The notes beneath the pieces are model-generated. The model was not told the origin of the DNA. It saw only the letters and a program-made list of their open reading frames with translations, and did no database searches. A stretch of DNA of 64,000 nucleotides from Ornithinimicrobium faecis. GTDB taxonomy: Bacteria > Actinomycetota > Actinomycetes > Actinomycetales > Dermatophilaceae. The stretch is from the NCBI RefSeq assembly GCF_023923225.1, contig NZ_CP099489.1, positions 620,001 to 684,000 on the forward strand, in the 5' to 3' direction. Numbering within the stretch: the first letter of the stretch is position 1; every line of letters starts with the position of its first letter. A program made the translations under genes and the position numbers. Below are positions 1 to 64,000 of this stretch, piece by piece.

Positions 1-282
1 GGGGTCGTTGTCGACCATCCACGGCTCGAAGGCTGGCTCGGACGTGCTGAGCGTGAGCGTGCCCGCGGTGACGGTCTCCAGCGAGTCGGGCGAGCAGGCT
101 CCGGCCGCGTCCTCGCTGCCACCGCTGGCGGCCGAGTCGTCGCCGTCCGCGCTGTCACCGGCAGCGTCGGCACCAGCCGTCGCGTCGTCGCTGGCCGGCT
201 CTTCCTCGTCGCCGCCGCAGGCAGTGAGCAGCAGGGCCGCAGCCGAGAGGGTGGCCAGGAGGCGGAGTTGGGTTCGGGCCAT
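1..282 (-). CDS. Amino-acid ABC transporter substrate-binding lipoprotein, N-terminal part
   Basis: The first 94 residues run off the left edge. The N-terminus MARTQLRLLATLSAAALLL is a lipoprotein signal peptide ending in the lipobox LLTAC. The mature end should be Cys-anchored on the outer face of the membrane. A Glu/Asp/Ser-rich, low-complexity spacer of about 40 residues follows. The sequence then enters TLTLSTSEPAFEPWMV, which resembles the start of the periplasmic-binding-protein fold of family 3 (amino-acid and opine binding) proteins. The ATG at 282-280 is the only start that gives a signal peptide. The ligand cannot be told from this fragment, and the permease and ATPase genes would lie beyond the edge. 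Confidence 0.7.
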   Translation of the reverse strand, partial: MARTQLRLLATLSAAALLLTACGGDEEEPASDDATAGADAAGDSADGDDSAASGGSEDAAGACSPDSLETVTAGTLTLSTSEPAFEPWMVDNDP

Positions 283-357
283 GTGGTGCTCCAAGGGGTG
301 CGGAGGAGTATGCCGCCCGGTCGGCTCGGGCGTGAGGGCAAGCGTAGTCCTGTGCCC

Positions 358-1557
358 CTACTCGCAGACGATGCCGTCCTTGTCGGCGTCGCGATACCAG
401 TCGTACTCGGGGTCCGTGCCCTGGTGGTAGGGGCCGAGGCCGGCGGCCTTGGCGGACTTGCACGTCTTGTGCCGTGGATCGGTGCTGGTGCCCTCCACCG
501 GAGCAGGCGGTGCCATGATCGGCGCCGGTGCGGTCGCTGGCGGGGCGGCCACCGGCTCCGGTGTGGGAGTCGGCTCCGGGGACGGCTCGGGCTCCGGTGC
601 GGCAGCGAGCTCGGGCCGCAGCTGCGCATGCTGTGCCTCGGGCAACGGCTCGTCGGGGCAGCTGGTCAGGATCCGCTCCATGGCGTCGAACTCTGCCTGG
701 GTGACCCACAGTGCGTAGTCGTGCTTGACCGCGACCTGCCGGGCCACGAACTCGCAGCGGAAACTCTTGTCCGGCGGGAGCCAGGTCGCTGTGTCGCCGG
801 CACCCTTCTGGGCATTGAGCCTGCCCTCGACCGCGAGCAGGTTGAGCGGGTCGTTGCCAAAGGTGCGCAGGGTGTCCTCGTCCCAGGCCTGCGCACCCTT
901 CTGCCAGGCGTCCGAGAGTGCGACGACGTGGTCGATCTCGATCGAGCCACCGGTGCTGTCACGCACAAAGTCAATGGTCTCCCCGGAGTAGGGGCTGGTC
1001 AGCGTGCCGGAGAGAGCGACGCACCCCTGAGTGCCCGCCTTGGTGACCAGGTCCGCGAGGTCGCGGCGCAGGATGTCGTTGCGGGCATCGCACCCGTTGC
1101 GATCCAGGTCGTGGGAGCGGTACTGAAACAGGTCGCGGTCATAGCCGGTCGTGGCGGCACGCCCCTTGATCTCCAGGTCGGCGAGGGTCGCCAGCGCGGT
1201 TCCTGGAGCCGCGGCCAGTGCCGGCTCGGCCTCGACGACCTCGGCCGTGGCGATCTCCGGCTCCACGGTGTCGGGCTCGGTCGTCGGTGTCGCCTCCGTC
1301 GTCGGGCTCGGCGCACTCTCCTGCGTGGGCTCCGACTCCGATGTCGGGGCAGTCGGCGGTTCAGCCGTGGGCTCGGGTGTGGCGGATGTTTCGCGAGTGG
1401 TCTGGACGGGCGCCGCCTCAACAACAGGCTGAGCGTCCTCGTCGAGATTCGCCCCGTAGGCGAGAGCGGCGATGACCGCAATGATCGCGATGGCGCCGCC
1501 CTTGCGACGCGAGCGGCGTCGTGGCTGGGCAGGGTAGGGGCGGGTGGTCTTGCGCAC
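358..1557 (-). CDS. Secreted or anchored HNH nuclease (DUF1524/GmrSD-C type) with C-terminal Excalibur domain
   Basis: A 399-residue protein with an Arg-rich N-terminus and one membrane segment (about 20-37). A long Pro/Thr/Glu-rich spacer (about 42-120) follows, then an HNH-type domain and a C-terminal calcium-binding Excalibur domain (about 362-399, ending DADKDGIVCE). In the nuclease domain IDHVVALSDAW (208-218) carries the metal and base histidine. DRNGCDARNDIL (152-163) and NDPLNLLAV (235-243) complete the family pattern. Proteins of this layout are common in actinobacteria and are presumed extracellular nucleases. The GTG at 1557 is preceded by GGAG at good spacing. The gene stands alone, between a lipoprotein gene and tRNA-Phe. 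The domain call is firm; the in vivo substrate is unknown. Confidence 0.85.
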   Translation of the reverse strand: MRKTTRPYPAQPRRRSRRKGGAIAIIAVIAALAYGANLDEDAQPVVEAAPVQTTRETSATPEPTAEPPTAPTSESEPTQESAPSPTTEATPTTEPDTVEPEIATAEVVEAEPALAAAPGTALATLADLEIKGRAATTGYDRDLFQYRSHDLDRNGCDARNDILRRDLADLVTKAGTQGCVALSGTLTSPYSGETIDFVRDSTGGSIEIDHVVALSDAWQKGAQAWDEDTLRTFGNDPLNLLAVEGRLNAQKGAGDTATWLPPDKSFRCEFVARQVAVKHDYALWVTQAEFDAMERILTSCPDEPLPEAQHAQLRPELAAAPEPEPSPEPTPTPEPVAAPPATAPAPIMAPPAPVEGTSTDPRHKTCKSAKAAGLGPYHQGTDPEYDWYRDADKDGIVCE

Positions 1558-1681
1558 GGCAGGGGCTCCATCTCAGGCGCAGCCCGAAGGGTCACGGTCT
1601 CCGGGTCTGGGAGGGTCACGATCCCTCCACAGCGAACCGTAGCCCACCCCCGAGCGGACCACCAGAGTCACCTCGGACACA

Positions 1682-1720
1682 ACAGAGCCGCAGGTCAGTC
1701 GTGCTGACCTGCGGCTCTGT
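1682..1720 (-). terminator. Hairpin downstream of tRNA-Phe
   Basis: A perfect 17-bp inverted repeat (ACAGAGCCGCAGGTCAG, loop TCGTG, then the complement) starts four bases past the tRNA 3' end. There is no strong U-run, but position and stability fit transcription termination or tRNA 3' processing. Confidence 0.7.
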
Positions 1721-1723
1721 GGA

Positions 1724-1800
1724 TGGTGGCCAGGGGCGGGGTCGAACCGCCGACCTTCCGATTTTCAGTCGGACGCTCGTACCAACTGAGCTACCTGGCC
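1724..1800 (-). tRNA. tRNA-Phe (GAA)
   Basis: The minus strand folds into a full cloverleaf. The acceptor stem GGCCAGG pairs with CCTGGCC, the D-arm GCTCAGTTGGTACGAGC is standard, the anticodon loop CTGAAAA carries GAA, and the T-arm contains GGTTCGACCCC. The 3' CCA is encoded (1726-1724), unlike in the other three tRNA genes here. Confidence 0.97.
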
Positions 1801-1960
1801 GGGCCTGCGCACTCAGAGGCGATCTGACCTGCGCAAACATGACGCCGGATCGCTCCGGCGCGCGTTCACTATACCTGAAACCCACCCGCTGGCATTATCA
1901 GCGGTGTCGGCTGTGGGTGGGTTAGCCTCGCAGGGTGCTGACCGCTGGGAGGGAGCCACG

Positions 1961-2521
1961 ATGATGTCAGGCCCGAACGCGTCGACCACCGACGTCCAGG
2001 ACTACCTCGAGGCCCTGGCCGAGGTGAACCACAATGGCTTCGGCTTCCTCGTGGCCTTCGGGCTGACGTGGCTCGTGGCCGGCGTCATCTGGCTGCGCTT
2101 CGGGGAGAGGGCAGGCGCCTATGCCGCCCTGTTCCAGGGCACCGTCGGGGTGCCCCTCGGCCTGCTCCTCACATCGCTGACGGCAACGGCAGGGCGGCCC
2201 GACGACCCGTCGATGAACGCTCTGTCCATCTATCTCGGCGCCGGCCAGCTCCTGGTGCTGCCGCTCGCCATCGTGCTGATCGTCCAGCACCGCTATCTGG
2301 CGGTGGCGGCAGTGATGGCCCTGGTGCTGGCCGTGCACCTCGTGCCCTACGCGTGGCTGTATGGCACCCCCGCGTATCTGGTGGTCGCTGCGCTCGTGGC
2401 GGTCCTCACCGCCACGGTGGTCGCCATCGATCTCAACCGGGAGCGGTCCCACGGTGCCCTGCTCTGTGTGGGCTCCGGTGCGACGCTGCTCCTCGGAGGC
2501 TTCGCGGCCTTCGTATTGTGA
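1961..2521 (+). CDS. Multi-pass membrane protein, DUF7010-like
   Basis: A 186-residue hydrophobic protein with about six membrane segments. The pattern NGFGFLVAFGLTWLVAGVIW near residues 23-42 resembles the DUF7010 family of small integral membrane proteins, which have no known function. The start is the first ATG of an ATGATG pair, behind GGGAGGGAG at proper spacing. An upstream in-frame start at 1904 has no such signal. The gene is monocistronic, between tRNA-Phe and a convergent lipoprotein gene. The family assignment is from memory of the motif; the membrane topology is plain from the sequence. Confidence 0.7.
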   Translation: MMSGPNASTTDVQDYLEALAEVNHNGFGFLVAFGLTWLVAGVIWLRFGERAGAYAALFQGTVGVPLGLLLTSLTATAGRPDDPSMNALSIYLGAGQLLVLPLAIVLIVQHRYLAVAAVMALVLAVHLVPYAWLYGTPAYLVVAALVAVLTATVVAIDLNRERSHGALLCVGSGATLLLGGFAAFVL

Positions 2522-2555
2522 GCGCGTCCGAGTTGCGGCGGACTGATCCCGGCGG

Positions 2556-3704
2556 TCACAGATAGTTGAGCGGACCGTCGCGACTGACGAGCATCCTGGT
2601 CAGGGTGTCGGATCTGGCCTCTTCCCGATCCAGCACGGCGATGACCGCGGAGCCCTCCGCCCTGACCTCGTCCAGGCTAAACATCTCGACGACCGGCTGC
2701 CCCTGCAGGAGCTGCGCGTCGTTCCACGCCCGCTCGACCTCCTCGACGGCGTCCTGCGCCACAGCCTCGGAGCCGAAGTGATAGACGACCACGTCCTGGA
2801 CTGCGGTGCCCTCCACGGTGGTGCCGACGGCCACGACACCGAACGGGGTGGTGATCGATGACTGCTCCATCTCGGAGAGCTCTTGCTCCACCTGCTCCGG
2901 TGAGGCGGACTCGCCCAGCAGGGCCTCCATCCCAGCTCCGCCCCCTGGCTGCACCAGGAAATAGCCGCTGATCGCCCCGAGAGCGTCCAACTGGTCGGCA
3001 GTCTCCAGCACGGCTTCCTCATCGGCCAGGGTCGGCCCCTGCCCGGTCAGCCAGTTCTGGGCAGTGCGGGTGTTGCCCGACAACATGATGCGGTCGCCAT
3101 CCTGTGCGACGCGCAGCGGCTGCCCGAGGGGACGCAGCACCGTGCGCGCCTCAAGGTCTGAGTAGCCGTCCTCGCCCTCACCCGCGCTCACGACGCCGTC
3201 GCCCAGGTCGACCAGGTCGGGGGAGAGGGTGTCCTCGTCGAAATCGCCGGATAGCACCACGGCATCCGGCTGGAGGCCGACCTCGGCCACCGAGGCCACC
3301 TGGGTGATGTCGAAGCCCAGTTCGGGCTCCTCGGCCACGCCCGTGTCGCTGCTGAGGTCACGAGGCAGCAGGAAGGTCACCGCCGTGTCCGGGCCGGCGA
3401 CTGCGAGGGCCATCATCCAGTCCCGCCTTTCATCGACGGTCTCGGGTGCCTGAAGGCCCATCGCGGCAGCCCCGGCCTCAAGATCGCCGACCGCGATCGG
3501 ATAGGAGGGCTCGGTCGGTCGGGGGAGAGACTCGATGGTCCCGCGGATGGAGAATCCCGCTGTCCCCTGCGTTGCAGACTCCGCGTCGCCCGTGACCGTG
3601 ACCACGCCACCGGTGTCCTCGCCCGAGGTGCTGCACCCGGCCGCTCCGAGCAGTGCCAGCGCCACGAGCCCGGCTCCATACCTACGCCTTGTGAATCTAC
3701 GCAT
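2556..3704 (-). CDS. Secreted lipoprotein of unknown function
   Basis: A 382-residue protein with a twin-Arg/Lys-rich signal (MRRFTRRRYG) and the lipobox LLGAAGCS, so it should be a membrane-anchored extracytoplasmic lipoprotein. The mature part is acidic with no membrane segment. I recognise no catalytic motif. The pattern of alternating hydrophobic strands and helices resembles DUF-type lipoproteins of actinobacteria. An in-frame extension upstream to 3890 is possible, but AAGGAG seven bases before the ATG at 3704 and the signal peptide decide the start. It converges on the DUF7010-like gene. Confidence 0.75.
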   Translation of the reverse strand: MRRFTRRRYGAGLVALALLGAAGCSTSGEDTGGVVTVTGDAESATQGTAGFSIRGTIESLPRPTEPSYPIAVGDLEAGAAAMGLQAPETVDERRDWMMALAVAGPDTAVTFLLPRDLSSDTGVAEEPELGFDITQVASVAEVGLQPDAVVLSGDFDEDTLSPDLVDLGDGVVSAGEGEDGYSDLEARTVLRPLGQPLRVAQDGDRIMLSGNTRTAQNWLTGQGPTLADEEAVLETADQLDALGAISGYFLVQPGGGAGMEALLGESASPEQVEQELSEMEQSSITTPFGVVAVGTTVEGTAVQDVVVYHFGSEAVAQDAVEEVERAWNDAQLLQGQPVVEMFSLDEVRAEGSAVIAVLDREEARSDTLTRMLVSRDGPLNYL

Positions 3705-3961
3705 CTCGATCTCCTTGTCCCCGATCCCTCGAGGTGAACCTACCGTCATTGGTGGTGCTGTGACGCTGGGGAGACGCGATCGGTTGCCCTGTGGCGCAGG
3801 ACGTTCGGGAGGATGCGTTCCCCGTGGTCGTTCGTGACGTGTACCACAGTCCACAGAAACAACCGCGATCGGGAACATCGGAGGGCACACGGGCGTTTTT
3901 GCTACTGCGAGGTCACCGTGAGACCGCGCACCCCAACGATATGTCCCGAGGAGGGATCAGA

Positions 3962-4375
3962 TTGGCGAGGCGTCGCAAGAAGTACGTCGAGATTGAAGAG
4001 GTGCCTGGCAAGCCGTTGCGCTACTGGCCGCACGCGCTAGGAGGCGGACTGGTCGCCGAGGGCGCCGTGGTGGACCCGCAGGCCTACGTGCACGAGTCGG
4101 CGTATGTCGACCCGGGGGCCCACGTGGCTCCTGGCGCGCGTGTGAGCTCCGGCGCATGGGTAGCCGAGGACGCCTTCGTCGGTGAGGACGCCGTGGTCGG
4201 CACCAACGCCAGCGTTGGCCGCAGCGCCCGCCTGGGCCGTGGTGCCCGACTCGGCATGCGTGTCGCCCTCGGAGACGGCGCGCTGGTCGCCGACTTCGTC
4301 ACCATCGACACCGACGAGCGGGTGCCGTCCGGCACTGCCGTGCTCCGTGACGAGATGGACCGCAGCGCCGCCTGA
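3962..4375 (+). CDS. Left-handed beta-helix (hexapeptide-repeat) protein
   Basis: About 137 residues. After a basic N-terminus (about 1-20) the protein consists of imperfect hexapeptides of the type (V/A)xxxAx, for example VDPQAY, VHESAY, VDPGAH, VAPGAR and VSSGAW, over about residues 38-115. This builds a left-handed parallel beta-helix as in acyl- and acetyltransferases or gamma-carbonic anhydrases. No separate catalytic domain and no obvious His triad are visible, so enzyme activity is uncertain. I chose the TTG at 3962 because GAGGAGGG sits at the right distance. The ATG at 3941 lies upstream of that signal and has none of its own. A strong terminator follows. Confidence 0.7.
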   Translation: MARRRKKYVEIEEVPGKPLRYWPHALGGGLVAEGAVVDPQAYVHESAYVDPGAHVAPGARVSSGAWVAEDAFVGEDAVVGTNASVGRSARLGRGARLGMRVALGDGALVADFVTIDTDERVPSGTAVLRDEMDRSAA

Positions 4376-4391
4376 GTGTTCCGTGCCGCAC

Positions 4392-4430
4392 CGGCCGTGG
4401 TCTGACCCTGAGTCAGACCACGGCCGTTTT
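4392..4430 (+). terminator. Rho-independent terminator
   Basis: A perfect 14-bp stem (CGGCCGTGGTCTGA, loop CCCTGAG) is followed directly by TTTTGTTT on the plus strand. It ends the hexapeptide-repeat gene and may also stop the opposing SigK operon. Confidence 0.9.
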
Positions 4431-4454
4431 GTTTCATCCTGCAGGGCCGCGACG

Positions 4455-5264
4455 TCAGCCCTGCAAGGGCACCGCGACGATGGGATCACTGGTCGGTTGC
4501 TCGGACCCCCCGGCCGGCTCGACCGTGATGCCGACCGCGACCGCCCCCGCGGGAGCTCCCTCGAGGGCGACCTCGTCGCCCTCTCGAGGCATGAGCCCCG
4601 CGGAGACCGCAGTGCCGTCCTCGTGCACGAACCACAGCTGATAGTCCTCACCGTCGGGAGCCCCTGGCAGGTCCTCGGTGAGCAGCACCGCCCGGTCCAG
4701 GGAGGATGCCGTCACCACGGTGAAGGTGGCGCCGTCCGCCGACTCCGTGGCCTCGATCGCGTCGGGGGCCTCGAGCACCTCCTGCACCGCGACGATCGCG
4801 GGATCGGGAGTGTCGGTCGGCCACTGCGTGATCGCCACGGCGCCGATCGCGATGGCCGCCGCCGCAGCGCCGGCGAGCAGCCAGCGCCCCGGCCCTCGGG
4901 AACGTCGGGCGCGGTGGGCTCCCACCTCGTCCGTCGGCGCCACTTGGTCCGTCGGTGCGTCCACGGGTGTCGGCGCCACCTGGTCCGTCGGTGCGTCCAC
5001 GGGTGTGGGCGCGTCCTGAGGTGTGAGCGCGATCTGGGTCAGCAACTGCTCCCGAAGAGCCGGTGGCGGCTCCACGGCGAGATCGTCGCTCAGCGCGACC
5101 GTGGCCTCGCGCAGTTCTGCCACCTCGCGCCTGCAGGTCGCGCAGGTCGACAGATGCAACTCAAAGGTCTCCCGCTCGTCAGCGTCCACCGCGTCGAGCG
5201 CATACGCCGCAGCAAGGGCGTGCACGTCGTCACCGGGCTCACCCGGGGGCACCTGCTGGCTCAC
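4455..5264 (-). CDS. rskA: Anti-sigma-K factor RskA-like
   Basis: A 269-residue single-pass anti-sigma factor. The cytoplasmic N-terminus has the zinc-binding anti-sigma signature HLSTCATC (H-x3-C-x2-C, about 37-44). A membrane segment LLAGAAAAAIAIGAVAI (about 139-155) and an extracytoplasmic RskA-type C-terminal domain follow, with DYQLWFVHEDG and the repeated-strand pattern of the family. It should hold SigK at the membrane and be released by regulated proteolysis. The start overlaps the end of sigK by four bases, so translation is coupled. A spacer (about 86-109) is made of two copies of a 36-bp tandem repeat encoding APTDQV/APTPVD units. Confidence 0.92.
   Translation of the reverse strand: MSQQVPPGEPGDDVHALAAAYALDAVDADERETFELHLSTCATCRREVAELREATVALSDDLAVEPPPALREQLLTQIALTPQDAPTPVDAPTDQVAPTPVDAPTDQVAPTDEVGAHRARRSRGPGRWLLAGAAAAAIAIGAVAITQWPTDTPDPAIVAVQEVLEAPDAIEATESADGATFTVVTASSLDRAVLLTEDLPGAPDGEDYQLWFVHEDGTAVSAGLMPREGDEVALEGAPAGAVAVGITVEPAGGSEQPTSDPIVAVPLQG
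4936..5007. repeat. 36-bp tandem duplication inside rskA
   Basis: Two copies, 4936-4971 and 4972-5007, differ at only a few bases. They encode a Pro/Asp/Thr linker between the zinc-binding domain and the membrane segment. The unit is a multiple of three, so copy-number change would keep frame. Confidence 0.9.
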
Positions 5265-5842
5265 TGTGCACCTCCCAACTGATCGCGCATCCGTCGCAGT
5301 CCGTCCCTGATCCTTGTCTTGGCCGTGCCCAGAGGCACCCCCAGTCTCTCCGAGACCTCCTGATGGGTGAGACCGTCGAAGAAGGCGAGCTCGACCGCGC
5401 TGCGCTGGGTCTGAGTCAGCCCACCGAGGGCCGAGCGCACTCGGGTGGCTTCCAACCGGCCCTCTGCCAACTCGGCGGTGCTGTCGAAGGGTGTCTGTGC
5501 CTGCAGTGATTCGTAGTCCTGGTCCCTCCTGGATTGGGACGCTGCAGACCGGACACGGTCAACGGCCCGACGGTGCGCCAGGGTCAGCAACCAGGACAAC
5601 GCGCTCCCGCGAGCGGGGTCGAACGAGCTGGCGCTGCGCCAGACCTGGAGGAAGACCTCCTGCGTGACCTCCTCCGCCTGAGCCCGGTCCCGCAGCACCC
5701 GCAGCACAAGTCCGAGAACCCGGGGCCCGGTGGCGTCGTAGAGGTCGGCGAAACTCTGCTGGTCTCCACGTCCTGCGGCCTGGATCAGGCGGGCAAGGTC
5801 CTGCCCCGGGTCGGCCACCCGTTCATCATGCACGGTGGTCAT
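5261..5842 (-). CDS. sigK: ECF sigma factor SigK
   Basis: A 193-residue group-4 sigma factor. Region 2 (about 30-95) shows FADLYDATGPRVLGLVLRVL and the -10-recognition helix EEVTQEVFLQVWRSASSFD. Region 4 (about 135-185) shows LTQTQRSAVELAFFDGLTHQEVSERLGV, the helix-turn-helix that reads the -35 element. The adjacent RskA supports the SigK subfamily rather than SigW/SigM types. It is the third gene of a CHRD-sortase-sigK-rskA operon, with a 34-bp gap after the sortase gene and a 4-bp overlap with rskA. A SigK-like promoter at 7537-7565 suggests positive autoregulation, as known for mycobacterial SigK. Confidence 0.93.
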   Translation of the reverse strand: MTTVHDERVADPGQDLARLIQAAGRGDQQSFADLYDATGPRVLGLVLRVLRDRAQAEEVTQEVFLQVWRSASSFDPARGSALSWLLTLAHRRAVDRVRSAASQSRRDQDYESLQAQTPFDSTAELAEGRLEATRVRSALGGLTQTQRSAVELAFFDGLTHQEVSERLGVPLGTAKTRIRDGLRRMRDQLGGAQ

Positions 5843-5876
5843 CTAGCCCGCGCGTTCATTTCGAGGGGGCGATGCG

Positions 5877-6725
5877 TCAACCGGAACCTCCACGTGGGTC
5901 GACCAGGCGAGCGAACACCACGACGTTGTCCACGTGCGCACCCAGCTCGGCGTCATAGGTCCCGCCACACGTGATCAGGCGCAGCTCTGGGCCGCTGGTG
6001 TTGCCATAGACGGTCGTCTTGGGGAACTGGTCCTTGGGGAAGCTGTCCGCTCCGTAGACCTCGAAGGTCGCCGTCGTGCCATCCTGCCGGTCGACCTCGA
6101 CGGTGTCGCCGGGCTGCAGGGCTCCCAGCTCGAAGAAGACGCTGGGGACCGACCCCTGGCTGGTGACATGGCCCTCGATGACCGACGGCCCGGGTTCGCC
6201 CGGTGTCGGCGAGCCCGAATACCAGGCGGCCTCGTCATAGAGCTCGCCGCTGGGCACCGCTAGCCGCCCCTCGTCGTCGAGGCCCAGGGGGTGCAAGGGG
6301 CTGTCCACGTCGAACGCGGGGACCCGCACCCGCACGGGTTCAGAGGCAGGCAGCGCAGGTGCGGGCGAGGATGCGTCGCCTCCTGGTGCGGAGCCTGTCT
6401 CGGGTGCCACCACAGTCTGCGGCGCTGCGGGTGTCGACCCCGGGGCCACGGCCTCCCCTGCACTGCCAGTGGCCCCGGGAACTGTGGCGTCGGGCAGCGA
6501 GTCCGGGGAAGGCCGTGGCGTCGGTGCGGAGGTCGCTGCCACAGCATCCTCCGGGGTGCCCGATGCGGTGGACCCGGCGCTCTGTCGGGTGCCCTCCGGC
6601 ACGGGCGGCTCACCGACCTGGTGGGCGAGCGCCCACCAGAGCAGGCCCACGCCGAGAGCGAGGAGCAGCCCGAAGGCCACGAACGACAGACGCCGCCCGT
6701 GTCCCTCGGTCGGTGAGGTGCTCAC
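5877..6725 (-). CDS. Class F-like sortase
   Basis: A 282-residue protein anchored by an N-terminal membrane segment (about 13-33). A Pro/Ala/Ser/Thr linker (about 38-128) precedes the sortase beta-barrel (about 130-282). The catalytic triad is visible as His186 (IEGHVTS), Cys253 (RLITCGG) and Arg273 (VVVFARL). The short domain and the TLxTC-less Cys motif fit class F, a group typical of actinobacteria, rather than housekeeping class E. It lies two bases after the CHRD gene, so its likely substrate is that CHRD protein. The reaction would be cleavage and transpeptidation of a surface protein outside the membrane. The fold call is firm; the exact class is less sure. Confidence 0.88.
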   Translation of the reverse strand: MSTSPTEGHGRRLSFVAFGLLLALGVGLLWWALAHQVGEPPVPEGTRQSAGSTASGTPEDAVAATSAPTPRPSPDSLPDATVPGATGSAGEAVAPGSTPAAPQTVVAPETGSAPGGDASSPAPALPASEPVRVRVPAFDVDSPLHPLGLDDEGRLAVPSGELYDEAAWYSGSPTPGEPGPSVIEGHVTSQGSVPSVFFELGALQPGDTVEVDRQDGTTATFEVYGADSFPKDQFPKTTVYGNTSGPELRLITCGGTYDAELGAHVDNVVVFARLVDPRGGSG

Positions 6726-6727
6726 GC

Positions 6728-7501
6728 TCAGCTGCGCTGGTCCGCGCGACGGCGGGTGACGGCCAGCCCCAGGCCGGCCACGGCCAGGGTGACACCGCCC
6801 AGGGCCATGAGACCCACGTGCTCGGTGCCGGCGGTCCCGCTGCCACCGGTGGCGACGCCGTCCTCGGGCATCGTCATCTGGGCGACCTCGAACTCACCGC
6901 ACAGCGCGGGGTTGGTGGCCTCGGCGGGCAGGGCCGGGTCCAGGTCGGACTTCGCGTCACCGTCATAGGCGCCGCTGCCGTCGTGGTCGACGCCGTGGAC
7001 GACGACCACGCCGTCGCCCGCGGCGACGGAGGCCGCGGTCTCGTCGTCGAGCTCGATGGTGCGCTCATAGGTGTAGCTGCCCGTGGCCGGGAAGTTCTCC
7101 ACGTCGAGCGCGTGGTCACCCGTGGTCATGCCGGGCTCGTTGGTCAGGCTCACCTTCACCATCCCGTAGGCCGGGACGCCGTCGGAGGTCTGCAGCTCAC
7201 CGCCCGGACCGGTGCCCTTCACGTCTGCCCCGGGGCAGGTGTTGGTGCCGCCGATGTGGATGTGCTGGGCATGCGGTGCGCCGTCCAGCAGGCCCTCGGT
7301 CTCCAGGATGATGTGCAGTTCGTTGCCCTCGAGCATGCCCCAGGCGGTGCCGGAGGCCCCCGAGTCGTTGAGCTCGGTCAGGGTGCCGGAGAGCTCGGTG
7401 CCGCCGTCCTCGTGGGCCGAGGCGGGGCTTGCCGCGAGCAGCGGGAGGCCGACGAGGGCCAGGATGGCCAGCGGTGCGGTGCGGTTGCGGGTGGTGCGCA
7501 T
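6728..7501 (-). CDS. Secreted CHRD-domain protein with C-terminal membrane anchor
   Basis: A 257-residue protein with a cleavable signal peptide (cleavage after about Ala29, ASPASA). One CHRD domain spans about 35-190, with the hallmark HAQHIHIGG. A Gly/Thr/Ser linker, one membrane segment (about 230-248) and a basic tail RRRADQRS follow. This is the layout of a sortase substrate, but no LPxTG is present. The stretch before the membrane segment is GGSGTAGTEH. It is the first gene of the SigK operon and is followed at once by the sortase. CHRD-domain proteins are often found next to SigK/RskA and class F sortases in this phylum. The function of the CHRD domain is unknown. Confidence 0.85.
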   Translation of the reverse strand: MRTTRNRTAPLAILALVGLPLLAASPASAHEDGGTELSGTLTELNDSGASGTAWGMLEGNELHIILETEGLLDGAPHAQHIHIGGTNTCPGADVKGTGPGGELQTSDGVPAYGMVKVSLTNEPGMTTGDHALDVENFPATGSYTYERTIELDDETAASVAAGDGVVVVHGVDHDGSGAYDGDAKSDLDPALPAEATNPALCGEFEVAQMTMPEDGVATGGSGTAGTEHVGLMALGGVTLAVAGLGLAVTRRRADQRS

Positions 7502-7536
7502 GACAACTCCTCAGTGGTGGTGGTCAGTCACCTCGT

Positions 7537-7565
7537 GATTCGGAGCCGTCAGCGGAGCGGATTGG
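7537..7565 (-). promoter_or_regulatory. Candidate SigK-dependent promoter of the CHRD-sortase-sigK-rskA operon
   Basis: Reading the minus strand, CCAATCC (7565-7559) is followed after 15 bases by CCGAATC (7543-7537), about 36 bp before the CHRD start codon. This resembles the mycobacterial SigK consensus as I recall it (CCATCC, 16-18 bases, CCGAAT), with an extra A in the -35 box and a slightly short spacer. Confidence 0.55.
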
Positions 7566-7652
7566 TCGCGTCGGGTGGGTGCTCAGCGGGGCTAGTCGCC
7601 GCGAGCAGAGAATCCACATGACCTGCGGGTGCTGCCGTCATACGGTGGTGGC

Positions 7653-8546
7653 ATGTCAGGTCAGCCGCTGATCCGAGAGCACCAGGTGTCCGACGCCGCG
7701 GCCATGCCGTATGCCGTCGCGGTCACTGATGACAGCGCCGTCTGGGCCACGCTCGCCCAGGGCGATGCCGTCGTCAGGCGCGCTGCCGACGGCTCCCTGA
7801 CGACGATTCCGCTGGGCGAGGGCGGCCGGCCCTTGCTGCTCGTCGCCACGGACCAGGACACGGTCTGGGTCACCGAGTCGGTCGGCAACCGCCTCGTGCA
7901 CGTGGGGCCAGAAGGGGTCCGGGCAGCGGTGCCGGTGCCGACTCCGGAGGCGCACCCGTTTGGCATCGCCACCACCGGCACGGGCGAGCTGTGGTTCACC
8001 GAGATGGCGTCGGACCTGATCGGACATGTCGATGCCCACGGCCGGGTCCGGGAGTTCCCGACTGGAGCCGCCGGGGGCATGCCCTCGCTGATCGCCTGTG
8101 CTGACGACGCCGTCTGGTTCACCCTCAACCAGGCGCACGCCGTCGGCTGCCTGCGGGCTGATCACGAGCAGGTCGAGATTCTGCCGCTGCCCACTCAGGG
8201 GGCTGGCCCGGTCGGGATCACTGCCGCGCCGGATGGCGCCGGATGGTTTGTGCAGATCGGTGCCGGGCTGATCGGTCGGGTCGACGCCGCGGGGACGCTG
8301 GTCGAGCACGCCCTGCCGGATCGGCAGAGCAAGCCCCATGCCATCGCCGCAGACCCGGCAGGCGGCTGCTGGTTCACGTTGTGGGGTTCCAACCAGGTGG
8401 GTCACATCGGTGACGACGGCGCGATCACCCTGGCCGAACTGCCGACGCCGGACAGCCAGCCGCACGGGCTCGCCGTCGCCCCGGACTGGACGGTGTGGGT
8501 CGCCCTGGAGCCCGGCCGCCTGGCAGAGGTGAGCGCCCAGCGCTGA
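7653..8546 (+). CDS. Virginiamycin-B-lyase-like beta-propeller protein
   Basis: A 297-residue cytoplasmic protein made of repeated blades of about 42 residues. Each blade carries the Vgb/SMP-30 type pattern (P-x-G/A-I/L-x-x-x-x-x-x-x-x-W-F-T), for example HPFGIATTGTGELWFTE and GPVGITAAPDGAGWFVQ. It has the length of streptogramin B lyase (about 295). PHGLAVAPDWTVWVALEPG near the C-terminus lies where Vgb has catalytic His and Glu residues. However, most chromosomal members have no shown lyase activity. I chose the ATG at 7653; an earlier GTG at 7629 adds eight unlikely residues. It is divergent from the SigK operon and alone. Role unknown; a resistance function should not be assumed. Confidence 0.75.
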   Translation: MSGQPLIREHQVSDAAAMPYAVAVTDDSAVWATLAQGDAVVRRAADGSLTTIPLGEGGRPLLLVATDQDTVWVTESVGNRLVHVGPEGVRAAVPVPTPEAHPFGIATTGTGELWFTEMASDLIGHVDAHGRVREFPTGAAGGMPSLIACADDAVWFTLNQAHAVGCLRADHEQVEILPLPTQGAGPVGITAAPDGAGWFVQIGAGLIGRVDAAGTLVEHALPDRQSKPHAIAADPAGGCWFTLWGSNQVGHIGDDGAITLAELPTPDSQPHGLAVAPDWTVWVALEPGRLAEVSAQR

Positions 8547-8577
8547 CGGCTCCTCCTGTCGGTGCTGAGCGGGGGAG

Positions 8578-9936
8578 CTATCCCGCGTCGTTCCAGGCCT
8601 GCGCGATGGCGCCCAGGTCGGGGATCTCATAGAGCGAGCGCAGGTCGTCCTCCGCGAGACTGCGGGCGGTCGTGAAGGTGACGCTGTCCCGGTGGTCGGC
8701 TCCGGCGACCTTCAGCCGTATGCCGTCAGGCAGGATCTCCTTCACCTGCGGCAGTGCGTCGACCAGTGGGCGAGTGAAGTCAACCTGCACGTCCAGGTTG
8801 CCCCCCTCCTGGCGGGAGTCGGCGACCCACAACCGGTTGACGGTGCGCAGGGCGGCCAGCTCCTCGAAGACCGACAGACGCTCGCCCGCGGAGCCGCTGG
8901 GGTGCTCGTAGAAGAAGGACAGTTGGTCTGCGTCCGGGACGAGGCGGTCATACCTGATGCGCAGGGCCAACCCGTCCTGGAACTCGGGGTGCTCCATCGC
9001 CGCGTCGTAGATGCCGCGGACCGCCTCCAGGTCACGGGTGGACAGCGTGACCCGATCCTGCTCGACCAGGATGTTCTCCACACCCGGCAGGGACCGCAGC
9101 GCGTCACCCAGGGGTGCGAGGGCGTCGAGTCGCTCGGACTGTTGGGAGTCCAGGCTGCCCTGCATCACCTGCACGGTCAGGTCCGGCCCCGCCGCGGCCT
9201 CCGCGACCGCCTGGAGGTCGGTGAGCTCGGTGGTGGGTTGCACGGCGATCCGCAGGTCGCCGTCGGTCAGGTCGAAGACCTTCACGGGGTGGTCCTCGCC
9301 CACTGCGGCGAGCACGTCCGGCAGGGTCTGCGGCAGGGTGGCCCAGGCGTGGTCCACCGAGCCGGAGGGGGTGCTGATGTCGGCCACCACCCGCAGCTCG
9401 CCCTCCTCCTCGCCCCACAGCGACCGGACCGTCTCGGTGTCCTGCATCAGCTGACTCAGCTCGCCGCGATAGGTCGTCTCATACGAACGTAACCAGTTGG
9501 GGCACCGCCACGTGCCCTGCAGTGCCAGCCCCTCGGCATACAGCTTGGTGCGCAGGTGCGTCTTGGGCTCCTGCTGACTGTCGGAACCATAGAGGCACAG
9601 GCCGTTGGCCTGCACACCCACCGCGTCATAGTCCGCATCAGCGTCCGGCTCCCAGGTGGTGACCTCCTCCACGATCGCAGCGAGGGTGTCCGGCGGGGTG
9701 TCGTCGGCCAGGATCAGCGAGCCGCCCATGTCGCCGCTGACCCACGGCAGCTCGTCCGAGGCGGTGGTGACCACCTCGAGGACCTGATCCGGATAGGCCG
9801 AGGAGAAGTGCTCGGTGAACTCCTCGGCCGCCGAGGCGCCCGGGGAGATCGACCCACAGGCCGAGGTGGCGAGCACGACGGAGAGCGCCGTGAGAGCCAT
9901 GAGGGGGCGCGTGGTCTGCATCGTGGCGAGTCCCAT
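8578..9936 (-). CDS. Paralogous lipoprotein B (second of a tandem pair)
   Basis: A 452-residue lipoprotein with signal MQTTRPLMALTALSVVLATSA and a Cys in TSACGSISPG. It is clearly paralogous to the gene just upstream. Shared blocks include ISPxxSAAEEF near the N-terminus, LYAEGLALQGTW(P/R)CP, ELMQDTETVRSLW and LTVQVMQGSLD in the middle, and a shared C-terminal plan ending in AxxWNxAx. No catalytic motif is recognised, and the copies are extracytoplasmic by prediction. The stop of the first gene and this start share a base (TGATG), so translation is coupled. The ATG at 9921, five codons in, is an alternative start that gives a more usual signal peptide. Confidence 0.8.
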   Translation of the reverse strand: MGLATMQTTRPLMALTALSVVLATSACGSISPGASAAEEFTEHFSSAYPDQVLEVVTTASDELPWVSGDMGGSLILADDTPPDTLAAIVEEVTTWEPDADADYDAVGVQANGLCLYGSDSQQEPKTHLRTKLYAEGLALQGTWRCPNWLRSYETTYRGELSQLMQDTETVRSLWGEEEGELRVVADISTPSGSVDHAWATLPQTLPDVLAAVGEDHPVKVFDLTDGDLRIAVQPTTELTDLQAVAEAAAGPDLTVQVMQGSLDSQQSERLDALAPLGDALRSLPGVENILVEQDRVTLSTRDLEAVRGIYDAAMEHPEFQDGLALRIRYDRLVPDADQLSFFYEHPSGSAGERLSVFEELAALRTVNRLWVADSRQEGGNLDVQVDFTRPLVDALPQVKEILPDGIRLKVAGADHRDSVTFTTARSLAEDDLRSLYEIPDLGAIAQAWNDAG

Positions 9937-11264
9937 CAGGGTGCGGCGTTCCAGTCGCTGGCGAGCTGGTCGAGGTCCGGGGTGGTGAAGCGCGAGGTGA
10001 GGTCGTCCGGGGCGAGGGTGCGGGCCGCGGTGAACTCGACGCTGGCCAACGCGTCGCTGCCGGAGACCTCGACGGGCAGCCCATCGGGCAGGGCCGGCTT
10101 CAGGTGGGCGAAGCCGTCAGCCAGGGGGACAGTCAGGTTCACCGATGCGCTCGGCGCGGGGGTGTTGCTGAGACTCACGAACGAGACGGTGTCGTGTGCC
10201 GTCAGGGCGAGGAAGGCATCCAGGGCCTCCTCGGTGCCGCCCTGCGCCCAGAAATAGCGGTGCCGGGCCCACTCGTCCTCCGGGTCCTGCGCATCGAGCG
10301 TGATCTCGACCCTGGCTGCACCGAGGTCCGGATGGGTGGTCGCCGCCTCGTGGGCTGCCCGGATCGCCGCGCTGTCCTCGACCCCGATCACGAGCTGACC
10401 GGGCAGCGGCACCTCAGCTGCGGTCACGCCGGGGACGGCGCGCACCTGATCCACGACGGCGGCGAGCTCCTCGATCTGTGCGGCCTTGTCCGCGTCGAGG
10501 CTGCCCTGCATGACCTCCACGATCAGGTCGGCCCCGGCGACGCCGTCGGCCAGCTCCTGCAGCTCATCGATCCGTGTCGTGGCCGTCACCGCGACCCGCA
10601 GGCCGGCGTCGGTCAGCTCGAAGGTCCGGAGCGGGTGCTCCTGGCGGACGGCGGTGAGCACCTCGTGCGCGGTCTGGGGGATCTGCGTCCAGACGTGGTC
10701 CACGGCACCGTGCGGAGTGTTGACCGCTGCCACCACCCGCAGCTCGCCGTCGGCCTCGGTCCAGAGGCTGCGGACGGTCTCGGTGTCCTGCATCAGCTCG
10801 GCCAGTGTGCCGGTGTATTGCGTCGTCCCGCTCAGCCACGTCGGGCAGGGCCACGTGCCCTGCAGGGCCAGCCCCTCGGCATACAGCCGGTCGCGCAGCA
10901 GGTGCTTGTGCTCCAGCTGGGGATCGGAGCTGGACAGGCAGAGGCCGTTGGCCAGGACGCCGACGCCGTCATAACTGGAGTTCTCCTCTGGCGCCCAGGC
11001 GGTGACGTCGTCCAGGATCGTGGCCAGCTGCTCCGGGCTGGTGTCGTCGGCCAGGACCAGTGACCCGGACATGTCGCCGCGGGCCCAGGGCCACTTGCCC
11101 GACGCTGTGGTGACCGCCTCGAGGACCTCGTCGGGGTAGGTCGAGGTGAAGTGCGACTCGAACTCCTCGGCCGCGGACTGTGCTGGTGAGATCGACCCAC
11201 AGGCGGAGGTCAGCAGCACGGTGGCGGCCGTGGTGGCGGCGATCGTGGTGAGGCGAAAGCGCAT
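9936..11264 (-). CDS. Paralogous lipoprotein A (first of a tandem pair)
   Basis: A 442-residue lipoprotein with signal MRFRLTTIAATTAATVLLTSA and lipobox LTSAC. It is the partner of the downstream gene and similar along its whole length, with common blocks such as ISPAQSAAEEF, SGSLVLADDTSPEQLA and AELMQDTETVRSLW. The ATG at 11264 has GGAGGA seven bases upstream; longer in-frame versions to 11369 lack a signal peptide. No known domain is recognised. Two coupled, diverged copies of a secreted protein suggest a heteromeric pair or a recent duplication. A run of tRNA genes lies upstream. Confidence 0.82.
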   Translation of the reverse strand: MRFRLTTIAATTAATVLLTSACGSISPAQSAAEEFESHFTSTYPDEVLEAVTTASGKWPWARGDMSGSLVLADDTSPEQLATILDDVTAWAPEENSSYDGVGVLANGLCLSSSDPQLEHKHLLRDRLYAEGLALQGTWPCPTWLSGTTQYTGTLAELMQDTETVRSLWTEADGELRVVAAVNTPHGAVDHVWTQIPQTAHEVLTAVRQEHPLRTFELTDAGLRVAVTATTRIDELQELADGVAGADLIVEVMQGSLDADKAAQIEELAAVVDQVRAVPGVTAAEVPLPGQLVIGVEDSAAIRAAHEAATTHPDLGAARVEITLDAQDPEDEWARHRYFWAQGGTEEALDAFLALTAHDTVSFVSLSNTPAPSASVNLTVPLADGFAHLKPALPDGLPVEVSGSDALASVEFTAARTLAPDDLTSRFTTPDLDQLASDWNAAP

Positions 11265-11373
11265 GGTCGTGATCCTCCGGTGCGGTGGCAGCTCTGCGGC
11301 TACGACGCCAGGATCTCCCACTTCGTTCCGGAAACGAGGAAGGCACTCTGTGCGAGAAGGCTCAGGCACGACG

Positions 11374-11407
11374 AAGGCGCCGGCACCCTGGTGGGTGACG
11401 GCGCCTC
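11374..11407 (-). terminator. Hairpin downstream of tRNA-Asp
   Basis: GGCGCCG...CGGCGCC with an inner CACCC/GGGTG stem lies just past the 3' end of tRNA-Asp on the minus strand. There is only a short TT after it. Likely terminator or processing hairpin. Confidence 0.55.
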
Positions 11408-11411
11408 TCGG

Positions 11412-11485
11412 CGACCCCGACGGGACTCGAACCCGCGACCTCCGCCGTGACAGGGCGGCGCGCTAACCAACTGCGCTACGGGGCC
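11412..11485 (-). tRNA. tRNA-Asp (GTC)
   Basis: Full cloverleaf on the minus strand. The acceptor GGCCCCG pairs with CGGGGTC (one G-U pair), the anticodon loop CTGTCAC carries GTC, and the T-loop is GGTTCGAGTCC. The discriminator is G, as expected for Asp, and CCA is not encoded. Confidence 0.97.
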
Positions 11486-11564
11486 TGGTGTCAGGCCGTT
11501 GTGCAGCAACCCGTGAAGGCTACCTGTTCCTGCTCGGTCCGAAGACCAGTGGTGTCAAACCACG

Positions 11565-11637
11565 CATCCCCAACGGGATTCGAACCCGTGTTGCCGCCGT
11601 GAAAGGGCGGAGTCCTAGGCCGCTAGACGATGGGGAC
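11565..11637 (-). tRNA. tRNA-Glu (TTC)
   Basis: Full cloverleaf on the minus strand. The acceptor GTCCCCA pairs with TGGGGAT (terminal G-U), the anticodon loop CTTTCAC carries TTC, and the T-arm is GGGTTCGAATCCC. CCA is not encoded. It lies 79 bp upstream of tRNA-Asp and is probably co-transcribed with it. The rest of 11265-11746 holds no other gene that I can see. Confidence 0.97.
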
Positions 11638-11746
11638 CCGTCCTGCCGCCCCCTCGCCGCCAAGCGCAGCTCGGATCCGTCGAGGACAGTGACAGAGCAT
11701 ACGTGACGGATCCGGCTGCTGCCAAAACGGGTCCCGTGAGCCCAGT

Positions 11747-12772
11747 TCAGGAGGGTGTGGCCCAGTCGAGGAGTTGGTCCAGGGGCCAGGAGTTGACGAC
11801 CCGCTCGACCGGCACACGCAGGCGCTCGGCGCGCTCGCAACCGTAGGCCTGGAAGTCGAGTTGGCCCGGGGCGTGGGCGTCGGTGTTGATCGCAAACAGG
11901 CACCCTGACTCGATCGCGAGGGTGAGCAGATCGTCCGGTGGGTCGCTGCGCTCGGGTCGGCTGTTGATCTCCACGGCCGTGTTGCTCTCGACGCAGGCGG
12001 CGAAGACCGCGCTCGCGTCGAAGGTGCTCTGCGCCCGCTTGCCGCGATCGCCGGTCACCAACCGACCCGTGCAGTGTCCGAGGACGTTGGTCCGCGGGTT
12101 GCGCACTGCCGCGACCATCCGGCGGGTCATCGCCGCGGACTCCATCTTGAGCTTGGAGTGCACCGAGGCGACCCGCACGTCGAGCCGGTCGAGGAGCTCG
12201 TCGGTCTGGTCCAGGGACCCGTCGTCGAGGATGTCGACCTCGATCGCCTTGAGCAGCCGGAAGTCCTCTCCGACAGCGGCATTGATCGCGTCGACGACCT
12301 TCAGCTGCTGGGTCAGTCGCGCGGCGGTGAGGCCGTTGGCGACGGTGAGCCGCGGCGAGTGGTCGGTCAGCGCCAGATAGTCGTGCCCGAGCTCCATCGC
12401 GCTCGCCACCATCTCCTGGATCGGGGACCCGCCGTCGGACCAGTCGGAGTGGCTGTGCAGGTCGCCGCGGAGCTGGTCACGCACCCGCTCGCCGCCCTCG
12501 ACGAGCGGGCCGCCGACCGTCGACTCGAGCTCGGTCAGCTTGTCCGGGTCGCGTCCGGCCGCGGCCTGCTCGATGACGGCAGCGGTGGACGGCCCGATGC
12601 CTTCCAGTTGCTTCAGCGTGCCCTTGCGCACCCGCTCGCGGACCTCAGCCTCCGGGATCGCGAGCAGCGTGTCCGCGGCCTGGCGATAGGCCTTCACCCG
12701 GTAGGTCGAGGCGCGGCTGCGCTCCAGCAGGAAGGCGATCCGTCGCAGGGCATCCACCGGCTCGATGGTCAT
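11747..12772 (-). CDS. Helix-hairpin-helix plus PHP-domain phosphoesterase
   Basis: A 341-residue cytoplasmic protein. The N-terminus (about 1-100) resembles the 8-kDa and HhH part of DNA polymerase X (TYRVKAYRQAADTL; hairpin LEGIGPSTAAVIEQ at 55-68). It is followed by a PHP domain with metal-binding motifs GDLHSHSDWSDG (103-114), ALTDHSP (134-140), an internal EVD, CTGRL near 235 and INTDAHAP near the end. This is the C-terminal architecture of bacterial PolX without the polymerase palm, as in the stand-alone PHP proteins of actinobacteria. Likely a metal-dependent phosphoesterase or nuclease acting on DNA ends; the substrate is unknown. The gene is divergent from the ElaA-type GNAT. Confidence 0.85.
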   Translation of the reverse strand: MTIEPVDALRRIAFLLERSRASTYRVKAYRQAADTLLAIPEAEVRERVRKGTLKQLEGIGPSTAAVIEQAAAGRDPDKLTELESTVGGPLVEGGERVRDQLRGDLHSHSDWSDGGSPIQEMVASAMELGHDYLALTDHSPRLTVANGLTAARLTQQLKVVDAINAAVGEDFRLLKAIEVDILDDGSLDQTDELLDRLDVRVASVHSKLKMESAAMTRRMVAAVRNPRTNVLGHCTGRLVTGDRGKRAQSTFDASAVFAACVESNTAVEINSRPERSDPPDDLLTLAIESGCLFAINTDAHAPGQLDFQAYGCERAERLRVPVERVVNSWPLDQLLDWATPS

Positions 12773-12795
12773 AGGGACGACGGTAGTTCACCCCG

Positions 12796-12840
12796 CGCCA
12801 GTTCGCCCCGAGCCAGTTCGCCCTGAGCCAGTTCACCACG
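12796..12840. repeat. 15-bp tandem repeat, three copies, intergenic
   Basis: Three units of the form (A/C)GCCAGTTCGCCC(C/T)G lie between the PHP and GNAT starts. The unit is a multiple of three although the stretch is non-coding. It is one of several minisatellites in the window. Confidence 0.85.
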
Positions 12841-12891
12841 GGCCGAACGGTGAGGAACGGGATGAGGTGCGCCTCGGCATACGCTGGGGTG

Positions 12892-13329
12892 ATGACGCAA
12901 CCAGAGCTCCGGGTCGCCTCGTTCGCCGACCTCACCACCGACCAGCTGTATGCCGTGTTGCGGCTGCGCGTCGACGTCTTCGTGGTCGAGCAGGAGTGTG
13001 CCTATCCCGAGCTGGACGGGCGTGACGACGAGCCGACCACCGAGCACCTGTGGGTGGACGTGGGCGGGGAGATGGCGGCCTATGTGCGGGTGCTGGACGA
13101 CGGCGACGTCGCACGCATCGGCCGGGTCGTGACGGCGCAGGGTCACCGTGGACACGGCTACGCGGCGCAGCTGATGGGGCTGGCGCTGGAGCGAATTGGC
13201 AACCGGCGCACCGAGATCGGCGCCCAGGTCCAGCTGGAGCAGTGGTATGGACGGTTCGGCTTCAAGCGCTCCGGCCCCGACTATGACGAGGACGGGATCA
13301 TGCACCTGACGATGATCCGGGAGGCCTGA
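12892..13329 (+). CDS. ElaA-type GNAT N-acetyltransferase
   Basis: A 145-residue single-domain GNAT protein. The ElaA signature is clear: LYAVLRLRVDVFVVEQECAY (about 18-37), then RIGRVVTAQGHRGHGYAAQL with the acetyl-CoA P-loop (Q/R-x-x-G-x-G/A, about 81-96) and the late motif QLEQWYGRFGFKRSG. ElaA proteins are thought to acetylate small amines, but no substrate is established. The ATG at 12892 follows a weak GGGG; a longer in-frame start at 12862 adds residues that the family lacks. It is convergent with the DUF4097 gene. Confidence 0.85.
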   Translation: MTQPELRVASFADLTTDQLYAVLRLRVDVFVVEQECAYPELDGRDDEPTTEHLWVDVGGEMAAYVRVLDDGDVARIGRVVTAQGHRGHGYAAQLMGLALERIGNRRTEIGAQVQLEQWYGRFGFKRSGPDYDEDGIMHLTMIREA

Positions 13330-13333
13330 GCAG

Positions 13334-14053
13334 TCAGTCAGCGCGGCGCAGGAAGATGTCGCCGACAGAGGTGCGCACGTCGATGAGGCGGCTCTGGGTC
13401 TCGTCCGAGCCGAGGTCGTTGCGGACCGTGCCGAGCGAGGTGGTCGTCGAGACGCGGTAGGCCGTGCCGTCGTCCGGCACCTCCACGACGACGTCGCCGG
13501 TGTCGGAACTGGCCGTCACCTCCTGGGGTGCGCCGGTCGCGGCGATCCTGACGTCGCCCACGTCGCTGTGGACCGACACTCGCTCCCCCGTGAAGTCGAC
13601 GGCTGCCACGCCGCCGACATCGGTGGTGACGTCGAGCTCGCCGGCCAGGCCGGCCACCTCGATGGTGCCGACATTGTTGTCGATCGCCACCGCCGTGTCG
13701 GTGGGGACGACCACCTCCCAGCGGACCGAGCAGTTGTCGAGCCACATCGTCAGGCACGTGGCGGACAGGGCAGCTGTGTCGCCGGAGACCGAGATGGTGA
13801 CGTCGGGATTGGAGAAACCGTAGGCGGCCGTGGCGACGACCCGGGGCTGCTCACCCGCAGCGCCCGCCACCACCTCGATGTCGCCGACGTCGCCGTCGAG
13901 GGACAGGCTGGTGAGCCCGGCCGGCAGGTCGTCGGTGGTCGTCTCGGTGCGACCGAGGATCCGTCCCACGGCGGGGATCGCCAGCCCGATGACGATGACG
14001 AGGGCCAGGATCCCGCCGACGATGCGGAAGGTGCGTTTGGCCGAGCTGGTCAT
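13334..14053 (-). CDS. Membrane-anchored DUF4097-type beta-helix protein
   Basis: A 239-residue protein with one N-terminal membrane segment (about 10-30). A repeated-strand domain follows, with units such as GDVGDIEVVAG, NNVGTIEVAGL, TDVGGVAAVDF, SDVGDVRIAAT and SDTGDVVVEVP, characteristic of DUF4097 (adhesin-like beta-helix). The domain should face outward. It is the last gene of an operon with a response regulator and a histidine kinase, with a 4-bp overlap to the regulator. In Gram-positives such proteins often accompany envelope-stress two-component systems, so an envelope role is inferred. Confidence 0.85.
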   Translation of the reverse strand: MTSSAKRTFRIVGGILALVIVIGLAIPAVGRILGRTETTTDDLPAGLTSLSLDGDVGDIEVVAGAAGEQPRVVATAAYGFSNPDVTISVSGDTAALSATCLTMWLDNCSVRWEVVVPTDTAVAIDNNVGTIEVAGLAGELDVTTDVGGVAAVDFTGERVSVHSDVGDVRIAATGAPQEVTASSDTGDVVVEVPDDGTAYRVSTTTSLGTVRNDLGSDETQSRLIDVRTSVGDIFLRRAD

Positions 14054-14727
14054 GGTTGCTCCTGAGGGTTTCCGTGCTCCAGCCAGCGCAGGACGGCCAG
14101 CACCCTGCGGTGGTCCTGGTCAGTCGGCGGCAGGTCGAGCTTGGTGAAGATGGAGGACACGTTCTTCTCGACCGCACCCTCTCCGATGAACAGTCCCCGG
14201 GCGATCGCCGCATTGGTGCGGCCCTCGGCCATCAACCCGAGCACCTCCCGCTCGCGCGGGGTCAGCCGCCCCAGGGGGTCCGCGTTGCGCGCCCTGGACA
14301 GCAGCTGCATGACCACCTCGGGGTCGAGCACGGTCCCGCCGGCGGAGACGTCGCGCAGCGCCGCGATGAAGTCGGCCGTGTCGGCGACCCGGTCCTTGAG
14401 GAGATAGCCGACGCCCCGCGCGTGGCTCGCCACCAACTCGGTGGCGTATTGCTCCTCGACGTATTGGCTCAGCACCAGCACGGCCGTGTCGGGATGACGC
14501 TCGCGAACCGTCAGCGCGGCGACGATGCCCTCGGAGGTGAACGTGGGCGGCATCCGGACATCGACCACGACCAGCCCCGGCCGGTGTCGATCGACGGCCT
14601 CGAGGAAGGTCGCGGCGTCGGGGCAGGCCTCGACCACCTCGAACCCACCCTCCCGGATCAGTCGCACGAGGCCCTCGCGCAGCAGGGCCGAGTCCTCGGC
14701 GAGCACGACCTGCACGGGCGTTGTCAT
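14050..14727 (-). CDS. LuxR/NarL-family response regulator
   Basis: A 225-residue protein. The receiver domain (about 1-125) has acidic residues at 11-12 (AEDSALLREGL), phospho-acceptor Asp56 in LVVVDVRMPP, and a conserved Ser and Lys (VLSQY, YLLKDRV). The C-terminal helix-turn-helix (about 150-212) shows LTPREREVLGLMAEGRTNAAIA. It overlaps the kinase gene by four bases and the DUF4097 gene by four. It probably controls its own operon and perhaps the divergent MMPL exporter at 16250. Confidence 0.93.
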   Translation of the reverse strand: MTTPVQVVLAEDSALLREGLVRLIREGGFEVVEACPDAATFLEAVDRHRPGLVVVDVRMPPTFTSEGIVAALTVRERHPDTAVLVLSQYVEEQYATELVASHARGVGYLLKDRVADTADFIAALRDVSAGGTVLDPEVVMQLLSRARNADPLGRLTPREREVLGLMAEGRTNAAIARGLFIGEGAVEKNVSSIFTKLDLPPTDQDHRRVLAVLRWLEHGNPQEQP

Positions 14728-16118
14728 CGCATCTCCTCAGGGGTGGGTTGTTCAGTGGTGGTGGGTTGCCCAGTGGTCGTGGGTTGCCCAGTGGTGGTGG
14801 GTCGCTCAGTGGAGGTGGGTTGCTCAGGGGTGGTGGCGGGTCGGGCGGGCAGGTGGATCAGCACGGCGGTCGGGCCGCCAGTGGGCGAGCGGACCGCGAT
14901 CGTGCCGTCCACCGAGGACACGCGCTGTCGCAGGCCGACCAGGCCGGTGCCGCCGCGTGGGTCGGCGCCGCCAACTCCGTCGTCCTCGACCTGAATGACC
15001 AGGGCGGGCGGTGTCAGGTGCTGGTGGAGGTCGAGGCGCACCGTGGCCTGCCGGGCCTGCGAGTGCTTGGCCACATTGGTGAGCAGCTCGGAGACGCAGT
15101 AGTAGCCGATCGCCTCTGTCGTGGGGTCCAGCCGGCCCACCTCGCCTGCCTCGACCGTGACCGGGACCGGGGAGCGCACGGCCAGCGCGGAGACTGCAGC
15201 ATCCAGCCCGCGATCGGCCAGGATCGGCGGCGTGATGCCGCGCGCGACGTGACGCATCTCGACGATGGCCTCCTTGGAGGCCAGGTGGGCCTTGTCGAGC
15301 AGCTCTCGGGCGCCCTCGGGGTCGTGGGCCAGACGCTCGCGCGCCATGCCGAGATCCATCGCGATCGCGACCAGCCGTTGCTGTGGGCCATCGTGCAGGT
15401 CCCGCTCGATGCGCCGCCGCTCGGACTCCACCGAGTCGACGGTCTCGGTCCGGGAGGTGGTGAGGGCCTCGACCCGCTCCGACAGTTGCGCGATCTCCGC
15501 GTCCGGGTCCTCGCCGAGGGTGAGGCGAGCGATGGTGGCGTCCACCCAGGTGAGGTGGCGGGCGGCGAGCGGGAGGATCGCCAGCACGGCCAGCGCGAGG
15601 ATCCAGATGGTGACTCTGGACTGGGTCGAGTCGAGCGAGAACAGGCTGAACAGGCGCAGCGTGCCCTCGGCCGGCATGCGGTCGAGATACAGCGGCATCG
15701 CCAGGACAGCGAGGCCTCCGGAGAGGGCGCCGGAGACCAGCACCCCGGAGAACAGCCCCCAGAGCACGTGCAGGGCGGCGTATGCCGCAGCCCGCCAGTG
15801 CGTCCGGGTGAACCCCAGCGCGACCATCCAGCCCTTGCTGTGTGAGGCGGGCTGCAGGGTGATCCGTCGGCCCGTGAACGCCTCGATCCTGGCGAGCTCC
15901 TCCTTGGCGAACCACCAGCCCAGCCACAGGGCAGGCACCAGCAGGAGGAGCCCGGCGCCAGCCACCACCACGAGCACCGACCCGACGAGGACGCCGACGG
16001 CGATGCCGACGGCGAGGGTGCCGGTCAGCAGGTTGAGCACGAGGAAGGCGATGTGTCGCCACCCACGCAGCCACGACTGCACCAGGGTGGGGCGGAGTGA
16101 CGCCACGGCGGTAGACAT
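14724..16118 (-). CDS. Sensor histidine kinase (NarL-partner type)
   Basis: A 464-residue membrane kinase. About four membrane segments (about 23-72, 108-145, 168-186) form a sensor module of the kind found in actinobacterial two-component kinases. Then comes the HisKA_3 dimerisation helix ERRRIERDLHDGPQQRL with phospho-acceptor His242. The ATP-binding domain has an N-box-like CVSELLTNVAKHS and the G-box DDGVGGADPRGGTGLVGLRQR. The tail (about 434-464) is a Thr/Pro/Gln repeat (TTTGQP units) encoded by an 18-bp minisatellite and looks dispensable. The gene is first in a kinase-regulator-DUF4097 operon, divergent from an MMPL exporter. Confidence 0.92.
   Translation of the reverse strand: MSTAVASLRPTLVQSWLRGWRHIAFLVLNLLTGTLAVGIAVGVLVGSVLVVVAGAGLLLLVPALWLGWWFAKEELARIEAFTGRRITLQPASHSKGWMVALGFTRTHWRAAAYAALHVLWGLFSGVLVSGALSGGLAVLAMPLYLDRMPAEGTLRLFSLFSLDSTQSRVTIWILALAVLAILPLAARHLTWVDATIARLTLGEDPDAEIAQLSERVEALTTSRTETVDSVESERRRIERDLHDGPQQRLVAIAMDLGMARERLAHDPEGARELLDKAHLASKEAIVEMRHVARGITPPILADRGLDAAVSALAVRSPVPVTVEAGEVGRLDPTTEAIGYYCVSELLTNVAKHSQARQATVRLDLHQHLTPPALVIQVEDDGVGGADPRGGTGLVGLRQRVSSVDGTIAVRSPTGGPTAVLIHLPARPATTPEQPTSTERPTTTGQPTTTGQPTTTEQPTPEEMR
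14743..14832. repeat. 18-bp tandem repeat, five copies, 3' end of the kinase gene
   Basis: Units beginning GTGGGTTG recur every 18 bp at 14743, 14761, 14779, 14797 and 14815. They encode TTTGQP-like hexapeptides at the kinase C-terminus and keep frame. Confidence 0.92.
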
Positions 16119-16249
16119 GCCTCAACACTAGGGATCGCGCCGGGCGGCCGGCAGCCTGCAGACCACCGGGTCGCAGTGGGGTTACCCCCCGTGCCGATCT
16201 GGGTGTTCGCGCCAGTGTGTTGGCGAGGCTGGCTCGGGAGGCTTGAAGC

Positions 16250-18481
16250 ATGATCCAGAACCAGACCGACGCGTTGGTGCGTCCCGCCGCTCCCGAAGGA
16301 TCGGAGCACGAGGTGCCGTCCGCGACCGATGAGGTCGCCTACCGCCCAGATCTCCCCCGCAGCCCACTGGCGCTGTGGTCCGCACGGCACCGCTGGACCG
16401 TGCTGGCCACGGCACTGCTGCTCGTGCTCGGTGCCGTCGGGGTGCTGGGCACGGTGGGCATCACGACCCAGAGCTCCAACGACCAGCTGGTCGGTGACTC
16501 CGCCGAGGCCTATGACATCTTGGACGGCGCCGACTTCGGGGACGTGCCGACCGAGTTCATCATCGTCAGCGACCCGGCGGGGCCGCTGTCACCAGACCGC
16601 GCCGCGGAGCTGGGCTCCGAGCTGATCACCACCTACGAGACCGTTCCCGGCGTCATCGCCGTGGGAGATGCCTTCCCCGGCCAGGACGGCAGCATCGTGC
16701 TGCCTCTGGAGTTTGCCGACGACGGGGAGGGCGTCGCTCTCGAGATCGACGACTCACTCCAGGCAACCGACGACCTCGCGGCCGCCCACGGCGACCTCAC
16801 GATCTCCCAGTTCGGGCAGACATCGTTGGACCAGGAGATGAACGACACCGTCGGCGAGGACTTCCAGCGGGCCGAGCTCTTTGCGATCCCCGCGACCCTG
16901 ATCATCCTGCTGCTGGCCTTCGGTGCCGTCGTGGCCGCCGGGGTGCCCCTGCTGGTCGGCCTGGGCAGCGTCGCAGCCGCCCTCGGGCTGACGGCGATCG
17001 TGTCCAACTGGATGCCGGTCGACCAGAACAGCCAGGCGATTGTGCTGCTGATCGGGTTGGCAGTGGGCGTCGACTATGCCCTGCTGATCCTGCGGAGAGC
17101 CCGAGAGGAACGGCACGCCGGTGCCTCGGTGCTGGACTCGATCGGGATCGCAGGGGCCACCGCCGGCCGCGCCGTCCTGATCTCGGGCCTCACCGTGGTC
17201 ATCGCGATGTCCGGGATGCTCGTGGCCGGTGGGATGTTCACCTCGCTCGGCCTGGGCGCCATGCTGGTCGTCGGCGTGGCCGTGATCGCTGCCGTCACCG
17301 TGCTCCCTGCCCTGCTGAGCCTGCTCGGCGACAAGGTCGAGGCGCTCCGCCTGCCGTTCACCCGTCGACGGGAGGCCCGGCGCGGCTCGGAGGACTCGTT
17401 CTGGGGTCACCTGGCCGGCATCGTCACCCGCCGACCGCTGGCTTCCGTGGCCGTCGTGGGCGGACTGCTGGTGGCCCTCGCGGCCCCGGCCCTGGGCATG
17501 AAGACCGCCATCGGCAACGTCGAGGCCCTGCCGCAGGACCTCCAGAGCGTGCAGGCCTATCACCAGTTTCAGGCAGCCGTCCCCGCAGAGTCCGATGCAC
17601 TGCAGGTTGTGGTGCGCGCCCCGGCGGAGGCCGCGGACGAGGTCGAGGCAGCACTCCTCGGGGCGACGGGCGAGGCGGAGGGCATCACGCACATCTCTGG
17701 TGCCGCCGGTGAGGTCGAGCAGTCCCTGGACGGCACGGTCAGCACCTGGAACCTCGGGATCGACGTGACCCCGAGCGACGACGCGATAGCGCCCACCGTC
17801 GAGCGGGTGCGCACTGAACTGCTCCCGCAGGTGCGGGCCGAACTGTCCGACGTGCCCGGGGTCGACGTGCACCTGGGCGGGCAGGCAGCGGTGGTTGACC
17901 TGACGAGCTGGATGGACGACAGCCTGCCCTGGGTCGTCGGCTTCGTGCTGGTGCTCTCGCTGCTGGTGATGCTGGTGTCCTTCGGGTCACCGACCCTGGC
18001 GCTGGCCACCGTGGGCCTGAACCTGCTGTCGGTCGGAGCAGCCTATGGCGCGCTGACTCTGGTCTTTGGTGGCACGTGGGCCGAGGGGTTGCTCGACTTC
18101 ACCTCGACCGGAGTGATCGCCTCCTGGCTGCCGATGATGCTGTTCGTCCTGCTCTTCGGACTGTCGATGGACTATCACATCTTCGTCACCAGTCGGGTCC
18201 GCGAGGCCTTCGACGCCGGTGACTCGCCGCGGCGGGCGGTCCGCCGGGGAGTGGCCCGGTCGGCCGGTGTCGTCACTGCTGCGGCCGCAGTGATGATCGG
18301 GGTGTTCTCGATCTTCGGGACGCTGTCGATGCTGGAGATGAAGCAGCTCGGTGTGGGCCTGGCCGTCGCGGTGCTGATCGACGCGACGATCGTGCGCGGA
18401 GTGCTGCTCCCAGCGGTGCTCACGCTGCTCGGCAAGCGGGCCCATACCGGCCCGTCCTGGATACCGCGCCTGCACCACTGA
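16250..18481 (+). CDS. MMPL/RND-family membrane exporter
   Basis: A 743-residue protein with the typical duplicated MMPL topology. There is one membrane segment near 47-68, an extracytoplasmic loop, a cluster of five segments (about 215-365), a second loop and a second cluster (about 555-735). The first cluster carries GLAVGVDYALLILRRAREE and the second GLSMDYHIFVTSRVREAF, the Asp-Tyr pairs used for proton relay in this family. MMPL proteins export lipids or drugs; the substrate here is unknown. The ATG at 16250 has GGGAGG upstream. It is divergent from the two-component operon, a likely regulator. The 3' end runs into a 15-bp tandem repeat that contains the stop codon. Confidence 0.9.
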   Translation: MIQNQTDALVRPAAPEGSEHEVPSATDEVAYRPDLPRSPLALWSARHRWTVLATALLLVLGAVGVLGTVGITTQSSNDQLVGDSAEAYDILDGADFGDVPTEFIIVSDPAGPLSPDRAAELGSELITTYETVPGVIAVGDAFPGQDGSIVLPLEFADDGEGVALEIDDSLQATDDLAAAHGDLTISQFGQTSLDQEMNDTVGEDFQRAELFAIPATLIILLLAFGAVVAAGVPLLVGLGSVAAALGLTAIVSNWMPVDQNSQAIVLLIGLAVGVDYALLILRRAREERHAGASVLDSIGIAGATAGRAVLISGLTVVIAMSGMLVAGGMFTSLGLGAMLVVGVAVIAAVTVLPALLSLLGDKVEALRLPFTRRREARRGSEDSFWGHLAGIVTRRPLASVAVVGGLLVALAAPALGMKTAIGNVEALPQDLQSVQAYHQFQAAVPAESDALQVVVRAPAEAADEVEAALLGATGEAEGITHISGAAGEVEQSLDGTVSTWNLGIDVTPSDDAIAPTVERVRTELLPQVRAELSDVPGVDVHLGGQAAVVDLTSWMDDSLPWVVGFVLVLSLLVMLVSFGSPTLALATVGLNLLSVGAAYGALTLVFGGTWAEGLLDFTSTGVIASWLPMMLFVLLFGLSMDYHIFVTSRVREAFDAGDSPRRAVRRGVARSAGVVTAAAAVMIGVFSIFGTLSMLEMKQLGVGLAVAVLIDATIVRGVLLPAVLTLLGKRAHTGPSWIPRLHH

Positions 18482-18512
18482 GCCCAGCACCACTGAGCCC
18501 AGCACCACCAAG
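18472..18512. repeat. 15-bp tandem repeat spanning the MMPL stop codon
   Basis: GCACCACTGAGCCCA occurs at 18472-18486 and 18487-18501, with a third, partial copy from 18502. The first copy provides the MMPL stop TGA, and the second repeats the same in-frame TGA. Confidence 0.9.
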
Positions 18513-18515
18513 ATC

Positions 18516-18619
18516 GCGTGCACCCGAACAGGCAACGTCACAAGCCACTTCGCAAAACCGCAGGTCAGCGACCTGACGTGGAGTGGTTACCGTGACGTTG
18601 CCTGTTTGGGTGTACGCGC
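18516..18619. repeat. Large interrupted inverted repeat between convergent genes
   Basis: The arms 18516-18541 and 18592-18619 pair over 26 bp. The only two DNA mismatches become G-U pairs in RNA. An inner arm AGCCACT/AGTGGTT extends the stem, and CAGGTC-AGC-GACCTG forms a small apical stem. It sits between the convergent MMPL and DUF2461 genes and could act as a bidirectional terminator. It could also be a mobile palindromic element. Confidence 0.75.
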
Positions 18620-18686
18620 GTGGACGGCTGCGCGCCTCGCCATCGCAACGTCGCCGTCGCACCACCCCGCCGCGCAGGCCGGTCGG

Positions 18687-19316
18687 TCAGGCGGCGGTCA
18701 CGGGACGCAACCACTCGACCAGTGGCCGGACGGCCCGCCAGTCGGAGCGCACCTGCTCCACCAGTGCCGCGGTGGTGACGACGTCGCCGTCCTCGATCCA
18801 CCGCATGGCCGAGATCGTCTTGTGCCGCAGCAACTCGATCCGCTCGTGGTCCCGGCTCCAGCCACGTGGGGCGGTCTTGAGCCGGTCGCCGGCAACCTCC
18901 CACCCGGCTGCGCGCAACCGACTCACGATCTTTTCCAGTTCGGCGCCCCGAGGACCGTCGACGTCCGTGCGATAGGCGGCCAGCACCGCGGGGTCCATGG
19001 CATAGCACCCACCCCCGAGACGGAACCCGTCAGCCGACACCTCGGCATACCAACCGGATCGGGTGCCTGCGGCGACATAACCACCCTGATGGGTCTTGTA
19101 GGGACTCTTGTCGGCCGAGAAGCGCACGTCCCGGTTCGGGCGGAAGATCTTGGCCGGCCCGAACTCGTCCTCCAGGGCGTCCAGCAGCGCGGTCATCGGG
19201 CCGCGGACACTGGTCTCATAGCGCTCGCGGTTGGCCTGCCAGAAGCCGGTGCTGTTGTCCATCTCGAGCTCGGCATAGAAGTCGGCGGCGTCGTGCGGGA
19301 TGCCCGTGAAACTCAT
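18687..19316 (-). CDS. DUF2461 (TIGR02453) family protein
   Basis: A 209-residue cytoplasmic protein. It shows the DUF2461 pattern: LEMDNSTGFWQANRERYE (about 16-33), IFRPNRDVRFSADKSPYKTH (about 56-75), then GGCYAMDP and a basic C-terminal half. The family is widespread and has no established function. The ATG at 19316 gives the conserved start MSFTG; longer in-frame versions overlap the divergent GNAT gene. It converges on the MMPL gene. Confidence 0.88.
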   Translation of the reverse strand: MSFTGIPHDAADFYAELEMDNSTGFWQANRERYETSVRGPMTALLDALEDEFGPAKIFRPNRDVRFSADKSPYKTHQGGYVAAGTRSGWYAEVSADGFRLGGGCYAMDPAVLAAYRTDVDGPRGAELEKIVSRLRAAGWEVAGDRLKTAPRGWSRDHERIELLRHKTISAMRWIEDGDVVTTAALVEQVRSDWRAVRPLVEWLRPVTAA

Positions 19317-19416
19317 GCCAGAGAGCGTATGCCGAGGCGCGCCGCGGACGTCCGGCGCACCGGCCGCGGTGGAATGGCGTGGTGGCGCTCCGGGGAGAGG
19401 AGGCAGAATTGCCGCC

Positions 19417-20367
19417 ATGACCCTCACCTGGCGAACTGTGTCCCGTGACGACGTCCCTGCGGTGGTGGCCTTCACCAACCTGGTCGGTGAGCGGGACGGC
19501 ACGGGAGCGGTCACCACGCAGGAGTCCACCGCCGAGATGTTTCAGGCTCCGCACTTCGACCCCTCGACGGACACCGTGTCGGCCTGGGACGGCGCGGACC
19601 TGGTCGCCCTGGGCAGCACCTTCTGCCGGGACACGCTGGTCGACGGGCGGGCGATGGCCAGCGTCGATGGCGCGGTCCACCCGGATCACCGTGAGCAGGG
19701 CATCGGCACCGAGTTGCTGACCCGGCTGGAGGCCCGGGCCGCGGAGCTCGCGGGGGAGCGGCACCCGGGGGAGCCGCTGCGGCTGCGCACGTCCGGCGGG
19801 CTGCCCGACTCCTCGGGCCAGCGTCTGCTGGAGGACCGGGGCTACGCGCCCGACAACTACTTCATCACCATGCAGGTGCCGCTGGCCGACTGGGTCGACC
19901 CGGGCGGAGAGTCGGTGTCCGTGGGACTGGACCGGGCGCGGCAGGAGGAGATCAGGGACGCGCACAACGACGCCTTCCGGGACCACCGCAACTTCAGCCC
20001 GATCTCCGCGGAGATGTGGGAGCACTGGGGCAAGTCCTCGACGATGCGACCCGAGCAGAGCCGGCTCGTGGTGGAGGGCGAGCGGGTCCTCGCCTATGCC
20101 GTCGCGGCGGAGAACGAGCCCGGTGTCAGCCATGTGGAGTTGGTGGGCACCCGCCGCGAGGCCCGCGGCCGGGGCCTGGCCCGGCAGGTGCTGCTGGGGT
20201 CGCTGCGGGCGGCACGGGAGGCGGGGTGCCGGATCAGCGAGCTCGAGGTCGACTCGACCAGCCCGACGGGTGCCGATCGGCTCTATGTCGCGGTGGGCTA
20301 TGAGCCGGTGCGGGTGATCTCGCGCTATGTCCGCGACGTCGCGCCGGGCGGGCCACACCTCTCCTAA
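19417..20367 (+). CDS. Two-domain GNAT acetyltransferase
   Basis: A 316-residue protein with two GNAT folds in tandem, as in mycothiol synthase (MshD) and other double-GNAT enzymes. The N-terminal domain has DGAVHPDHREQGIGTELL (acetyl-CoA loop, about 87-104). The C-terminal domain has VGTRREARGRGLARQVLLGS (about 244-263) and the late motif TSPTGADRLYVAVGYEPVR. MshD is a possible relative, but I see no proof of mycothiol specificity. A GGAGAGGAGG signal lies somewhat far (13 bases) from the ATG. It is divergent from DUF2461 and convergent with the MFS gene. Confidence 0.8.
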   Translation: MTLTWRTVSRDDVPAVVAFTNLVGERDGTGAVTTQESTAEMFQAPHFDPSTDTVSAWDGADLVALGSTFCRDTLVDGRAMASVDGAVHPDHREQGIGTELLTRLEARAAELAGERHPGEPLRLRTSGGLPDSSGQRLLEDRGYAPDNYFITMQVPLADWVDPGGESVSVGLDRARQEEIRDAHNDAFRDHRNFSPISAEMWEHWGKSSTMRPEQSRLVVEGERVLAYAVAAENEPGVSHVELVGTRREARGRGLARQVLLGSLRAAREAGCRISELEVDSTSPTGADRLYVAVGYEPVRVISRYVRDVAPGGPHLS

Positions 20368-20379
20368 GCGGCGGTGCGG

Positions 20380-20505
20380 GCGTGCGACACCTTTATCTTT
20401 TTCCGAGGAGGCGTGCGAAACCTTTATCTTTTTCCGGGGGAGGCGTGCGAGACCTTTATCTTTTTGTGGTGGGGGCGTGCGAGACCTCCCCATTTTTTGG
20501 GGTGG
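20380..20505. repeat. 31-32-bp tandem repeat with T-rich tracts, about four copies
   Basis: Units start with GCGTGCGA at 20380, 20411, 20443 and 20475. The first three contain ACCTTTATCTTTTT; the last has ACCTCCCCATTTTTT. The AT-rich tracts stand out against the GC-rich surroundings. The third unit provides the stop codon and the last residues of the MFS gene. The phase (31, 32, 32) is not a multiple of three. Confidence 0.9.
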
Positions 20506-21715
20506 CCTGGGCCGCGCGGAGGGTGCGGGCACCGGTCAGCGCGAGCAGCATCGCCAGCCACGCCGCGACCACGGGCACCACGAAGGCTGGCCGGTGACCA
20601 CCCCAGTCGGCGAGCTGTCCCGCGATGCTGGACCCCACGGCATACCCGAGGCCGGTCGTGGCCGCCAGGATCGTCATCGCCGCACCGAGGCGGCGCACGG
20701 GGGTGATCCGCTCGGCGAGGGTGAAGGTGGTGATCATCGTCGGGGCGATGGCCACGCCGAGGACCAGCAGGGCGACGGCCAGCATCCCCAGGTTGTCGAC
20801 GGCCAGCATGGGCAGGACGAGCACGGCCAGGGCGATGGTGAAGGCGCGCAGGCGGCCCTCATACGCATAGGTGTCCGGCACTGCCACCACGGCCAGACCC
20901 GCCAGCACGCTGCCGATGCCGAGCAGCGCGTGGAACAGACCGGTCAGGCCGGGCTCACCGGCGTTGGTTGCCAGGACCGAGGTGCCGGCCTGCACCGAGC
21001 CGAAGATCATGCCGACCGACAACTGGACAGCCGCCAGGAAGAGCAGCGAGGGCGTCAGCAGGCGCCCGGCCGGGGTCGTCGCCCGCGGGGCGCGGCCCAC
21101 CAGGGCTGACGTGGGGTGGATCGCGAACCAGGTGCCGAACGCAGCCAGCAGGATGCCCGCGGCGACGATCGCGGCGCTGGGGTTGAGCAGGGCACCGATC
21201 ACGCCCACCAGGGCCGGGCCGAGGACGAAGGAGGCCTCGTCGGCGGCGCCCTCGTAGGAGAAGGCCGCGTCGACCACGTCGCGGCGCTCGACACCGGCCT
21301 GACGGCTGATCGGGCGCCAGCGCACCCGGGCCATGGTGCCGACCTGCGGGGTGAACGCGCCGGCGACCGCCGCGACCACCAGCAGCGGCCACCAGGCCTG
21401 CCCCGACTCGTAACTGCCCGCGAGCAGGACCAGCCCGATCAGGCCCAGGGAGGCGACGACGGACTGCACGAGCAGGACGGGGCGCTGTCCGAGACGGTCG
21501 GTGAGGGAGCCAGCGAGCGGGGACCCGATGGCGTTGGCCACCGCGAGGGCACCGGCGGTGGCTCCACCAGCGCCATAGGAGCCGGTCACGCCAGAGACCA
21601 GCAGCAGGGCGCCGAGCTGGGACATGGCCAGGGGCAGGCGACCGAGGAAGGCGACCAGGACATACATCGGTCCGGTCAGGGCGAACAGGCGTCGATAGGA
21701 CGCGAGGGGTGACAC
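20456..21715 (-). CDS. Major facilitator superfamily permease
   Basis: A 419-residue permease with about 12 membrane segments. The loop 2-3 motif appears as GSPLAGSLTDRLGQRPVLLVQ and the second half opens at about residue 205. Substrate unknown; the general look is of a drug-efflux-type MFS. The start GTG at 21715 is chosen because GGAGG lies at the right distance and the protein then begins VSPLASYRRLFALTG, close to the first segment. The C-terminal residues are encoded by the T-rich tandem repeat at 20380-20505. Confidence 0.85.
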   Translation of the reverse strand: MSPLASYRRLFALTGPMYVLVAFLGRLPLAMSQLGALLLVSGVTGSYGAGGATAGALAVANAIGSPLAGSLTDRLGQRPVLLVQSVVASLGLIGLVLLAGSYESGQAWWPLLVVAAVAGAFTPQVGTMARVRWRPISRQAGVERRDVVDAAFSYEGAADEASFVLGPALVGVIGALLNPSAAIVAAGILLAAFGTWFAIHPTSALVGRAPRATTPAGRLLTPSLLFLAAVQLSVGMIFGSVQAGTSVLATNAGEPGLTGLFHALLGIGSVLAGLAVVAVPDTYAYEGRLRAFTIALAVLVLPMLAVDNLGMLAVALLVLGVAIAPTMITTFTLAERITPVRRLGAAMTILAATTGLGYAVGSSIAGQLADWGGHRPAFVVPVVAAWLAMLLALTGARTLRAAQATPKNGEVSHAPTTKR

Positions 21716-21874
21716 GAGGAGCCTCCGGGGAGAACAGCGAGGGCGCGCCATCCCACCCCTGGCGCTCAAACCCTGTGCATCTCTAGTCTACCCGGCTGCG
21801 GTGGGTGCTCAGGGCCGTTCTGCTGGTGAGACCGGTCACCGTGCCCGGCCCGGGCAGACGTCCCGCGACGACAC

Positions 21875-21912
21875 AACAGGGCCCCGACCGCGGGTGCGGT
21901 CGGGGCCCTGTT
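21875..21912 (-). terminator. Terminator of the proVWX operon
   Basis: A perfect 17-bp stem AACAGGGCCCCGACCGC, loop GGGT, lies 19 bp past the proX stop on the minus strand. There is no long U-run, but the stem is very stable. Confidence 0.8.
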
Positions 21913-21930
21913 ATGTGCTTCAGGCAGAGA

Positions 21931-22950
21931 TCAGGGCACCGGGATGACGTCCGGGTACTCCTCCAGCCAGGCGTCGATGGCCTCGGCTTCCTTGCCCTCG
22001 CCGTATTCGTTGACGACCATGTCCTCGAGGGCGCCGTACTGCTCGTCGTCGAGCTCGATCCCGCCGATCAGCTCGGCGGCCTCCGGGAACTCCTCGGCGA
22101 AGCCCTTGGTGCCCAGGAAGTGCAGGGCCTCGGCCTCACCGAGCGCGCCCTCGGGGTCCTCCAGGTCCTTCACCGGGAAGGCACTGTTGGCCCAGAACGG
22201 CCTCCACAGGGTGACCACGATCGGCTCCTCGTTGTCTGTGGCGTCCTTGAGCTGGGCGAGCATCGCGGTCGTGGAGGACTCCACGAGCGTGAAGTCGTCC
22301 AGGCCGTAGGTGGGCATCACCGAGTCCTTGGTGACGCCGGTCAGGCCAGCGCCGGGCTCGATGCCGATGATCTCGCCACCCAGCTCGTCGACATGGTCGG
22401 GGAGCTCAGCGATCGAGGTGATGTCGCTGTATTCCGGGACCGCGAAGGTCAGCTTGGCGTTGGGGTAGTAGGCACCCAGGTCCTCGACCTGGTCGCCGTA
22501 CTCCTCCATGTAGTTCGCGTGGGTGACCTCGGGCCAGGCGCTGGGATACATGTCGACATCGCCGTTGGCCAGGGCAGTGTAGAGCGGCCCGGCCTCGGTG
22601 AGGGTCTCCATCTCGACGTCGTAGCCCTGCTCCTCGAGCAGGTGCTCGAGCAGGTAGGCCGTGGACAGACCATCGGTCCAGGACGGGATGAAGCCCATGG
22701 TGATGGTGCCGCTGGCCTCGCCACCGGCTCCTTCACCGCCGGCCTCGGTGTCGTCGGCCGAGTCGTCAGCCGCGTCGTCGCTGCCGGTGTCGTCGGCTGC
22801 CTCGTCGTCGGAGCCTTCGTCCTCCGCGGCAGCGTCGTCGTTGGAGTCCTCGTCGCCGCCGTCGTCGGAGCCGCAGGCGCCGAGGACGAGGGTCAGGGCC
22901 AGTGCGGACGCGAGCGTGCCCGCGGCGCGTCGGTTGCGGTGCAACTTCAT
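21931..22950 (-). CDS. proX: Glycine betaine/proline-type ABC transporter substrate-binding lipoprotein
   Basis: A 339-residue lipoprotein (signal ending LVLGACGS, then an extreme Asp/Glu/Ser linker over about 25-70). The OpuAC fold spans about 75-335, with TITMGFIPSWTDGLSTAYLL, SAWPEVTH and VVTLWRPFW, which supply the aromatic residues that form the quaternary-amine cage. It should bind betaine or choline-like osmolytes outside the membrane and deliver them to ProW. It is third in the proV-proW-proX operon, 70 bp after proW. The linker is encoded by GAC/GAG/TCG repeats. Confidence 0.92.
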   Translation of the reverse strand: MKLHRNRRAAGTLASALALTLVLGACGSDDGGDEDSNDDAAAEDEGSDDEAADDTGSDDAADDSADDTEAGGEGAGGEASGTITMGFIPSWTDGLSTAYLLEHLLEEQGYDVEMETLTEAGPLYTALANGDVDMYPSAWPEVTHANYMEEYGDQVEDLGAYYPNAKLTFAVPEYSDITSIAELPDHVDELGGEIIGIEPGAGLTGVTKDSVMPTYGLDDFTLVESSTTAMLAQLKDATDNEEPIVVTLWRPFWANSAFPVKDLEDPEGALGEAEALHFLGTKGFAEEFPEAAELIGGIELDDEQYGALEDMVVNEYGEGKEAEAIDAWLEEYPDVIPVP

Positions 22951-23020
22951 AGGAATCGTTCCTTCTTTCCTTCTGGGAGCCGGTGGGTGCCGGCCTTGCT
23001 CGGACAGTTGGGGGTGCTCA

Positions 23021-23944
23021 TCAGATGCCGGTCGTCGCCCGCTGTGCCACGGATCGGGTCCTGCTCCGGCGGACCATGTTGGCCAGGGACTTGTCCGTGC
23101 CGGAGCCGCCGATGGAGGCGGTCAGCCGGTCCAGATAGATCGCGAGGACCACGACGGAGAGCCCTGCCTCAGCGCCGAGGCCGATGTTGATGGTCGAGAT
23201 CGACTCCACGACCTTCTTGCCGAGGCCGTCGGCGCCGACCATGCCGGCCACCACGGCCATCGACAGAGCCAGCATGATGACCTGGTTGACGCCCGCCATG
23301 ATGGTCGGCACGGCCAGTGGCATCTGGATGCCGCGCAGGATCTGGCGGGGGGTGGCGCCGAAGGCCTGCCCGGCCTCGACGGTCTCGGAATCGACCTGCC
23401 GGATGCCGAGCTCGGTGAGGCGGACACCCGGCGGGAGGGCAAACAGGATCGTGGCGAACATGCCCGGGACATAGCCGATGCTGAAGAACAGGATGGCCGG
23501 GATCAGATAGACGAACGCCGGCATGGTCTGCATGAAGTCCAGCACCGGGCGCACCACGTTGCTGACCACCTTGTTGCGGGCGGCCAGGATGCCGATCGGG
23601 ATGGCGATCAGCACGGCGACAGCCGTGGCGATCACCACCAGCGCCAGGGTCTGGACGGCCGGGATCCACATGCCCATGGAGACGACGAAGGCCAGGCCCA
23701 GGGCCGACCCGATCGCGAACTGCCAGGAGCGCAGGAGCAGCCCGAGCAGCGCGAAGACCAGGATCATGATGTCGGGCGGCACCAGCAGCATCGCGTCGAT
23801 CAGCCCGGTGATCAGGGTGTCCACGACGTCTGCGACGGCCCGGAAGAACTCGCGGAACGTGCTGTTCAGCCAGTCGACGCCGGTGTCGATCCACTCGCCG
23901 ACCGCCAGGTCGGGGACGACGGAGGTCAGGTCGTCCTCATTCAT
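23021..23944 (-). CDS. proW: Glycine betaine/proline-type ABC transporter permease
   Basis: A 307-residue permease. It has six to eight membrane segments and the ProW/OpuAB coupling loop EAGQAFGATPRQILRGIQMPLAVPTIMAGVNQ (about 181-212). It moves the osmolyte delivered by ProX across the membrane, driven by ProV. Its ATG shares one base with the proV stop (TGATGA), so translation is coupled. Confidence 0.93.
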   Translation of the reverse strand: MNEDDLTSVVPDLAVGEWIDTGVDWLNSTFREFFRAVADVVDTLITGLIDAMLLVPPDIMILVFALLGLLLRSWQFAIGSALGLAFVVSMGMWIPAVQTLALVVIATAVAVLIAIPIGILAARNKVVSNVVRPVLDFMQTMPAFVYLIPAILFFSIGYVPGMFATILFALPPGVRLTELGIRQVDSETVEAGQAFGATPRQILRGIQMPLAVPTIMAGVNQVIMLALSMAVVAGMVGADGLGKKVVESISTINIGLGAEAGLSVVVLAIYLDRLTASIGGSGTDKSLANMVRRSRTRSVAQRATTGI

Positions 23945-25197
23945 CAGCGTGCCTCCGTCCCGGTCGGTGCCGGTGTTGGTATGCCGAGGGGCGCGTCATC
24001 GCCTGTCTTTCCGTTGGCGGTGGGGTGGGTGTTGCCCATGGCCGCCAGCAGGGTGACGTCCGGGATCACGCCCACCAGTCGCTCCTGCTCGTCGCGCACC
24101 ACGATCGGGGCGGGGCTGCTCGCGGCCGGCAGGAAGAGCTCGTTGAGGGTGGTGTCGGCGGTGACGAACGGCAGCTCGCCCTGGTGCAGCGGCAGCTCCT
24201 GGCGGCCCTCGCGCACGGCCGCGGCGATCGCATTGGACCAGACCAGGCCCTGCACGGTGCGGTCGCGATTGACCACCAGCAGCCAGCCGACCTGGTGCTC
24301 GCGCATCAGCTTGTGGGCTGCCTGCGGGCCGGCACCGGGGCCGATCACGGCCACGGGCTGTTCCATGACGTTGGCGGCGGTGAGGACCCGCGTGCGGTCG
24401 ACGTCCTGGACGAACTCGGCAACATAGTTGTTGACCGGGTTGTTCAAGATCTCCTCGGCGCTGCCGATCTGCTCAATGCGACCGTCGCGCATCATCGCGA
24501 TCCGGTCACCGAGACGCATCGCCTCGTTGAGGTCGTGGGTGATGAACAGGATCGTCTTGTCCAGGCGCTGCTGCAGGTCGATGAGCTGGTCCTGCATCTC
24601 GCGGCGGATCAACGGGTCGAGGGCACTGAACGCCTCGTCCATCAACATGATGTCGGTGCCCGCCGCCAGCGCGCGGGCGAGCCCGACCCGCTGGCGCATG
24701 CCGCCGGAGAGCTCGTCGGGCTTGGAGCCTCCCCAGCCGCCGAGGCCCACCATGCCCAGGGCCTCCTCGGCCCGTGCCTGGCGATCACTGCGGTTCACGC
24801 CCTGCACCTGCAGGCCATAGGCGGCGTTCTCACCGACCGTGCGGTGCGGCATGAGGGCGAAGTGTTGGAAGACCATGCTGATCTTTTTGCGCCGGACCTC
24901 GCGCAGGGCACGACCGTCGAGATTGCTGATGTCCTGCCCGTCGATGGCGACCGTGCCAGCCGTCGGGTCGAGCAATCGGTTGACCGTGCGGATCAGGGTC
25001 GACTTGCCCGAGCCGGACAGCCCCATGACCACGAAGATCTCGCCGGGGTCGACGCTGAAACTGGCGTCGATGACGGCTGCCGTCAGCCCCTGCTCACGCA
25101 GCTCCTCACGGGTGCCACCACCCTGCAGGGCGCGCACCCCTCGCTCGGGGCGGCGCCCGAAAATCTTGAACACTCCATTGGCCTCTAGTGCAGGCAC
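23944..25197 (-). CDS. proV: Glycine betaine/proline-type ABC transporter ATPase with CBS domains
   Basis: A 417-residue ATPase. Walker A GLSGSGKST, the Q-loop, signature LSGGMRQRVGLARALA, Walker B DIMLMDEAFSALDP and the H-loop ITHD lie in order within about 60-240. Two CBS repeats follow (about 280-400), which in OpuA sense ionic strength. The GTG at 25197 has GGGAG five bases ahead; a TTG at 25221 is possible but has no ribosome site. First gene of the operon, so it is probably induced by osmotic stress. Confidence 0.92.
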   Translation of the reverse strand: MPALEANGVFKIFGRRPERGVRALQGGGTREELREQGLTAAVIDASFSVDPGEIFVVMGLSGSGKSTLIRTVNRLLDPTAGTVAIDGQDISNLDGRALREVRRKKISMVFQHFALMPHRTVGENAAYGLQVQGVNRSDRQARAEEALGMVGLGGWGGSKPDELSGGMRQRVGLARALAAGTDIMLMDEAFSALDPLIRREMQDQLIDLQQRLDKTILFITHDLNEAMRLGDRIAMMRDGRIEQIGSAEEILNNPVNNYVAEFVQDVDRTRVLTAANVMEQPVAVIGPGAGPQAAHKLMREHQVGWLLVVNRDRTVQGLVWSNAIAAAVREGRQELPLHQGELPFVTADTTLNELFLPAASSPAPIVVRDEQERLVGVIPDVTLLAAMGNTHPTANGKTGDDAPLGIPTPAPTGTEAR

Positions 25198-25308
25198 AGG
25201 TCTCCCAGGTCGATGAACCAAAACTCGACCTCACCCACGCTGCAGGGGACGATCTGTCCACTGACCATCGTCACGAAAAGCGCAGGCTCGGTGTCGAGGC
25301 CCTTCGAC

Positions 25309-25337
25309 GTTAGCAAGATTCTGCGGCTCAGGGGCAA
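25309..25337 (-). promoter_or_regulatory. Candidate promoter in front of proV
   Basis: Minus strand TTGCCC (25337-25332), 17 bases, GCTAAC (25314-25309), about 110 bp before the chosen start. The match is weak. The rest of the 305-bp gap between proV and the tricorn stop (25198-25502) holds no gene I can support. Confidence 0.3.
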
Positions 25338-25502
25338 AAAGAGTCACGACGGGGTCACGCGACGGTCACGTTCCGGTGACGGCGCGTCCCGGGCGCCGAA
25401 TCAGCCCCTGCCGGACGGGATCTCGTGCGCTGCACAGATGTCGCTTCGAGAGCGATCACTCCGACAGCGACGGGCGCATCCGGGGACCGCGCGGCTATGC
25501 GG

Positions 25503-28500
25503 TCAGCCGAATCGTGCCTCGGGCATCTCAGGCGGCCGTGCGCTCGGTGCCTCGTCCAACCGGGCCAGGACCTCGGCGATGGCGCGGTCCAGCTGCGGAT
25601 CGGCCGGACCGAAGAAGTCGGCAGGCGTGTGTACGACCTCGATGTCGGGGTCCACGCCGTGGTTCTCGACGCCATAGCCCTTGCCCTCGAGCCAGAAGGC
25701 ATAGCGCGGCTGCGTGATGCCGGTGCCGTCGACCAGGTCGAAGCGGCCATCGATGCCGACGACACCGCCCCACGTGCGCACGCCGATGACCGGCCCCAGA
25801 CCGAGCGCCTGGGCGCCGGCGTTGACGATGTCGCCGTCGGAGCCGGAGTTTTCGTTGGCCACCAGCACGACCGGCCCCCGGGGTGCCTGGTCGGGATAGG
25901 TGTAGGGCGTGGAGAAGTGCCGCCCGACGCCCCAGCCGACGACGCGACCGACCAGGCGCGCGAGCACCATCTGGCTGGTGTGACCACCGCGGTTGTAGCG
26001 CACGTCAGCAATGAGGCCCTCCGCGCGGGCAGCCCGCCCGAGGTCGCGGTGCAACTGTGCCCACCCGGTGCTGGTCATGTCGGGCACATGCAGATAACCG
26101 ACCCGACCGCCGGAGTGCTCGCGGACGTAGTCGCGACGGGAGCGGACCCAGTCCTGATAACGCAGCACCTCCTCGTCGGCGATCGGCACCACGACGACGC
26201 GACGGTCCTGTCCGTCCCGGCGCAGCGTCAGCCCGACCGGCTTGTCGGCGGCACCGACGAGACGGGTGGCTGGTCCGAAGGCCGGGTCCACGGGGCGGCC
26301 GTCGACGGCGACGATCAGATCGCCCACCCGGGCGTCGACCCCCGCGGCCCGCAGCGGCGAGCGCGCGTCGGGGTCGGTGCTCTCACCGGGCAGGATGCGA
26401 TCGATCCGCCACCCACCCTCCGCCGGCGACAGGTCGGCCCCGAGGTGTCCCAGCCTGCGCGCGATGTCACCCGGCGCAGACGCGGGCATCACGTAGGCGT
26501 GCGAGGTGTTGAGCTCGGCGACGACCTCCCACAGCAGATCCTGCAGGTCGTCGTGGGTGCGCAGCGTCGCCACCAGCGGGCGATAGCCCTCGACCACCCC
26601 CGCCCAGTCGACGCCGTCCATGTCCTCGCGCCAGTAGTGGTCACGCATGATCCGGGCGTTCTCGTCGAACATCTGGTGCCACTCGGTGAGGGGGTCCACC
26701 TCGAAGCGCAGCCGTGAGGTGTCGACGTTCACGGCCTCGCCGGAGTCGTCCTCCGGCTTGTGGTCGGCGGGCTGGACCCTGATCTCGTCCTTGGTGGCGA
26801 TCACGATCCGCTCGCCGTCACCGGAGACGGCAAAGCTGTCCACCCGGTCGGCCACGGTGGTGACCTTGCGCTGCTCAAACGACCAGTGCTCCAGGGTGTC
26901 GGCCGTCGGGTCACCGGCCACGCCCGCCCGCCGGGTGCCGAGCTCTCCGGCGTCACCGGCGACCCGCACCCACAGCACGGCTCCCTTGGCAGCGCGCAGG
27001 TCGCGGTAGTCGCCAGAGGGAATCGGGAAGGGCACGATCCGCTCCTCGGCCCCGTCGACGTCCAGGTCGGGGCTGGCGGGGGCCTTCTCGGGCGTCGGCC
27101 CCGTGGGCGACGCGGACTCCGCGGCATGGCCCCTGCCGGCGGGTGAGCCGACGCCCGGGTCGTCCACCGGTTTGCTGATCCGCCACCCCTGGGCGCTGGG
27201 CCCGAACGGTGCCGGGTCGGTCGCGGACAGCGGGAGCAACCAGGGTCGGGTCGAGCCGGTGAAGGACAGCATGAACTCGTGGCTGTCATAGGTCGGGTCG
27301 AAGGTCCGATCGGACAGGAACACCAGATAACGGCCGTCGTCGGTGAAGGCGGGGGAGTGGTCGTTGAGGTTGCCCTCGGTCAGCGCGGTCGGGGCGTCCT
27401 GCGTGGTCAGGTCGACGACCACGAGCTGGAAGTGCTCGCTCTCCCGGGTGGGTTGGGCCCAGGCCAGATAGCGACCGTCGGGTGAAAAGACCAGCGTCTG
27501 CGGCTCGCCGTGCTCGGAGTGGGCCAGGGGGCGGATGGCCCCGTCGGCGACGGCGACCAGGCTGACCCGCCCGTCGTGGGAGACGGTGGCGACGTGCTCC
27601 CCGTCCGGCGAGGAGGCCGTATGCAGCACGCGCCCGAGCGCACCCCCGGCCACCCTCCGCGGCGGCTGGCTCCCGTCGAGGTGGTGCACCTCCAGGGCGT
27701 CCTCCCCGTCGGCGTCGGTGACGAGCAGGGCCCGCCCGGTGCGGCCGAGGAGCTCGGGCTCGCGGACGCGGACGGCGGAGTCGGCCACCAGCGCGTGGGC
27801 GGGGCCCTCCCGGTGGCTCAGCCAGAAGGCTGTGCCACGCCAACCCACCAGGCTCGCGTCACCACCGTGGTCGGGCACGATCGTGTGCAGTCCCGTGCCG
27901 GGGTCGGCGGAGTGGGCCGCTGGCTGGCCGGCGGGGACCTCGAGCTCGAGGCGGCGCGGTGCGGCGCTCAGGTCGTCGAGCAGCCAGAGGGCCCCGTGAC
28001 TGTGCCAGATGATGCGCGTGCCGTCGGTGCTGGCGTCGCGCACATAACCCTCGGCCGGGCCCTGGTGGGTGAGCTGGGTCGGCTGACCGCCCTCGAGGTC
28101 GTCCCAGACCCAGAGGTTGGCCTGCTCCGTGCTCGCCTCGGGGAAGCGTGCGGCGCGGTCGGACACGAACACCAGCCGGTCCCCGATCCACAGCGGGTCT
28201 ACCAGGCTGGCCTCGTCGTCGGGGAGCAGTTGGGTCCACTGGCCGGTGGCCTCGGCATACGGCGTGGGGTTGAACCAGAGCCGGGGAGCGGTGCCACCGC
28301 GATAGCGCTTCCATTGGGCCGGCTGCCGGCTGCCCGGTGTGCTCACCACCACCGCACCGTCGTGCCGGACCGCGACGCCCCAGGCGGGACCGTGGTGCAG
28401 ACGCTCGACTGCTCCGTCGAGGGAGACCGCCCGGGTCGTGACATGGCGGAAGTTGGCCTCTCCGGCGTGCGAGGCGACCAGCACGCGGCCGTCGTCGGTC

Positions 28501-28781
28501 CAGCCCAGCACGAGGGTGTTCTTCGCGCCCCACCAGGTCAGTCGCCGGTCCGCTCCGGTGGCGACCTCGACCACGACGACCTCGGGGTGGCCATCGCGGT
28601 GCGAGACAAAGGCAATGTGCCGGCCGTCGGGCGAGAACCGCGGGTTGCGGGCGGGCGCACCATCACGGGTCAGGCGCCAGGCCCGCCCTCCCGTCACCGG
28701 TGCCAGCCACACGTCATCGGCCGCGACAAAGGTGACGAGGTCACCGTGGAGATGGGGATAGCGCAGGTAGGTCGAAGTCAT
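25503..28781 (-). CDS. Tricorn protease
   Basis: A 1092-residue cytoplasmic protein with the full tricorn plan. A six-bladed and a seven-bladed beta-propeller (about 1-640, with repeats such as FSPDGRHIAFVSHRDGHPE and FSPDGRYLAWAQP), the C1 helical domain, a PDZ domain (VGDLIVAVDGRPVDPAFG, about 840-860) and the C2 catalytic domain follow in order. The nucleophile is Ser981 in ENSGSDGD. Tricorn cuts short peptides released by the proteasome or other proteases. The ATG at 28781 fits the conserved start TSTYLRYPHLHGD. It is monocistronic, and its relation to the SPFH genes upstream is unknown. Confidence 0.95.
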   Translation of the reverse strand: MTSTYLRYPHLHGDLVTFVAADDVWLAPVTGGRAWRLTRDGAPARNPRFSPDGRHIAFVSHRDGHPEVVVVEVATGADRRLTWWGAKNTLVLGWTDDGRVLVASHAGEANFRHVTTRAVSLDGAVERLHHGPAWGVAVRHDGAVVVSTPGSRQPAQWKRYRGGTAPRLWFNPTPYAEATGQWTQLLPDDEASLVDPLWIGDRLVFVSDRAARFPEASTEQANLWVWDDLEGGQPTQLTHQGPAEGYVRDASTDGTRIIWHSHGALWLLDDLSAAPRRLELEVPAGQPAAHSADPGTGLHTIVPDHGGDASLVGWRGTAFWLSHREGPAHALVADSAVRVREPELLGRTGRALLVTDADGEDALEVHHLDGSQPPRRVAGGALGRVLHTASSPDGEHVATVSHDGRVSLVAVADGAIRPLAHSEHGEPQTLVFSPDGRYLAWAQPTRESEHFQLVVVDLTTQDAPTALTEGNLNDHSPAFTDDGRYLVFLSDRTFDPTYDSHEFMLSFTGSTRPWLLPLSATDPAPFGPSAQGWRISKPVDDPGVGSPAGRGHAAESASPTGPTPEKAPASPDLDVDGAEERIVPFPIPSGDYRDLRAAKGAVLWVRVAGDAGELGTRRAGVAGDPTADTLEHWSFEQRKVTTVADRVDSFAVSGDGERIVIATKDEIRVQPADHKPEDDSGEAVNVDTSRLRFEVDPLTEWHQMFDENARIMRDHYWREDMDGVDWAGVVEGYRPLVATLRTHDDLQDLLWEVVAELNTSHAYVMPASAPGDIARRLGHLGADLSPAEGGWRIDRILPGESTDPDARSPLRAAGVDARVGDLIVAVDGRPVDPAFGPATRLVGAADKPVGLTLRRDGQDRRVVVVPIADEEVLRYQDWVRSRRDYVREHSGGRVGYLHVPDMTSTGWAQLHRDLGRAARAEGLIADVRYNRGGHTSQMVLARLVGRVVGWGVGRHFSTPYTYPDQAPRGPVVLVANENSGSDGDIVNAGAQALGLGPVIGVRTWGGVVGIDGRFDLVDGTGITQPRYAFWLEGKGYGVENHGVDPDIEVVHTPADFFGPADPQLDRAIAEVLARLDEAPSARPPEMPEARFG

Positions 28782-28847
28782 CCACTCCAACCTAGTGGGC
28801 AGGGCCGACACTCAGGCCCCGCCCGCGGTCAAGGTTGCGCAAGGAGT

Positions 28848-28890
28848 GCGCAAACAGAAAACCCCGGGCCGCTGGTCAGCGGCCCGGGGT
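28848..28890 (-). terminator. Rho-independent terminator of the SPFH operon
   Basis: Minus strand ACCCCGGGCCGCTG...CAGCGGCCCGGGGT followed by TTTTCTGTTT, 25 bp past the stop of the second SPFH gene. Confidence 0.9.
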
Positions 28891-28915
28891 CTCCGGCAAT
28901 CTGGTGGCGGTTGGG

Positions 28916-30316
28916 TCAGCGCTGCTGACGCCCCCGCACGGCCTGGACGGCGCGCTGGGCCACGTTGCCGGCGGCCTGGGCGACGTCCTCGGAGGACTGC
29001 TGCTGCGGCTGCTGCGCCACCGCACGCGGACGCGAGGTGGCACCCGCCTGGATCTGCGGGAGCAGCTGGGCCATCAGCAGTGTGGACAGGGCTGAGTTGT
29101 CCCCGGCCCCGGCGTCCGTGTGCACGATGACCGGTCGCGGTGCGCTCTCGGCCAGGGCAGCGCCGACATCGAGGCGGCGGCGGGCCAGCTCGTAGGCCAG
29201 GACCGCACGGTTGTCGCGGTAGGCCGTGGCCAGCTGCTCCTGGGCCTTGGCCTCACCCTGGGCAGCGACCAGGTTGGTGCGCGCGCTGGTCTCGATCTCA
29301 TAGCGGATCTTCTGCGCCTCGGTCTCGCGCTCCTCCAGCATCTGCGCGACGTCCTTGCGGGCCTTGTTCAGCGAGGCCTTGACCTCGACGATCTTGGCGC
29401 CACGGATCTTCTTGGACCGCTCGATCTCCATGAGCAGGGTGTCGATGCGGCGCTTGCGCGTCAGCTCCCACTCCTTCTCATAGGCCACCAGCTCCTTGGC
29501 GACCCGCTCGCGGGTGGCCAGGTGCTCGCGATACTGGTCGGGCAGCTGGACATCGGGGATGTTGCAACCCATGATCTGCACGCCATAGCGGGTGAGCTGG
29601 CGGTTGAGCAGCTCCTGCATGTCCTTGACGTCACTGCCGCGCAGGTCGTAGGCGCGCTCGGTGCGCACCTGACGGCTGCGCTGCCGGATCGCGTCCTGGA
29701 CCGAGTTGGACAGCACCAGGTCGAAGTTGCCGGCACCGATGGTCTGCACGAAGCGGATCGCGTCGACGATGCGGAAGCGCAGGAAGAACTCGATCGACTT
29801 CAGCGGCACGTTCTCGTGCGTCGGCGAGGACAGCACCGGTGCGGCATACGGGATCTCGGTGGTGACGTCGACGACGTAGGCCACGCGAGCCCAGGGGTGC
29901 CACAGGTAGTGCCGGCCCGGCGCCAGGCCCGGCCCGCTGATCGCACCGAACTTGGTGAGAACACCCACGGTGCCCTCCTCGATCTCGACGATCGAGGAGC
30001 GCCACCACCACAGTGCCGCACCGATGAAGGACAGGACGGCCACGGCGATCGCCAGACCGCCGAGGGTCCCGTGGTCGGAGCCCATCAGCATCAGACCGCT
30101 GACCAGGGCCCACAGTCCGAACCACACCAGGGTGGTCCAGCGCAGGCCACGGTTGTCGCGGGGGATGACGACCGGCACCAGCGCGCCGGAGTCACCACCG
30201 CGCAAGAGTCGGGCGACGTCGCTCCAGCCGGAGACGACCTCCTTGATCGAGCTCATGCCCTGGCCGCGCATTGCGCGGGTGGTCTGCTCCACCATCTGCT
30301 CAGCCACGGTCCTCAC
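28916..30316 (-). CDS. SPFH-domain membrane protein B
   Basis: A 466-residue protein. Two membrane segments (about 60-105) precede an SPFH/band-7 domain (about 110-290; GTVGVLTKFGAISGPGLAPG, FFLRFRIVDAIRFVQTIG). A long charged coiled coil (about 290-385) and a Gln/Ala/Arg-rich tail follow. SPFH proteins build oligomeric rings or membrane microdomains. It is the downstream partner of a related gene, overlapping by 17 bases. GTG at 30316 is the longest start; GTG at 30307 or ATG at 30295 are possible. No protease or NfeD gene lies next to it. Confidence 0.82.
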   Translation of the reverse strand: MRTVAEQMVEQTTRAMRGQGMSSIKEVVSGWSDVARLLRGGDSGALVPVVIPRDNRGLRWTTLVWFGLWALVSGLMLMGSDHGTLGGLAIAVAVLSFIGAALWWWRSSIVEIEEGTVGVLTKFGAISGPGLAPGRHYLWHPWARVAYVVDVTTEIPYAAPVLSSPTHENVPLKSIEFFLRFRIVDAIRFVQTIGAGNFDLVLSNSVQDAIRQRSRQVRTERAYDLRGSDVKDMQELLNRQLTRYGVQIMGCNIPDVQLPDQYREHLATRERVAKELVAYEKEWELTRKRRIDTLLMEIERSKKIRGAKIVEVKASLNKARKDVAQMLEERETEAQKIRYEIETSARTNLVAAQGEAKAQEQLATAYRDNRAVLAYELARRRLDVGAALAESAPRPVIVHTDAGAGDNSALSTLLMAQLLPQIQAGATSRPRAVAQQPQQQSSEDVAQAAGNVAQRAVQAVRGRQQR

Positions 30317-32402
30317 CCTCGTTCTTCACGTCGTTGTTCTGCGCGTCGTTGGTGTGGGGTGCCGGGTTCTGCGGTCTCGGAGCACCCTGTCCCGGTGGGA
30401 ACTGTCCCGGAGGGAACTGCCCTGGGGGGAACTGCCCTTGTGGGGCCTGACCCGGGGGCGGCGGGACCTGTCCCTGCGGGCGGCCCTGGGGTGCGCCCGG
30501 GAACTGGTGCTGTCCCGGGGGCGGACCCTGGGGGAACTGGCCGGGTGCGGACGGACCGCGACCCTGCTGGTACTGACCCTGCTGCTGGTGCTGACCGGGC
30601 TGCTGACGCTGGCCCTGAGCCGGGTCCTGCTGCTGGTGCCGGCCCTGCTGTTCCTGACCCGACCCACCCGGGCCCTGGGGGGTGCTGGGCTGGGTGCGTG
30701 TCGGCATACCGGATCCTGGCTGTGCCGGCTCATCTGCTCCCGGGACCTCGCCGCTCTCGGTGACCTCCTCCAACTGCGCCGTCACGGCCTCGTCGGTGAC
30801 GGAGCGGCGGATCTGGTCCAGGACCTGCTCACCCTCGGGGTCGTCCACCGGCTCGGTCGCCGGGAGGATCTCCACCTCGGTGGCCTCGGGCGCCTGCAGC
30901 AGGTGCTCGATCTCGCCCTTGCGGCCGGAGACCCGCTCGGCGATGTCGCCCTTGCGGGACTGGATGTCGGCCATGTCCTCGTCGCTGAACAGCTTGTGCT
31001 CCGCACCGCCGACGAGCTCGCGCGCGATGTGCAGATAGTCGACACCCTCGGCGTCGCCACCCACGCGCACGATCTGCGGCAGGGACTGGGCCAGGCTCTC
31101 CATCTTGTCCAGCAGGTCCTGCTGATAGCGGTAGTCCAGGATCTCCGGGGCCAGGGCCGCGCTGAGGGCGCGGATGTCCAGGGCCTGGGCCTCGAGCATG
31201 GCCGCGTTGGCGTGCGCCGTGGACTCGGACTCCACGAAGCGCTGCCGGGCCATCGCGTTGGCACGGTTGGTCTCGCGCTCGAGGGCGGTGTCCATCTGCG
31301 CCTGGTAGCGCGCGATGTCGGCCTGGATCGCCGAGAGGTTCTCGTTGAGCGAGGCGAGGTCCTTGTTCAGGTCACCCTCGTTCTGTTCCTTGCGCAGGTT
31401 GAGCTCGTAGTCGTAGGTGTAGGCCTCCTTGGCCACCCGGATCATCTCGGGGGCTGCCAGGTCCATCCGGTATTCCTGCGCGGACGGCTCGGCGTGCGTG
31501 ATGTTGGCCGTGGTGAGCTCGACAGCCGGAGCGAACTGGACGTTCAACTGCTCGAGCAGGCGCGCGGTGCTCTCGCCGACCAGGTCGTAGATGCCCGAGG
31601 CCTCCTGGTCGTAGATCAGCGAGCGCGTGGTCTCCGAGATGGCGTTGTTGAGCTTGTCCTGGAAACCGGAGACGGCACCCAGCACGAAGACGAACTCGCG
31701 GGCGTTGACGATCCGGAACTGCAGGAACAGGTCGACCGAGGCCTGCACGCCCGACTTGGTGGGGGCCTGGCGGATCGGCGCGTTGAACGGGTATTCACGG
31801 GTGGTGTTGACGATGTAGGAGACGCGCTTCCACGGGTTCCACAGCGTGACGCGGCCCGGACCGACCTCGGCCTCGACCTTGCCGAAGCGGCTGATGAGCG
31901 CGGTGCAGCCCTCGGGCACCATCACCATGCCCTGGCGCCACCACATGAACGCGGCGAGGAGCACGATCAGGATCCAGTAGTGCGGGCCGAACAAGGCGCT
32001 GGTCATGCCGTCGAACGGGAGCAGCACGACGCTGCCCACGGCGCCGACGATGATCAGCAGGATGACCGGGAGCATCGCCCGGATCTTGCGGCCCTTGGGC
32101 ATGACCATCGGCGTGATGACGTGCACCGGGCCGTTCGAGCCCATCTCGAAGTGGCTGCGACTCAACTTCTCCGCAGCGTCGTCGAGCGAGACGTTCTCGG
32201 AGTTGATCCGCGTGCCCGCTGCGCTGCCCTCCGCGCGTGCGGCCGGGAAGTCCCGCTCGTTGAGGTCGAAGCCGTTGTCCGGCCCGCCTCCCTGGTTGCC
32301 ACCCACCGCCTGCTGCAGCGACTGGCCGACGACGTCACGGACGTCCGCGCCACCGGCGACTTGTCGGGCAGCATCAATGAACTGCTGTGATCGGTTGCTC
32401 AC
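30300..32402 (-). CDS. SPFH-domain membrane protein A with Gln/Pro/Gly-rich tail
   Basis: A 700-residue protein. The soluble N-terminus (about 1-100) is followed by two or three membrane segments (about 115-175). The SPFH domain (about 175-350) contains GCTALISRFGKVEAEVGPG and LQFRIVNAREFVFVLG. A long coiled coil (about 350-520) and a low-complexity C-terminus of about 150 residues rich in Gln, Pro and Gly (PPGQFPPG, QGQRQQPGQHQQQG) follow. The tail resembles the disordered tails of scaffolding proteins. GTG at 32402, with AGAGGGGA upstream, starts the protein as MSNRSQQF. The two SPFH genes likely form a hetero-oligomeric membrane scaffold (inference). Confidence 0.85.
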   Translation of the reverse strand: MSNRSQQFIDAARQVAGGADVRDVVGQSLQQAVGGNQGGGPDNGFDLNERDFPAARAEGSAAGTRINSENVSLDDAAEKLSRSHFEMGSNGPVHVITPMVMPKGRKIRAMLPVILLIIVGAVGSVVLLPFDGMTSALFGPHYWILIVLLAAFMWWRQGMVMVPEGCTALISRFGKVEAEVGPGRVTLWNPWKRVSYIVNTTREYPFNAPIRQAPTKSGVQASVDLFLQFRIVNAREFVFVLGAVSGFQDKLNNAISETTRSLIYDQEASGIYDLVGESTARLLEQLNVQFAPAVELTTANITHAEPSAQEYRMDLAAPEMIRVAKEAYTYDYELNLRKEQNEGDLNKDLASLNENLSAIQADIARYQAQMDTALERETNRANAMARQRFVESESTAHANAAMLEAQALDIRALSAALAPEILDYRYQQDLLDKMESLAQSLPQIVRVGGDAEGVDYLHIARELVGGAEHKLFSDEDMADIQSRKGDIAERVSGRKGEIEHLLQAPEATEVEILPATEPVDDPEGEQVLDQIRRSVTDEAVTAQLEEVTESGEVPGADEPAQPGSGMPTRTQPSTPQGPGGSGQEQQGRHQQQDPAQGQRQQPGQHQQQGQYQQGRGPSAPGQFPQGPPPGQHQFPGAPQGRPQGQVPPPPGQAPQGQFPPGQFPPGQFPPGQGAPRPQNPAPHTNDAQNNDVKNEGEDRG

Positions 32403-32548
32403 TCCATCTTCCCCTCTGTACTTCTGGTGGCACGACCTCGCCGCACACCTGTTGGGCACGACGATGTCGTGCTGGACCGAGTCTGTCACAGGCACAGACG
32501 GTCCCAAGAGCCTCACGGTTCCGTCCCAGCGGCAGTTCAAGTGGTGGA

Positions 32549-32660
32549 GCCACCGCGAGGCCGGGCACCTGGGCCACCGCGAGGCCGGGCACCTGGGCCA
32601 CCGCGAGGCCGGGCACCTGGGCCACCGCGAGGCCGGGCACCTGGGCCACCGCCAGACCTG
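32549..32660. repeat. 24-bp tandem repeat, four full copies plus a partial
   Basis: GCCACCGCGAGGCCGGGCAC-CTGG recurs at 32549, 32573, 32597 and 32621, then a diverged partial copy from 32645. It lies 147 bp upstream of the SPFH operon. No gene is supported in 32403-32835. A scan of both strands shows only this repeat and the palindromic element at 32778. Confidence 0.93.
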
Positions 32661-32777
32661 CTGCGCTTTGCCGACGGTGGCCCTTCACGGCGGGGTTCTC
32701 CTGGTGGTCGCTCGCAGTGCCCGTGTTCGCGTGCTGCCACCAACGTCCCAGCGCCAGGCGAAATTGGTCCTGCAGGA

Positions 32778-32822
32778 GGCACGGCATGCGACAACAGCCG
32801 CAGGACCACTTCCGCCGGGCGC
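32778..32822. repeat. Dispersed palindromic repeat, copy A
   Basis: Contains GGCACGGCATGCGACAAC followed by GCCGCAGGACCACTTCCGCC. The outer GGTCCTGC/GCAGGACC arms match copies B (33733) and C (47588). The core is in the reverse orientation compared with copy B. Confidence 0.65.
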
Positions 32823-32835
32823 TGCGGTGTACGCG

Positions 32836-33567
32836 TCAGGCCACTCGTCGTGATTTCTCTCGCTCCAGTGCCCGCCGCACCTGGGTCATGAAATCAGCCG
32901 CTCTGGTCCGTAGGCCGAGCACGGGGATCCGCAGCGTGACATCGGTCGTCAGAGCGAGGTCGTTCTGGCGGAGTGCGTCGTCCACGACGGCGAGCCCGAG
33001 CTGGTGCTGGAACCCGTCGATCTCGATGTGCAGGCCGGGGTCCTCCCAATAGATGTCGAGGTAGTAACGGCCCCGAACCCCGTGTCGCACCTCCTGACGT
33101 GATGGGGCAGGCAACTTCGCGGCGCGACACAGGGCGGCGAAGTCCAGCTCACCGAGGCTCTCGGCCCCTGCGCAGATGTCGCGGATCACCACGTGCAGGA
33201 AGGCTCCACGCCGTGAGCGATAGACCGACGCCCAGCAGGCGAGCAGGTCCTCGCGACGCACGAGTCGCTGTTGCACTGCCATGGCCAGGACCGTCGCAGC
33301 CTGCCGGTCCGTCCGGACCCATTGCGCGGCCCGGATGGCAGCAACAGCAGGAGTCGTTCGGGGCAGGCCGGCCGTCATCGTGGCGCCGATCGTGCGCGGC
33401 GCATGGCACTTCACCCCGGGCAACGGGTGACTCTTGTTACGGCTCGGCACCGAGACGGTGACCAGCTCGCGGTCAGGTGTCCAGTGCTCCAGCCCTGTCT
33501 CGATCAGGGCGCTCTCCCCGCAGCGCCCGACGAGTTGCCACGCCGGCGTGCTTCTCCGCGACGCCAC
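32836..33567 (-). CDS. DUF559/Vsr-like protein, probably 5'-decayed
   Basis: 243 residues. The C-terminal half has the DUF559 (Vsr-endonuclease-like) pattern RYYLDIYWEDPGLHIEIDGFQHQ and LRQNDLALTTDVTLRIPVLGLR. The middle (PRTTPAVAAIRAAQWVRTDRQAATVLAMAVQQRLV) is the usual linker of these AbiEi-like actinobacterial proteins. The usual N-terminal winged-helix part is short. The GTG at 33567 has no ribosome site. An ATG at 33640, one base out of frame, opens MKSKPRPRFSPL...AGVATRRAL, which looks like the missing N-terminus. A frameshift or internal deletion is therefore likely. Flanked by palindromic repeat copies A and B. Confidence 0.6.
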   Translation of the reverse strand: MASRRSTPAWQLVGRCGESALIETGLEHWTPDRELVTVSVPSRNKSHPLPGVKCHAPRTIGATMTAGLPRTTPAVAAIRAAQWVRTDRQAATVLAMAVQQRLVRREDLLACWASVYRSRRGAFLHVVIRDICAGAESLGELDFAALCRAAKLPAPSRQEVRHGVRGRYYLDIYWEDPGLHIEIDGFQHQLGLAVVDDALRQNDLALTTDVTLRIPVLGLRTRAADFMTQVRRALEREKSRRVA

Positions 33568-33732
33568 GTCCGATGCGGGTGCGGCGCTCGAGCACCTCCT
33601 TGCACAGAGGCGAGAAGCGGGGACGGGGCTTGGATTTCATGGCGTCAACCCTGCCCTGATCCGCGCCCCACCAGGAGGGGCCTGTGGATAACCCGTCAGC
33701 ACCATCCGGCAGGTGCTTATGTCCTGTGCTTT
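33568..33732 (-). pseudogene. Probable frameshifted 5' remnant of the DUF559 gene
   Basis: From the ATG at 33640 the minus strand encodes about 35 residues in the -1/+1 frame relative to the DUF559 gene. These end in AGVATRRAL, a common start motif of the winged-helix part of such proteins, before the frame is lost. Upstream of 33640 nothing coding is seen up to the pirin gene (33984), only repeat copy B and a short 21-bp duplication near 33808-33850. Confidence 0.35.
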
Positions 33733-33790
33733 AGATCCTGCTGTTGTTGTCGCATGCCGTGGTTGCCGCAGGACCAATAGTGCCGGGCGG
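33733..33790. repeat. Dispersed palindromic repeat, copy B
   Basis: Contains GTTGTCGCATGCCGTGGTTG and GCCGCAGGACC, sharing GCATGCCGTGGTTGCCGCAG with copy C at 47605. Outer arms TCCTGC/GCAGGA can pair. Confidence 0.65.
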
Positions 33791-33983
33791 TCAGCGGCGG
33801 GTGGCGGGAGGTGGCGCTGAGACGGGGGAGGTGGCGCTGAGATGGGGAGGCGGAGCAGTCGTGGTGCCGCGTGGGCGCGAACCGCAATCAGGACCAGTCG
33901 ATCTCGGCCAGCACCTGCTCCTGGGGACGGGTGCGCGGGCGTGATGGTGGCTCGTGGCGGGTGACCTGACTAGGCTCGAGGCC

Positions 33984-34973
33984 ATGAGCAATCTCGAGGT
34001 CGCCCCGCCCGAGGTCGAGTGTGGCGAAGACGCCACAGACGCCACTCTGGAGATCATCGCCCCGCGCGAGGTGCCGCTCGGCGGACCGCGGGCGATGCTG
34101 GTGCGACGGACACTGCCGACCAAGACCCGCACGATGATCGGTGCGTGGTGCTTCGCGGACCACTACGGGCCGGACTCGGTGGAGCAAACCGGAGGGATGA
34201 AGGTCCCGCCGCACCCGCACACCGGACTGCAGACGGTCTCCTGGCTGTTCACCGGTGAGGTCGAGCACCGCGACAGCACGGGCGTGCACGCGATGGTTCG
34301 CCCGGGCGAGCTCAACCTGATGACGTCGGGTCGGGGCGTCTCGCACTCGGAGGTGTCCACCCCGCAGACCCGGATCCTGCACGGAGTCCAGCTGTGGACG
34401 GCCCTGCCCCAGGAGTCGCGCTTCGTCGACCCCGGCTTCGAGCACTTCGCCCCGGAGCCAGTCGACCTCGAGGCCGGCCGTCTCTCGGTCTTCCTGGGCA
34501 GCCTCTCCGTGGACGACCCGACAGTGGATTGGCCAGTCACCTCGCCGGTGAAGACCTACTCTCCGCTGCTCGGCGCGGAGCTCACGCTGCAGCCGGGGGC
34601 CGTGGTGACGCTGCGCCTGGACCCGTCGTTCGAGCACGGTGTCCTCGTCGACGGCGGCCCCGTGTGCGTCGGCCCGGAGCAGGTCGCCGCCCACGACCTG
34701 GCCTATCTCGCACCAGGCCAGGAGTCGGTGGACATCCACGCTGGTGAGCACGGCGGCCGCGTGATCATCCTCGGCGGCACGCCCTTCGGTGAGCAGATCG
34801 TCATGTGGTGGAACTTCATCGGCCGCGACCACGACGAGATCGTGGCCTCCCGCGAGCTCTGGCAGGACCGGGTCGAGCAGGATGCCGACACCCCGTTCGG
34901 CCGGTTCGACTATCCCGGTGACCCGCTGCCGGCCCCGCCCATGCCAGGGGTGCGCCTGCGTCCCAGGGGCTGA
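33984..34973 (+). CDS. Pirin-family bicupin
   Basis: A 329-residue cytoplasmic protein. The N-terminal cupin has the pirin metal ligands in PPHPHTGLQTVSWLFTGEVEHRD (about 75-97) and GRGVSHSE (about 117-124). The C-terminal half contains GAELTLQPGAV and GPVCVG, and the family end FGEQIVMWWNFIGRDHDEI. Pirins range from quercetinase-like dioxygenases to transcription co-factors; no specific role is visible. The ATG at 33984 follows GAGG closely. Three bases separate it from pabAB, so the two are probably co-transcribed. Confidence 0.9.
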   Translation: MSNLEVAPPEVECGEDATDATLEIIAPREVPLGGPRAMLVRRTLPTKTRTMIGAWCFADHYGPDSVEQTGGMKVPPHPHTGLQTVSWLFTGEVEHRDSTGVHAMVRPGELNLMTSGRGVSHSEVSTPQTRILHGVQLWTALPQESRFVDPGFEHFAPEPVDLEAGRLSVFLGSLSVDDPTVDWPVTSPVKTYSPLLGAELTLQPGAVVTLRLDPSFEHGVLVDGGPVCVGPEQVAAHDLAYLAPGQESVDIHAGEHGGRVIILGGTPFGEQIVMWWNFIGRDHDEIVASRELWQDRVEQDADTPFGRFDYPGDPLPAPPMPGVRLRPRG

Positions 34974-34976
34974 GAC

Positions 34977-37349
34977 TTGCCCCGCGTGCTGCTGATCGAC
35001 AACGTCGACAGCTTCACCTACAACATCGCCGACCTGCTCCACCGCGTCCTCGGTCAGGCACCGACGGTGTGGCACCACGACCATCACGCCGACGACCTGA
35101 GCGACTTCGACGCCATCGTCGTCGGCCCTGGCCCGGGGCGTCCGCAGCGTGCCCTCGACATGGGGCTGAGCACCCTCGCGCTGCGACAGCGTGAGGTCCC
35201 GGTGCTCGGGATCTGCCTGGGCCACCAGGGCCTGGCGCACCTCGCGGGCGACGAGGTGGTCGAGCTCGCTGAGCCCATGCACGGCCGGGTCAGCGAGGTG
35301 CTGCACGACGGGACCGGACTCTTCGAGGGCGTGCCCTCACCTTTCTCCGTGGTCCGTTATCACTCGCTGGAGGTCCAGCCCAGCGACTCCTCGCCGCTGG
35401 CTGTGACGGCCCGCGCGGCCGACGACGGCACCGTCATGGCGCTCGCCGACCTCGGGGCTCGGCGCTGGGGCCTGCAGTTCCATCCGGAGTCGGTGCTGTC
35501 TGAGCACGGCGACCAACTGATCGCCAACTTCCTGACCCTGGCGGGAGTGACCCGCGCTCCGGATACCGCGGGTGGGCAGCCGGTCGCGGTCGGCGATGTC
35601 CACCAGCACGCTCGGGCGAGCAGGCATGACGCACGGCCGGTGCAGCTGGCCTCGGTGGTCGTGGGACAGATCAGCGACACCTGGGCACTGCACCACCAGC
35701 TGTATGCCGCGAGCCTGACGGCCTTTTGGCTCGACGCCTCGGCCGGTGGTCGGCAGAGCGTGTCCAGCGGCAGGAGGGCCTCCGGTGGTCGGGAGCCAGC
35801 AGCCGGCCCGCCGGCGCAGGCCCTGCGCTGCTCGGTGTTGGGTGACGCGTCCGGACCGCTCTCCTATGTGGTGAGCCATCGCGTCGGGGTCGGCGTCGGC
35901 GTCGGCGTCGGGGCCTCAGTCACCACCTTGTCGACCGGCGAGCACCTCGAGGGTCCCCTGTTGCCCAACCTGGCGACGCTGCGAGATCGGTTCGCAGTGA
36001 GCGGTGACTCGGCTGCCTATTGTCTGCCCCGAAATACGGGGCAGCCAATAGGCACCGCAGGGGGCGCCGTGCCCACGGCGTTCCGGCCCGGCTTCGTGGG
36101 CTACCTCGGCTATGAGCTCAAGGCCGAGTTCGATGGCAGCGCGGCCCATGTCTCGCCGTTCCCGGACGCCCGACTGGTGTTTGCAGACCGGGCGCTGGTG
36201 GTCGACCACGAGGACGGCACGGTCCACGCGGTCTATCTGTGGGACACCGCGACTCGAGCAGAGCAGGAGGACTGGGTCGCCCGAGCGCAGGAGGCGCTGA
36301 CGCAGATCACCAGTCAGCAGGCCAGCGTGCAGCCCGCCACCGTGCGGCCCGCCAGCGAGGGTGCACCTGCACGCACACTTCACGCTCGGACGGCGGGTCA
36401 GCGTGAAGGATCCATGCAGTTGGACGGGACGGCTGACGAGATGGCTGACGGGATGGCGGACGGGCTGGCCGACGGGACGGCTGACGAGATGGCCGAGGGG
36501 ATGACGGACGGGGACGTGGAACCCGACTGGCGGCATACAGAAGCGGCGTATCTGGACCGGATCGCGCAGTGCCAGAGGGAGATCCGGGCAGGCGAGTCCT
36601 ATGAGATCTGTCTGACCAACGCCGCCACCTGGCCCGTGCCGGTCGACGAGACCGCGCTTGCGGCAGGGATGCGCACGGGCAGCCCCGTGCCTTTTGCTGC
36701 GTGGCTGCGCGGACCCGGGCCGACAGTGATCAGCGCCTCGCCCGAACGGTTCGTCTCGGTGACCGCCGACGGCTTCGTGGAGGCCCGACCGATCAAGGGC
36801 ACTCGGCCGCGCGGAGACGACGCCGCGGTCGACGCTGCGCTGGCCGAGGAGCTGCGCAGCTCGGTCAAGGACCGGGCCGAGAACCTGATGATCGTCGACC
36901 TGCTCCGCAACGACCTGCACCGGGTCTGCCGGTCCGGGTCCGTGCACGTGCCGGGGATCTTCGAGGTGGAGAGCTATGCCACGGTCCATCAGTTGGTCTC
37001 GACCGTGCGCGGGCGCCTGACCGACGGCATGGATTGTCTCGACGTGATCGGCACCTGCTTCCCGGGTGGCTCGATGACTGGTGCGCCCAAGGTCCGCACG
37101 ATGGAGATCCTGGACCGCCTTGAGGGCGGTCCCCGTGGCGTCTATTCCGGTGCCCTGGGATGGATCGGGCTGGACGGCGCGATGGACCTCTCGATCGTGA
37201 TCCGCACCGTCACGCTGACTGACGGTGTCGCCGAGTTCGGCGTGGGAGGCGCGATCACCGCGCTCTCCGACCCCGACGAGGAGTATGCCGAGACCCGGGT
37301 CAAGGCGGCCGCCCTCACCCGGGCGTTGGCATCGGCCGAGATCGGTTGA
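34977..37349 (+). CDS. pabAB: Aminodeoxychorismate synthase, PabA-PabB fusion
   Basis: A 790-residue fusion. The glutamine amidotransferase half (about 1-195) has nucleophile Cys80 in GICLGHQG and His169/Glu171 in FHPESV. The chorismate-binding PabB half (about 320-790) has AGESYEICLTNAATW, EARPIKGTRPRG, DLLRNDLHRV and GSMTGAPKVRTMEIL. It makes 4-amino-4-deoxychorismate for folate from chorismate and glutamine. TTG at 34977 has AGGGG seven bases ahead; GTG at 34986 is an alternative. Two odd insertions occur: a palindrome at 36015-36053 and an acidic Met/Ala/Asp/Gly repeat (about 482-513) before the core PabB motifs. No pabC is adjacent. Confidence 0.93.
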   Translation: MPRVLLIDNVDSFTYNIADLLHRVLGQAPTVWHHDHHADDLSDFDAIVVGPGPGRPQRALDMGLSTLALRQREVPVLGICLGHQGLAHLAGDEVVELAEPMHGRVSEVLHDGTGLFEGVPSPFSVVRYHSLEVQPSDSSPLAVTARAADDGTVMALADLGARRWGLQFHPESVLSEHGDQLIANFLTLAGVTRAPDTAGGQPVAVGDVHQHARASRHDARPVQLASVVVGQISDTWALHHQLYAASLTAFWLDASAGGRQSVSSGRRASGGREPAAGPPAQALRCSVLGDASGPLSYVVSHRVGVGVGVGVGASVTTLSTGEHLEGPLLPNLATLRDRFAVSGDSAAYCLPRNTGQPIGTAGGAVPTAFRPGFVGYLGYELKAEFDGSAAHVSPFPDARLVFADRALVVDHEDGTVHAVYLWDTATRAEQEDWVARAQEALTQITSQQASVQPATVRPASEGAPARTLHARTAGQREGSMQLDGTADEMADGMADGLADGTADEMAEGMTDGDVEPDWRHTEAAYLDRIAQCQREIRAGESYEICLTNAATWPVPVDETALAAGMRTGSPVPFAAWLRGPGPTVISASPERFVSVTADGFVEARPIKGTRPRGDDAAVDAALAEELRSSVKDRAENLMIVDLLRNDLHRVCRSGSVHVPGIFEVESYATVHQLVSTVRGRLTDGMDCLDVIGTCFPGGSMTGAPKVRTMEILDRLEGGPRGVYSGALGWIGLDGAMDLSIVIRTVTLTDGVAEFGVGGAITALSDPDEEYAETRVKAAALTRALASAEIG
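36015..36053. repeat. Palindromic element inside pabAB
   Basis: GCCTATTG-T-CTGCCCCG, loop AAATA, then CGGGGCAG-C-CAATAGGC. The stem has 16 base pairs with one opposed T/C. It is AT-richer than its surroundings and encodes residues 347-359 in frame, between the two enzyme halves. Confidence 0.85.
36421..36515. repeat. Degenerate 12-bp repeat in the pabAB linker
   Basis: Irregular units of the type GACGGGATGGCT/GACGAGATGGCC encode ADGMADGLADGTADEM. The protein segment is acidic and probably disordered. Confidence 0.85.
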
Positions 37350-37421
37350 GCCACAAGCACGTCGGGAGTGGCCAAGGACTCGGTGGAGGAACCGATCGGT
37401 GACAGCTAACGTCCCTGTGTC

Positions 37422-38228
37422 ATGAAGCCGATGATGCGCACCCGCCGGTCCACCGTTGCACTGGCCGCCACCGCCCTGGTCCTGACCCTTGCCGCCTGTG
37501 GGTCCGAGGAGGCGCCCGAGGTCGTGGAGGGGAGCAGCGCTGCGGAGGGGAGCAGCGCCGAGGCGGCTGCTGCCGAGACGGGGGCGACCGGTGGCTCTGT
37601 CGAGCAGGACGCTGCCGACGAGACCGACGGTGGCGAGACCGACGGTGGCGAGACCGACGGTGGCGAGGCTGGCGGTGGTGAAGTTGGTGGTGACGTCGAG
37701 GCCGCCCGTGCTGGGCTGGCCCGCTACCTCGAGGCGAACAAGCCCGAGACACCGACCACGAGCACGGACATCCCCGGGTGCCCGGTGCTCGAGGTCAGCG
37801 TGCTTGAGGAGCGGATGGCGGAGGTGGGCCTTGCGGACACCACGCTCGAGGGGTGGGCAACTGAGATCGAGTGGAATGAGTATGAGGACATCAGCCCGGA
37901 CCTGATGGGCGTGGCCTGTGGCGGCGACTCGGACGGGAATCCCCACGACTCGGACTTCGGGACGGCCGGGGGCATGGTGGCCGTGGACCTGTCCGGACAC
38001 ACTGACTTCGCGACGTTCCTGGGTGACCTGGGCCTGTCGGCCGACGGGGATGTGTCCGGCGACACCGTGACCATCTGCCCCGAGACCGGTTTCTGCACGT
38101 CCCTGTGGCACAGCGACGGGCTCGTGATCGGGGTCACCCTGATGGCGGACGGTGTTGACGAGGAAACGGCCGGCGCTCTGCTGGAGGCGTCCCTGCCAGA
38201 TGCGTTGACCACACTGGCCAACAACTGA
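37422..38228 (+). CDS. Small secreted lipoprotein of unknown function
   Basis: A 268-residue lipoprotein with signal MRTRRSTVALAATALVLTLA and lipobox TLAACGS. A low-complexity Glu/Ala/Gly/Asp stretch (about 25-95) contains three 15-bp repeats coding DGGET. A globular domain (about 100-265) has two Cys pairs (IPGCPVL, GVACGG, ICPETGFC). No known domain is recognised. The start at 37422 (MKPMMRTRR) has no clear ribosome site; MRTRR (37434) would also give a signal peptide. It follows pabAB by 72 bp without an obvious terminator. Confidence 0.75.
   Translation: MKPMMRTRRSTVALAATALVLTLAACGSEEAPEVVEGSSAAEGSSAEAAAAETGATGGSVEQDAADETDGGETDGGETDGGEAGGGEVGGDVEAARAGLARYLEANKPETPTTSTDIPGCPVLEVSVLEERMAEVGLADTTLEGWATEIEWNEYEDISPDLMGVACGGDSDGNPHDSDFGTAGGMVAVDLSGHTDFATFLGDLGLSADGDVSGDTVTICPETGFCTSLWHSDGLVIGVTLMADGVDEETAGALLEASLPDALTTLANN
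37626..37670. repeat. 15-bp tandem repeat, three copies, in the lipoprotein gene
   Basis: GACGGTGGCGAGACC at 37626 and 37641, and a slightly changed copy at 37656. Encodes DGGET units after the signal peptide. Confidence 0.92.
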
Positions 38229-38265
38229 TCATCAGTGCTCGGCGGGGCTCGACCCAACCGACAGG

Positions 38266-38670
38266 TCAGCGGCTCAGCCGGTATTCATGCCGGAAGCGCC
38301 ACAGCATCCGCAGTGCCCGAGGCAGCTTCGTGCCCCCGGCGATGTAGCGGAACAGGTCCAGGGTGCGCAGCGCCGGTGTGATCGTCCAGGTGGCTCGGGC
38401 CCCGTTCGGCCCAGCACTCCACATCCGGTGCGGCGTGCCTGGTGGAACCGTCACGGTCTCGCCGGCCTGGAAGACCCGTGTGGGATCAGTCCCGAGCTCG
38501 ACGGTCAGCTCTCCCTCGCGGACCGTGAACTCCTCTGACTGCTGTGGGTGGGAGTGTTTGGGCGGCGGCGGACCCTGCTGCCAGACGGAGTCCACCTCGA
38601 GCACGTCTGGTGAGTGGTGTCGCACGGTGAGAACCTGACTGGCGCTCAGCGCGATGCGTTCTTCGGTCAT
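38266..38670 (-). CDS. Cupin-domain protein
   Basis: A 134-residue single-domain cupin. Motif 1 is PKHSHPQQSEEFTVREGELTVE (about 38-59), with His, His and Glu metal ligands. Motif 2 is VPPGTPHRMWSAG (about 78-90), with His. Downstream a basic tail follows (RALRMLWRFRHEYRLSR). Function open: an isomerase, dioxygenase or ligand-binding cupin. ATG at 38670 has GAGGG eight bases ahead. Divergent from the aldo/keto reductase. Confidence 0.85.
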   Translation of the reverse strand: MTEERIALSASQVLTVRHHSPDVLEVDSVWQQGPPPPKHSHPQQSEEFTVREGELTVELGTDPTRVFQAGETVTVPPGTPHRMWSAGPNGARATWTITPALRTLDLFRYIAGGTKLPRALRMLWRFRHEYRLSR

Positions 38671-38774
38671 CGGCAGATCCCTCGTGTTCGCCAACCTTGC
38701 GGGCTTCTACCGTACGCGCGTCCGCCTGCGATCGTGCCCGGAATACGTCAACCGTCTCGGGTGTAGGCACAGGT

Positions 38775-39623
38775 ATGACGAACTCCAGCATCCCCAACAT
38801 CGAGCTCAACAACGGCGTGACGATCCCGCAGGTCGGCTACGGCGTCTTCCAGGTGCCGGAGGACCAGACGCAGCGCAACGTCGAGGCGGCCCTCGCTGCC
38901 GGCTACCGCCACATCGACACGGCGGCGGCCTATTACAACGAGGCCGGCGTGGGTGCTGCGATCAAGGCCAGCGGCCTGCCGCGCGAGGACATCTTCGTCA
39001 CCACCAAGTTGCGCAACGGTGACCAGGGTGCCGAGTCCGCGCTCGCGGCCTACGAGGCCAGCCGCAAGGCCCTCGGCCTGGATGCCCTGGACCTCTATCT
39101 CATCCACTGGCCCTACCCGAGTGCCGACAAGTATGTCGAGACCTGGAAGTCCTTCGAGAAGTTGTATGAGGAGGGCGCAGTCCGTGCGATCGGCGTCTCC
39201 AACTTCCTCCCGCAGTTCCTGGAGCGGCTCCTGGCCGAGAGTGACATCGTGCCCGCGGTCAACCAGATCGAGATCCACCCGACCTTCCAGCAGCCGGGGA
39301 CGCAGGACGCCAGCCGTGCGGCCGGCATCGCGGTCGAGGCCTATTCACCGCTGGGCCAGGGCAAGGACCTCGACGCGGCCGCCGTGACCGGAGTCGCCGA
39401 GCGCCTGGGCGTCACGCCCGCGCAGGTCGTGCTGCGCTGGCACGTCCAGCAGGGCACCATCGTGATCCCCAAGTCGGTGACCCCGGAGCGCATCGTCAGC
39501 AACCTGGACCTGTTCTCGTTTGAGCTCACCGATGAGGACATGGGTGCCATCAGCGCGCTGGACACCGATGAGCACATCGGTGCCGACCCGGCGACCGCAG
39601 CCTTCACGCAGGTCCGCAACTGA
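38775..39623 (+). CDS. Aldo/keto reductase
   Basis: A 282-residue (alpha/beta)8-barrel NADPH-dependent reductase. The catalytic tetrad is visible: Asp in YRHIDTAAAYYNE (about 43-55), Tyr in the same motif, Lys in FVTTKLRNGD and His in LYLIHWPYP. GVSNFLPQFLERLL and the nucleotide site IPKSVTPERIVSNLDLF complete the family pattern (2,5-diketo-gluconate reductase-like, AKR5). Acts on aldehydes or ketones; substrate unknown. ATG at 38775 starts the conserved MTNSSIPNIELNNG. Confidence 0.93.
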   Translation: MTNSSIPNIELNNGVTIPQVGYGVFQVPEDQTQRNVEAALAAGYRHIDTAAAYYNEAGVGAAIKASGLPREDIFVTTKLRNGDQGAESALAAYEASRKALGLDALDLYLIHWPYPSADKYVETWKSFEKLYEEGAVRAIGVSNFLPQFLERLLAESDIVPAVNQIEIHPTFQQPGTQDASRAAGIAVEAYSPLGQGKDLDAAAVTGVAERLGVTPAQVVLRWHVQQGTIVIPKSVTPERIVSNLDLFSFELTDEDMGAISALDTDEHIGADPATAAFTQVRN

Positions 39624-39645
39624 CGGCATACAGACTGTGCGCGCA

Positions 39646-39680
39646 GCGCGGCCCGGGACCACACCGGTCCCGGGCCGCGC
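39646..39680. terminator. Hairpin between convergent genes
   Basis: GCGCGGCCCGGGACC, loop ACACC, GGTCCCGGGCCGCGC, a perfect 15-bp stem between the aldo/keto reductase and lipase stop codons. No U-run; likely bidirectional. Confidence 0.7.
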
Positions 39681-39694
39681 CGTGTCACTGGCTC

Positions 39695-41590
39695 TCAGCC
39701 GCCGCAGCCGTGCCCAGGCGTGATCCGATCGAACCGGTCGGTCGTCCACCCCAGCAGGTCATCGATGAGGTCCGACTCGGGCTCGACGAGTGAGAGATGG
39801 TCGCGGTCTGGATACGTGCGGTAGTCAGGTGACTGCCCTGCGGAACACAACCGGTCGGCATACGCCTGCTGATCGGCGGGTTGGATGAGGGTGTCCGCCT
39901 CGCCCTGGGCGATGAGGACCGGGACCTGGAAGGGCTCGGTGGGGACGTTTTCCGCCAGCGCCTCGCCGAGTGCTCCGTGGGTCGGGGGCGTGGCATAGAC
40001 GGACTGGTCGCGGGCCAGGGACAGCACGGAGACCAGGGAGGCCAGGATGCTCGGCTCGGCCAGGCACCGGTCGGACATCTCGCGCACGAGGGTCTGCGCC
40101 GGGGGGATGACCTGCTCCTCCAGCGTGATGGTGGGGTAGTGGGCCGCATAGGCGGCGATCACATAGGAGGCGAACAGCTCGCCGCCGCTGACCGTGGGCA
40201 GGCTCTGCGCCAGGGCGGTCACGTCGGCGGCGGGGGCCATCGCCGCGATGCCGAGCAGGTCGAGGTCGGGTGCGTAGGAGGGAGCGAGTTGGCCCGTCCA
40301 CAGCGCCGCGTGCCCACCCTGGGAGTGCCCCCAGACCACGGTGTCTGGGGCCAGATCGGCGTCGGTGAGCTGCTGAGCTGCCCGTATGCCGTCCAGCACC
40401 GAGTGTCCTTCGCCTGCCCCGATGAGATAGGGATGGGGGCCGGGGGTGCCGAGCCCGGTGTAGTCGGTGGCCACCAGTGCCCAGCCCTGCTCGACCACGC
40501 GGTCCAGGGCCGGCATCGCGCCGGCCTCGAACGGGTGGGTCAGCAGGGACGGGGCGCACTGGGTGGCGAACCCCGTCGTGCCGTGTGCCCAGGCGATCAC
40601 CGGGGCCGGGCCGTCGGCATCCTCAGGGGTGAGCACGAGGCCACTGGCGGTGGCGGGTGAACCGTCCGCAGCCGTGGTCGTGTAGAGGATGCGCCACCCG
40701 GTGGCCCCCGCGGGCACGTCGCGGGTGAACGGCTCACTGCGCAGCAGGACCCCGGGCTCGTCCGGCAGGTCGCCAGGCGTGGCATAGAAGGCGTCAACGG
40801 CCGGGGCGCTGGTGCGGGCCTGATAGCCGAGGGTCCCGGCGCCGACCGCCAGCAGGAGCGCGAGGGCGCTGCCGGTGAGGCGCACCCAGGCACGGCGCGG
40901 TCTGGCACTGGCGCCGGCCCTTGCAGGTTGGGCTCTGGCGGGTTGGGTTCTGGCGGGTTGGGCTCTGGCCAGGCCACGACCGATGAGGTGCACTCCGACC
41001 ACCACGAGACGCACGGCAAAGATCACGGCCGCCGCCAGCAGGGTCAGGTCCGGCCAGCGCAGCCCGAGGAGACCGATCAGGATCTCCGCGCCGGCGAGCA
41101 AACCCCCGGCGATCCGGTCGACACCGTCTCTGCTGTCGACACCGCGGGCCACCCCGCCGTCGACACCGCGGGCCGCCCCGCTGTCGACTCCGCGGGCCGC
41201 GATCCACAGCCGGCGTGAGCCGGAGATGACCAGGGCGGCGCCGACTGCCCAGGCCAGCAGGTCGAAGTCATGACGCAGCCAGAGCAGGATGAGCACCCCC
41301 AGCACGATCGCGCCCCAGGCGCGAGCGGTCTCCCAGGCGCGAGCGGTCTCCCAGGCGCGAGCGGTGTCCCCGGCGCCACTGCTGTCTCGGCGGTCGAGCA
41401 GTGCTGCTGCCCCCAGCGCGACCAACGCGAGGCCGACATACAGCCCCAGGGCCTGCAGCGACGTCAGTGGGCGGGTCGCGAGCAGGACGCCCACGCCGAC
41501 TGCGAGACACCCGAGCAGGAGCAGTGCCCACCGCGGCAGCGATCGCTGGAGGGTGGTCCACCTGTGGTGTCCGCCAGATCGCGAGGCCAT
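39695..41590 (-). CDS. Multi-spanning membrane domain fused to a secretory-lipase-type hydrolase
   Basis: A 631-residue protein. The first part (about 15-255) has about seven membrane segments in an HdeD/DUF308-like arrangement, interrupted by hydrophilic loops. After another membrane segment (about 240-260) an alpha/beta hydrolase of the LIP (PF03583-like) type follows (about 280-631). Nucleophile Ser423 lies in VVWGHSQGGHA, Asp566 in QGEADTLI and His598 in DRDHLSL. The hydrolase should face outside. Three loops are encoded by minisatellites (15, 18 and 24 bp). Fusions of this kind are uncommon. ATG at 41590 gives MASRSGGHH. Confidence 0.82.
   Translation of the reverse strand: MASRSGGHHRWTTLQRSLPRWALLLLGCLAVGVGVLLATRPLTSLQALGLYVGLALVALGAAALLDRRDSSGAGDTARAWETARAWETARAWGAIVLGVLILLWLRHDFDLLAWAVGAALVISGSRRLWIAARGVDSGAARGVDGGVARGVDSRDGVDRIAGGLLAGAEILIGLLGLRWPDLTLLAAAVIFAVRLVVVGVHLIGRGLARAQPARTQPARAQPARAGASARPRRAWVRLTGSALALLLAVGAGTLGYQARTSAPAVDAFYATPGDLPDEPGVLLRSEPFTRDVPAGATGWRILYTTTAADGSPATASGLVLTPEDADGPAPVIAWAHGTTGFATQCAPSLLTHPFEAGAMPALDRVVEQGWALVATDYTGLGTPGPHPYLIGAGEGHSVLDGIRAAQQLTDADLAPDTVVWGHSQGGHAALWTGQLAPSYAPDLDLLGIAAMAPAADVTALAQSLPTVSGGELFASYVIAAYAAHYPTITLEEQVIPPAQTLVREMSDRCLAEPSILASLVSVLSLARDQSVYATPPTHGALGEALAENVPTEPFQVPVLIAQGEADTLIQPADQQAYADRLCSAGQSPDYRTYPDRDHLSLVEPESDLIDDLLGWTTDRFDRITPGHGCGG
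40927..40971. repeat. 15-bp tandem repeat, three copies, in the lipase gene
   Basis: GTTGGGCTCTGGCGG at 40927, with near-identical units at 40942 and 40957. They encode ARTQP/ARAQP units before the last membrane segment. Confidence 0.92.
41135..41206. repeat. 24-bp tandem repeat, three copies, in the lipase gene
   Basis: Units beginning GTCGACACCGCGGGCC start at 41135, 41159 and 41183. They encode ARGVD-containing octapeptides in a loop. Confidence 0.9.
41315..41368. repeat. 18-bp tandem repeat, three copies, in the lipase gene
   Basis: CCAGGCGCGAGCGGTCTC at 41315 and 41333, with one change at 41351. Encodes ARAWET units in a loop. Confidence 0.93.
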
Positions 41591-41826
41591 GGCATTCCGT
41601 TCCGGCTGGAGCCGCGTGGCGCGGCCGACTGGTCCGCAGCGTAGTGGAGGCCGACAGCAGGCGCTGAAGTCGCGCGACGCCGGGCCCTGTCGGTGCGGGG
41701 TGCAACACTTCACGAGTTGGCCCACCCACGACGCTGGTCCGGCCGGAGCGAGTCAGAAAAAGCCGATGAGTTTCGGACCCAGGCGCTGTCTAATTGAGGG
41801 CTGGGACGAGAACCGAGGGAGTGCCC

Positions 41827-42825
41827 ATGACAGACATTATTGAGGCCAGGGGACTGGTCAAGAGATACGGAGCGGTCACCGCTCTGGACGGGCTGGACCT
41901 GAGTGTGCCCGAGGGGACCGTCCTCGGCCTCCTGGGGCCCAACGGTGCCGGCAAGACCACGGCGGTCCGCATCCTGACGACGTTGCTGCGCGCCGATGAG
42001 GGCCACGCCACGGTGGCCGGCGTTGACGTGGCCAAGGACCCGCAGGGCGTGCGCTCGCGGATCGGCTTGTCGGGGCAATACGCAGCCGTCGACGAGCACC
42101 TGACGGGCTTCGAGAATCTCGACATGGTCGGTCGCCTCTATGGCCTGGGCCGCGCCCGGTCGCGCTCGCGCGCCCGGGAGTTGCTCGAGCGGTTCAGCCT
42201 GGCTGAGGCGGGCAACCGCCCGTCCAAGACCTATTCCGGCGGCATGCGACGGCGACTCGACCTGGCGGCAGCCCTCGTGGCTGAGCCGCCGGTGCTCGTT
42301 CTGGACGAGCCCACCACTGGCCTGGACGTGCGGGCACGACAGGAGATGTGGGATGTGTTGCGCGAGTTGGTGACCGGCGGCAGCACGCTGCTGCTGACCA
42401 CCCAGTATCTCGAGGAGGCCGACCTGCTGGCCGACGACATCATCGTGATCGACCAGGGCCGGGCCATCGCCCACGGCACCGCCGACCAGCTGAAGAGTCA
42501 GGTCGGTGGGGAGCGCGTGGAGCTCGTGGTCGGCGATGAGGCCGACACGCGGGCGGCGTTTGCGGCCCTGGCCGGCGTGGCCACGAGCGAGGTGCAGCGC
42601 GCCAACGGCAAGCGACTCAGCGCCCGGGTGGACACCGGGCAGCGCGCCCTCGGCGAGGTGCTGCGTGCGCTCGAGACCGCCGGCGTCGTGGTGCTCGACA
42701 TCGGACTGCGCCGGCCCACGCTGGACGACGTCTTCCTCGAGCTGACCGGCCACGTGGCACAGGAGCGCGACGACGAGAGCGGACAGGACCGCGAGCTGGT
42801 TGGCTCCGAGGAGGGATCTCGATGA
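41827..42825 (+). CDS. DrrA-type ABC exporter ATPase
   Basis: A 332-residue ATPase of the daunorubicin-resistance (DRA) subfamily. Walker A is GPNGAGKTTA, signature YSGGMRRRLDLAAALV, Walker B VLVLDEPTTGLD, and the D-loop and H-loop are TTQYLEEA. The C-terminal domain carries the family end GLRRPTLDDVFLELTG. It powers the permease encoded by the next gene, which it overlaps by four bases. Many such pairs export lipids or unknown compounds, so drug export is not implied. ATG at 41827 has GAGGGAG upstream. Confidence 0.93.
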   Translation: MTDIIEARGLVKRYGAVTALDGLDLSVPEGTVLGLLGPNGAGKTTAVRILTTLLRADEGHATVAGVDVAKDPQGVRSRIGLSGQYAAVDEHLTGFENLDMVGRLYGLGRARSRSRARELLERFSLAEAGNRPSKTYSGGMRRRLDLAAALVAEPPVLVLDEPTTGLDVRARQEMWDVLRELVTGGSTLLLTTQYLEEADLLADDIIVIDQGRAIAHGTADQLKSQVGGERVELVVGDEADTRAAFAALAGVATSEVQRANGKRLSARVDTGQRALGEVLRALETAGVVVLDIGLRRPTLDDVFLELTGHVAQERDDESGQDRELVGSEEGSR

Positions 42826-43706
42826 CCACGACCCAGACCCCGGAGGTGCCGCAGGCTCCGCGGGCGGCCCAGCCCCGCGAGGCGATCCAGACCCGGTCGA
42901 CATCGCCGCTCACCGTGCTGGCCGACAGCTGGGTGATCGCCAAGCGCAACCTGATCAAGATCAAGCGGGTCCCCGAGATCCTGGTTTTCATCCTGATCAG
43001 CCCGATCATGTTCGTGCTGCTGTTCGCCTATGTCTTTGGCGGTGCGATCAACGTCGGCGGCGGTGACCCGTCGCAATATCGCGAGTTCCTAATCGGTGGC
43101 ATCTTCGCCCAGACCGTGGTCTTCGGCTCGACGTTCACCGGTGCCGGGCTGGCCGAGGACATGCAGAAGGGCATCATCGACCGGTTCCGGTCCCTGCCGA
43201 TGTCGCGGGCGGCCGTGCTCATCGGACGGACCGCCTCGGACGTCGTCTACAACGTGCTGACGCTGATCATCATGGCGCTGACCGGTCTGTTGGTCGGCTG
43301 GCGGATCCGCAACTCGGTGTTCGACGCGCTCGCAGGGTTCGCGCTGCTGCTGGTCTTTGCCTATGCCTTCAGCTGGGTGATGGCCTATGTCGGCCTGCTG
43401 GTCCCGAGCGTCGAGGTGATCAACAACGCCTCGTTCATCGTGATCATGCCGATGACGTTCATCTCCAACGCGTTCGTGCCGCTGGAGACGTTCCCGACGG
43501 TGTTGCGCGTCTTCGCGGAGTGGAATCCCGTGTCGACGGTGACCCAGGCCGCGCGCGAGCTGTTTGGCAACACCACGGCAGCGGCGGTCACCTCCGACGC
43601 GTGGTCGCTGCAGAACCCGGTGCTCTACACCCTGATCTGGACGGTGCTGATCGTGCTGATCTTCGCGCCGCTGTCGATCGCGCGCTACCGGCGGACCTCC
43701 GCCTGA
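42822..43706 (+). CDS. DrrB-type ABC-2 permease
   Basis: A 294-residue permease with six membrane segments and the ABC-2 core. LAEDMQKGIIDRFRSLPMSRAAVLIGRTASD (about 109-139) is the typical coupling-helix region, and FISNAFVPLETFPTVLRVFAEWNPVS (about 206-231) the typical second motif. It partners the ATPase upstream. Confidence 0.93.
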   Translation: MTTTQTPEVPQAPRAAQPREAIQTRSTSPLTVLADSWVIAKRNLIKIKRVPEILVFILISPIMFVLLFAYVFGGAINVGGGDPSQYREFLIGGIFAQTVVFGSTFTGAGLAEDMQKGIIDRFRSLPMSRAAVLIGRTASDVVYNVLTLIIMALTGLLVGWRIRNSVFDALAGFALLLVFAYAFSWVMAYVGLLVPSVEVINNASFIVIMPMTFISNAFVPLETFPTVLRVFAEWNPVSTVTQAARELFGNTTAAAVTSDAWSLQNPVLYTLIWTVLIVLIFAPLSIARYRRTSA

Positions 43707-43718
43707 GACCAGGTGCGC

Positions 43719-43763
43719 GTATGCCGAGGGGCCGGGTCTGTCAGACCCGGCCCCTCGGCATAC
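43719..43763. terminator. Perfect 22-bp palindromic terminator
   Basis: GTATGCCGAGGGGCCGGGTC-TG, single T, then the exact complement to 43763, between the DrrB-like gene and a convergent gene. Both ends consist of the over-represented octamer GTATGCCG. Confidence 0.85.
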
Positions 43764-43782
43764 GGCTGGGTGGTGTGGTTGC

Positions 43783-44280
43783 TCAATCGGCCTGGTCCAG
43801 GCCGATCACCAGCAGCTCCGCGCGCTCCTGCGGCCAGGTGAACGAGAGCACAGTGCCGTCCTGCTCGTGGGACCAGGAGTCAATGGTGATGGCGTGGTCG
43901 GGGAGGGCGAGGGCCAGCCGATAGAGCTCGCCTGGTTGGCGGGCCCGGGCCAGGAGCACCGTGCTGTCGGCAAACGCGAGACGTCCGGTGTGCGGTCCCG
44001 GGGCGGCGCGGATGGCGCGCAGCGGGACGCGCCGGGAGGTCAGGACCCGCACGCGCAGCTCCAGGAGGGAGTCCAGGGTGTGACCGCTCTCCTCCGCGAC
44101 CGCTGCAAACTCCCGCGTGAGCTCCGCCTCGTCCTGCGGCGTGAGCTCGGGATCACCGAGTCGGCGCCGGGGTTGCTCCGCAGGGTGAGGACCGGACGGT
44201 TTCCGGCGGTCGCGGAGCGCGCGGGCGAGCGCCAGGCCCAGGATGAGCACCAGGGCCAGCGTCAGCGCTGCCCACTCCAT
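43783..44280 (-). CDS. Membrane-anchored hypothetical protein
   Basis: A 165-residue protein with one N-terminal membrane segment (MEWAALTLALVLILGLALA), a basic hinge and a soluble domain with LTPQDEAELTREFAAVAEESG and a run of short beta strands. No known domain is recognised. ATG at 44280 follows AGGAGAAG. It may be co-transcribed with the MMPL gene upstream (85-bp gap). Confidence 0.75.
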   Translation of the reverse strand: MEWAALTLALVLILGLALARALRDRRKPSGPHPAEQPRRRLGDPELTPQDEAELTREFAAVAEESGHTLDSLLELRVRVLTSRRVPLRAIRAAPGPHTGRLAFADSTVLLARARQPGELYRLALALPDHAITIDSWSHEQDGTVLSFTWPQERAELLVIGLDQAD

Positions 44281-44365
44281 GACGCCAGTCTTCTCCTGTG
44301 ACAGGTGGGGCGCCACGGGTTTGCTGACTGGGCGGTGCCGCCTGCTGAGGGAGTCAGTGGTGCCC

Positions 44366-46495
44366 TCAGTCGCGGTGCCGACCGGGACCGGTGATCACGG
44401 GGTTGCCAGCGGTGATCACGGGGCTGTCGGAGGCGCCCGAGCTGTGTGCGGCAGCCGGTTCCACCCGCCGCGGCCACCAGAAGCGCTCGCCGAGGGTGAG
44501 CACGATGGCGGGGACCAGGACGGTGCGGACCAGCAGGGTGTCCAGCAGCACGCCGATGCAGATCACGGCGCCCACCTGGGCCAGCACGACCAGCGGCAGC
44601 ACGCCCAGCACGGCGAAGACTGCCGCGAGCAGGATGCCAGCGCTGGTGATGACGCCGCCGGTCGCGGACAGGGCACGCAGGACGCCCTCGCGGGTGCCGA
44701 CGGTGCGTGCTTCCTCCAGGGTGCGGGTGATGAGGAAGATGTTGTAGTCCACGCCGAGGGCCACCAGGAACAGGAAAGAGTAGAGCGGCACGATCGGGTC
44801 CAGGCCGCTGAAGCCCAGGACCGCGGTGAACAACCACCACGACACCCCGAGGGCGGCGCAGAAGCTGGCGATGACGCTGGCGACAAGGATCACGGGGGCC
44901 AGCACGGAGCGCAGGATGGCCGCCAGGGCCAGCAGCACCAGGGCCAGGATGAGCGGCAGGATCACGACCCGGTCCCGCGCGCTGGAGTCCAGTTGGTCGA
45001 TCGCCTCAGCGGCGGTGCCCCCGACGTAGGTCTCGGGGAGTTCACCCGTCACGGCGCGGACGTCGGTGAGAGCTGCCCGAGCCTCGTCGCCCTCGGAGCC
45101 CGTCGTGAGCACCAGGCTGAGTTGGGTCACCCCGTCGCCCTGGCCCCCGACGCTCACGGAGCCGACTGCGTCGAGGGTCTCCAGATCGGCGACGAGTTGC
45201 TCGACGGTCTGCTCGTCCTCGGTGGCAGTCACGACGGACGTGGGGTCCGAGGCGCCCTCGGGGAAGGACTGGGCCAGGCGCTCGGCCCCGGCGATCGCCT
45301 CGGGCTGGTCGGTGAACTGTTCCGAAGCAGGCAGGCCGAGCTGCAGCTGGGTCAGACCGAAGGCCATGGCGGCCAGGAGGGTCAGGGTGCCCCCAATGAA
45401 CGCCAGCGGGCGGGCCGCCACGCGGTCTCCCACTCGGCGCCAGGCCGACCGTCGCCCGGCCTGCCCCTCCTCGCCGACGTGTGGCACCTTCGGCCAGAAG
45501 ATCCAGCGCCCGAACAGCACGAGGGCCGCCGGCAGCATCAACAGCACGAAGCCCGCCGCCACGATGATGCCGACGGCGCTGGCCAGGCCGAGGCCGCGGG
45601 TGGTGGGCGTGACGGACAGCAGCAGGGTCAGCACGCCGACGACGACGGTGGCTCCGCTGGCCAGGATCGCCTCGGCAGCCCGGGGGAGGGCGGCCGCCAT
45701 GGCCTGGTGGCGGTCCTCGTGGTTGCGCAGCTCGTCGCGATAGCGGGAGATCAGCAGGAGCGCATAGTTGGTGCCGGCGCCGAAGACCAGCACGGACAGG
45801 ATCCCGATCGTCGACTCGTCCCACGGGACGCCGAACCCGGCGAGCACCTGGGTCGCCAGGATGGCTGCGGCCCGGTCCGCGAGGCCGACCACCGTGAGGG
45901 GGATCAGCCAGAGGACGGGGCTGCGATAGGTGATGAGCAGGAGGATGGCGACGACGGAGGCGGTGAAGGCCAACAGGGTCGTGTTGGCCCCGGCGAAGAC
46001 CTCGGTGAGATCCGCGCGGACTGCAGCCGGACCCGTGACCTGGACCTCGACACCGTCGGGCACGGACTCCCGCAGGTCGGTGCGCAGGTCCGCGACAGAG
46101 TCGGCGACCTCGGTCGCGGTCTGCGCGGGCACGTTGACGACGGAGATCGCCGCTGTGCCGTCCTCCGCAGGCTGCACGAAGGCGGGCGGCCCCTCGACCC
46201 CGGTGTCCAGGGCAGCGACGACCTGCTCAAGGTCCTCCAGGGCGCCGTCCACCTCCTCGGCACTGAAGACGATGATCGCGGTCGCCGTGTCCTCGGTGGG
46301 CAACTGCTCCTGCAGCTCCACCGCGCGCGTGGACTCATAGCCGACCGGCAGGGTGTCGGTCGGGTGCGGGGCGCGATCCGCCTCGCCCAACCCGACGATG
46401 ACACCTGCGCCGAGCAGCAGGCCGAGGAGCGCGACGATCCAGGCGGTGCGCCGGCCGGTGACAGTCTTGACGAGCCCGCCGGAGAGTGCGCGCAT
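44366..46495 (-). CDS. MMPL/RND-family exporter with CarH-like operator
   Basis: A 709-residue MMPL protein with two 6-helix clusters (about 165-350 and 495-690). GVPWDESTIGILSVLVFGAG... and FLVALGVDYNIFLITRTLEEA are the membrane Asp/Tyr motifs. In sequence it differs from the exporter at 16250, so the two are not recent duplicates. Start ATG at 46495 has AAGGAG upstream. A direct-repeat site almost identical to that of the light cluster (51423) lies 20-37 bp before the start, so the gene may belong to the same regulon. Export of a membrane lipid or antioxidant pigment is possible (inference). Confidence 0.9.
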   Translation of the reverse strand: MRALSGGLVKTVTGRRTAWIVALLGLLLGAGVIVGLGEADRAPHPTDTLPVGYESTRAVELQEQLPTEDTATAIIVFSAEEVDGALEDLEQVVAALDTGVEGPPAFVQPAEDGTAAISVVNVPAQTATEVADSVADLRTDLRESVPDGVEVQVTGPAAVRADLTEVFAGANTTLLAFTASVVAILLLITYRSPVLWLIPLTVVGLADRAAAILATQVLAGFGVPWDESTIGILSVLVFGAGTNYALLLISRYRDELRNHEDRHQAMAAALPRAAEAILASGATVVVGVLTLLLSVTPTTRGLGLASAVGIIVAAGFVLLMLPAALVLFGRWIFWPKVPHVGEEGQAGRRSAWRRVGDRVAARPLAFIGGTLTLLAAMAFGLTQLQLGLPASEQFTDQPEAIAGAERLAQSFPEGASDPTSVVTATEDEQTVEQLVADLETLDAVGSVSVGGQGDGVTQLSLVLTTGSEGDEARAALTDVRAVTGELPETYVGGTAAEAIDQLDSSARDRVVILPLILALVLLALAAILRSVLAPVILVASVIASFCAALGVSWWLFTAVLGFSGLDPIVPLYSFLFLVALGVDYNIFLITRTLEEARTVGTREGVLRALSATGGVITSAGILLAAVFAVLGVLPLVVLAQVGAVICIGVLLDTLLVRTVLVPAIVLTLGERFWWPRRVEPAAAHSSGASDSPVITAGNPVITGPGRHRD

Positions 46496-46514
46496 GGACC
46501 GCTCCTTGGATGGA

Positions 46515-46532
46515 TGACTAATGTTTGTCTAA
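46515..46532 (-). promoter_or_regulatory. Candidate CarH-type operator in front of MMPL
   Basis: Minus strand TTAGACAAACATTAGTCA, two heptamers TTAGACA/TTAGTCA spaced 11 bp, overlapping a TAAGAT-like -10. It shares TAGACAAACATTAG with the site at 51423. Confidence 0.6.
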
Positions 46533-46617
46533 TCTTACGCGAGGTCCCGCAGACACGCGAAACTTACGGTCATCACTGTGCTCGCCCAAGGGTGTTCGGA
46601 GCGGCTTGTGGGCGTGC

Positions 46618-46830
46618 CTACTTCTCGACCCGGAAGCCCAGCTTGATGCCGACCTGCCAGTCGGCGACCTGCCCGCCCTCACCCAGGTGTCCGCGGATCT
46701 GCGTCACCTCAAACCAGTCGAGGTTGCGGACACTCTCCTGAGCGGAGGCGAGGGCGTTGTTGACCGCGCCCTCCACACCGTCGGGCGAGCTGCCGACCAA
46801 CTCGGAGATGGCATACACGTGATTGGCCAT
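46618..46830 (-). CDS. Dodecin
   Basis: A 70-residue dodecin. The family pattern is clear: [35 protein letters not shown] and [20 protein letters not shown], with the flavin-stacking Trp in LDWF. Dodecins form hollow dodecamers that store or buffer flavin (and in some species CoA). ATG at 46830 has GGAGG seven bases ahead. It lies between the MMPL exporter and a methyltransferase; the link to the nearby light cluster is only suggestive. Confidence 0.93.
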
Positions 46831-46911
46831 GGGGTGCCTCCTGGCGTCGCGCCGGACGCCGGTCGCCCGGCCTGTCCCCAACGTAGTGCGGATGCCGCGC
46901 CAGCGACAGGC

Positions 46912-47517
46912 TCAGTCCGGGCGCAGGACAGCGACGAGGAAGTCGGAGTCGGTGGTGAAGGGCCGCAGGTCCCACGTGGACAGCAACACATCCGGCACCA
47001 GCCCGGCACTCTCGGCATCAGCGAGGAACTCATCGAATGGATAGCCGCGCCCGGCGCCATAGCCGATCACCACTCGCCCGTCGGCGGCGGTGTGCTGACG
47101 CAGTCGTCGCAACACCTCCTGGCGGGTGCTCGGGGCCAGAAAAGCGATCACGTTGCCAGCGCTGACGACCACGTCAAAAGGCTCGGGTATGCCGAGGGTC
47201 GGCAGATCGAGCAGCGCCAGGTCGTGCGTGAGCCAGGTGGGGCCGGGGTGGTCCTCCTGGGCGGCGGCGATCAGCACCGGGTCGACGTCGACCCCGACCA
47301 CCGTGTGGCCCGAGCGGTGCAGGTAGCCCCCGGTCCGTCCCGGGCCGCACCCAGCGTCCAGGACCCGGGAGTCACGGCCGATCATGGCGTCGATCATCCG
47401 CGCCTCGCCAGCCAGATCCATCCCCTCGGCCGCCAGCCGACGGAACCGATCCACATACTTGCTGGAGTGGTCCGGATCCTCGGCGACCTGACGCATCCAC
47501 CCGCTCTGCTCGACCAT
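46912..47517 (-). CDS. Class I SAM-dependent methyltransferase
   Basis: A 201-residue enzyme. SAM motif I is RVLDAGCGPGRTGGYL (about 51-66), followed by acidic GVDVDP (about 75-80), motif II (FDVVVSAGNV) and motif III (LRQHTAADGRVVIGYG). The fold is that of small-molecule methyltransferases (Methyltransf_25-like). The substrate cannot be told. ATG at 47517 starts MVEQSGWMRQVAED. The 364-bp gap to the next gene holds repeat copy C and tRNA-Lys. Confidence 0.9.
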   Translation of the reverse strand: MVEQSGWMRQVAEDPDHSSKYVDRFRRLAAEGMDLAGEARMIDAMIGRDSRVLDAGCGPGRTGGYLHRSGHTVVGVDVDPVLIAAAQEDHPGPTWLTHDLALLDLPTLGIPEPFDVVVSAGNVIAFLAPSTRQEVLRRLRQHTAADGRVVIGYGAGRGYPFDEFLADAESAGLVPDVLLSTWDLRPFTTDSDFLVAVLRPD

Positions 47518-47587
47518 GGTCACCAGGCTAGTTGCAGCGCTCAGGCTGCCCGCGGGTGGCGTCGCTCGCTCGACGGGCGGAGATGGT

Positions 47588-47645
47588 CCTGTGGAAGGCG
47601 TCGCATGCCGTGGTTGCCGCAGGACGGTTTCCGCCGGGCGGTGAC
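47588..47645. repeat. Dispersed palindromic repeat, copy C
   Basis: Contains GGTCCTG...GCATGCCGTGGTTGCCGCAG-GAC and TTTCCGCCGGGCGGTGACGG. Matches copy B in the core and copy A in the tail. Lies directly beside tRNA-Lys. Confidence 0.65.
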
Positions 47646-47663
47646 GGGCATGCTGACGGACGG

Positions 47664-47736
47664 TGGGCCCCGTGGGATTCGAACCCACAACCTACGGATT
47701 AAAAGTCCGGAGCTCTAACCGTTGAGCTAGAGGCCC
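47664..47736 (-). tRNA. tRNA-Lys (TTT)
   Basis: Cloverleaf on the minus strand. The acceptor GGGCCTC pairs with GGGGCCC, the anticodon loop CTTTTAA carries TTT, and the T-arm is GTGGGTTCGAATCCCAC. CCA is not encoded. Confidence 0.96.
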
Positions 47737-47882
47737 TGGCGGCCCACTAGGAGGGACGCTCGGCCGGTTAGTCTACGTGCGCGGGCGTCGGTTTCCGCAC
47801 GCGACGTCCTTTTCCGCGCGCGACGTCCTTGCAGGCACGATCGTGGCAGGGAAGGACGATCTTGGCCGAGCAGGCCCTGGTC

Positions 47883-49463
47883 TCAGCCGCAGTCGACCTG
47901 CTCGCCCGGACCGGCGTCGTCCTCGAGCCGGAGGCCGTGCGTGCCGGTGGACTCGATCAGCTCGCAGACCTGCTCCTCGTCGTGGCCGGCCCAGTAATAG
48001 ATCAGGAACTGGTTCCCGCGCGCGTGGCTGGGGTTCCCGAGGCTGTCGCACGAGGCGTCCGTGTTCAGATAGCCAGCGCCAGGGTGCGCATCCAGTGACT
48101 CCTGAACCTGGACATTCACTCCCTGCAGGTTCTCGAAGGTGTCGAGCACGACGATGGCGGCGCCGTCGCAGGCGGGATAGGAGATCGGTTCGGTGCGGTG
48201 CAGGTCCCAGGGTCGGAAGTCACCCTCCTGCGTCGGGTCGACGAGCGTCGTCACATCTTCGCTGGCCAGCACGGTGTCGCCCTGGCGCACCTCGAACAGT
48301 TCCGTGGAGACCTCATAGGTGATGCCGTCCTCGCCGTGGCCGGTCCACCCGGCGCCGTGCTCGGTTGCCGAGGTCCGGATCGCGAGGCCGTCGCTGAGAT
48401 TGACCCCGTGATAGTTCACAGCGTCGCCGTCGCGGCAGATGGTCGCTTCGTAGTTGACCGTCTGCACCTGGACAACGAAGTCGCCGTGCGACCGGCACCA
48501 GGCCTGGTCGAACTCGGTGGTGCCCTCGGCCGCTGGCTCTGGCGCCACGACGTCGCCGGGGCCGCCGTCCGGTGCCCCCGTGATGTTCGGGGCCAGGGTG
48601 GAGCCCGGGCTCGGTCGGTCCGCGGCCCCCGGGACGTCAGGTCCGGGAGTGTCTTCGCCAGCGGGACTGTCCTCACCGGTCGGTGCCGGGTTGCCGGCAT
48701 CATCCGTCGGAGTGGCCGCGCCCTCTGTCGGCCCCGTGGGGGTGGCGTCTGCCGGGTCGGTCGCGGTGGGGTCGGTGGGAGGCTCAGTGGCATCAACGAC
48801 CGCAGCCTGCACCGGCGTGGCGTCGGGGATGACCGGGTTGCTGTCCTGATTGGTCCACCACAGACCTCCGGCGAGCACCAGGAGGAAGACCGTTGCTGCC
48901 GCGACAGCTGGGGGCCAGGTGCTCGCGGGCGCCGGCTCCTGCTCGTGCTCGGCTGTGGGCGTCGCGGCGAGCGATGACGCGGAGGCGGGCGAGGGCGAGG
49001 CGCGGATCTGGCCCTCATCGAAGGCCGCCAGCAGGTCCTGCACGGTGAGTCTGCGCGCCGGATCCGGCTCGATCAGGTGCTGGACGAAGGGAGGCAGCCC
49101 GACATCGTCGGAGGCGGAGCGAGCGTGCGCATCGAGGCTGCGCAGCACCTGCCCGAGGGCGAACGCATCGGCTGCGGGTCCGGGCTGGCACTCCGGGGCC
49201 TGCGGCCAGTCAGGGGGACGCCGGACCGGCCGGGGCGCGAGCAACTGGGCATCGCGGACTCCACCGCGCCCGCCATCGCCGACCACAGCGGGCGCATCAG
49301 CCAGGTCGAGCACGACGGTGTGGGGCCCGACATCGCCGTGGTGACGGCCCTGACCGTGCTCGTCCGCGAGCTGTCCGGCGACGATCTCGGCGACGGCCAG
49401 GACGTCCGCCCGGCTCAGCTCGCGTCCGGACGTCAGCACGTCCTGGACCAGCAACTCGGTCAT
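47883..49463 (-). CDS. Membrane pseudokinase with extracytoplasmic domain
   Basis: A 526-residue single-pass protein. The N-terminus (about 1-140) resembles only the C-lobe of a Ser/Thr kinase: ADVLAVAEIVAGQLADEHGQ, then HGDVGPHTVVL (42-52), then kinase end motifs (DAFALGQVLRSL, LIEPDPARRLTVQDLLAAF). There is no Gly-rich loop or VAIK lysine, and the catalytic-loop Lys and Asn are replaced (Gly46, Thr49), so no phosphotransfer is expected. A membrane segment (about 189-206), a long Pro/Thr/Asp linker (about 210-330) and a Cys-containing outer domain with CRSHGDFVVQVQTVNYEATI follow. ATG at 49463 with GGAGGG. Confidence 0.7.
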   Translation of the reverse strand: MTELLVQDVLTSGRELSRADVLAVAEIVAGQLADEHGQGRHHGDVGPHTVVLDLADAPAVVGDGGRGGVRDAQLLAPRPVRRPPDWPQAPECQPGPAADAFALGQVLRSLDAHARSASDDVGLPPFVQHLIEPDPARRLTVQDLLAAFDEGQIRASPSPASASSLAATPTAEHEQEPAPASTWPPAVAAATVFLLVLAGGLWWTNQDSNPVIPDATPVQAAVVDATEPPTDPTATDPADATPTGPTEGAATPTDDAGNPAPTGEDSPAGEDTPGPDVPGAADRPSPGSTLAPNITGAPDGGPGDVVAPEPAAEGTTEFDQAWCRSHGDFVVQVQTVNYEATICRDGDAVNYHGVNLSDGLAIRTSATEHGAGWTGHGEDGITYEVSTELFEVRQGDTVLASEDVTTLVDPTQEGDFRPWDLHRTEPISYPACDGAAIVVLDTFENLQGVNVQVQESLDAHPGAGYLNTDASCDSLGNPSHARGNQFLIYYWAGHDEEQVCELIESTGTHGLRLEDDAGPGEQVDCG

Positions 49464-49580
49464 GTCACCCTCCTGCCCGGAGCGAGCCCACGCGCTCCCG
49501 GGCACCGACTCTACGGGGCCGGCCCCTCGGCATACCGGATCTGGGCCCACGCCAGCGAGCTGTGTGGGCCGCCGCGCACC

Positions 49581-50834
49581 TCAGCCCTTGTGCGGCAGAT
49601 GCACATCCACCCAGACCAGGCGGTGGTCGCTGGAGGGGAACGGATAGGTGCCGGTCAGCCGCGACAGCGGGTCGGCAGAGACCGGCCAGAAGACCCCGGA
49701 GTCGCGGATCCGCAGGCTCTTGCTGGGCAGCACATAGTCCACCCGGATGTTGCCCGGCGGCTCGGCGAAGTCGGCCGTGTCGAGCGCCGGGTCGCCCAGA
49801 TGCTCAAGGTTGATGCCACCCTGCAACTCGCTGGCCTCGACGGCACCCTCGCTGGTCGGAGCGTTGGAGGTATTGATGCGCGGGTGCTCGAGCAACTGGT
49901 TGATCGCGCCGTTGACGGAGTCACCGTCCAGCGGGTCGGCGTTCTGGTCGCCGGCGATCACGAAGCGCGAGCCCGGAGCGAGGCCGCCGCCCGTGCCTGC
50001 GTCGTCATAGATGTAGGAGGACGCCGGCTTCGGCCCGACATAGTCCGCCCAGAACCGGATCTCGTCGTGGTTGCGCTTGCCGTTGCGGTCCTCCGGGCCG
50101 TCGAAGGTGGGCGGCGTCGGGTGGCTCACCAGGAAGTGCACGGTCCGGTTGCGCTCCACCTGGATCGGCACGTCCCAGTGCGACTTGCTCGACAGCCGCA
50201 GGATCGCCTGCTCGTCCTCGTCATAGAAGTCGGTCGGCATCAGGTTGCCGGGCATGTCCTGCCACCGGAAGTTCTGGAAGGTGCGCACGGCGTCGGTGTC
50301 GATCGGGAACTTGGAGAAGACGACCATGCCGTATTGCCCCGGGAACTCACCGAACCCGAAGGCGTCATCACCACCGCCGACCACGCCGTCATTGTTGAGG
50401 TCATGACCCGACGGGATGCCGGTGTTGGACGGTGCCACGAAGTAGTAGGGGTAGTCGACCGGGCTCGCGCCGTTCTGCCCGACCGCCAGGTAGTTGTCAC
50501 GGAACAGCTCGGCCGCCGCCCCGTCCGCGACATAGTCGAACTCGTTGACCAGCAGGACATCTGGGTTGTTGCGCTGGATGATCTCGGCGATCACCTGGGC
50601 CTGCTCGTTGTCCGGCGTGGACAGGTCGGTCAGCAGCTGGCCCTCGGCGCCGCGGTTGAGCGAGGCGTTGAAGGTCGAGAAGCGCACGTCCATGTCGGGT
50701 CTTCCCGCGCGATCGGCCGCCGTCACGGCGGGGTCGGCCGGGGCAGCGGAGGCGGGCAGGAAGGCCACGCCGGAGACCAGTGTGGCAGTCGCCAGGGCGG
50801 CAACGGTGATCCTCTTCAGGGACGCTTGAGTCAT
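49581..50834 (-). CDS. Secreted endonuclease/exonuclease/phosphatase-family protein
   Basis: A 417-residue exported protein (signal peptide 1-30, ending PASAAP). EEP-fold motifs: MDVRFSTFNASLNRG (about 48-62), NNPDVLLVNEFDYV (metal-binding Glu), HFLVSHPTPPTFDG, RFVIAGDQNADPLDGDS (Asp-Gln/Asn) and the closing YPFPSSDHRLVWVDV (Asp-His). A nuclease, phosphodiesterase or inositol-phosphatase role is possible. The pattern of large EEP proteins of soil actinobacteria suggests phosphate scavenging. It also has a dockerin-like DLNNDGVVGGGDD stretch (about 145-157). Confidence 0.9.
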   Translation of the reverse strand: MTQASLKRITVAALATATLVSGVAFLPASAAPADPAVTAADRAGRPDMDVRFSTFNASLNRGAEGQLLTDLSTPDNEQAQVIAEIIQRNNPDVLLVNEFDYVADGAAAELFRDNYLAVGQNGASPVDYPYYFVAPSNTGIPSGHDLNNDGVVGGGDDAFGFGEFPGQYGMVVFSKFPIDTDAVRTFQNFRWQDMPGNLMPTDFYDEDEQAILRLSSKSHWDVPIQVERNRTVHFLVSHPTPPTFDGPEDRNGKRNHDEIRFWADYVGPKPASSYIYDDAGTGGGLAPGSRFVIAGDQNADPLDGDSVNGAINQLLEHPRINTSNAPTSEGAVEASELQGGINLEHLGDPALDTADFAEPPGNIRVDYVLPSKSLRIRDSGVFWPVSADPLSRLTGTYPFPSSDHRLVWVDVHLPHKG

Positions 50835-50945
50835 CCCCCCAATCTAGAAGCGGGTTGTATGCCGAGGCGCGCGTTGGCGTGAACACGCGGTGAAGCCTTG
50901 GTCAGGATCGGCCCAGCAACTGGTTGGCCCAGCGGCTTGTGGCTC

Positions 50946-51377
50946 TCACAGTCGGGCGAGCGCCTCGCGCATGTCGCGTGCGGCCCGATTCCCGAGTTGC
51001 CACAGGGCGATCGCCAGGATCGGTGCCAGGAGTCGGACGCCACGGTGGAAGTCGAACTGCGCCCGATAGACCACCGTGGAGCCGCCGCGCGGGTCGGGGG
51101 TCACGGTGATGGTGTCGTGTGCCACCAGGGAGGAGTTCTCCCCGCGCAACTCGATGTGCCCGGACGGGTCGAGGGCGACGACGGTGTAGGTGACCTCGAC
51201 CGTGCGGCCCAGGAACCTGCTGGTGTTGCGATAGCGCGTGCCCACGCCGCCGTCCCCGCTCTCACGCACGGTGCGGACAGTGCCAGGGTCCCATTCGGTG
51301 CTGGTCTCGAAGTCGCTGAGGTAGGCGAAGACGCGGGCGGCCTCCCGGTCAGTTTCAATCCGTCGCTCGATCTGCAT
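50946..51377 (-). CDS. SRPBCC (polyketide-cyclase-like) protein
   Basis: A 143-residue START-fold protein. It opens MQIERRIETDREAARVFAYL, with SDFETSTEWDPGTV, and the last helix (RGVRLLAPILAIALWQLGNRA) covers the pocket. Such proteins bind hydrophobic ligands. The AGGAG at good spacing fixes the ATG at 51377. It is divergent from the FAD oxidoreductase operon and shares the direct-repeat site at 51423-51440, so it probably belongs to the light regulon. Confidence 0.88.
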   Translation of the reverse strand: MQIERRIETDREAARVFAYLSDFETSTEWDPGTVRTVRESGDGGVGTRYRNTSRFLGRTVEVTYTVVALDPSGHIELRGENSSLVAHDTITVTPDPRGGSTVVYRAQFDFHRGVRLLAPILAIALWQLGNRAARDMREALARL

Positions 51378-51422
51378 CGAAGCACTCCTGTCAGTTGCGC
51401 GGATGATGTCGTGCAACCTAGT

Positions 51423-51440
51423 CTAGACAAACATTAGACA
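51423..51440. promoter_or_regulatory. Candidate CarH-type operator between divergent genes
   Basis: CTAGACAAACATTAGACA, two heptamers (C/T)TAGACA exactly 11 bp apart, with a third weaker match (TGACAG) further on. It sits 46 bp from the SRPBCC start and 40 bp from the FAD-oxidoreductase start. CarH binds 11-bp direct repeats over -35 elements. Confidence 0.65.
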
Positions 51441-51479
51441 AAGGCTGACAGGGCAGAAGGTCAGCGGAACGGAGGCTCG

Positions 51480-52769
51480 ATGGACAGGCTGACGCCACAG
51501 GTGGCAGTCATTGGTGCCGGGATCTCGGGTCTGACGGCCGCCTATGCGTTGCGCGCGACGCACGACGTGACCCTGTTTGAGGCGGACGACCGGCTCGGCG
51601 GGCACGCTCACACCCACGACGTGCCGACCGCGGGCGGGGGCGTGGTCCCGATCGACAGCGGCTTCATCGTCCACAACGAGCGCACCTATCCCACACTGCT
51701 GCGACTGTTCCGTGAGCTCGACGTGCCGACCCGCCAGACCGAGATGTCCATGAGCATCACGTGCGACGGCTGCGGACTGTCCTACGCAGGCGGGCGGGGC
51801 CTCCCCGGAATCGTCGGCGGGTTGGGACTCCGGGGGCGCGACGACGCCCGGCACGCCGCGGCCCTGCTGCCGCTGCTGCGTCAGGTCCCGCAGTTCTATC
51901 GCGCGGCCTCGGCGCTGCTCGAGACGCCCGCGTCCACCTGGGACCCGACGCTGCGGGAGTTCCTGGGGCGACACCTGTTCAGCGACCACTTCGTGCGCCA
52001 CTTCGTGGTGCCCCTGGTCAGCTGCGTGTGGTCGGCCGGTGATCTGGACTCAGCGGCCTATCCGGCTCGGCACCTGTTCCGGTTCCTGGACCACCACGGG
52101 ATGCTGCGGGTCAGCGGCTCGCCGACCTGGAAGACGGTCGTGGGTGGTTCCCGCGCGTATGTCGACCGGCTGGCCGCCCGGTTGCCCGACGTGCGGCGGG
52201 GATGCGCCGTGCGCGCAGTGACGCGTCACGAGGATGGTGTCGAGGTGACCACCGAGGACGGGAGGCGCACGGCATACGACCAGGTCGTGGTCGCCACCCA
52301 TGCCGACCAGGCACTGGACCTGCTCGCCGATGCCGATCCCGTCGAGAAGGAGGCGCTCGCGGCCTACTGCTACTCCGTCAACCACACCCTGCTCCACACC
52401 GACACCTCCGTGCTGCCCGCGCCCCGGGCCCGCGCCTCCTGGAACTACCGGATGAGCGGGTGCCGACAGGACGCTCCGGGCGCGCGGGTGAGCTACTGGA
52501 TGAACCGTCTCCACGGCCTCGAGCCGTCGGTCGCGGACCACGTCGTGACCCTCAACGCCGGGACAGACATCGACCCCGACCGGGTCGTGGCCGAGATGGC
52601 CTATGCCCACCCGGTCTTCACGCGTGAGTCGGTCGCGGCCGCGGCAGTGCTGCGCGAGGCCGGGGGCACGCATCTGGCCTTCGCCGGTGCACACCTGGGC
52701 TGGGGCTTCCACGAGGACGGTGCGCGCTCGGGGCTCGCTGCCGCGACCCGGCTGGGTGCGCGGTGGTGA
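51480..52769 (+). CDS. FAD/NAD(P)-binding oxidoreductase (amine-oxidase-like)
   Basis: A 429-residue flavoprotein. The Rossmann motif VAVIGAGISGLTAAYAL (8-24) is followed by LFEADDRLGGHAHTH. The C-terminal end (FAGAHLGWGFHEDGARSGLAAA) resembles flavin amine oxidases. This family (predicted NAD/FAD-binding protein, often next to DUF1365 and a CFA-synthase gene) occurs in light- and singlet-oxygen-response clusters. First gene of a four-gene operon. ATG at 51480 with GGAGG. Confidence 0.92.
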   Translation: MDRLTPQVAVIGAGISGLTAAYALRATHDVTLFEADDRLGGHAHTHDVPTAGGGVVPIDSGFIVHNERTYPTLLRLFRELDVPTRQTEMSMSITCDGCGLSYAGGRGLPGIVGGLGLRGRDDARHAAALLPLLRQVPQFYRAASALLETPASTWDPTLREFLGRHLFSDHFVRHFVVPLVSCVWSAGDLDSAAYPARHLFRFLDHHGMLRVSGSPTWKTVVGGSRAYVDRLAARLPDVRRGCAVRAVTRHEDGVEVTTEDGRRTAYDQVVVATHADQALDLLADADPVEKEALAAYCYSVNHTLLHTDTSVLPAPRARASWNYRMSGCRQDAPGARVSYWMNRLHGLEPSVADHVVTLNAGTDIDPDRVVAEMAYAHPVFTRESVAAAAVLREAGGTHLAFAGAHLGWGFHEDGARSGLAAATRLGARW

Positions 52770-53557
52770 CCGCGCCGGCCAGGAGCGCGGGAGCCGTCCG
52801 CGCCGGAGCCCGCCAGCGGGTGACCCCGCCGGCCCTCCCGGCGCTCGTCGTCGGACGGGTGAGTCATCGCCGGCGCACGCCCCTGCACCATGCCTTTGAG
52901 CACCGGCACTATTCCTGGCTGGTCGATCTCGATGACCCGCCGGAGCTGCCGAGACTGCTCCGCCCGCTGGCGGTCTTCCGGCCCGAGGACCATCTCGACG
53001 GAGGCCGCCGCGGCGGTGGCATCCGCGGCGACCTGGCGCGCTTCCTGGGCGCGCGGGACATCGTGGTCGAGCCCGGTGACCGGCTCCTGATGCTGGCCCA
53101 CCCGCGCAGCCTGGGGCACGGCTTCAACCCGTTGACCGTCCACTGGTGCCTCACGGCCGACGACGAGGTGCGCGCCGTCGTGCTCGAGGTGCACAACACC
53201 TACGGCCAGCGGCACGCCTATCTGCTGCGCCCCGATGCCTCCGGTCGCGCAGGCATCGACAAGGACTTCTATGTCTCCCCGTTCAACGACACCGACGGGT
53301 CGTATGCCGTGCGAGTGCTCCTGGGTGAGCACGTCGCCGTCTGTGTGCGGCTGGAGCGCGGGGGTCAGACGGTCCTGACCGCCACCCTCGACGGCCGGGC
53401 CCGCCCGGCCACCGTTTCCACCGTGCTCAGGACGACGCTGAGCCTGCCCCTGATGACCCACCGGGTCTCCGCGCTGATCCGGGCACACGGCCTCTGGCTG
53501 TGGCTGCGCCGGCTGCCAGTTCGATCTCGACCCGACCATGAGGACCTGACCCGATGA
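52766..53557 (+). CDS. DUF1365 protein
   Basis: 263 residues. Family motifs: VGRVSHRRRTPLHHAFEHRHYSWLVDLDD (about 31-59), RDIVVEPGDRLLMLAHPRSLGHGFNPLTVHWC, EVHNTYGQRHAYLL and KDFYVSPFNDTDGSY. Function unknown, though always linked to an FAD oxidoreductase and a CFA-like methyltransferase. A GTGA overlap of four bases with the upstream stop decides the start. Confidence 0.92.
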   Translation: MTAPARSAGAVRAGARQRVTPPALPALVVGRVSHRRRTPLHHAFEHRHYSWLVDLDDPPELPRLLRPLAVFRPEDHLDGGRRGGGIRGDLARFLGARDIVVEPGDRLLMLAHPRSLGHGFNPLTVHWCLTADDEVRAVVLEVHNTYGQRHAYLLRPDASGRAGIDKDFYVSPFNDTDGSYAVRVLLGEHVAVCVRLERGGQTVLTATLDGRARPATVSTVLRTTLSLPLMTHRVSALIRAHGLWLWLRRLPVRSRPDHEDLTR

Positions 53558-54825
53558 CGACAACCGACCTGCCACGACGACTGAATCTGCCAGGGGTCGA
53601 GGACCCGGCGTGCCTGCGGCGCAAGCGCGGTGGGGTCTGCCCTCGAGCACGGGTGGCAAGGGTCGTCCTGTCCGTGGCCGCCCGACGGGCCGGTGTGGAG
53701 TTGCTGCTGCCGGACGGCACGCCGCTGGGAGGCGGGCCAGCGACTCCCGGCAACCCGGTCATCGAGATCCTGCGCCAGCGAGACCTGCTCGAACGCGTCG
53801 CCCACGACCCGAAGGTGGGGGTGGGGGAGGCCTACATGGCCGGGGACTGGAGGCCGGCGTCGGGCACCGATCTGGCCGCCGTGATGCTCCCGTTCGCCGA
53901 GCGGATCGAGTCACTCCTGCCGATGTGGCTGCAGCGGCTCCGGTTTGCCGTCGACCGGCGCCCGCCGCGCACCGACAACAGCCCTGCCGGTGCCCGGCAG
54001 CACATTGAAGCGCACTACGACCTCTCGAACGACATGTTCGCCACGTTCCTCGACCCGTCCATGAGCTACAGCTCGGCGCGCTTCGAACGCGGACGGCCGC
54101 TGGCGGAGCAGGACCTCCACGAGGCTCAGCTGCGCAAGATCGACACAGTCCTTGACGCGGCACAGGTCGGTCACGGCACGCAGGTGTTGGAGATCGGCAC
54201 GGGTTGGGGGGCGCTGGCAGTCCGTGCCGCTGAGCGAGGGGCACACGTCGTGACGGTGACGCTGTCGAGAGAGCAGGCGGATCTGGCGCGGGAGCGCGTG
54301 ACCCGCGCTGGTGTGGCCGATCGGGTGAGCATCCGCCTCCAGGACTATCGGGAGGTCACCGGCCGCTATGACGCGGTGGTCTCCGTCGAGATGGTCGAGG
54401 CGGTCGGCGAGGACTACTGGCCTGCCTACTTCCGGGCCATCGAGGATCGGCTCGCTCCCGACGGGGTCGCGGCAGTGCAGTCGATCCTGATGAGCCACCG
54501 GCGGCTGCTCGCTAGTCGACGCTCCTACGGCTGGATCAACAAGCACGTCTTCCCTGGTGGCATGATCCCCTCTATGGAGGCCATCGAGGCGGTCACCGAG
54601 GCGCACACCAGCCTGCGCGTCCAGACTGTCGAGCGCTTCGGTGCTGACTATGCCGAGACCCTCCGCCGCTGGCGGGAGCGCTTCCTGTCCGAGTGGAGGT
54701 CCATTGAGGGCGGGGGTTTCGACGCGGTGTTCCGGCGACGCTGGGAGTTCTATCTGGCCTTCTGCGAGGCCGGTTTCGCCGGCGGGGCGATCGACGTCGG
54801 CCTGATCCGGTTGGAGCGGTCGTGA
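53554..54825 (+). CDS. Cyclopropane-fatty-acid-synthase-like methyltransferase
   Basis: A 423-residue SAM enzyme of the CFA/mycolate cyclopropane family. Motifs: HYDLSNDMFATFLDPSMSYS (about 152-171), SAM motif VLEIGTGWGALAVRAAERG (about 211-229), EMVEAVGEDYWPAYF and IFPGG-like HVFPGGMIPS. It modifies unsaturated acyl chains in membrane lipids, in this setting probably as a light/oxidative-stress response. ATGA overlap with DUF1365, GTGA with the next gene. Confidence 0.93.
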   Translation: MTTTDLPRRLNLPGVEDPACLRRKRGGVCPRARVARVVLSVAARRAGVELLLPDGTPLGGGPATPGNPVIEILRQRDLLERVAHDPKVGVGEAYMAGDWRPASGTDLAAVMLPFAERIESLLPMWLQRLRFAVDRRPPRTDNSPAGARQHIEAHYDLSNDMFATFLDPSMSYSSARFERGRPLAEQDLHEAQLRKIDTVLDAAQVGHGTQVLEIGTGWGALAVRAAERGAHVVTVTLSREQADLARERVTRAGVADRVSIRLQDYREVTGRYDAVVSVEMVEAVGEDYWPAYFRAIEDRLAPDGVAAVQSILMSHRRLLASRRSYGWINKHVFPGGMIPSMEAIEAVTEAHTSLRVQTVERFGADYAETLRRWRERFLSEWRSIEGGGFDAVFRRRWEFYLAFCEAGFAGGAIDVGLIRLERS

Positions 54826-56300
54826 GGGCCCTGGTGACCGGTGCCACCGGCTATGTCGGAGGTCTGCTCGTGCCCCGTCTCCTCGAGGCTGGTTGGCAGG
54901 TGCGCGTCCTGACACGTGACGCCTCGCGTCTCAACCCCGACTGGCGTGACCAGGTCCACGTCATCGAGGGTGACGCGACGTCAGCCGCCGACCTGGACAC
55001 GGCGCTCGCAGCGGATGACCGGGAACCACTCGACGTGGCCTACTACCTGCTGCACAGCATGGACGGGCGTGGAGACTTCGCAGACCGTGACCGACAGTTG
55101 GCCGAGGGCTTTGGCGCGGCGACCCTGCGCGCTGGCGTCCGGCGTCTCGTCTATCTCTCGGGACTGCACCCCGACGGAGAACTGTCCGCCCACTTGGCTT
55201 CTCGCGTCGAGGTGGGTCGAATCCTCCTGGACAGTGGAGTGCCGACCGCTGTGCTGCAGGCGGCCACCATCATCGGCGACGGATCGGTCTCTTTCGCCAT
55301 GTTGCGCCACCTCACCACGCGCCTGCCCGCGATGGTGGCGCCAAAGTGGCTGCGCAACCTGATCCAACCGATCGCGGTCGAGGACGTCCTGCACTACCTC
55401 GTCGCCGCAGCAGGGCTGCCGGACCAGGTGAACCGCACGTTCGACATCGGAGGACCCGACGTCCTCAGCTATGCACAGATGATGCAGATCTTCGCCGAGG
55501 AAACCGGCCAGCGGCGACGGCTCATCGTCACCGTCCCCGTGCTGACTCCGCACCTGGCGAGCCACTGGGTCGGGCTGGTCACGCCCGTCGACGCCGGGGT
55601 CGCCAAGCCCCTCGTCGGCTCGCTTGTGCACGAGGTTGTCTGCCAAGAGGATGACCTCGACCACCGGGTGGGACCGCCGCCGGGTGGCCAGACGCCCTAT
55701 CGTGCGGCGGTGCGCAAGGCGATGGCGGGGGTTGCTCCAGACACCGCGCTGCGACGGACGGCGCAGGTCGTGACGGCGGTGACACTGGCAGCGGTGGCGG
55801 GAAGCGCGGCCACGGACCCCGGCAGCCAGTGGTATCGCTCGTTGGCCAAGCCGGCCTGGCAACCACCGTCGCTCGCCTTTCCGGTGGTCTGGACGGGTCT
55901 GTATGCCGATCTGGCCGCAGTCGCCACAGCCACCCTGATCGATCTGGATCAGCAGGTCGATCTGGAGCAGCAGGACTGGTCAGCGGCGACCGACGCGCAG
56001 TCGGGGCAGGAGGGTCCCCGTGGCGGACCGGCCCGTCCGGACGCCGCTAGGGCGACTGGTTTCGAGCGTGCCCTGTTGATCAACCTGGCCTTGAACGCGG
56101 CCTGGAGCGCCAGTTTCTTCCGCGCCAGACGGCCCGCACTGGCGACCATGCACAGTGCACTGCTCACGGTCAGCGCCGTTGACCTGGCTCGCCGAGCGGG
56201 CACCGTCAGCACCCGCCGGGGGTGGCAGTTGGCGCCGTATCCCGCCTGGTGCGGATTCGCGACGGCCCTGTCAGTGTCCCTGGCTCGCCGGAACCGGTGA
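54822..56300 (+). CDS. SDR-TspO/MBR fusion protein
   Basis: A 492-residue fusion. Part 1 (about 1-300): atypical SDR/NmrA-like with TGATGYVGG (6-14), LAYYLLHSM-like VAYYLLHSMDG and RLVYLSGLHPDGE. Part 2 (about 305-492): a TspO/MBR domain with about five membrane helices, having SLAKPAWQPPSLAFPVVWTG, LNAAWSASFF and PYPAWCGFATALS, which match the conserved WxPPxxxFxxVWxxLY and PYxxWxxFA blocks. TspO binds porphyrins and is tied to tetrapyrrole and light responses. The fusion suggests an enzyme tethered to a tetrapyrrole sensor. GTG at 54822 is fixed by the overlap. Confidence 0.9.
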   Translation: MRALVTGATGYVGGLLVPRLLEAGWQVRVLTRDASRLNPDWRDQVHVIEGDATSAADLDTALAADDREPLDVAYYLLHSMDGRGDFADRDRQLAEGFGAATLRAGVRRLVYLSGLHPDGELSAHLASRVEVGRILLDSGVPTAVLQAATIIGDGSVSFAMLRHLTTRLPAMVAPKWLRNLIQPIAVEDVLHYLVAAAGLPDQVNRTFDIGGPDVLSYAQMMQIFAEETGQRRRLIVTVPVLTPHLASHWVGLVTPVDAGVAKPLVGSLVHEVVCQEDDLDHRVGPPPGGQTPYRAAVRKAMAGVAPDTALRRTAQVVTAVTLAAVAGSAATDPGSQWYRSLAKPAWQPPSLAFPVVWTGLYADLAAVATATLIDLDQQVDLEQQDWSAATDAQSGQEGPRGGPARPDAARATGFERALLINLALNAAWSASFFRARRPALATMHSALLTVSAVDLARRAGTVSTRRGWQLAPYPAWCGFATALSVSLARRNR

Positions 56301-56329
56301 GCGAGGTCCGGGGGAGCGGTGCGCGGCTC

Positions 56330-57277
56330 TCACGGGCTGTGCTCGCCCCGCGGGTTCACGAGCCGGGCCCCCTCGACCGGGTCACCGTCCAGGAGGACGG
56401 CCCCCAGCTGCTCGGCCACCTCCTGGGTGGCGCCCGCGCCGCCGACCACGAAGTGGGCCGCTCGCAGCGCCCGCTGCGCGCTCCGGTCCAGTCGGCCCAG
56501 CTCGTCGGCGGCAGCGGCCAGGGGGTCGGTCTGCACGCTCGCGAGCACGACAAGATCAGGACGGAGCGACTGCACGGCCGAGGTCAGGGTGTCCACGGGG
56601 GTGTCAGCCCCGAGATAGCGCACGCGCCACCCGGCGCGGCCCAGGACGACACCGAAGGCCAGCAGACCCAGCTCGTGCTGCTCCCCCGGCGGGCAGGCCA
56701 GCACGGCGAGGGGGCCGGAACCGCCGTCCCAGGCCAGCGTCAGGGTGGCCAGACGGCTGCGGACCAGGTTGCTGGCGAAGTGCTCCTGGGCCACTGTGAA
56801 CGTGCCGTCGGCCCAGCGCACGCCGGTCTCGTGAAGCACAGGCAGGACCACACCCCGCAGGGCCTCTTCGACGCCCAGCTGCTCGAGGGTGACGTCCAGA
56901 ACGGCGTGCGCCGCAGAGCCGTCGAACTGGTCGATCGCCTCCAGCAGGTGATCGCGCAGTCGGCCCCTTTCCACTGCGGTCGCAGGTGCGTCGCGGGCGG
57001 TCGCGGTGCCCTCCCCCGACCGGGCGCTGTCATGCGGCCCCGACTGTCGGGACGCAGCGAGCGCGGCGGCGGCCGCCTGTGCAGTGGACACGCCCGTGGC
57101 GCGCAGCCGCACGGTCTCGCGCACCCGCCACTCGTCGGAGGGCCCGTAGAGTCGGTAGCCACCGGTGGAGCGCCTCGGCGTGAGCAAACCGTAACGCCGC
57201 TCCCACACGCGCAGGACGTGCACACTGACGCCGGTGCGCGTCGCCAGCTCCCCGATGCGCATCGTCGCCGCGGCCAT
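56330..57277 (-). CDS. carH: CarH/LitR-type B12-binding MerR photoreceptor
   Basis: A 315-residue regulator. A MerR helix-turn-helix (MRIGELATRTGVSVHVLRVW, 6-25; RRYGLLTPRRSTGGYRLY) is followed by a linker and a cobalamin-binding module. Trp155-x9-Glu165-His166 is the Wx9EH signature and EQHELG (199-204) the ExHxxG, with His201 as lower cobalt ligand. The Trp-His and His-His spacings equal those of Thermus CarH. CarH represses in the dark with adenosylcobalamin and releases DNA on light. The residue after Trp155 is Ala, where Thermus has the bis-His ligand. Start 57277 (GGGTGA); 57283 or 57262 possible. Confidence 0.92.
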   Translation of the reverse strand: MAAATMRIGELATRTGVSVHVLRVWERRYGLLTPRRSTGGYRLYGPSDEWRVRETVRLRATGVSTAQAAAAALAASRQSGPHDSARSGEGTATARDAPATAVERGRLRDHLLEAIDQFDGSAAHAVLDVTLEQLGVEEALRGVVLPVLHETGVRWADGTFTVAQEHFASNLVRSRLATLTLAWDGGSGPLAVLACPPGEQHELGLLAFGVVLGRAGWRVRYLGADTPVDTLTSAVQSLRPDLVVLASVQTDPLAAAADELGRLDRSAQRALRAAHFVVGGAGATQEVAEQLGAVLLDGDPVEGARLVNPRGEHSP

Positions 57278-57324
57278 GGTCACCCGGGCAGCCTACAACG
57301 GTGAACAAAGCATGGACAGGACAC

Positions 57325-57340
57325 GGGACAAACATATGAC
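57325..57340. promoter_or_regulatory. Weak CarH-like site beside carH
   Basis: GGGACAAACATATGAC, sharing the 9-mer GACAAACAT with the other two sites. It is preceded by GAACA and GGACA elements at about 11-12-bp steps (57303, 57314). Lies between carH and the CPBP gene; could autoregulate. Similarity is partial. Confidence 0.35.
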
Positions 57341-58046
57341 CGAGATGCGCCGCTTCCTGCTGGCCGCGCTCGTCCGTCCGGTGCCCCGGGACCACCGCGA
57401 GCCCGATCGCGACTTCCGCCGGCGCCGGATCGTGTGTGCAGCCACGCTCGTGGTCGGGGCCGTGGTGCTCGCTCTCGGACTGCGCACCCCGCCCGGCGAC
57501 TCCCGCTTCATCATGCTCACCGCCATGCTTGCCGCCGTCTGGGTGGTGGGGGCCCTGCTCGCAGGACCGGTGCACCTGGGGCGCGGGTGGTCGCGCCGGG
57601 GTGCGCTGGTCCGTCCGGTCGTGCAATCGCTGACGCTGGGACTGCTCGCCGTGGGAGTGTTCTGCGCCGGAGCGGTGCTCGTGGCGCAGGTGCCACTCCT
57701 GCGCGACGCGGTCAACGAGGTGCTCGACCACGCTCGCTATGCCCCGCTCCCGCTCGTGGCCCTGATCACCGTGGTCAACGGGGTGGCCGAGGAAGTCTTC
57801 TTCCGCGGTGCGCTCTATGCCGCGGTCGGTTCCGGGCGGCAGGTGCTGGTGACGACCGGACTCTACGTCCTGGTCACTGCCGCCGCAGGCAACCTCATGC
57901 TCGTCGTCGCAGCAGGCCTGCTCGGTCTGCTCGTCGGCGCCCAGCGCCGGGTCACCGGCGGGGTGCTTGGGCCCGCCCTCACCCACGTGACGTGGTCCCT
58001 GTCCATGCTGTTCGTGCTCCCGCCACTGCTCGTGGCGCTCACCTGA
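57336..58046 (+). CDS. CPBP-family (CAAX-like) intramembrane protease
   Basis: About 236 residues with seven or so membrane segments. The CPBP motif NGVAEEVFFRGALYAAVG (about 146-163) carries the EExxxR pair, and LTHVTWSLSML (about 211-221) the second His. Function may be prenyl-type protease or immunity. It follows carH divergently. Starts at 57312 and 57345 are also possible; none has a ribosome site, and 57312 would lie in the operator-like region. Ten bases before the SDR gene, so co-transcribed. Confidence 0.88.
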   Translation: MTEMRRFLLAALVRPVPRDHREPDRDFRRRRIVCAATLVVGAVVLALGLRTPPGDSRFIMLTAMLAAVWVVGALLAGPVHLGRGWSRRGALVRPVVQSLTLGLLAVGVFCAGAVLVAQVPLLRDAVNEVLDHARYAPLPLVALITVVNGVAEEVFFRGALYAAVGSGRQVLVTTGLYVLVTAAAGNLMLVVAAGLLGLLVGAQRRVTGGVLGPALTHVTWSLSMLFVLPPLLVALT

Positions 58047-58056
58047 GGAGACAAAG

Positions 58057-59049
58057 ATGCCCCTACTCACCCAGCGCCTCGCGCGCGCCGCCGACACTGC
58101 GATGGACCGGCTGGTCGTCCTCGGCTACACGCGGATCGGTCATGCTGTGCGACGCCGACTGCCTCACTGGCCGGCTGACCCCGCGCCGGACGCCCTGGCC
58201 GGTCGGCACGTGGCCGTCACCGGCGCAACCTCCGGGCTGGGTGAGGCCACGGCCCGCGGGGCCTCGGACCTCGGCGCGCACGTCCACCTCGTGGTCCGCG
58301 ACACCGACAAGGGGGAGCGGGTGGCAGCAGCCCTGCCGGCCCCGGGGAGGGTCACGGTCTGGCACTGCGACGGGGGAGACCTCGACAGCGTCCGGGCGTT
58401 CACCAACGCGTTGCTCGCGCAGGTGCCCCGGCTGGACGGACTCGTGCACAACGCCGGGGCGCTGCCCGCGACGCGCACCGAGTCACCGCAGGGGCACGAG
58501 CTGACCATGGCGCTGCACGTCCTGGGTCCAGTGGCGATGACCGAGGCGCTGCGGCCGGTGCTCTCGGCGGGGGCACCCGTCATCTTCGTCACCTCTGGCG
58601 GCATGTATGCGCAGCGGCTGCGCGCCGATGACCCCGACTACCACCAGCAGCCCTACTCGGGCGCCACGGCCTATGCACGCAGCAAGCGCGCCCAGGTGGA
58701 GTTGCTGCCCCTGCTGCAGCGACGCTGGGTCGCAGAGGGCGAAAGCGGGCCCTCGGTGCACGCCGCCCACCCGGGGTGGGCCGACTCCCCGGGACTCACC
58801 TCGTCGCTGCCCCGCTTCGCCCGGGTCACCGCCCCCATCCTGCGCTCTCCCGAGGCGGGGGCCGACACGGTGCTCTGGCTGCTGGCACGGCCCGGTCAGC
58901 CCGGGGGTCAGCTGTGGCACGACCGGCGTCCGCGGCCGACGCACGTGGTGAGTAGGACGCGTGTCGAGCGCGCTGAGGCGGCGCGGCTGTGGCGCTGGGT
59001 CGTGGGCGCCACCGGGCTGGAGGACACGGACTCGGAGACCGACTCCTGA
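58057..59049 (+). CDS. Short-chain dehydrogenase/reductase
   Basis: A 330-residue classical-type SDR. VTGATSGLGEATARGA (about 54-69) binds NAD(P); LVHNAGALPA, VIFVTSGGMY and YARSKRA (Tyr-x3-Lys) are the active-site motifs. It resembles retinol-dehydrogenase/WW-domain oxidoreductase-like SDRs. Substrate unknown. Second gene of the CPBP-SDR pair at the end of the light cluster. GAGGAGA precedes the ATG at 58057. Confidence 0.9.
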   Translation: MPLLTQRLARAADTAMDRLVVLGYTRIGHAVRRRLPHWPADPAPDALAGRHVAVTGATSGLGEATARGASDLGAHVHLVVRDTDKGERVAAALPAPGRVTVWHCDGGDLDSVRAFTNALLAQVPRLDGLVHNAGALPATRTESPQGHELTMALHVLGPVAMTEALRPVLSAGAPVIFVTSGGMYAQRLRADDPDYHQQPYSGATAYARSKRAQVELLPLLQRRWVAEGESGPSVHAAHPGWADSPGLTSSLPRFARVTAPILRSPEAGADTVLWLLARPGQPGGQLWHDRRPRPTHVVSRTRVERAEAARLWRWVVGATGLEDTDSETDS

Positions 59050-59139
59050 GCGCCTGGGGCGGTGCGCCGAGGCGCACACGGTCGTCAACGCCTGGTGAAG
59101 ACTTCGTCTGGATTGCGTAGTCGGCGTGCTCGACTCCCT

Positions 59140-59159
59140 AAACCACACGTCTGTAGTTT
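59140..59159. promoter_or_regulatory. 20-bp imperfect palindrome, possible operator
   Basis: AAAC-C-ACA-CGTC-TGT-A-GTTT, upstream of the SpoIID gene and its candidate promoter. Regulator unknown. Confidence 0.35.
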
Positions 59160-59170
59160 GCCCAGGGCCC

Positions 59171-59199
59171 TTGTCACATGAGTCACTCCTGCCTCATAT
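59171..59199 (+). promoter_or_regulatory. Candidate promoter of the SpoIID/CWB2 gene
   Basis: TTGTCA (59171-59176), 17 bases, TCATAT (59194-59199), 30 bp before the GTG start. Fits a vegetative-type promoter well for this genome. Confidence 0.5.
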
Positions 59200-59229
59200 T
59201 GGTGGGGTCCCTCACCTCAGGAGCCCCTC

Positions 59230-61659
59230 GTGCGATCCACCCTTGCTGCTTCGCTTGCCCTCGCGCTGGGCGTGACGCTGCTGCCCGGCGCCGCGCTCGC
59301 CACCACCACGCCGGAGCCCCCGGGCGTCGAGGAAGGCACCCAGGAGACCGTCGACGAGACCGTCGAGGCGCCGCCGACCGTTGATGACGGTCAGCAGGGG
59401 GAGCAACTCAGCGAGCCGGTGCCCGAGGAGCACCTGGACCAGAAGTACGGACTGACCACCAGCGACCCCGAGATCGTCGCGCCCACGACCGTCACCGCGC
59501 TCACGTCGCTGCCCACCCCGCTGCCGGGGGCCGAGGTCTACCCGATGCCAGACAGCGGGAAATACAGCGTGACCGGAGGCGGGTGGGGCCACCGCCACGG
59601 CATGTCCCAGCACGGTGCCAACGGGGCCGGACAGCAGGGCCTGAACCACCAGGAGATCCTCGACTTCTACTATCCGGGCACACAACTGGAGACCCGGGAC
59701 ACCGGCCAGATCCGGGTCGGCATCACCATCGACAACGACGGCGTCACCCGAGTGGACCACCGGCCCGGCCTGGTCGTCAGCAACGGCCCCGACGCCACGG
59801 CATACCCCCTGCCCGAGCGGGACCAGTGGCGCGTGCAGGCGTCGTCCAACAACCCGAGCAGCTGTGTCCTGCAGGCCCGCGACACCCAGGGCAACTGGAC
59901 GGCCTACCAACCCAAGGGGATGCCGACCGGTTGCCCGGTGACCTTCACCTCGCCGAGCGAGAAGATGATCGACCTCTATCTGCCGGGCGGCACCCGCCGG
60001 GTCTATCGCGGTCAGATCACCGCGACCCACCACGGGGAGCGGGGGCTGGCCACCGTCAACCGGTTGCCGATGCAGCACTACCTGTGGTCGGTCGTCTCCT
60101 CCGAGGTGCCCTCGAACTTCCACCAGCAGGCGCTGCGCGCGCAGGCCGTCGCGGCGCGCACCTATGCCGAGCGCGGGGTCAACGGCACGGGCTATTACGA
60201 CACCTGCGACACGACCTACTGCCAGGCCTACAAGGGCCGCGGCAAGCGCGCCAGTGACGGCAGCATCGAGACCCTCGAGTTCACCGCCAACAAGAACGCG
60301 GTGAACGCCACCGACGGGCAGGTGCTGACCTTCGCCTTCTCGTGGGGCAAGGGTCTGGCGACGACGATGTATTCGGCGGCGACCGGTGGCTACACCATCC
60401 CGGCCAATGCCGACCACCCCTACCTGGTTGCCCAGGAGGACCCCTACGACGACACCGACATCAACCCGCGACACCGGTGGACCGCGGAGCTGACGGCCGA
60501 GGCGCTGGAGACGCGTTACCAGATCGCTGACGTGGCCCGGGTGCAGGTGACTCAGCGGGACGGCTACGGCGAGTGGGGCGGGCGGATCGTGTCGGCCAGG
60601 GTCGAGGGCTTCCTGGCGGACGGGCGCTATGCCTACAACGACACCACCGGCATCGGCCTGTATCTCGCCCGTCCGTGGCCCTACTGGAAGACCGGTCTGT
60701 CCACCGACTACTTCACCTTCAACGACCCGGGCCAGACGCCCCCGCCAGAGCCGGGTGAGGTGACCCGGATCTCTGGCTCCGACCGCTATGAGACCGCCGC
60801 TAACGTGGCCAAGCAGTGGGCGCCCGGCGTGAGTGTCGCCTACATCGTCAACGGCCAGGACTTCCCGGACGCCCTCACCGCGGCCGCCCGAGCGGGGATC
60901 TATGACGCCCCGGTCCTGCTGAGTCAGCCGGGCAACCTCCCCCAGGCGACGCGCGACGCGCTGACCAGGCTCAAGCCGGGTCGCCTGGTCATCGTCGGTG
61001 GCAAGCAGGCTGTCAGCACGGGGGTTGAGCAGCAGCTCAAGAAACACACCACGGGCCTCGTGGAGCGCGTCGGAGGCGTCAACCGCTATGCGACCGCCGC
61101 GAACCTCGCCTCCTACTACGGCAGTGGGCAGTCCCGGGTGTTCCTGGCCAGTGGCCAGGGGTTCCCCGACGCCCTCGCAGCTGCCGCCCTCGCCGGCAAG
61201 CAGCACACGCCGTTGCTCCTGGCGGGCCGCAACACCCTCGACGAGGCGACCATCGCGCAACTGGACCGGCTCAACCCGGGCGAGATCGTTGTGCTCGGCG
61301 GTGACCTGGCCGTCACCAACGCTGTCGCACAGCAGGCCGCGAAGTATGCGACCAGCGGCACCTATCGACGACTGGCCGGCACCAGCCGCTATGACACGTC
61401 GTTGACGGTCGCGCAGGAGTTTGACACCTCGCTGGGCTCCGCCCTGGTCACCTCCGGCGAGCAGTTCCCCGACGCGCTGGTGGGTGCCGCGCTCGCCGGT
61501 CGTCGCGGTGTGCCGGTCGTGCTGACCAAGCCGGGCTCGCTTGTCGGGCCCGCCCAGAAGGCGCTGACCCACGTGTCACCCAAGGACATCGACGTGCTCG
61601 GTGGCACGAGCGCCGTGAGCGACGCCACGTTGCAGGAGGTCGAGAACTACCTCCGGTAG
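59230..61659 (+). CDS. Secreted SpoIID/LytB-domain protein with three cell-wall-binding type 2 repeats
   Basis: An 809-residue exported protein (signal 1-25, PGAALATT). The SpoIID domain (about 110-480) has GGGWGHRHGMSQHGANG, RGLATVNRLPMQHYLWSVVS and SEVPSNFHQQALRAQAVAAR, the pattern of glycan-strand lytic transglycosylases. C-terminal (about 515-809) three CWB2 repeats, each starting like RISGSDRYETAANVAK, with VNGQDFPDAL and VIVGG motifs, bind the cell wall. Probably a peptidoglycan remodeller. GTG at 59230 has AGGAG six bases ahead. Confidence 0.92.
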   Translation: MRSTLAASLALALGVTLLPGAALATTTPEPPGVEEGTQETVDETVEAPPTVDDGQQGEQLSEPVPEEHLDQKYGLTTSDPEIVAPTTVTALTSLPTPLPGAEVYPMPDSGKYSVTGGGWGHRHGMSQHGANGAGQQGLNHQEILDFYYPGTQLETRDTGQIRVGITIDNDGVTRVDHRPGLVVSNGPDATAYPLPERDQWRVQASSNNPSSCVLQARDTQGNWTAYQPKGMPTGCPVTFTSPSEKMIDLYLPGGTRRVYRGQITATHHGERGLATVNRLPMQHYLWSVVSSEVPSNFHQQALRAQAVAARTYAERGVNGTGYYDTCDTTYCQAYKGRGKRASDGSIETLEFTANKNAVNATDGQVLTFAFSWGKGLATTMYSAATGGYTIPANADHPYLVAQEDPYDDTDINPRHRWTAELTAEALETRYQIADVARVQVTQRDGYGEWGGRIVSARVEGFLADGRYAYNDTTGIGLYLARPWPYWKTGLSTDYFTFNDPGQTPPPEPGEVTRISGSDRYETAANVAKQWAPGVSVAYIVNGQDFPDALTAAARAGIYDAPVLLSQPGNLPQATRDALTRLKPGRLVIVGGKQAVSTGVEQQLKKHTTGLVERVGGVNRYATAANLASYYGSGQSRVFLASGQGFPDALAAAALAGKQHTPLLLAGRNTLDEATIAQLDRLNPGEIVVLGGDLAVTNAVAQQAAKYATSGTYRRLAGTSRYDTSLTVAQEFDTSLGSALVTSGEQFPDALVGAALAGRRGVPVVLTKPGSLVGPAQKALTHVSPKDIDVLGGTSAVSDATLQEVENYLR

Positions 61660-61685
61660 GGCCCACATAGTGGGAGAATCCGCCC

Positions 61686-63200
61686 ATGACTGACACGCAC
61701 ACTGCAGTGCCGCAGGCCCCGGCCCGCACCCTGATCGAGACCAACGGGATCGACATCATCCAGGAGTCGGAGCGCACCGCCAAGCCCTCCGACCTGTTCT
61801 GGCCGTGGTTCGCCGCCAACGTGTCGGTCTTCGGCATGAGCTATGCGGCCTTCGTCTATGGCTTCGGCGTGAGCTTCTGGCAGGGCGTGATCGTCACAGT
61901 CGTCGGCGTCACGCTGTCCTTCCTGTTCTGCGGCATCATCGCGATCGCCGGCAAGCGGGGCTCGGTGCCCACGATGGTGCTATCCCGCTCGGCCTTCGGC
62001 GTCAAGGGGCAGAAGGTGCCCGGCATCTTCTCTTGGTTGATCTCGATGGGGTGGGAGACCTTCCTGGCGATCATGGCCGTGCTGGCCACTGCGACCGTCT
62101 TCAACGAGCTCGGCTGGAGCAGCGGCACCACGACCAAGGTGATCGCCTGCGCCGTCATCGCGGCCCTGATCGTGCTCGGCTCGGTCGCCGGCTATCACAC
62201 GATCATGCGGATGCAGTCGGTGCTGACCTGGGTCACCGGGCTGGTCACCATCGGCTATATCGCGATCACCTTCCGGGACATCGACCTCTCGGCGGCGACC
62301 GCGCTGCCGGCCGGGTCCAACCAGGCCCTCATCGGCGCGCTGGTGATGGTGATGACCGGCTTCGGGCTGGGCTGGATCAACATCGCCGCCGACTGGTCGC
62401 GCTATCAGAAGCGCGACGCCTCCGGCTCCAAGATCGTCTTCTGGAACACCTTCGGCGGAGCCCTCGCCCCGGTCCTGCTGGTCTGCTATGGCCTGGCGCT
62501 GGCCGGCTCCAACCCCGATCTGACCGATGCCATCGCCAACGACCCGGTGGGCACCCTGGCCACGATCCTGCCGACCTGGTTCCTCATCCCGTTCTGGATC
62601 GCCGCGGTGCTGGCCCTGGTCAGCGGCGCGATCCTGGGCATCTATTCCTCGGGCCTGACCCTGCTCAGCCTGGGCATCAACATCCCGCGCCCGGCAGCCG
62701 CGCTCATCGACGGCACCATCCTGACCCTTGGCACGATCTATGTCGTCTTCTTTGCCGAGTCCTTCCTCGCTCCCTTCCAGAGCTTCCTGATCACTCTCGG
62801 TGTGCCGATCGCGGCCTGGGCCGGCATCCTCATCGCCGACACCATGCTGCGGCGCAAGAACTATGACGAGACCGCTCTGTTCGACGGCCGGGGCCGCTAC
62901 GGCAACTGGAACTGGACCTCGATCGCGATCATGGCGGTCGCCTCCATCGCCGGTTGGGGCCTGGTCATCAACAACTTCGCCGACGACGCGTCCTGGAACA
63001 ACTGGCAGGGCTATCTGCTCGGCCCGCTGGGGCTGGGCGGGCGCGAGGGCGACTGGGCCTGGGCCAACCTGGGCGTGCTCGTCGCGCTGGTGATCGGCTT
63101 CGTCGGCTATGCCGCCCTCCAGGCCCACGCGGTCCGTCGCCAGGAGGCCACCCCCGTGGCCCCGGGCGACCGGGCGGGCGTCGACCGGCCAGTGGCGTGA
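61686..63200 (+). CDS. NCS1-family nucleobase:cation symporter
   Basis: A 504-residue permease with about 12 membrane segments. Family features: RTAKPSDLFWPWFAANVSVF (about 30-49), FCGIIAIAGKRGSVPTMVLSRSAFG and GFGLGWINIAADWSRY. Likely imports cytosine, purines or a related heterocycle (allantoin, hydantoin). A 4-bp GTGA overlap couples it to the isochorismatase-family gene, which may process the imported compound. Confidence 0.92.
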   Translation: MTDTHTAVPQAPARTLIETNGIDIIQESERTAKPSDLFWPWFAANVSVFGMSYAAFVYGFGVSFWQGVIVTVVGVTLSFLFCGIIAIAGKRGSVPTMVLSRSAFGVKGQKVPGIFSWLISMGWETFLAIMAVLATATVFNELGWSSGTTTKVIACAVIAALIVLGSVAGYHTIMRMQSVLTWVTGLVTIGYIAITFRDIDLSAATALPAGSNQALIGALVMVMTGFGLGWINIAADWSRYQKRDASGSKIVFWNTFGGALAPVLLVCYGLALAGSNPDLTDAIANDPVGTLATILPTWFLIPFWIAAVLALVSGAILGIYSSGLTLLSLGINIPRPAAALIDGTILTLGTIYVVFFAESFLAPFQSFLITLGVPIAAWAGILIADTMLRRKNYDETALFDGRGRYGNWNWTSIAIMAVASIAGWGLVINNFADDASWNNWQGYLLGPLGLGGREGDWAWANLGVLVALVIGFVGYAALQAHAVRRQEATPVAPGDRAGVDRPVA

Positions 63201-63832
63201 GCCGTATGCCGACACCTGGCTCAGCCGCGGACCTCCAGTCCGCGGGGGATCAGCAGGGTCCCTGGCTGGTCGTCATCGACCCGCAGGTGATCTTTGCCGA
63301 CCCGTCCTCACAGTGGTGCGCCCCGAAGTTTGAGGGCATCGTCGAGCCCGTGCGCCAGCTCGCCGAGGCATTCGGCGAGCGGGTGATTGTCACCCGCTGG
63401 GTCCCGCCGGCGCAGAAGGCGGGCTCCTGGGTGCCGTACTTCGAGCAGTTTCCCTTTGCCGATGAGCCCGCTGACCACCACCTCTTCGATCTGGTGCCGG
63501 CCGCTGCGGAGCTGGCCGCTCGGCATACGGTCTCCGAGCCGACGTTCGGCAAGTGGGGCGAGCAGTTGCGCGCCATCACCGGGCCCACCCCGCACCTGGT
63601 CTTGACCGGAGTGGCGACCGACTGCTGCGTGATCTCCACCGCCCTGCCGGCGGTCGACGCCGGTGCCCAGGTGACGGTCGTCTCCGACGGGTGCGCCGGC
63701 TCTGACGACACCAATCACCAGCGCGCCCTGGACGTGATGGCGCTCTATGCGCCCCAGCTGTTCGTGGTGACCAGCCAGGAGTTCCTGGACAACCCCGACA
63801 CAGCCGGCGCCCCGAGCCGGCCGCAGGGCTAG
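63197..63832 (+). CDS. Isochorismatase-family cysteine hydrolase
   Basis: A 211-residue enzyme. The catalytic triad is visible: Asp in VVIDPQVIFAD, Lys in FGKWGEQLR (or QKAGSW) and Cys in GVATDCCVISTA, with the preceding cis-peptide VATD. The family includes nicotinamidase, ureidoacrylate and N-carbamoyl-sarcosine hydrolases. Coupled to the NCS1 permease, so a nucleobase-derived amide is a probable substrate. GTG at 63197 is set by overlap; ATG at 63206 possible. Confidence 0.88.
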   Translation: MSRMPTPGSAADLQSAGDQQGPWLVVIDPQVIFADPSSQWCAPKFEGIVEPVRQLAEAFGERVIVTRWVPPAQKAGSWVPYFEQFPFADEPADHHLFDLVPAAAELAARHTVSEPTFGKWGEQLRAITGPTPHLVLTGVATDCCVISTALPAVDAGAQVTVVSDGCAGSDDTNHQRALDVMALYAPQLFVVTSQEFLDNPDTAGAPSRPQG

Positions 63833-63834
63833 TT

Positions 63835-64000
63835 TTAGTCGGCCGGCTGGATGGACAGGCCGAGTTCGGCGAACTGTTCGGCCGGGCGGTGATAGCCGCG
63901 CACCAGGTGCTGGATGCCGCCGATGCGGGACGGGCCGTCGGCGATGGCGGCCGCAATCACTGAGGAGAAGCCGGCACGGACGTCGGGGACCTCGACCTGG
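63835..64000 (-). CDS. UDP-N-acetylglucosamine 1-carboxyvinyltransferase-like protein, C-terminal end
   Basis: The last 55 residues of a gene that runs off the right edge. VPDVRAGFSSVIAAAIADGP, GIQHLVRGYHRP and ELGLSIQPAD match the end of the EPSP-synthase fold of MurA (VRAGAAL...A, RGYE). The usual ending and the conserved Arg of RAG are present. Whether this is the housekeeping murA or a paralogue cannot be told. It converges on the hydrolase gene with two bases between stops. Confidence 0.75.
   Translation of the reverse strand, partial: QVEVPDVRAGFSSVIAAAIADGPSRIGGIQHLVRGYHRPAEQFAELGLSIQPAD

Follow-up and report, generated by a model that had tools for sequence, protein, structure and literature searches.

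CarH is described mainly as a switch for carotenoid synthesis. According to two accounts, its operators are tandem nnnnTnnACAn repeats with an 11-bp period, three or four of them in Thermus and Bacillus, while some myxobacteria have operators of one or two good repeats together with weak ones (PMC9304148, PMC11796333). The light response is associated with a signature of GxxW, EH, GxxH and GxxxP (PMC11796333), and an upper-ligand histidine of the light state occurs in many, not all, CarH homologs (PMC9304148, PMC11796333). Thermus CarH H132A is reported to be incapable of monomerising, and CtMerR, which carries Arg at the His132 position, nonetheless leaves its tetrameric state under green light and becomes a monomer (PMC11796333). 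Among lipid genes, ufaD-ufaO-ufaM are furan fatty acid genes, and UfaO contains DUF1365 (PMC7380195). Light-induced genes of Pseudomonas mendocina include an FAD oxidoreductase, a short-chain dehydrogenase and ufaM (PMC9758184). The site of the MarR-family regulator CrtR is a 15–19 bp motif around TTAA (PMC7432914).

Here we analyse a window of 64,000 nt from Ornithinimicrobium faecis (GCF_023923225.1, NZ_CP099489.1, positions 620,001–684,000 of the forward strand; genome of 4,620,106 bases). Repeats of the CarH kind precede several of its genes, and we regard it as quite probable that they are the operators of a CarH-type repressor encoded at 56330–57283, which would block transcription in the dark and release it in light, in the service of lipid and envelope photoprotection.

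The mmpL gene (44366–46495, minus strand) encodes a 709-aa transporter of the MMPL family (RND; PF03176, E 9.7e-102). An SRPBCC (Polyketide_cyc2) gene (50946–51377, minus; PF10604, E 6.7e-20) is divergent to the gene of an FAD-dependent oxidoreductase (51480–52769, plus; PF01593, E 3.5e-30, and PF13450), a UfaD-like candidate. Also on the plus strand are genes for a DUF1365 protein (52763–53557; PF07103, E 4.6e-63), a UfaO-like candidate, for a SAM methyltransferase of the CMAS/Cfa family (53554–54825; PF02353, E 7.1e-82), a UfaM-like or Cfa-like candidate, and for an SDR-TspO fusion protein (54822–56300; PF03073, E 3.5e-28, with NAD-binding domain PF13460). The 317-aa regulator is encoded by carH (56330–57283, minus), which is divergent to a gene for a CAAX-type (Rce1-like) membrane protease (57336–58046, plus; PF02517, E 4e-10); a short-chain dehydrogenase gene lies at 58057–59049 (plus; PF00106, E 7.9e-20). 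The SRPBCC start was set by inspection at ATG 51377 on account of the AGGAG in front of it; mechanically, the ORF begins at TTG 51416, and the domain scan used this longer ORF, 50946–51416. The protease start at 57336 was likewise set by inspection, and this protein was scanned as the longer ORF 57234–58046.

Two near-identical 18-mers, TTAGACAAACATTAGTCA (46532–46515, minus) and CTAGACAAACATTAGACA (51423–51440, plus), lie where an initial annotation of this DNA had placed them. Both are direct repeats with the exact 11-bp period claimed there and agree with the published CarH repeat nnnnTnnACAn at that period; one correction to the annotation is that the second mmpL repeat (TAGTCA) is imperfect. 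Both also stand just before start codons, as it had stated, 19 bp from the mmpL ATG (46495) and 39 bp from the ATG of the FAD oxidoreductase (51480), and the latter site is 45 bp from the SRPBCC ATG (51377). The predicted mmpL operator, TAGACA-N5-TAGTCA (46515–46531, minus), has 4/4 + 3/4 of the CarH contact letters, and the predicted operator of the FAD operon and the SRPBCC gene, TAGACA-N5-TAGACA (51424–51440, plus), has 4/4 + 4/4. By inspection, operators and promoters overlap. A –10-like box, TAAGAT (46532–46537, minus), directly precedes the mmpL operator and reads TAAGRT in six close orthologs. At the FAD operon, inspection points to the promoter-like elements TTGCGC and TAGTCT with 18 bp between them (51395–51424, plus), and TAGTCT shares its last base with the operator. 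Shuffling the window 100 times never produced the 18-mers (highest count 0). When the 17-mer core was searched with up to three mismatches, the whole genome gave three matches, the two 18-mer sites at 0 mismatches and one at 3, and the two sites are the only matches with at most two mismatches in 4.62 Mb. The three-mismatch match, at 894707, falls inside predicted ORFs and was dropped.

The annotation had also named a third, weaker copy beside carH. Its 9-mer GACAAACAT is present at 57327–57335, but the site as a whole, GGGACA-N5-ATGACC (57325–57341, plus), is poor, with 3/4 + 2/4 CarH contact letters, and a stronger carH-side operator had been missed. This predicted operator, TGAACA-N5-TGGACA (TGAACAAAGCATGGACA; 57302–57318, plus), consists of a pair of perfect TnnACA repeats at 11-bp spacing (4/4 + 4/4 contact letters) and spans the –35-like TGTCCA and the spacer of the carH promoter, with TAGGCT at 57290–57295 (minus). 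Just two 8/8 matches to TnnACA-N5-TnnACA exist in the window, at the FAD-operon and carH promoters. The FAD-operon operator is found at the same place in the relatives L121 (TAGACAAACATTAGACA) and L122 (TAGACAAACAGTAGACA), and a carH operator of 4/4 + 4/4 also in L159 and L162. O. murale DSM 22056 likewise possesses the FAD operon together with its operator. The nearest relatives, L121 and L122, both have a disrupted first repeat in the carH operator (AAGACA and GAGACA, respectively), which we count against the CarH reading. The third copy looks like a decayed second carH operator; its 23-bp offset from the first is the same as that of TAGACAAACCCTAGACA in L162 and TAGACACACCGTGGACG in L122.

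Genome-wide, the loose pattern TNNACANNNNNTNNACA has 28 matches versus 20 for its reversed control, and is therefore unusable alone to call a regulon; its matches beyond the window were checked only for position inside predicted ORFs. Overlapping matches at 83672–83699 were set aside, as they contain TTATCCACA, presumably a DnaA box. The extended motif gives 36 matches in 31 genomes of the genus versus 2 for the reversed control, and 48 versus 2 across the family. TnnACA pairs at 11 bp lie upstream of carH homologs in 16 of 49 non-redundant regions (other spacings, 0–2) and in 6 of 21 FAD-gene 5′ regions (other spacings, 0); shuffles gave means of 0.08 and 0.05, respectively, with a maximum of 1 of 300. 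The carH set comes from 64 loci, of which six had no usable 5′ end, and the remaining 58 were reduced to 49 by removing near-identical regions, as the FAD-gene set was from 27 to 21.

Sites are found in 33 of the 95 family genomes with CarH versus 4 of the 54 without (p 1.4e-4), and within the genus in 20/25 versus 1/6 (p 0.007), by Fisher tests that ignore kinship and with some CarH matches consisting of the B12 part alone. Of the 48 family sites, 12 have a CarH match no more than 1 kb away. The searched motif is absent from 62 of the 95 CarH-positive genomes in the family and from 5 of the 25 in the genus, and this we count against the CarH reading. No site was found in the genus genomes G047, G104, G139 and G164, which have a DUF1365 gene and no CarH match, and this speaks for the CarH reading. 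Against it, the loci L123–L125 and L127–L129 of the genus contain the operon and a CarH homolog (33–35% identity), yet no exact pair before the FAD gene. Inspected at gene level (35 of 36 sites in the genus, one being without a locus, and 28 of 48 in the family), the motif is found again, across several genera, both at carH and before the same lipid operon, and relatives have it in front of photolyase and polyprenyl-synthetase genes as well. A refutation had been set in advance, namely that the motif stands before unrelated genes at background frequency. This test was run and leaves the CarH interpretation unrefuted, because the motif has few occurrences, shows the CarH period, returns at carH and the lipid operon, statistically tracks CarH and precedes the photolyase and polyprenyl-synthetase genes of relatives; rarity, period, recurrence and the statistical link to CarH likewise support the candidate CarH regulon first proposed.

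The mmpL operator is kept as TRGACAAANNNTNNNCA, with its contact letters conserved, in six orthologs of at least 80% identity (its own gene included). Its repeats were not found in more distant orthologs among the placeable upstream regions of 30 loci, seven of which were not placed, their alignment beginning after residue 80. Six more distant mmpL relatives were scanned, and in all six a MarR-family gene is divergent from mmpL. CrtR was considered as the owner of the repeats and rejected, its published motif being a different one (PMC7432914).

The window does encode a full CarH-type repressor, as annotated, with a MerR HTH followed by B12-binding_2 and B12-binding domains (PF13411, PF02607, PF02310). 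It matches Thermus CarH (5c8d) at E 7.1e-32, reads RVWERRY at residues 25–31, in agreement with RxWERRY, and carries the complete light-response signature (GVRW 154, EH 167, GEQH 200, GADTP 225). Its best NCBIfam match is the CarH equivalog NF052513 (E 4.2e-44), whose cut-off of 400 is not reached at 150.9 bits, a point against the CarH reading, and we therefore call the protein CarH-type rather than a strict equivalog. The His that follows the signature Trp and serves as light-state cobalt ligand in Thermus CarH (His132) is replaced by Ala158, and this position holds His in 1 of the 53 CarH-like proteins compared. We do not take this residue as CarH-defining, because CtMerR works in light without it and only many homologs have it. 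An adenosyltransferase gene (PF01923) is found in the genome.

The DUF1365 (UfaO-type) and FAD (UfaD-type) genes are adjacent, in relatives too, a likeness at domain level. By this analogy, the FAD-DUF1365-methyltransferase operon appears to resemble ufaD-ufaO-ufaM. The methyltransferase may be UfaM-type or a Cfa. Among solved chains, those of Cfa come closest (E. coli Cfa 6bqc, E 1.1e-47), and NCBIfam Cfa models match it only below their cut-offs. Solved structures for the DUF1365 protein were not found. Phytoene synthase, the enzyme of the first carotenoid step (PF00494, the sole carotenoid family searched), has 0 matches in the genome, and the same search is positive in 7 of 14 control genomes.

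In the proposed mechanism, AdoCbl-bound oligomers would occupy the tandem 11-bp TnnACA repeats overlapping the promoters in the dark, repressing carH, the SRPBCC gene with the divergent FAD-oxidoreductase-DUF1365-CFA-SDR/TspO genes, and mmpL. Light would break the Co–C bond and the protein would leave the DNA; the cell would then produce fatty acids of a methyl-branched or furan type and alter its envelope in other ways, shielding the membrane from photo-oxidation. We infer CarH binding, dark/light switching, the direction of regulation and the lipid product. A broader reading is possible, at somewhat less than even chances: across the family, the CarH-type protein would chiefly switch a membrane-lipid photoprotection regulon, here without carotenoid synthesis, through two-repeat operators and a light state lacking bis-His, with mmpL captured in one sublineage as its promoter changed from MarR-linked to CarH repeats. 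The regulon so conceived would comprise the synthesis of furan or methyl-branched fatty acids together with SRPBCC, TspO and the CAAX protease, and photolyase in relatives.

The Ala in place of His132, the single His among 53 CarH-like proteins and the reported failure of Thermus H132A to monomerise (PMC11796333) could also mean that the sites bind the CarH-type protein while its signal is mainly not light, the protein sensing AdoCbl level or redox state without the light-state His. This we consider unlikely, as the light signature is complete in its four elements, CtMerR is still converted by green light from a tetramer into a monomer despite its Arg at this position (PMC11796333), and photolyase genes of relatives lie under the same motif. 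More doubtful again is that the repeats belong to a different regulator, be it a TetR, a MarR or a MerR lacking B12, and that CarH is a mere neighbour. CarH binding is deduced from sequence, 4 of the 54 family genomes that have no CarH match contain a site, and mmpL faces a divergent MarR-family gene in the six more distant relatives; against this, the 11-bp TnnACA period is found at carH itself, the sites are linked to the presence of CarH, the mmpL loci beside MarR genes have no repeats, and the published CrtR site, 15–19 bp around TTAA, is unlike them (PMC7432914). We give hardly any credence to core-promoter or chance sequence with no operator role. TnGACA is like a –35 box and the loose pattern yields 28 matches against 20, but the 11-bp period is specific, the extended motif stands at 36 versus 2 and 48 versus 2, and at mmpL the –10-like box stands upstream of the repeats.

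The open-licence literature yielded no account of this regulon and no report pairing CarH with furan fatty acids or with Ornithinimicrobium, which does not in itself prove novelty. If the repeats are operators of the CarH-type repressor, an AdoCbl photoreceptor would be tied to a candidate furan-fatty-acid operon, providing a light input for these lipids in Gram-positive bacteria. The protein, lacking the bis-His residue, would be a test case for the light-switch mechanism, and the mmpL promoter would show a change of regulator inside one genus. For controlling genes with green light, a two-repeat operator would also make a compact component.

The closest described systems are the AdoCbl-dependent CarH proteins of Thermus thermophilus, Bacillus megaterium and Myxococcales, with which this locus shares the RxWERRY MerR domain, two B12 domains, the GxxW/EH/GxxH/GxxxP elements and promoters with TnnACA repeats in tandem at an 11-bp period (PMC9304148, PMC11796333). 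It differs from Thermus and Bacillus in having two good repeats per operator rather than three or four and from Thermus in the Ala at the light-state ligand position, two points that count against the CarH reading, and from known CarH systems in that its target operon is one of lipid synthesis, in a genome without a phytoene synthase (PF00494) match. Class II LitR clusters of Pseudomonas (PmlR1/PmlR2 of P. mendocina) similarly place LitR/CarH-family regulators near light-induced genes; there, a LOV protein drives PmlR2, whose sites are T(G/A)TACA/TGTACA (PMC9758184), whereas here we find the AdoCbl light signature and TnGACA repeats. Rhodobacter sphaeroides ufaM, ufaD and ufaO encode the same combination of FAD protein, DUF1365 protein and SAM methyltransferase under ChrR control (PMC7380195); at this locus control would fall to a CarH-type repressor, and the methyltransferase may be Cfa. 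As in CrtR (MarR) control of crt/mmpL in Corynebacterium and other actinobacteria, mmpL is the presumed target of a repressor tied to carotenoid genes and light (PMC7432914, PMC6739363). Unlike in CrtR systems, TnnACA repeats precede mmpL in its six close orthologs, and the divergent MarR gene is found at the six more distant relatives scanned.

The initial annotation had marked two nearly identical 18-mers in front of start codons, at 46532–46515 (minus strand) and 51423–51440 (plus strand), and had assigned them, with a third, weaker copy at 57325–57340, to a candidate CarH regulon. Both 18-mers lie where it placed them and are rare: 100 shuffles of the window gave a top count of 0, and across the single contig of the genome (4,620,106 bases) their 17-mer core at up to three mismatches matched three times, at the two sites and at one three-mismatch site within predicted ORFs. 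The CarH repeat is given in PMC9304148 as nnnnTnnACAn, in tandem at 11 bp, and we scored each repeat by its four contact letters (T, A, C, A). The FAD-operon site carries 4/4 and 4/4, the mmpL site 4/4 and 3/4, and the third copy 3/4 and 2/4. A site in the carH promoter that had been overlooked, TGAACAAAGCATGGACA at 57302–57318, also carries 4/4 and 4/4, and it and the FAD-operon site are the only 8/8 pairs in the 64-kb window. The loose pattern carries little weight alone, because it has 28 matches genome-wide versus 20 in the reversed control. Elsewhere in the genome (3185863–3185987, loci L055 and L056), two TGAACA-type repeat pairs, one on each strand and separated by about 100 bp, lie clear of predicted ORFs and are a possible further member of the regulon.

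We counted TnnACA pairs in the 5′ regions of carH homologs of the family plus four loci outside it. Of the 49 regions left after redundancy removal (58 before), 16 have a pair at 11 bp; any other spacing between 6 and 20 bp gives 0–2, and 300 shuffles give a mean of 0.08 (maximum 1). FAD-gene 5′ regions hold the 11-bp pair in 6 of 21 (27 before removal) and no pair at the remaining spacings, with a shuffle mean of 0.05 (maximum 1). A number of remaining regions combine one perfect repeat with one bearing a single change (e.g. TTGACAAACCTTTGACG) and fall outside this strict count.

Scans of relatives link the sites statistically to the regulator. In the genus, TAGACAAACATTAGWCA at up to two mismatches gave 20 matches in 13 of 31 genomes (reversed control 0 across all 31), and TNGACAAACNNTNNNCA gave 36 in 21 of 31 (control 2); in the family, TNGACAAACNNTNGACA gave 48 in 37 of 149 (control 2). 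CarH matches, some spanning the B12 part only, were found in 95 of 149 family genomes (E 1e-20) and 25 of 31 genus genomes (E 1e-12). Sites occur in 33/95 family genomes with a CarH match versus 4/54 without (Fisher p 1.4e-4, ignoring kinship of genomes), and in 20/25 versus 1/6 genus genomes (p 0.007, likewise ignoring kinship); 12 of the 48 family sites have a CarH match no more than 1 kb away. The one genus genome with a site and no CarH match, G163, is an assembly of 570 contigs in which one of the sites lies close to a contig end, and the scan found no site in four genomes with a DUF1365 gene and no CarH match (G047, G104, G139 and G164). Counting against the link, the searched motif form is absent from 62/95 CarH-positive family genomes and 5/25 CarH-positive genus genomes, and the exact pair was not found before the FAD gene at L123–L125 and L127–L129, which hold the operon and a CarH at 33–35% identity. 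These loci, with L131, L154, L155, L157, L158 and L164, form a second CarH-like group in the genus (31–38% identical to the window's protein), whose DNA-binding part begins differently (VKQV/IKRA) and whose G-x-x-H lacks the Glu in front of it; even so, several of the genomes have the same repeats nearby.

Beyond the carH start, loci L159 and L162, whose CarH is 63–68% identical to the window's, carry TGAACAAGC..TGGACA plus a second pair, TAGACA-N5-TAGACA. The second pair is offset by 35 bp in L159 and by 23 bp in L162, the latter equal to the offset of the third copy from 57302, and L122 holds TAGACACACCGTGGACG at the matching 23-bp offset. Because this offset matches second pairs in relatives, the third copy, rightly placed near carH, reads as a decayed second operator, and 57302–57318 is the better carH site. 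Two loci count against a strict reading: in L121 and L122 the carH operator itself has a broken first repeat (AAGACA and GAGACA, respectively). Genome comparison supports the CarH assignment, with these corrections and a second mmpL repeat short of one contact letter, and argues strongly that the sites are CarH operators. By inspection, the repeats at the three promoters are placed to suit repression: at mmpL, TAAGAT immediately precedes the first repeat and the repeats would cover the transcription start; at the FAD gene (TTGCGC, 18 bp, TAGTCT), TAGTCT overlaps the first repeat; and at carH (TGTCCA, 17 bp, TAGGCT), the repeats lie over the -35-like box and spacer.

The regulator (56330–57283, minus strand) is the one full-length CarH-like protein of the genome, five other matches being partial, and an adenosyltransferase gene (PF01923) is also present. 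It matches Thermus CarH (5c8d, E 7.1e-32) and carries RxWERRY and all four light-signature elements described in PMC11796333. The CarH equivalog is its best NCBIfam match, yet at 150.9 bits versus a cut-off of 400. After the signature Trp it has Ala where Thermus CarH has His132; the same paper reports that monomerisation is absent in Thermus H132A and that CtMerR, with Arg at this position, monomerises in light. Among 53 CarH-like proteins compared, one (L201) has His there.

Among 35 genus sites examined, targets include the FAD operon, carH, mmpL, the CAAX gene, DUF4397 proteins and, by family scans, a photolyase (L245; PF03441, E 2.2e-81), polyprenyl synthetases (L154, L160, L164) and a DUF2177 protein (L130); several sites have no clear target. 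Genes for photolyase and for polyprenyl synthetase, an enzyme on the way to carotenoids, are common targets of light control. At gene level, 28 family sites were examined: eight are located at genes for SRPBCC proteins and/or FAD oxidoreductases (L255, L256, L259, L261–L265; five family-scanned, the rest assigned by look of sequence) and one at a photolyase gene (L270). Several repeats are directly followed by DUF4397 proteins that have a signal-like start (L162:8293–9093 and L245:604–1407, family-scanned; L157:10751–11602 and L240:1598–2404, by look). A palindromic form, TGGACAAACGTTGTCCA, occurs away from carH in three genus genomes (L250, L252, G157:C19:27405) and may serve a different regulator.

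All six mmpL orthologs of at least 80% identity, including the window's (44366–46495, minus strand), keep TRGACAAANNNTNNNCA directly after a TAAGRT box. Among 24 other mmpL loci (58–67% identical, one 44%), none of the 17 with a placeable upstream region has the pair, and the six of these scanned have a divergent MarR-family gene 48–130 bp off; at the close orthologs the corresponding position is free of ORFs, apart from L171, where a co-directional one lies 87 bp off. On this pattern, mmpL appears to have exchanged a MarR-type regulator for a CarH-type one in a single sublineage, the orthology of the two groups being presumed. In the window, where neighbours were family-scanned, a dodecin gene (46618–46830, minus strand; PF07311) lies just upstream of mmpL, with a methyltransferase gene beyond.

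The first three genes of the operon starting at 51480 (plus strand) encode an FAD oxidoreductase, a DUF1365 protein and a CMAS/Cfa methyltransferase. The divergent SRPBCC protein (50946–51377, minus strand) weakly matches the NCBIfam Rv0910 toxin model (34.1 bits versus a cut-off of 100); its position in the lipid cluster favours lipid binding over a toxin function. After the cluster, a SpoIID protein with cell-wall-binding CWB2 repeats (59230–61659, plus strand) is kept in L121 and L122, where gene order is as in the window. A search of the genome for phytoene synthase found none. In Rhodobacter, according to PMC7380195, methylated furan fatty acids are made by UfaM, UfaD (NAD/FAD-binding) and UfaO (DUF1365) and are raised on chrR loss; by domain, the window operon likewise has an FAD protein, a DUF1365 protein and a methyltransferase, and its third gene is a candidate UfaM or Cfa. 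Light switching of these genes and their lipid product are inferred. An FAD oxidoreductase and ufaM are also among the genes of a LitR-family cluster in Pseudomonas, as described in PMC9758184. Regulator and operator are of a known kind; the combination of targets is new, and the light-state residue is a variant one.
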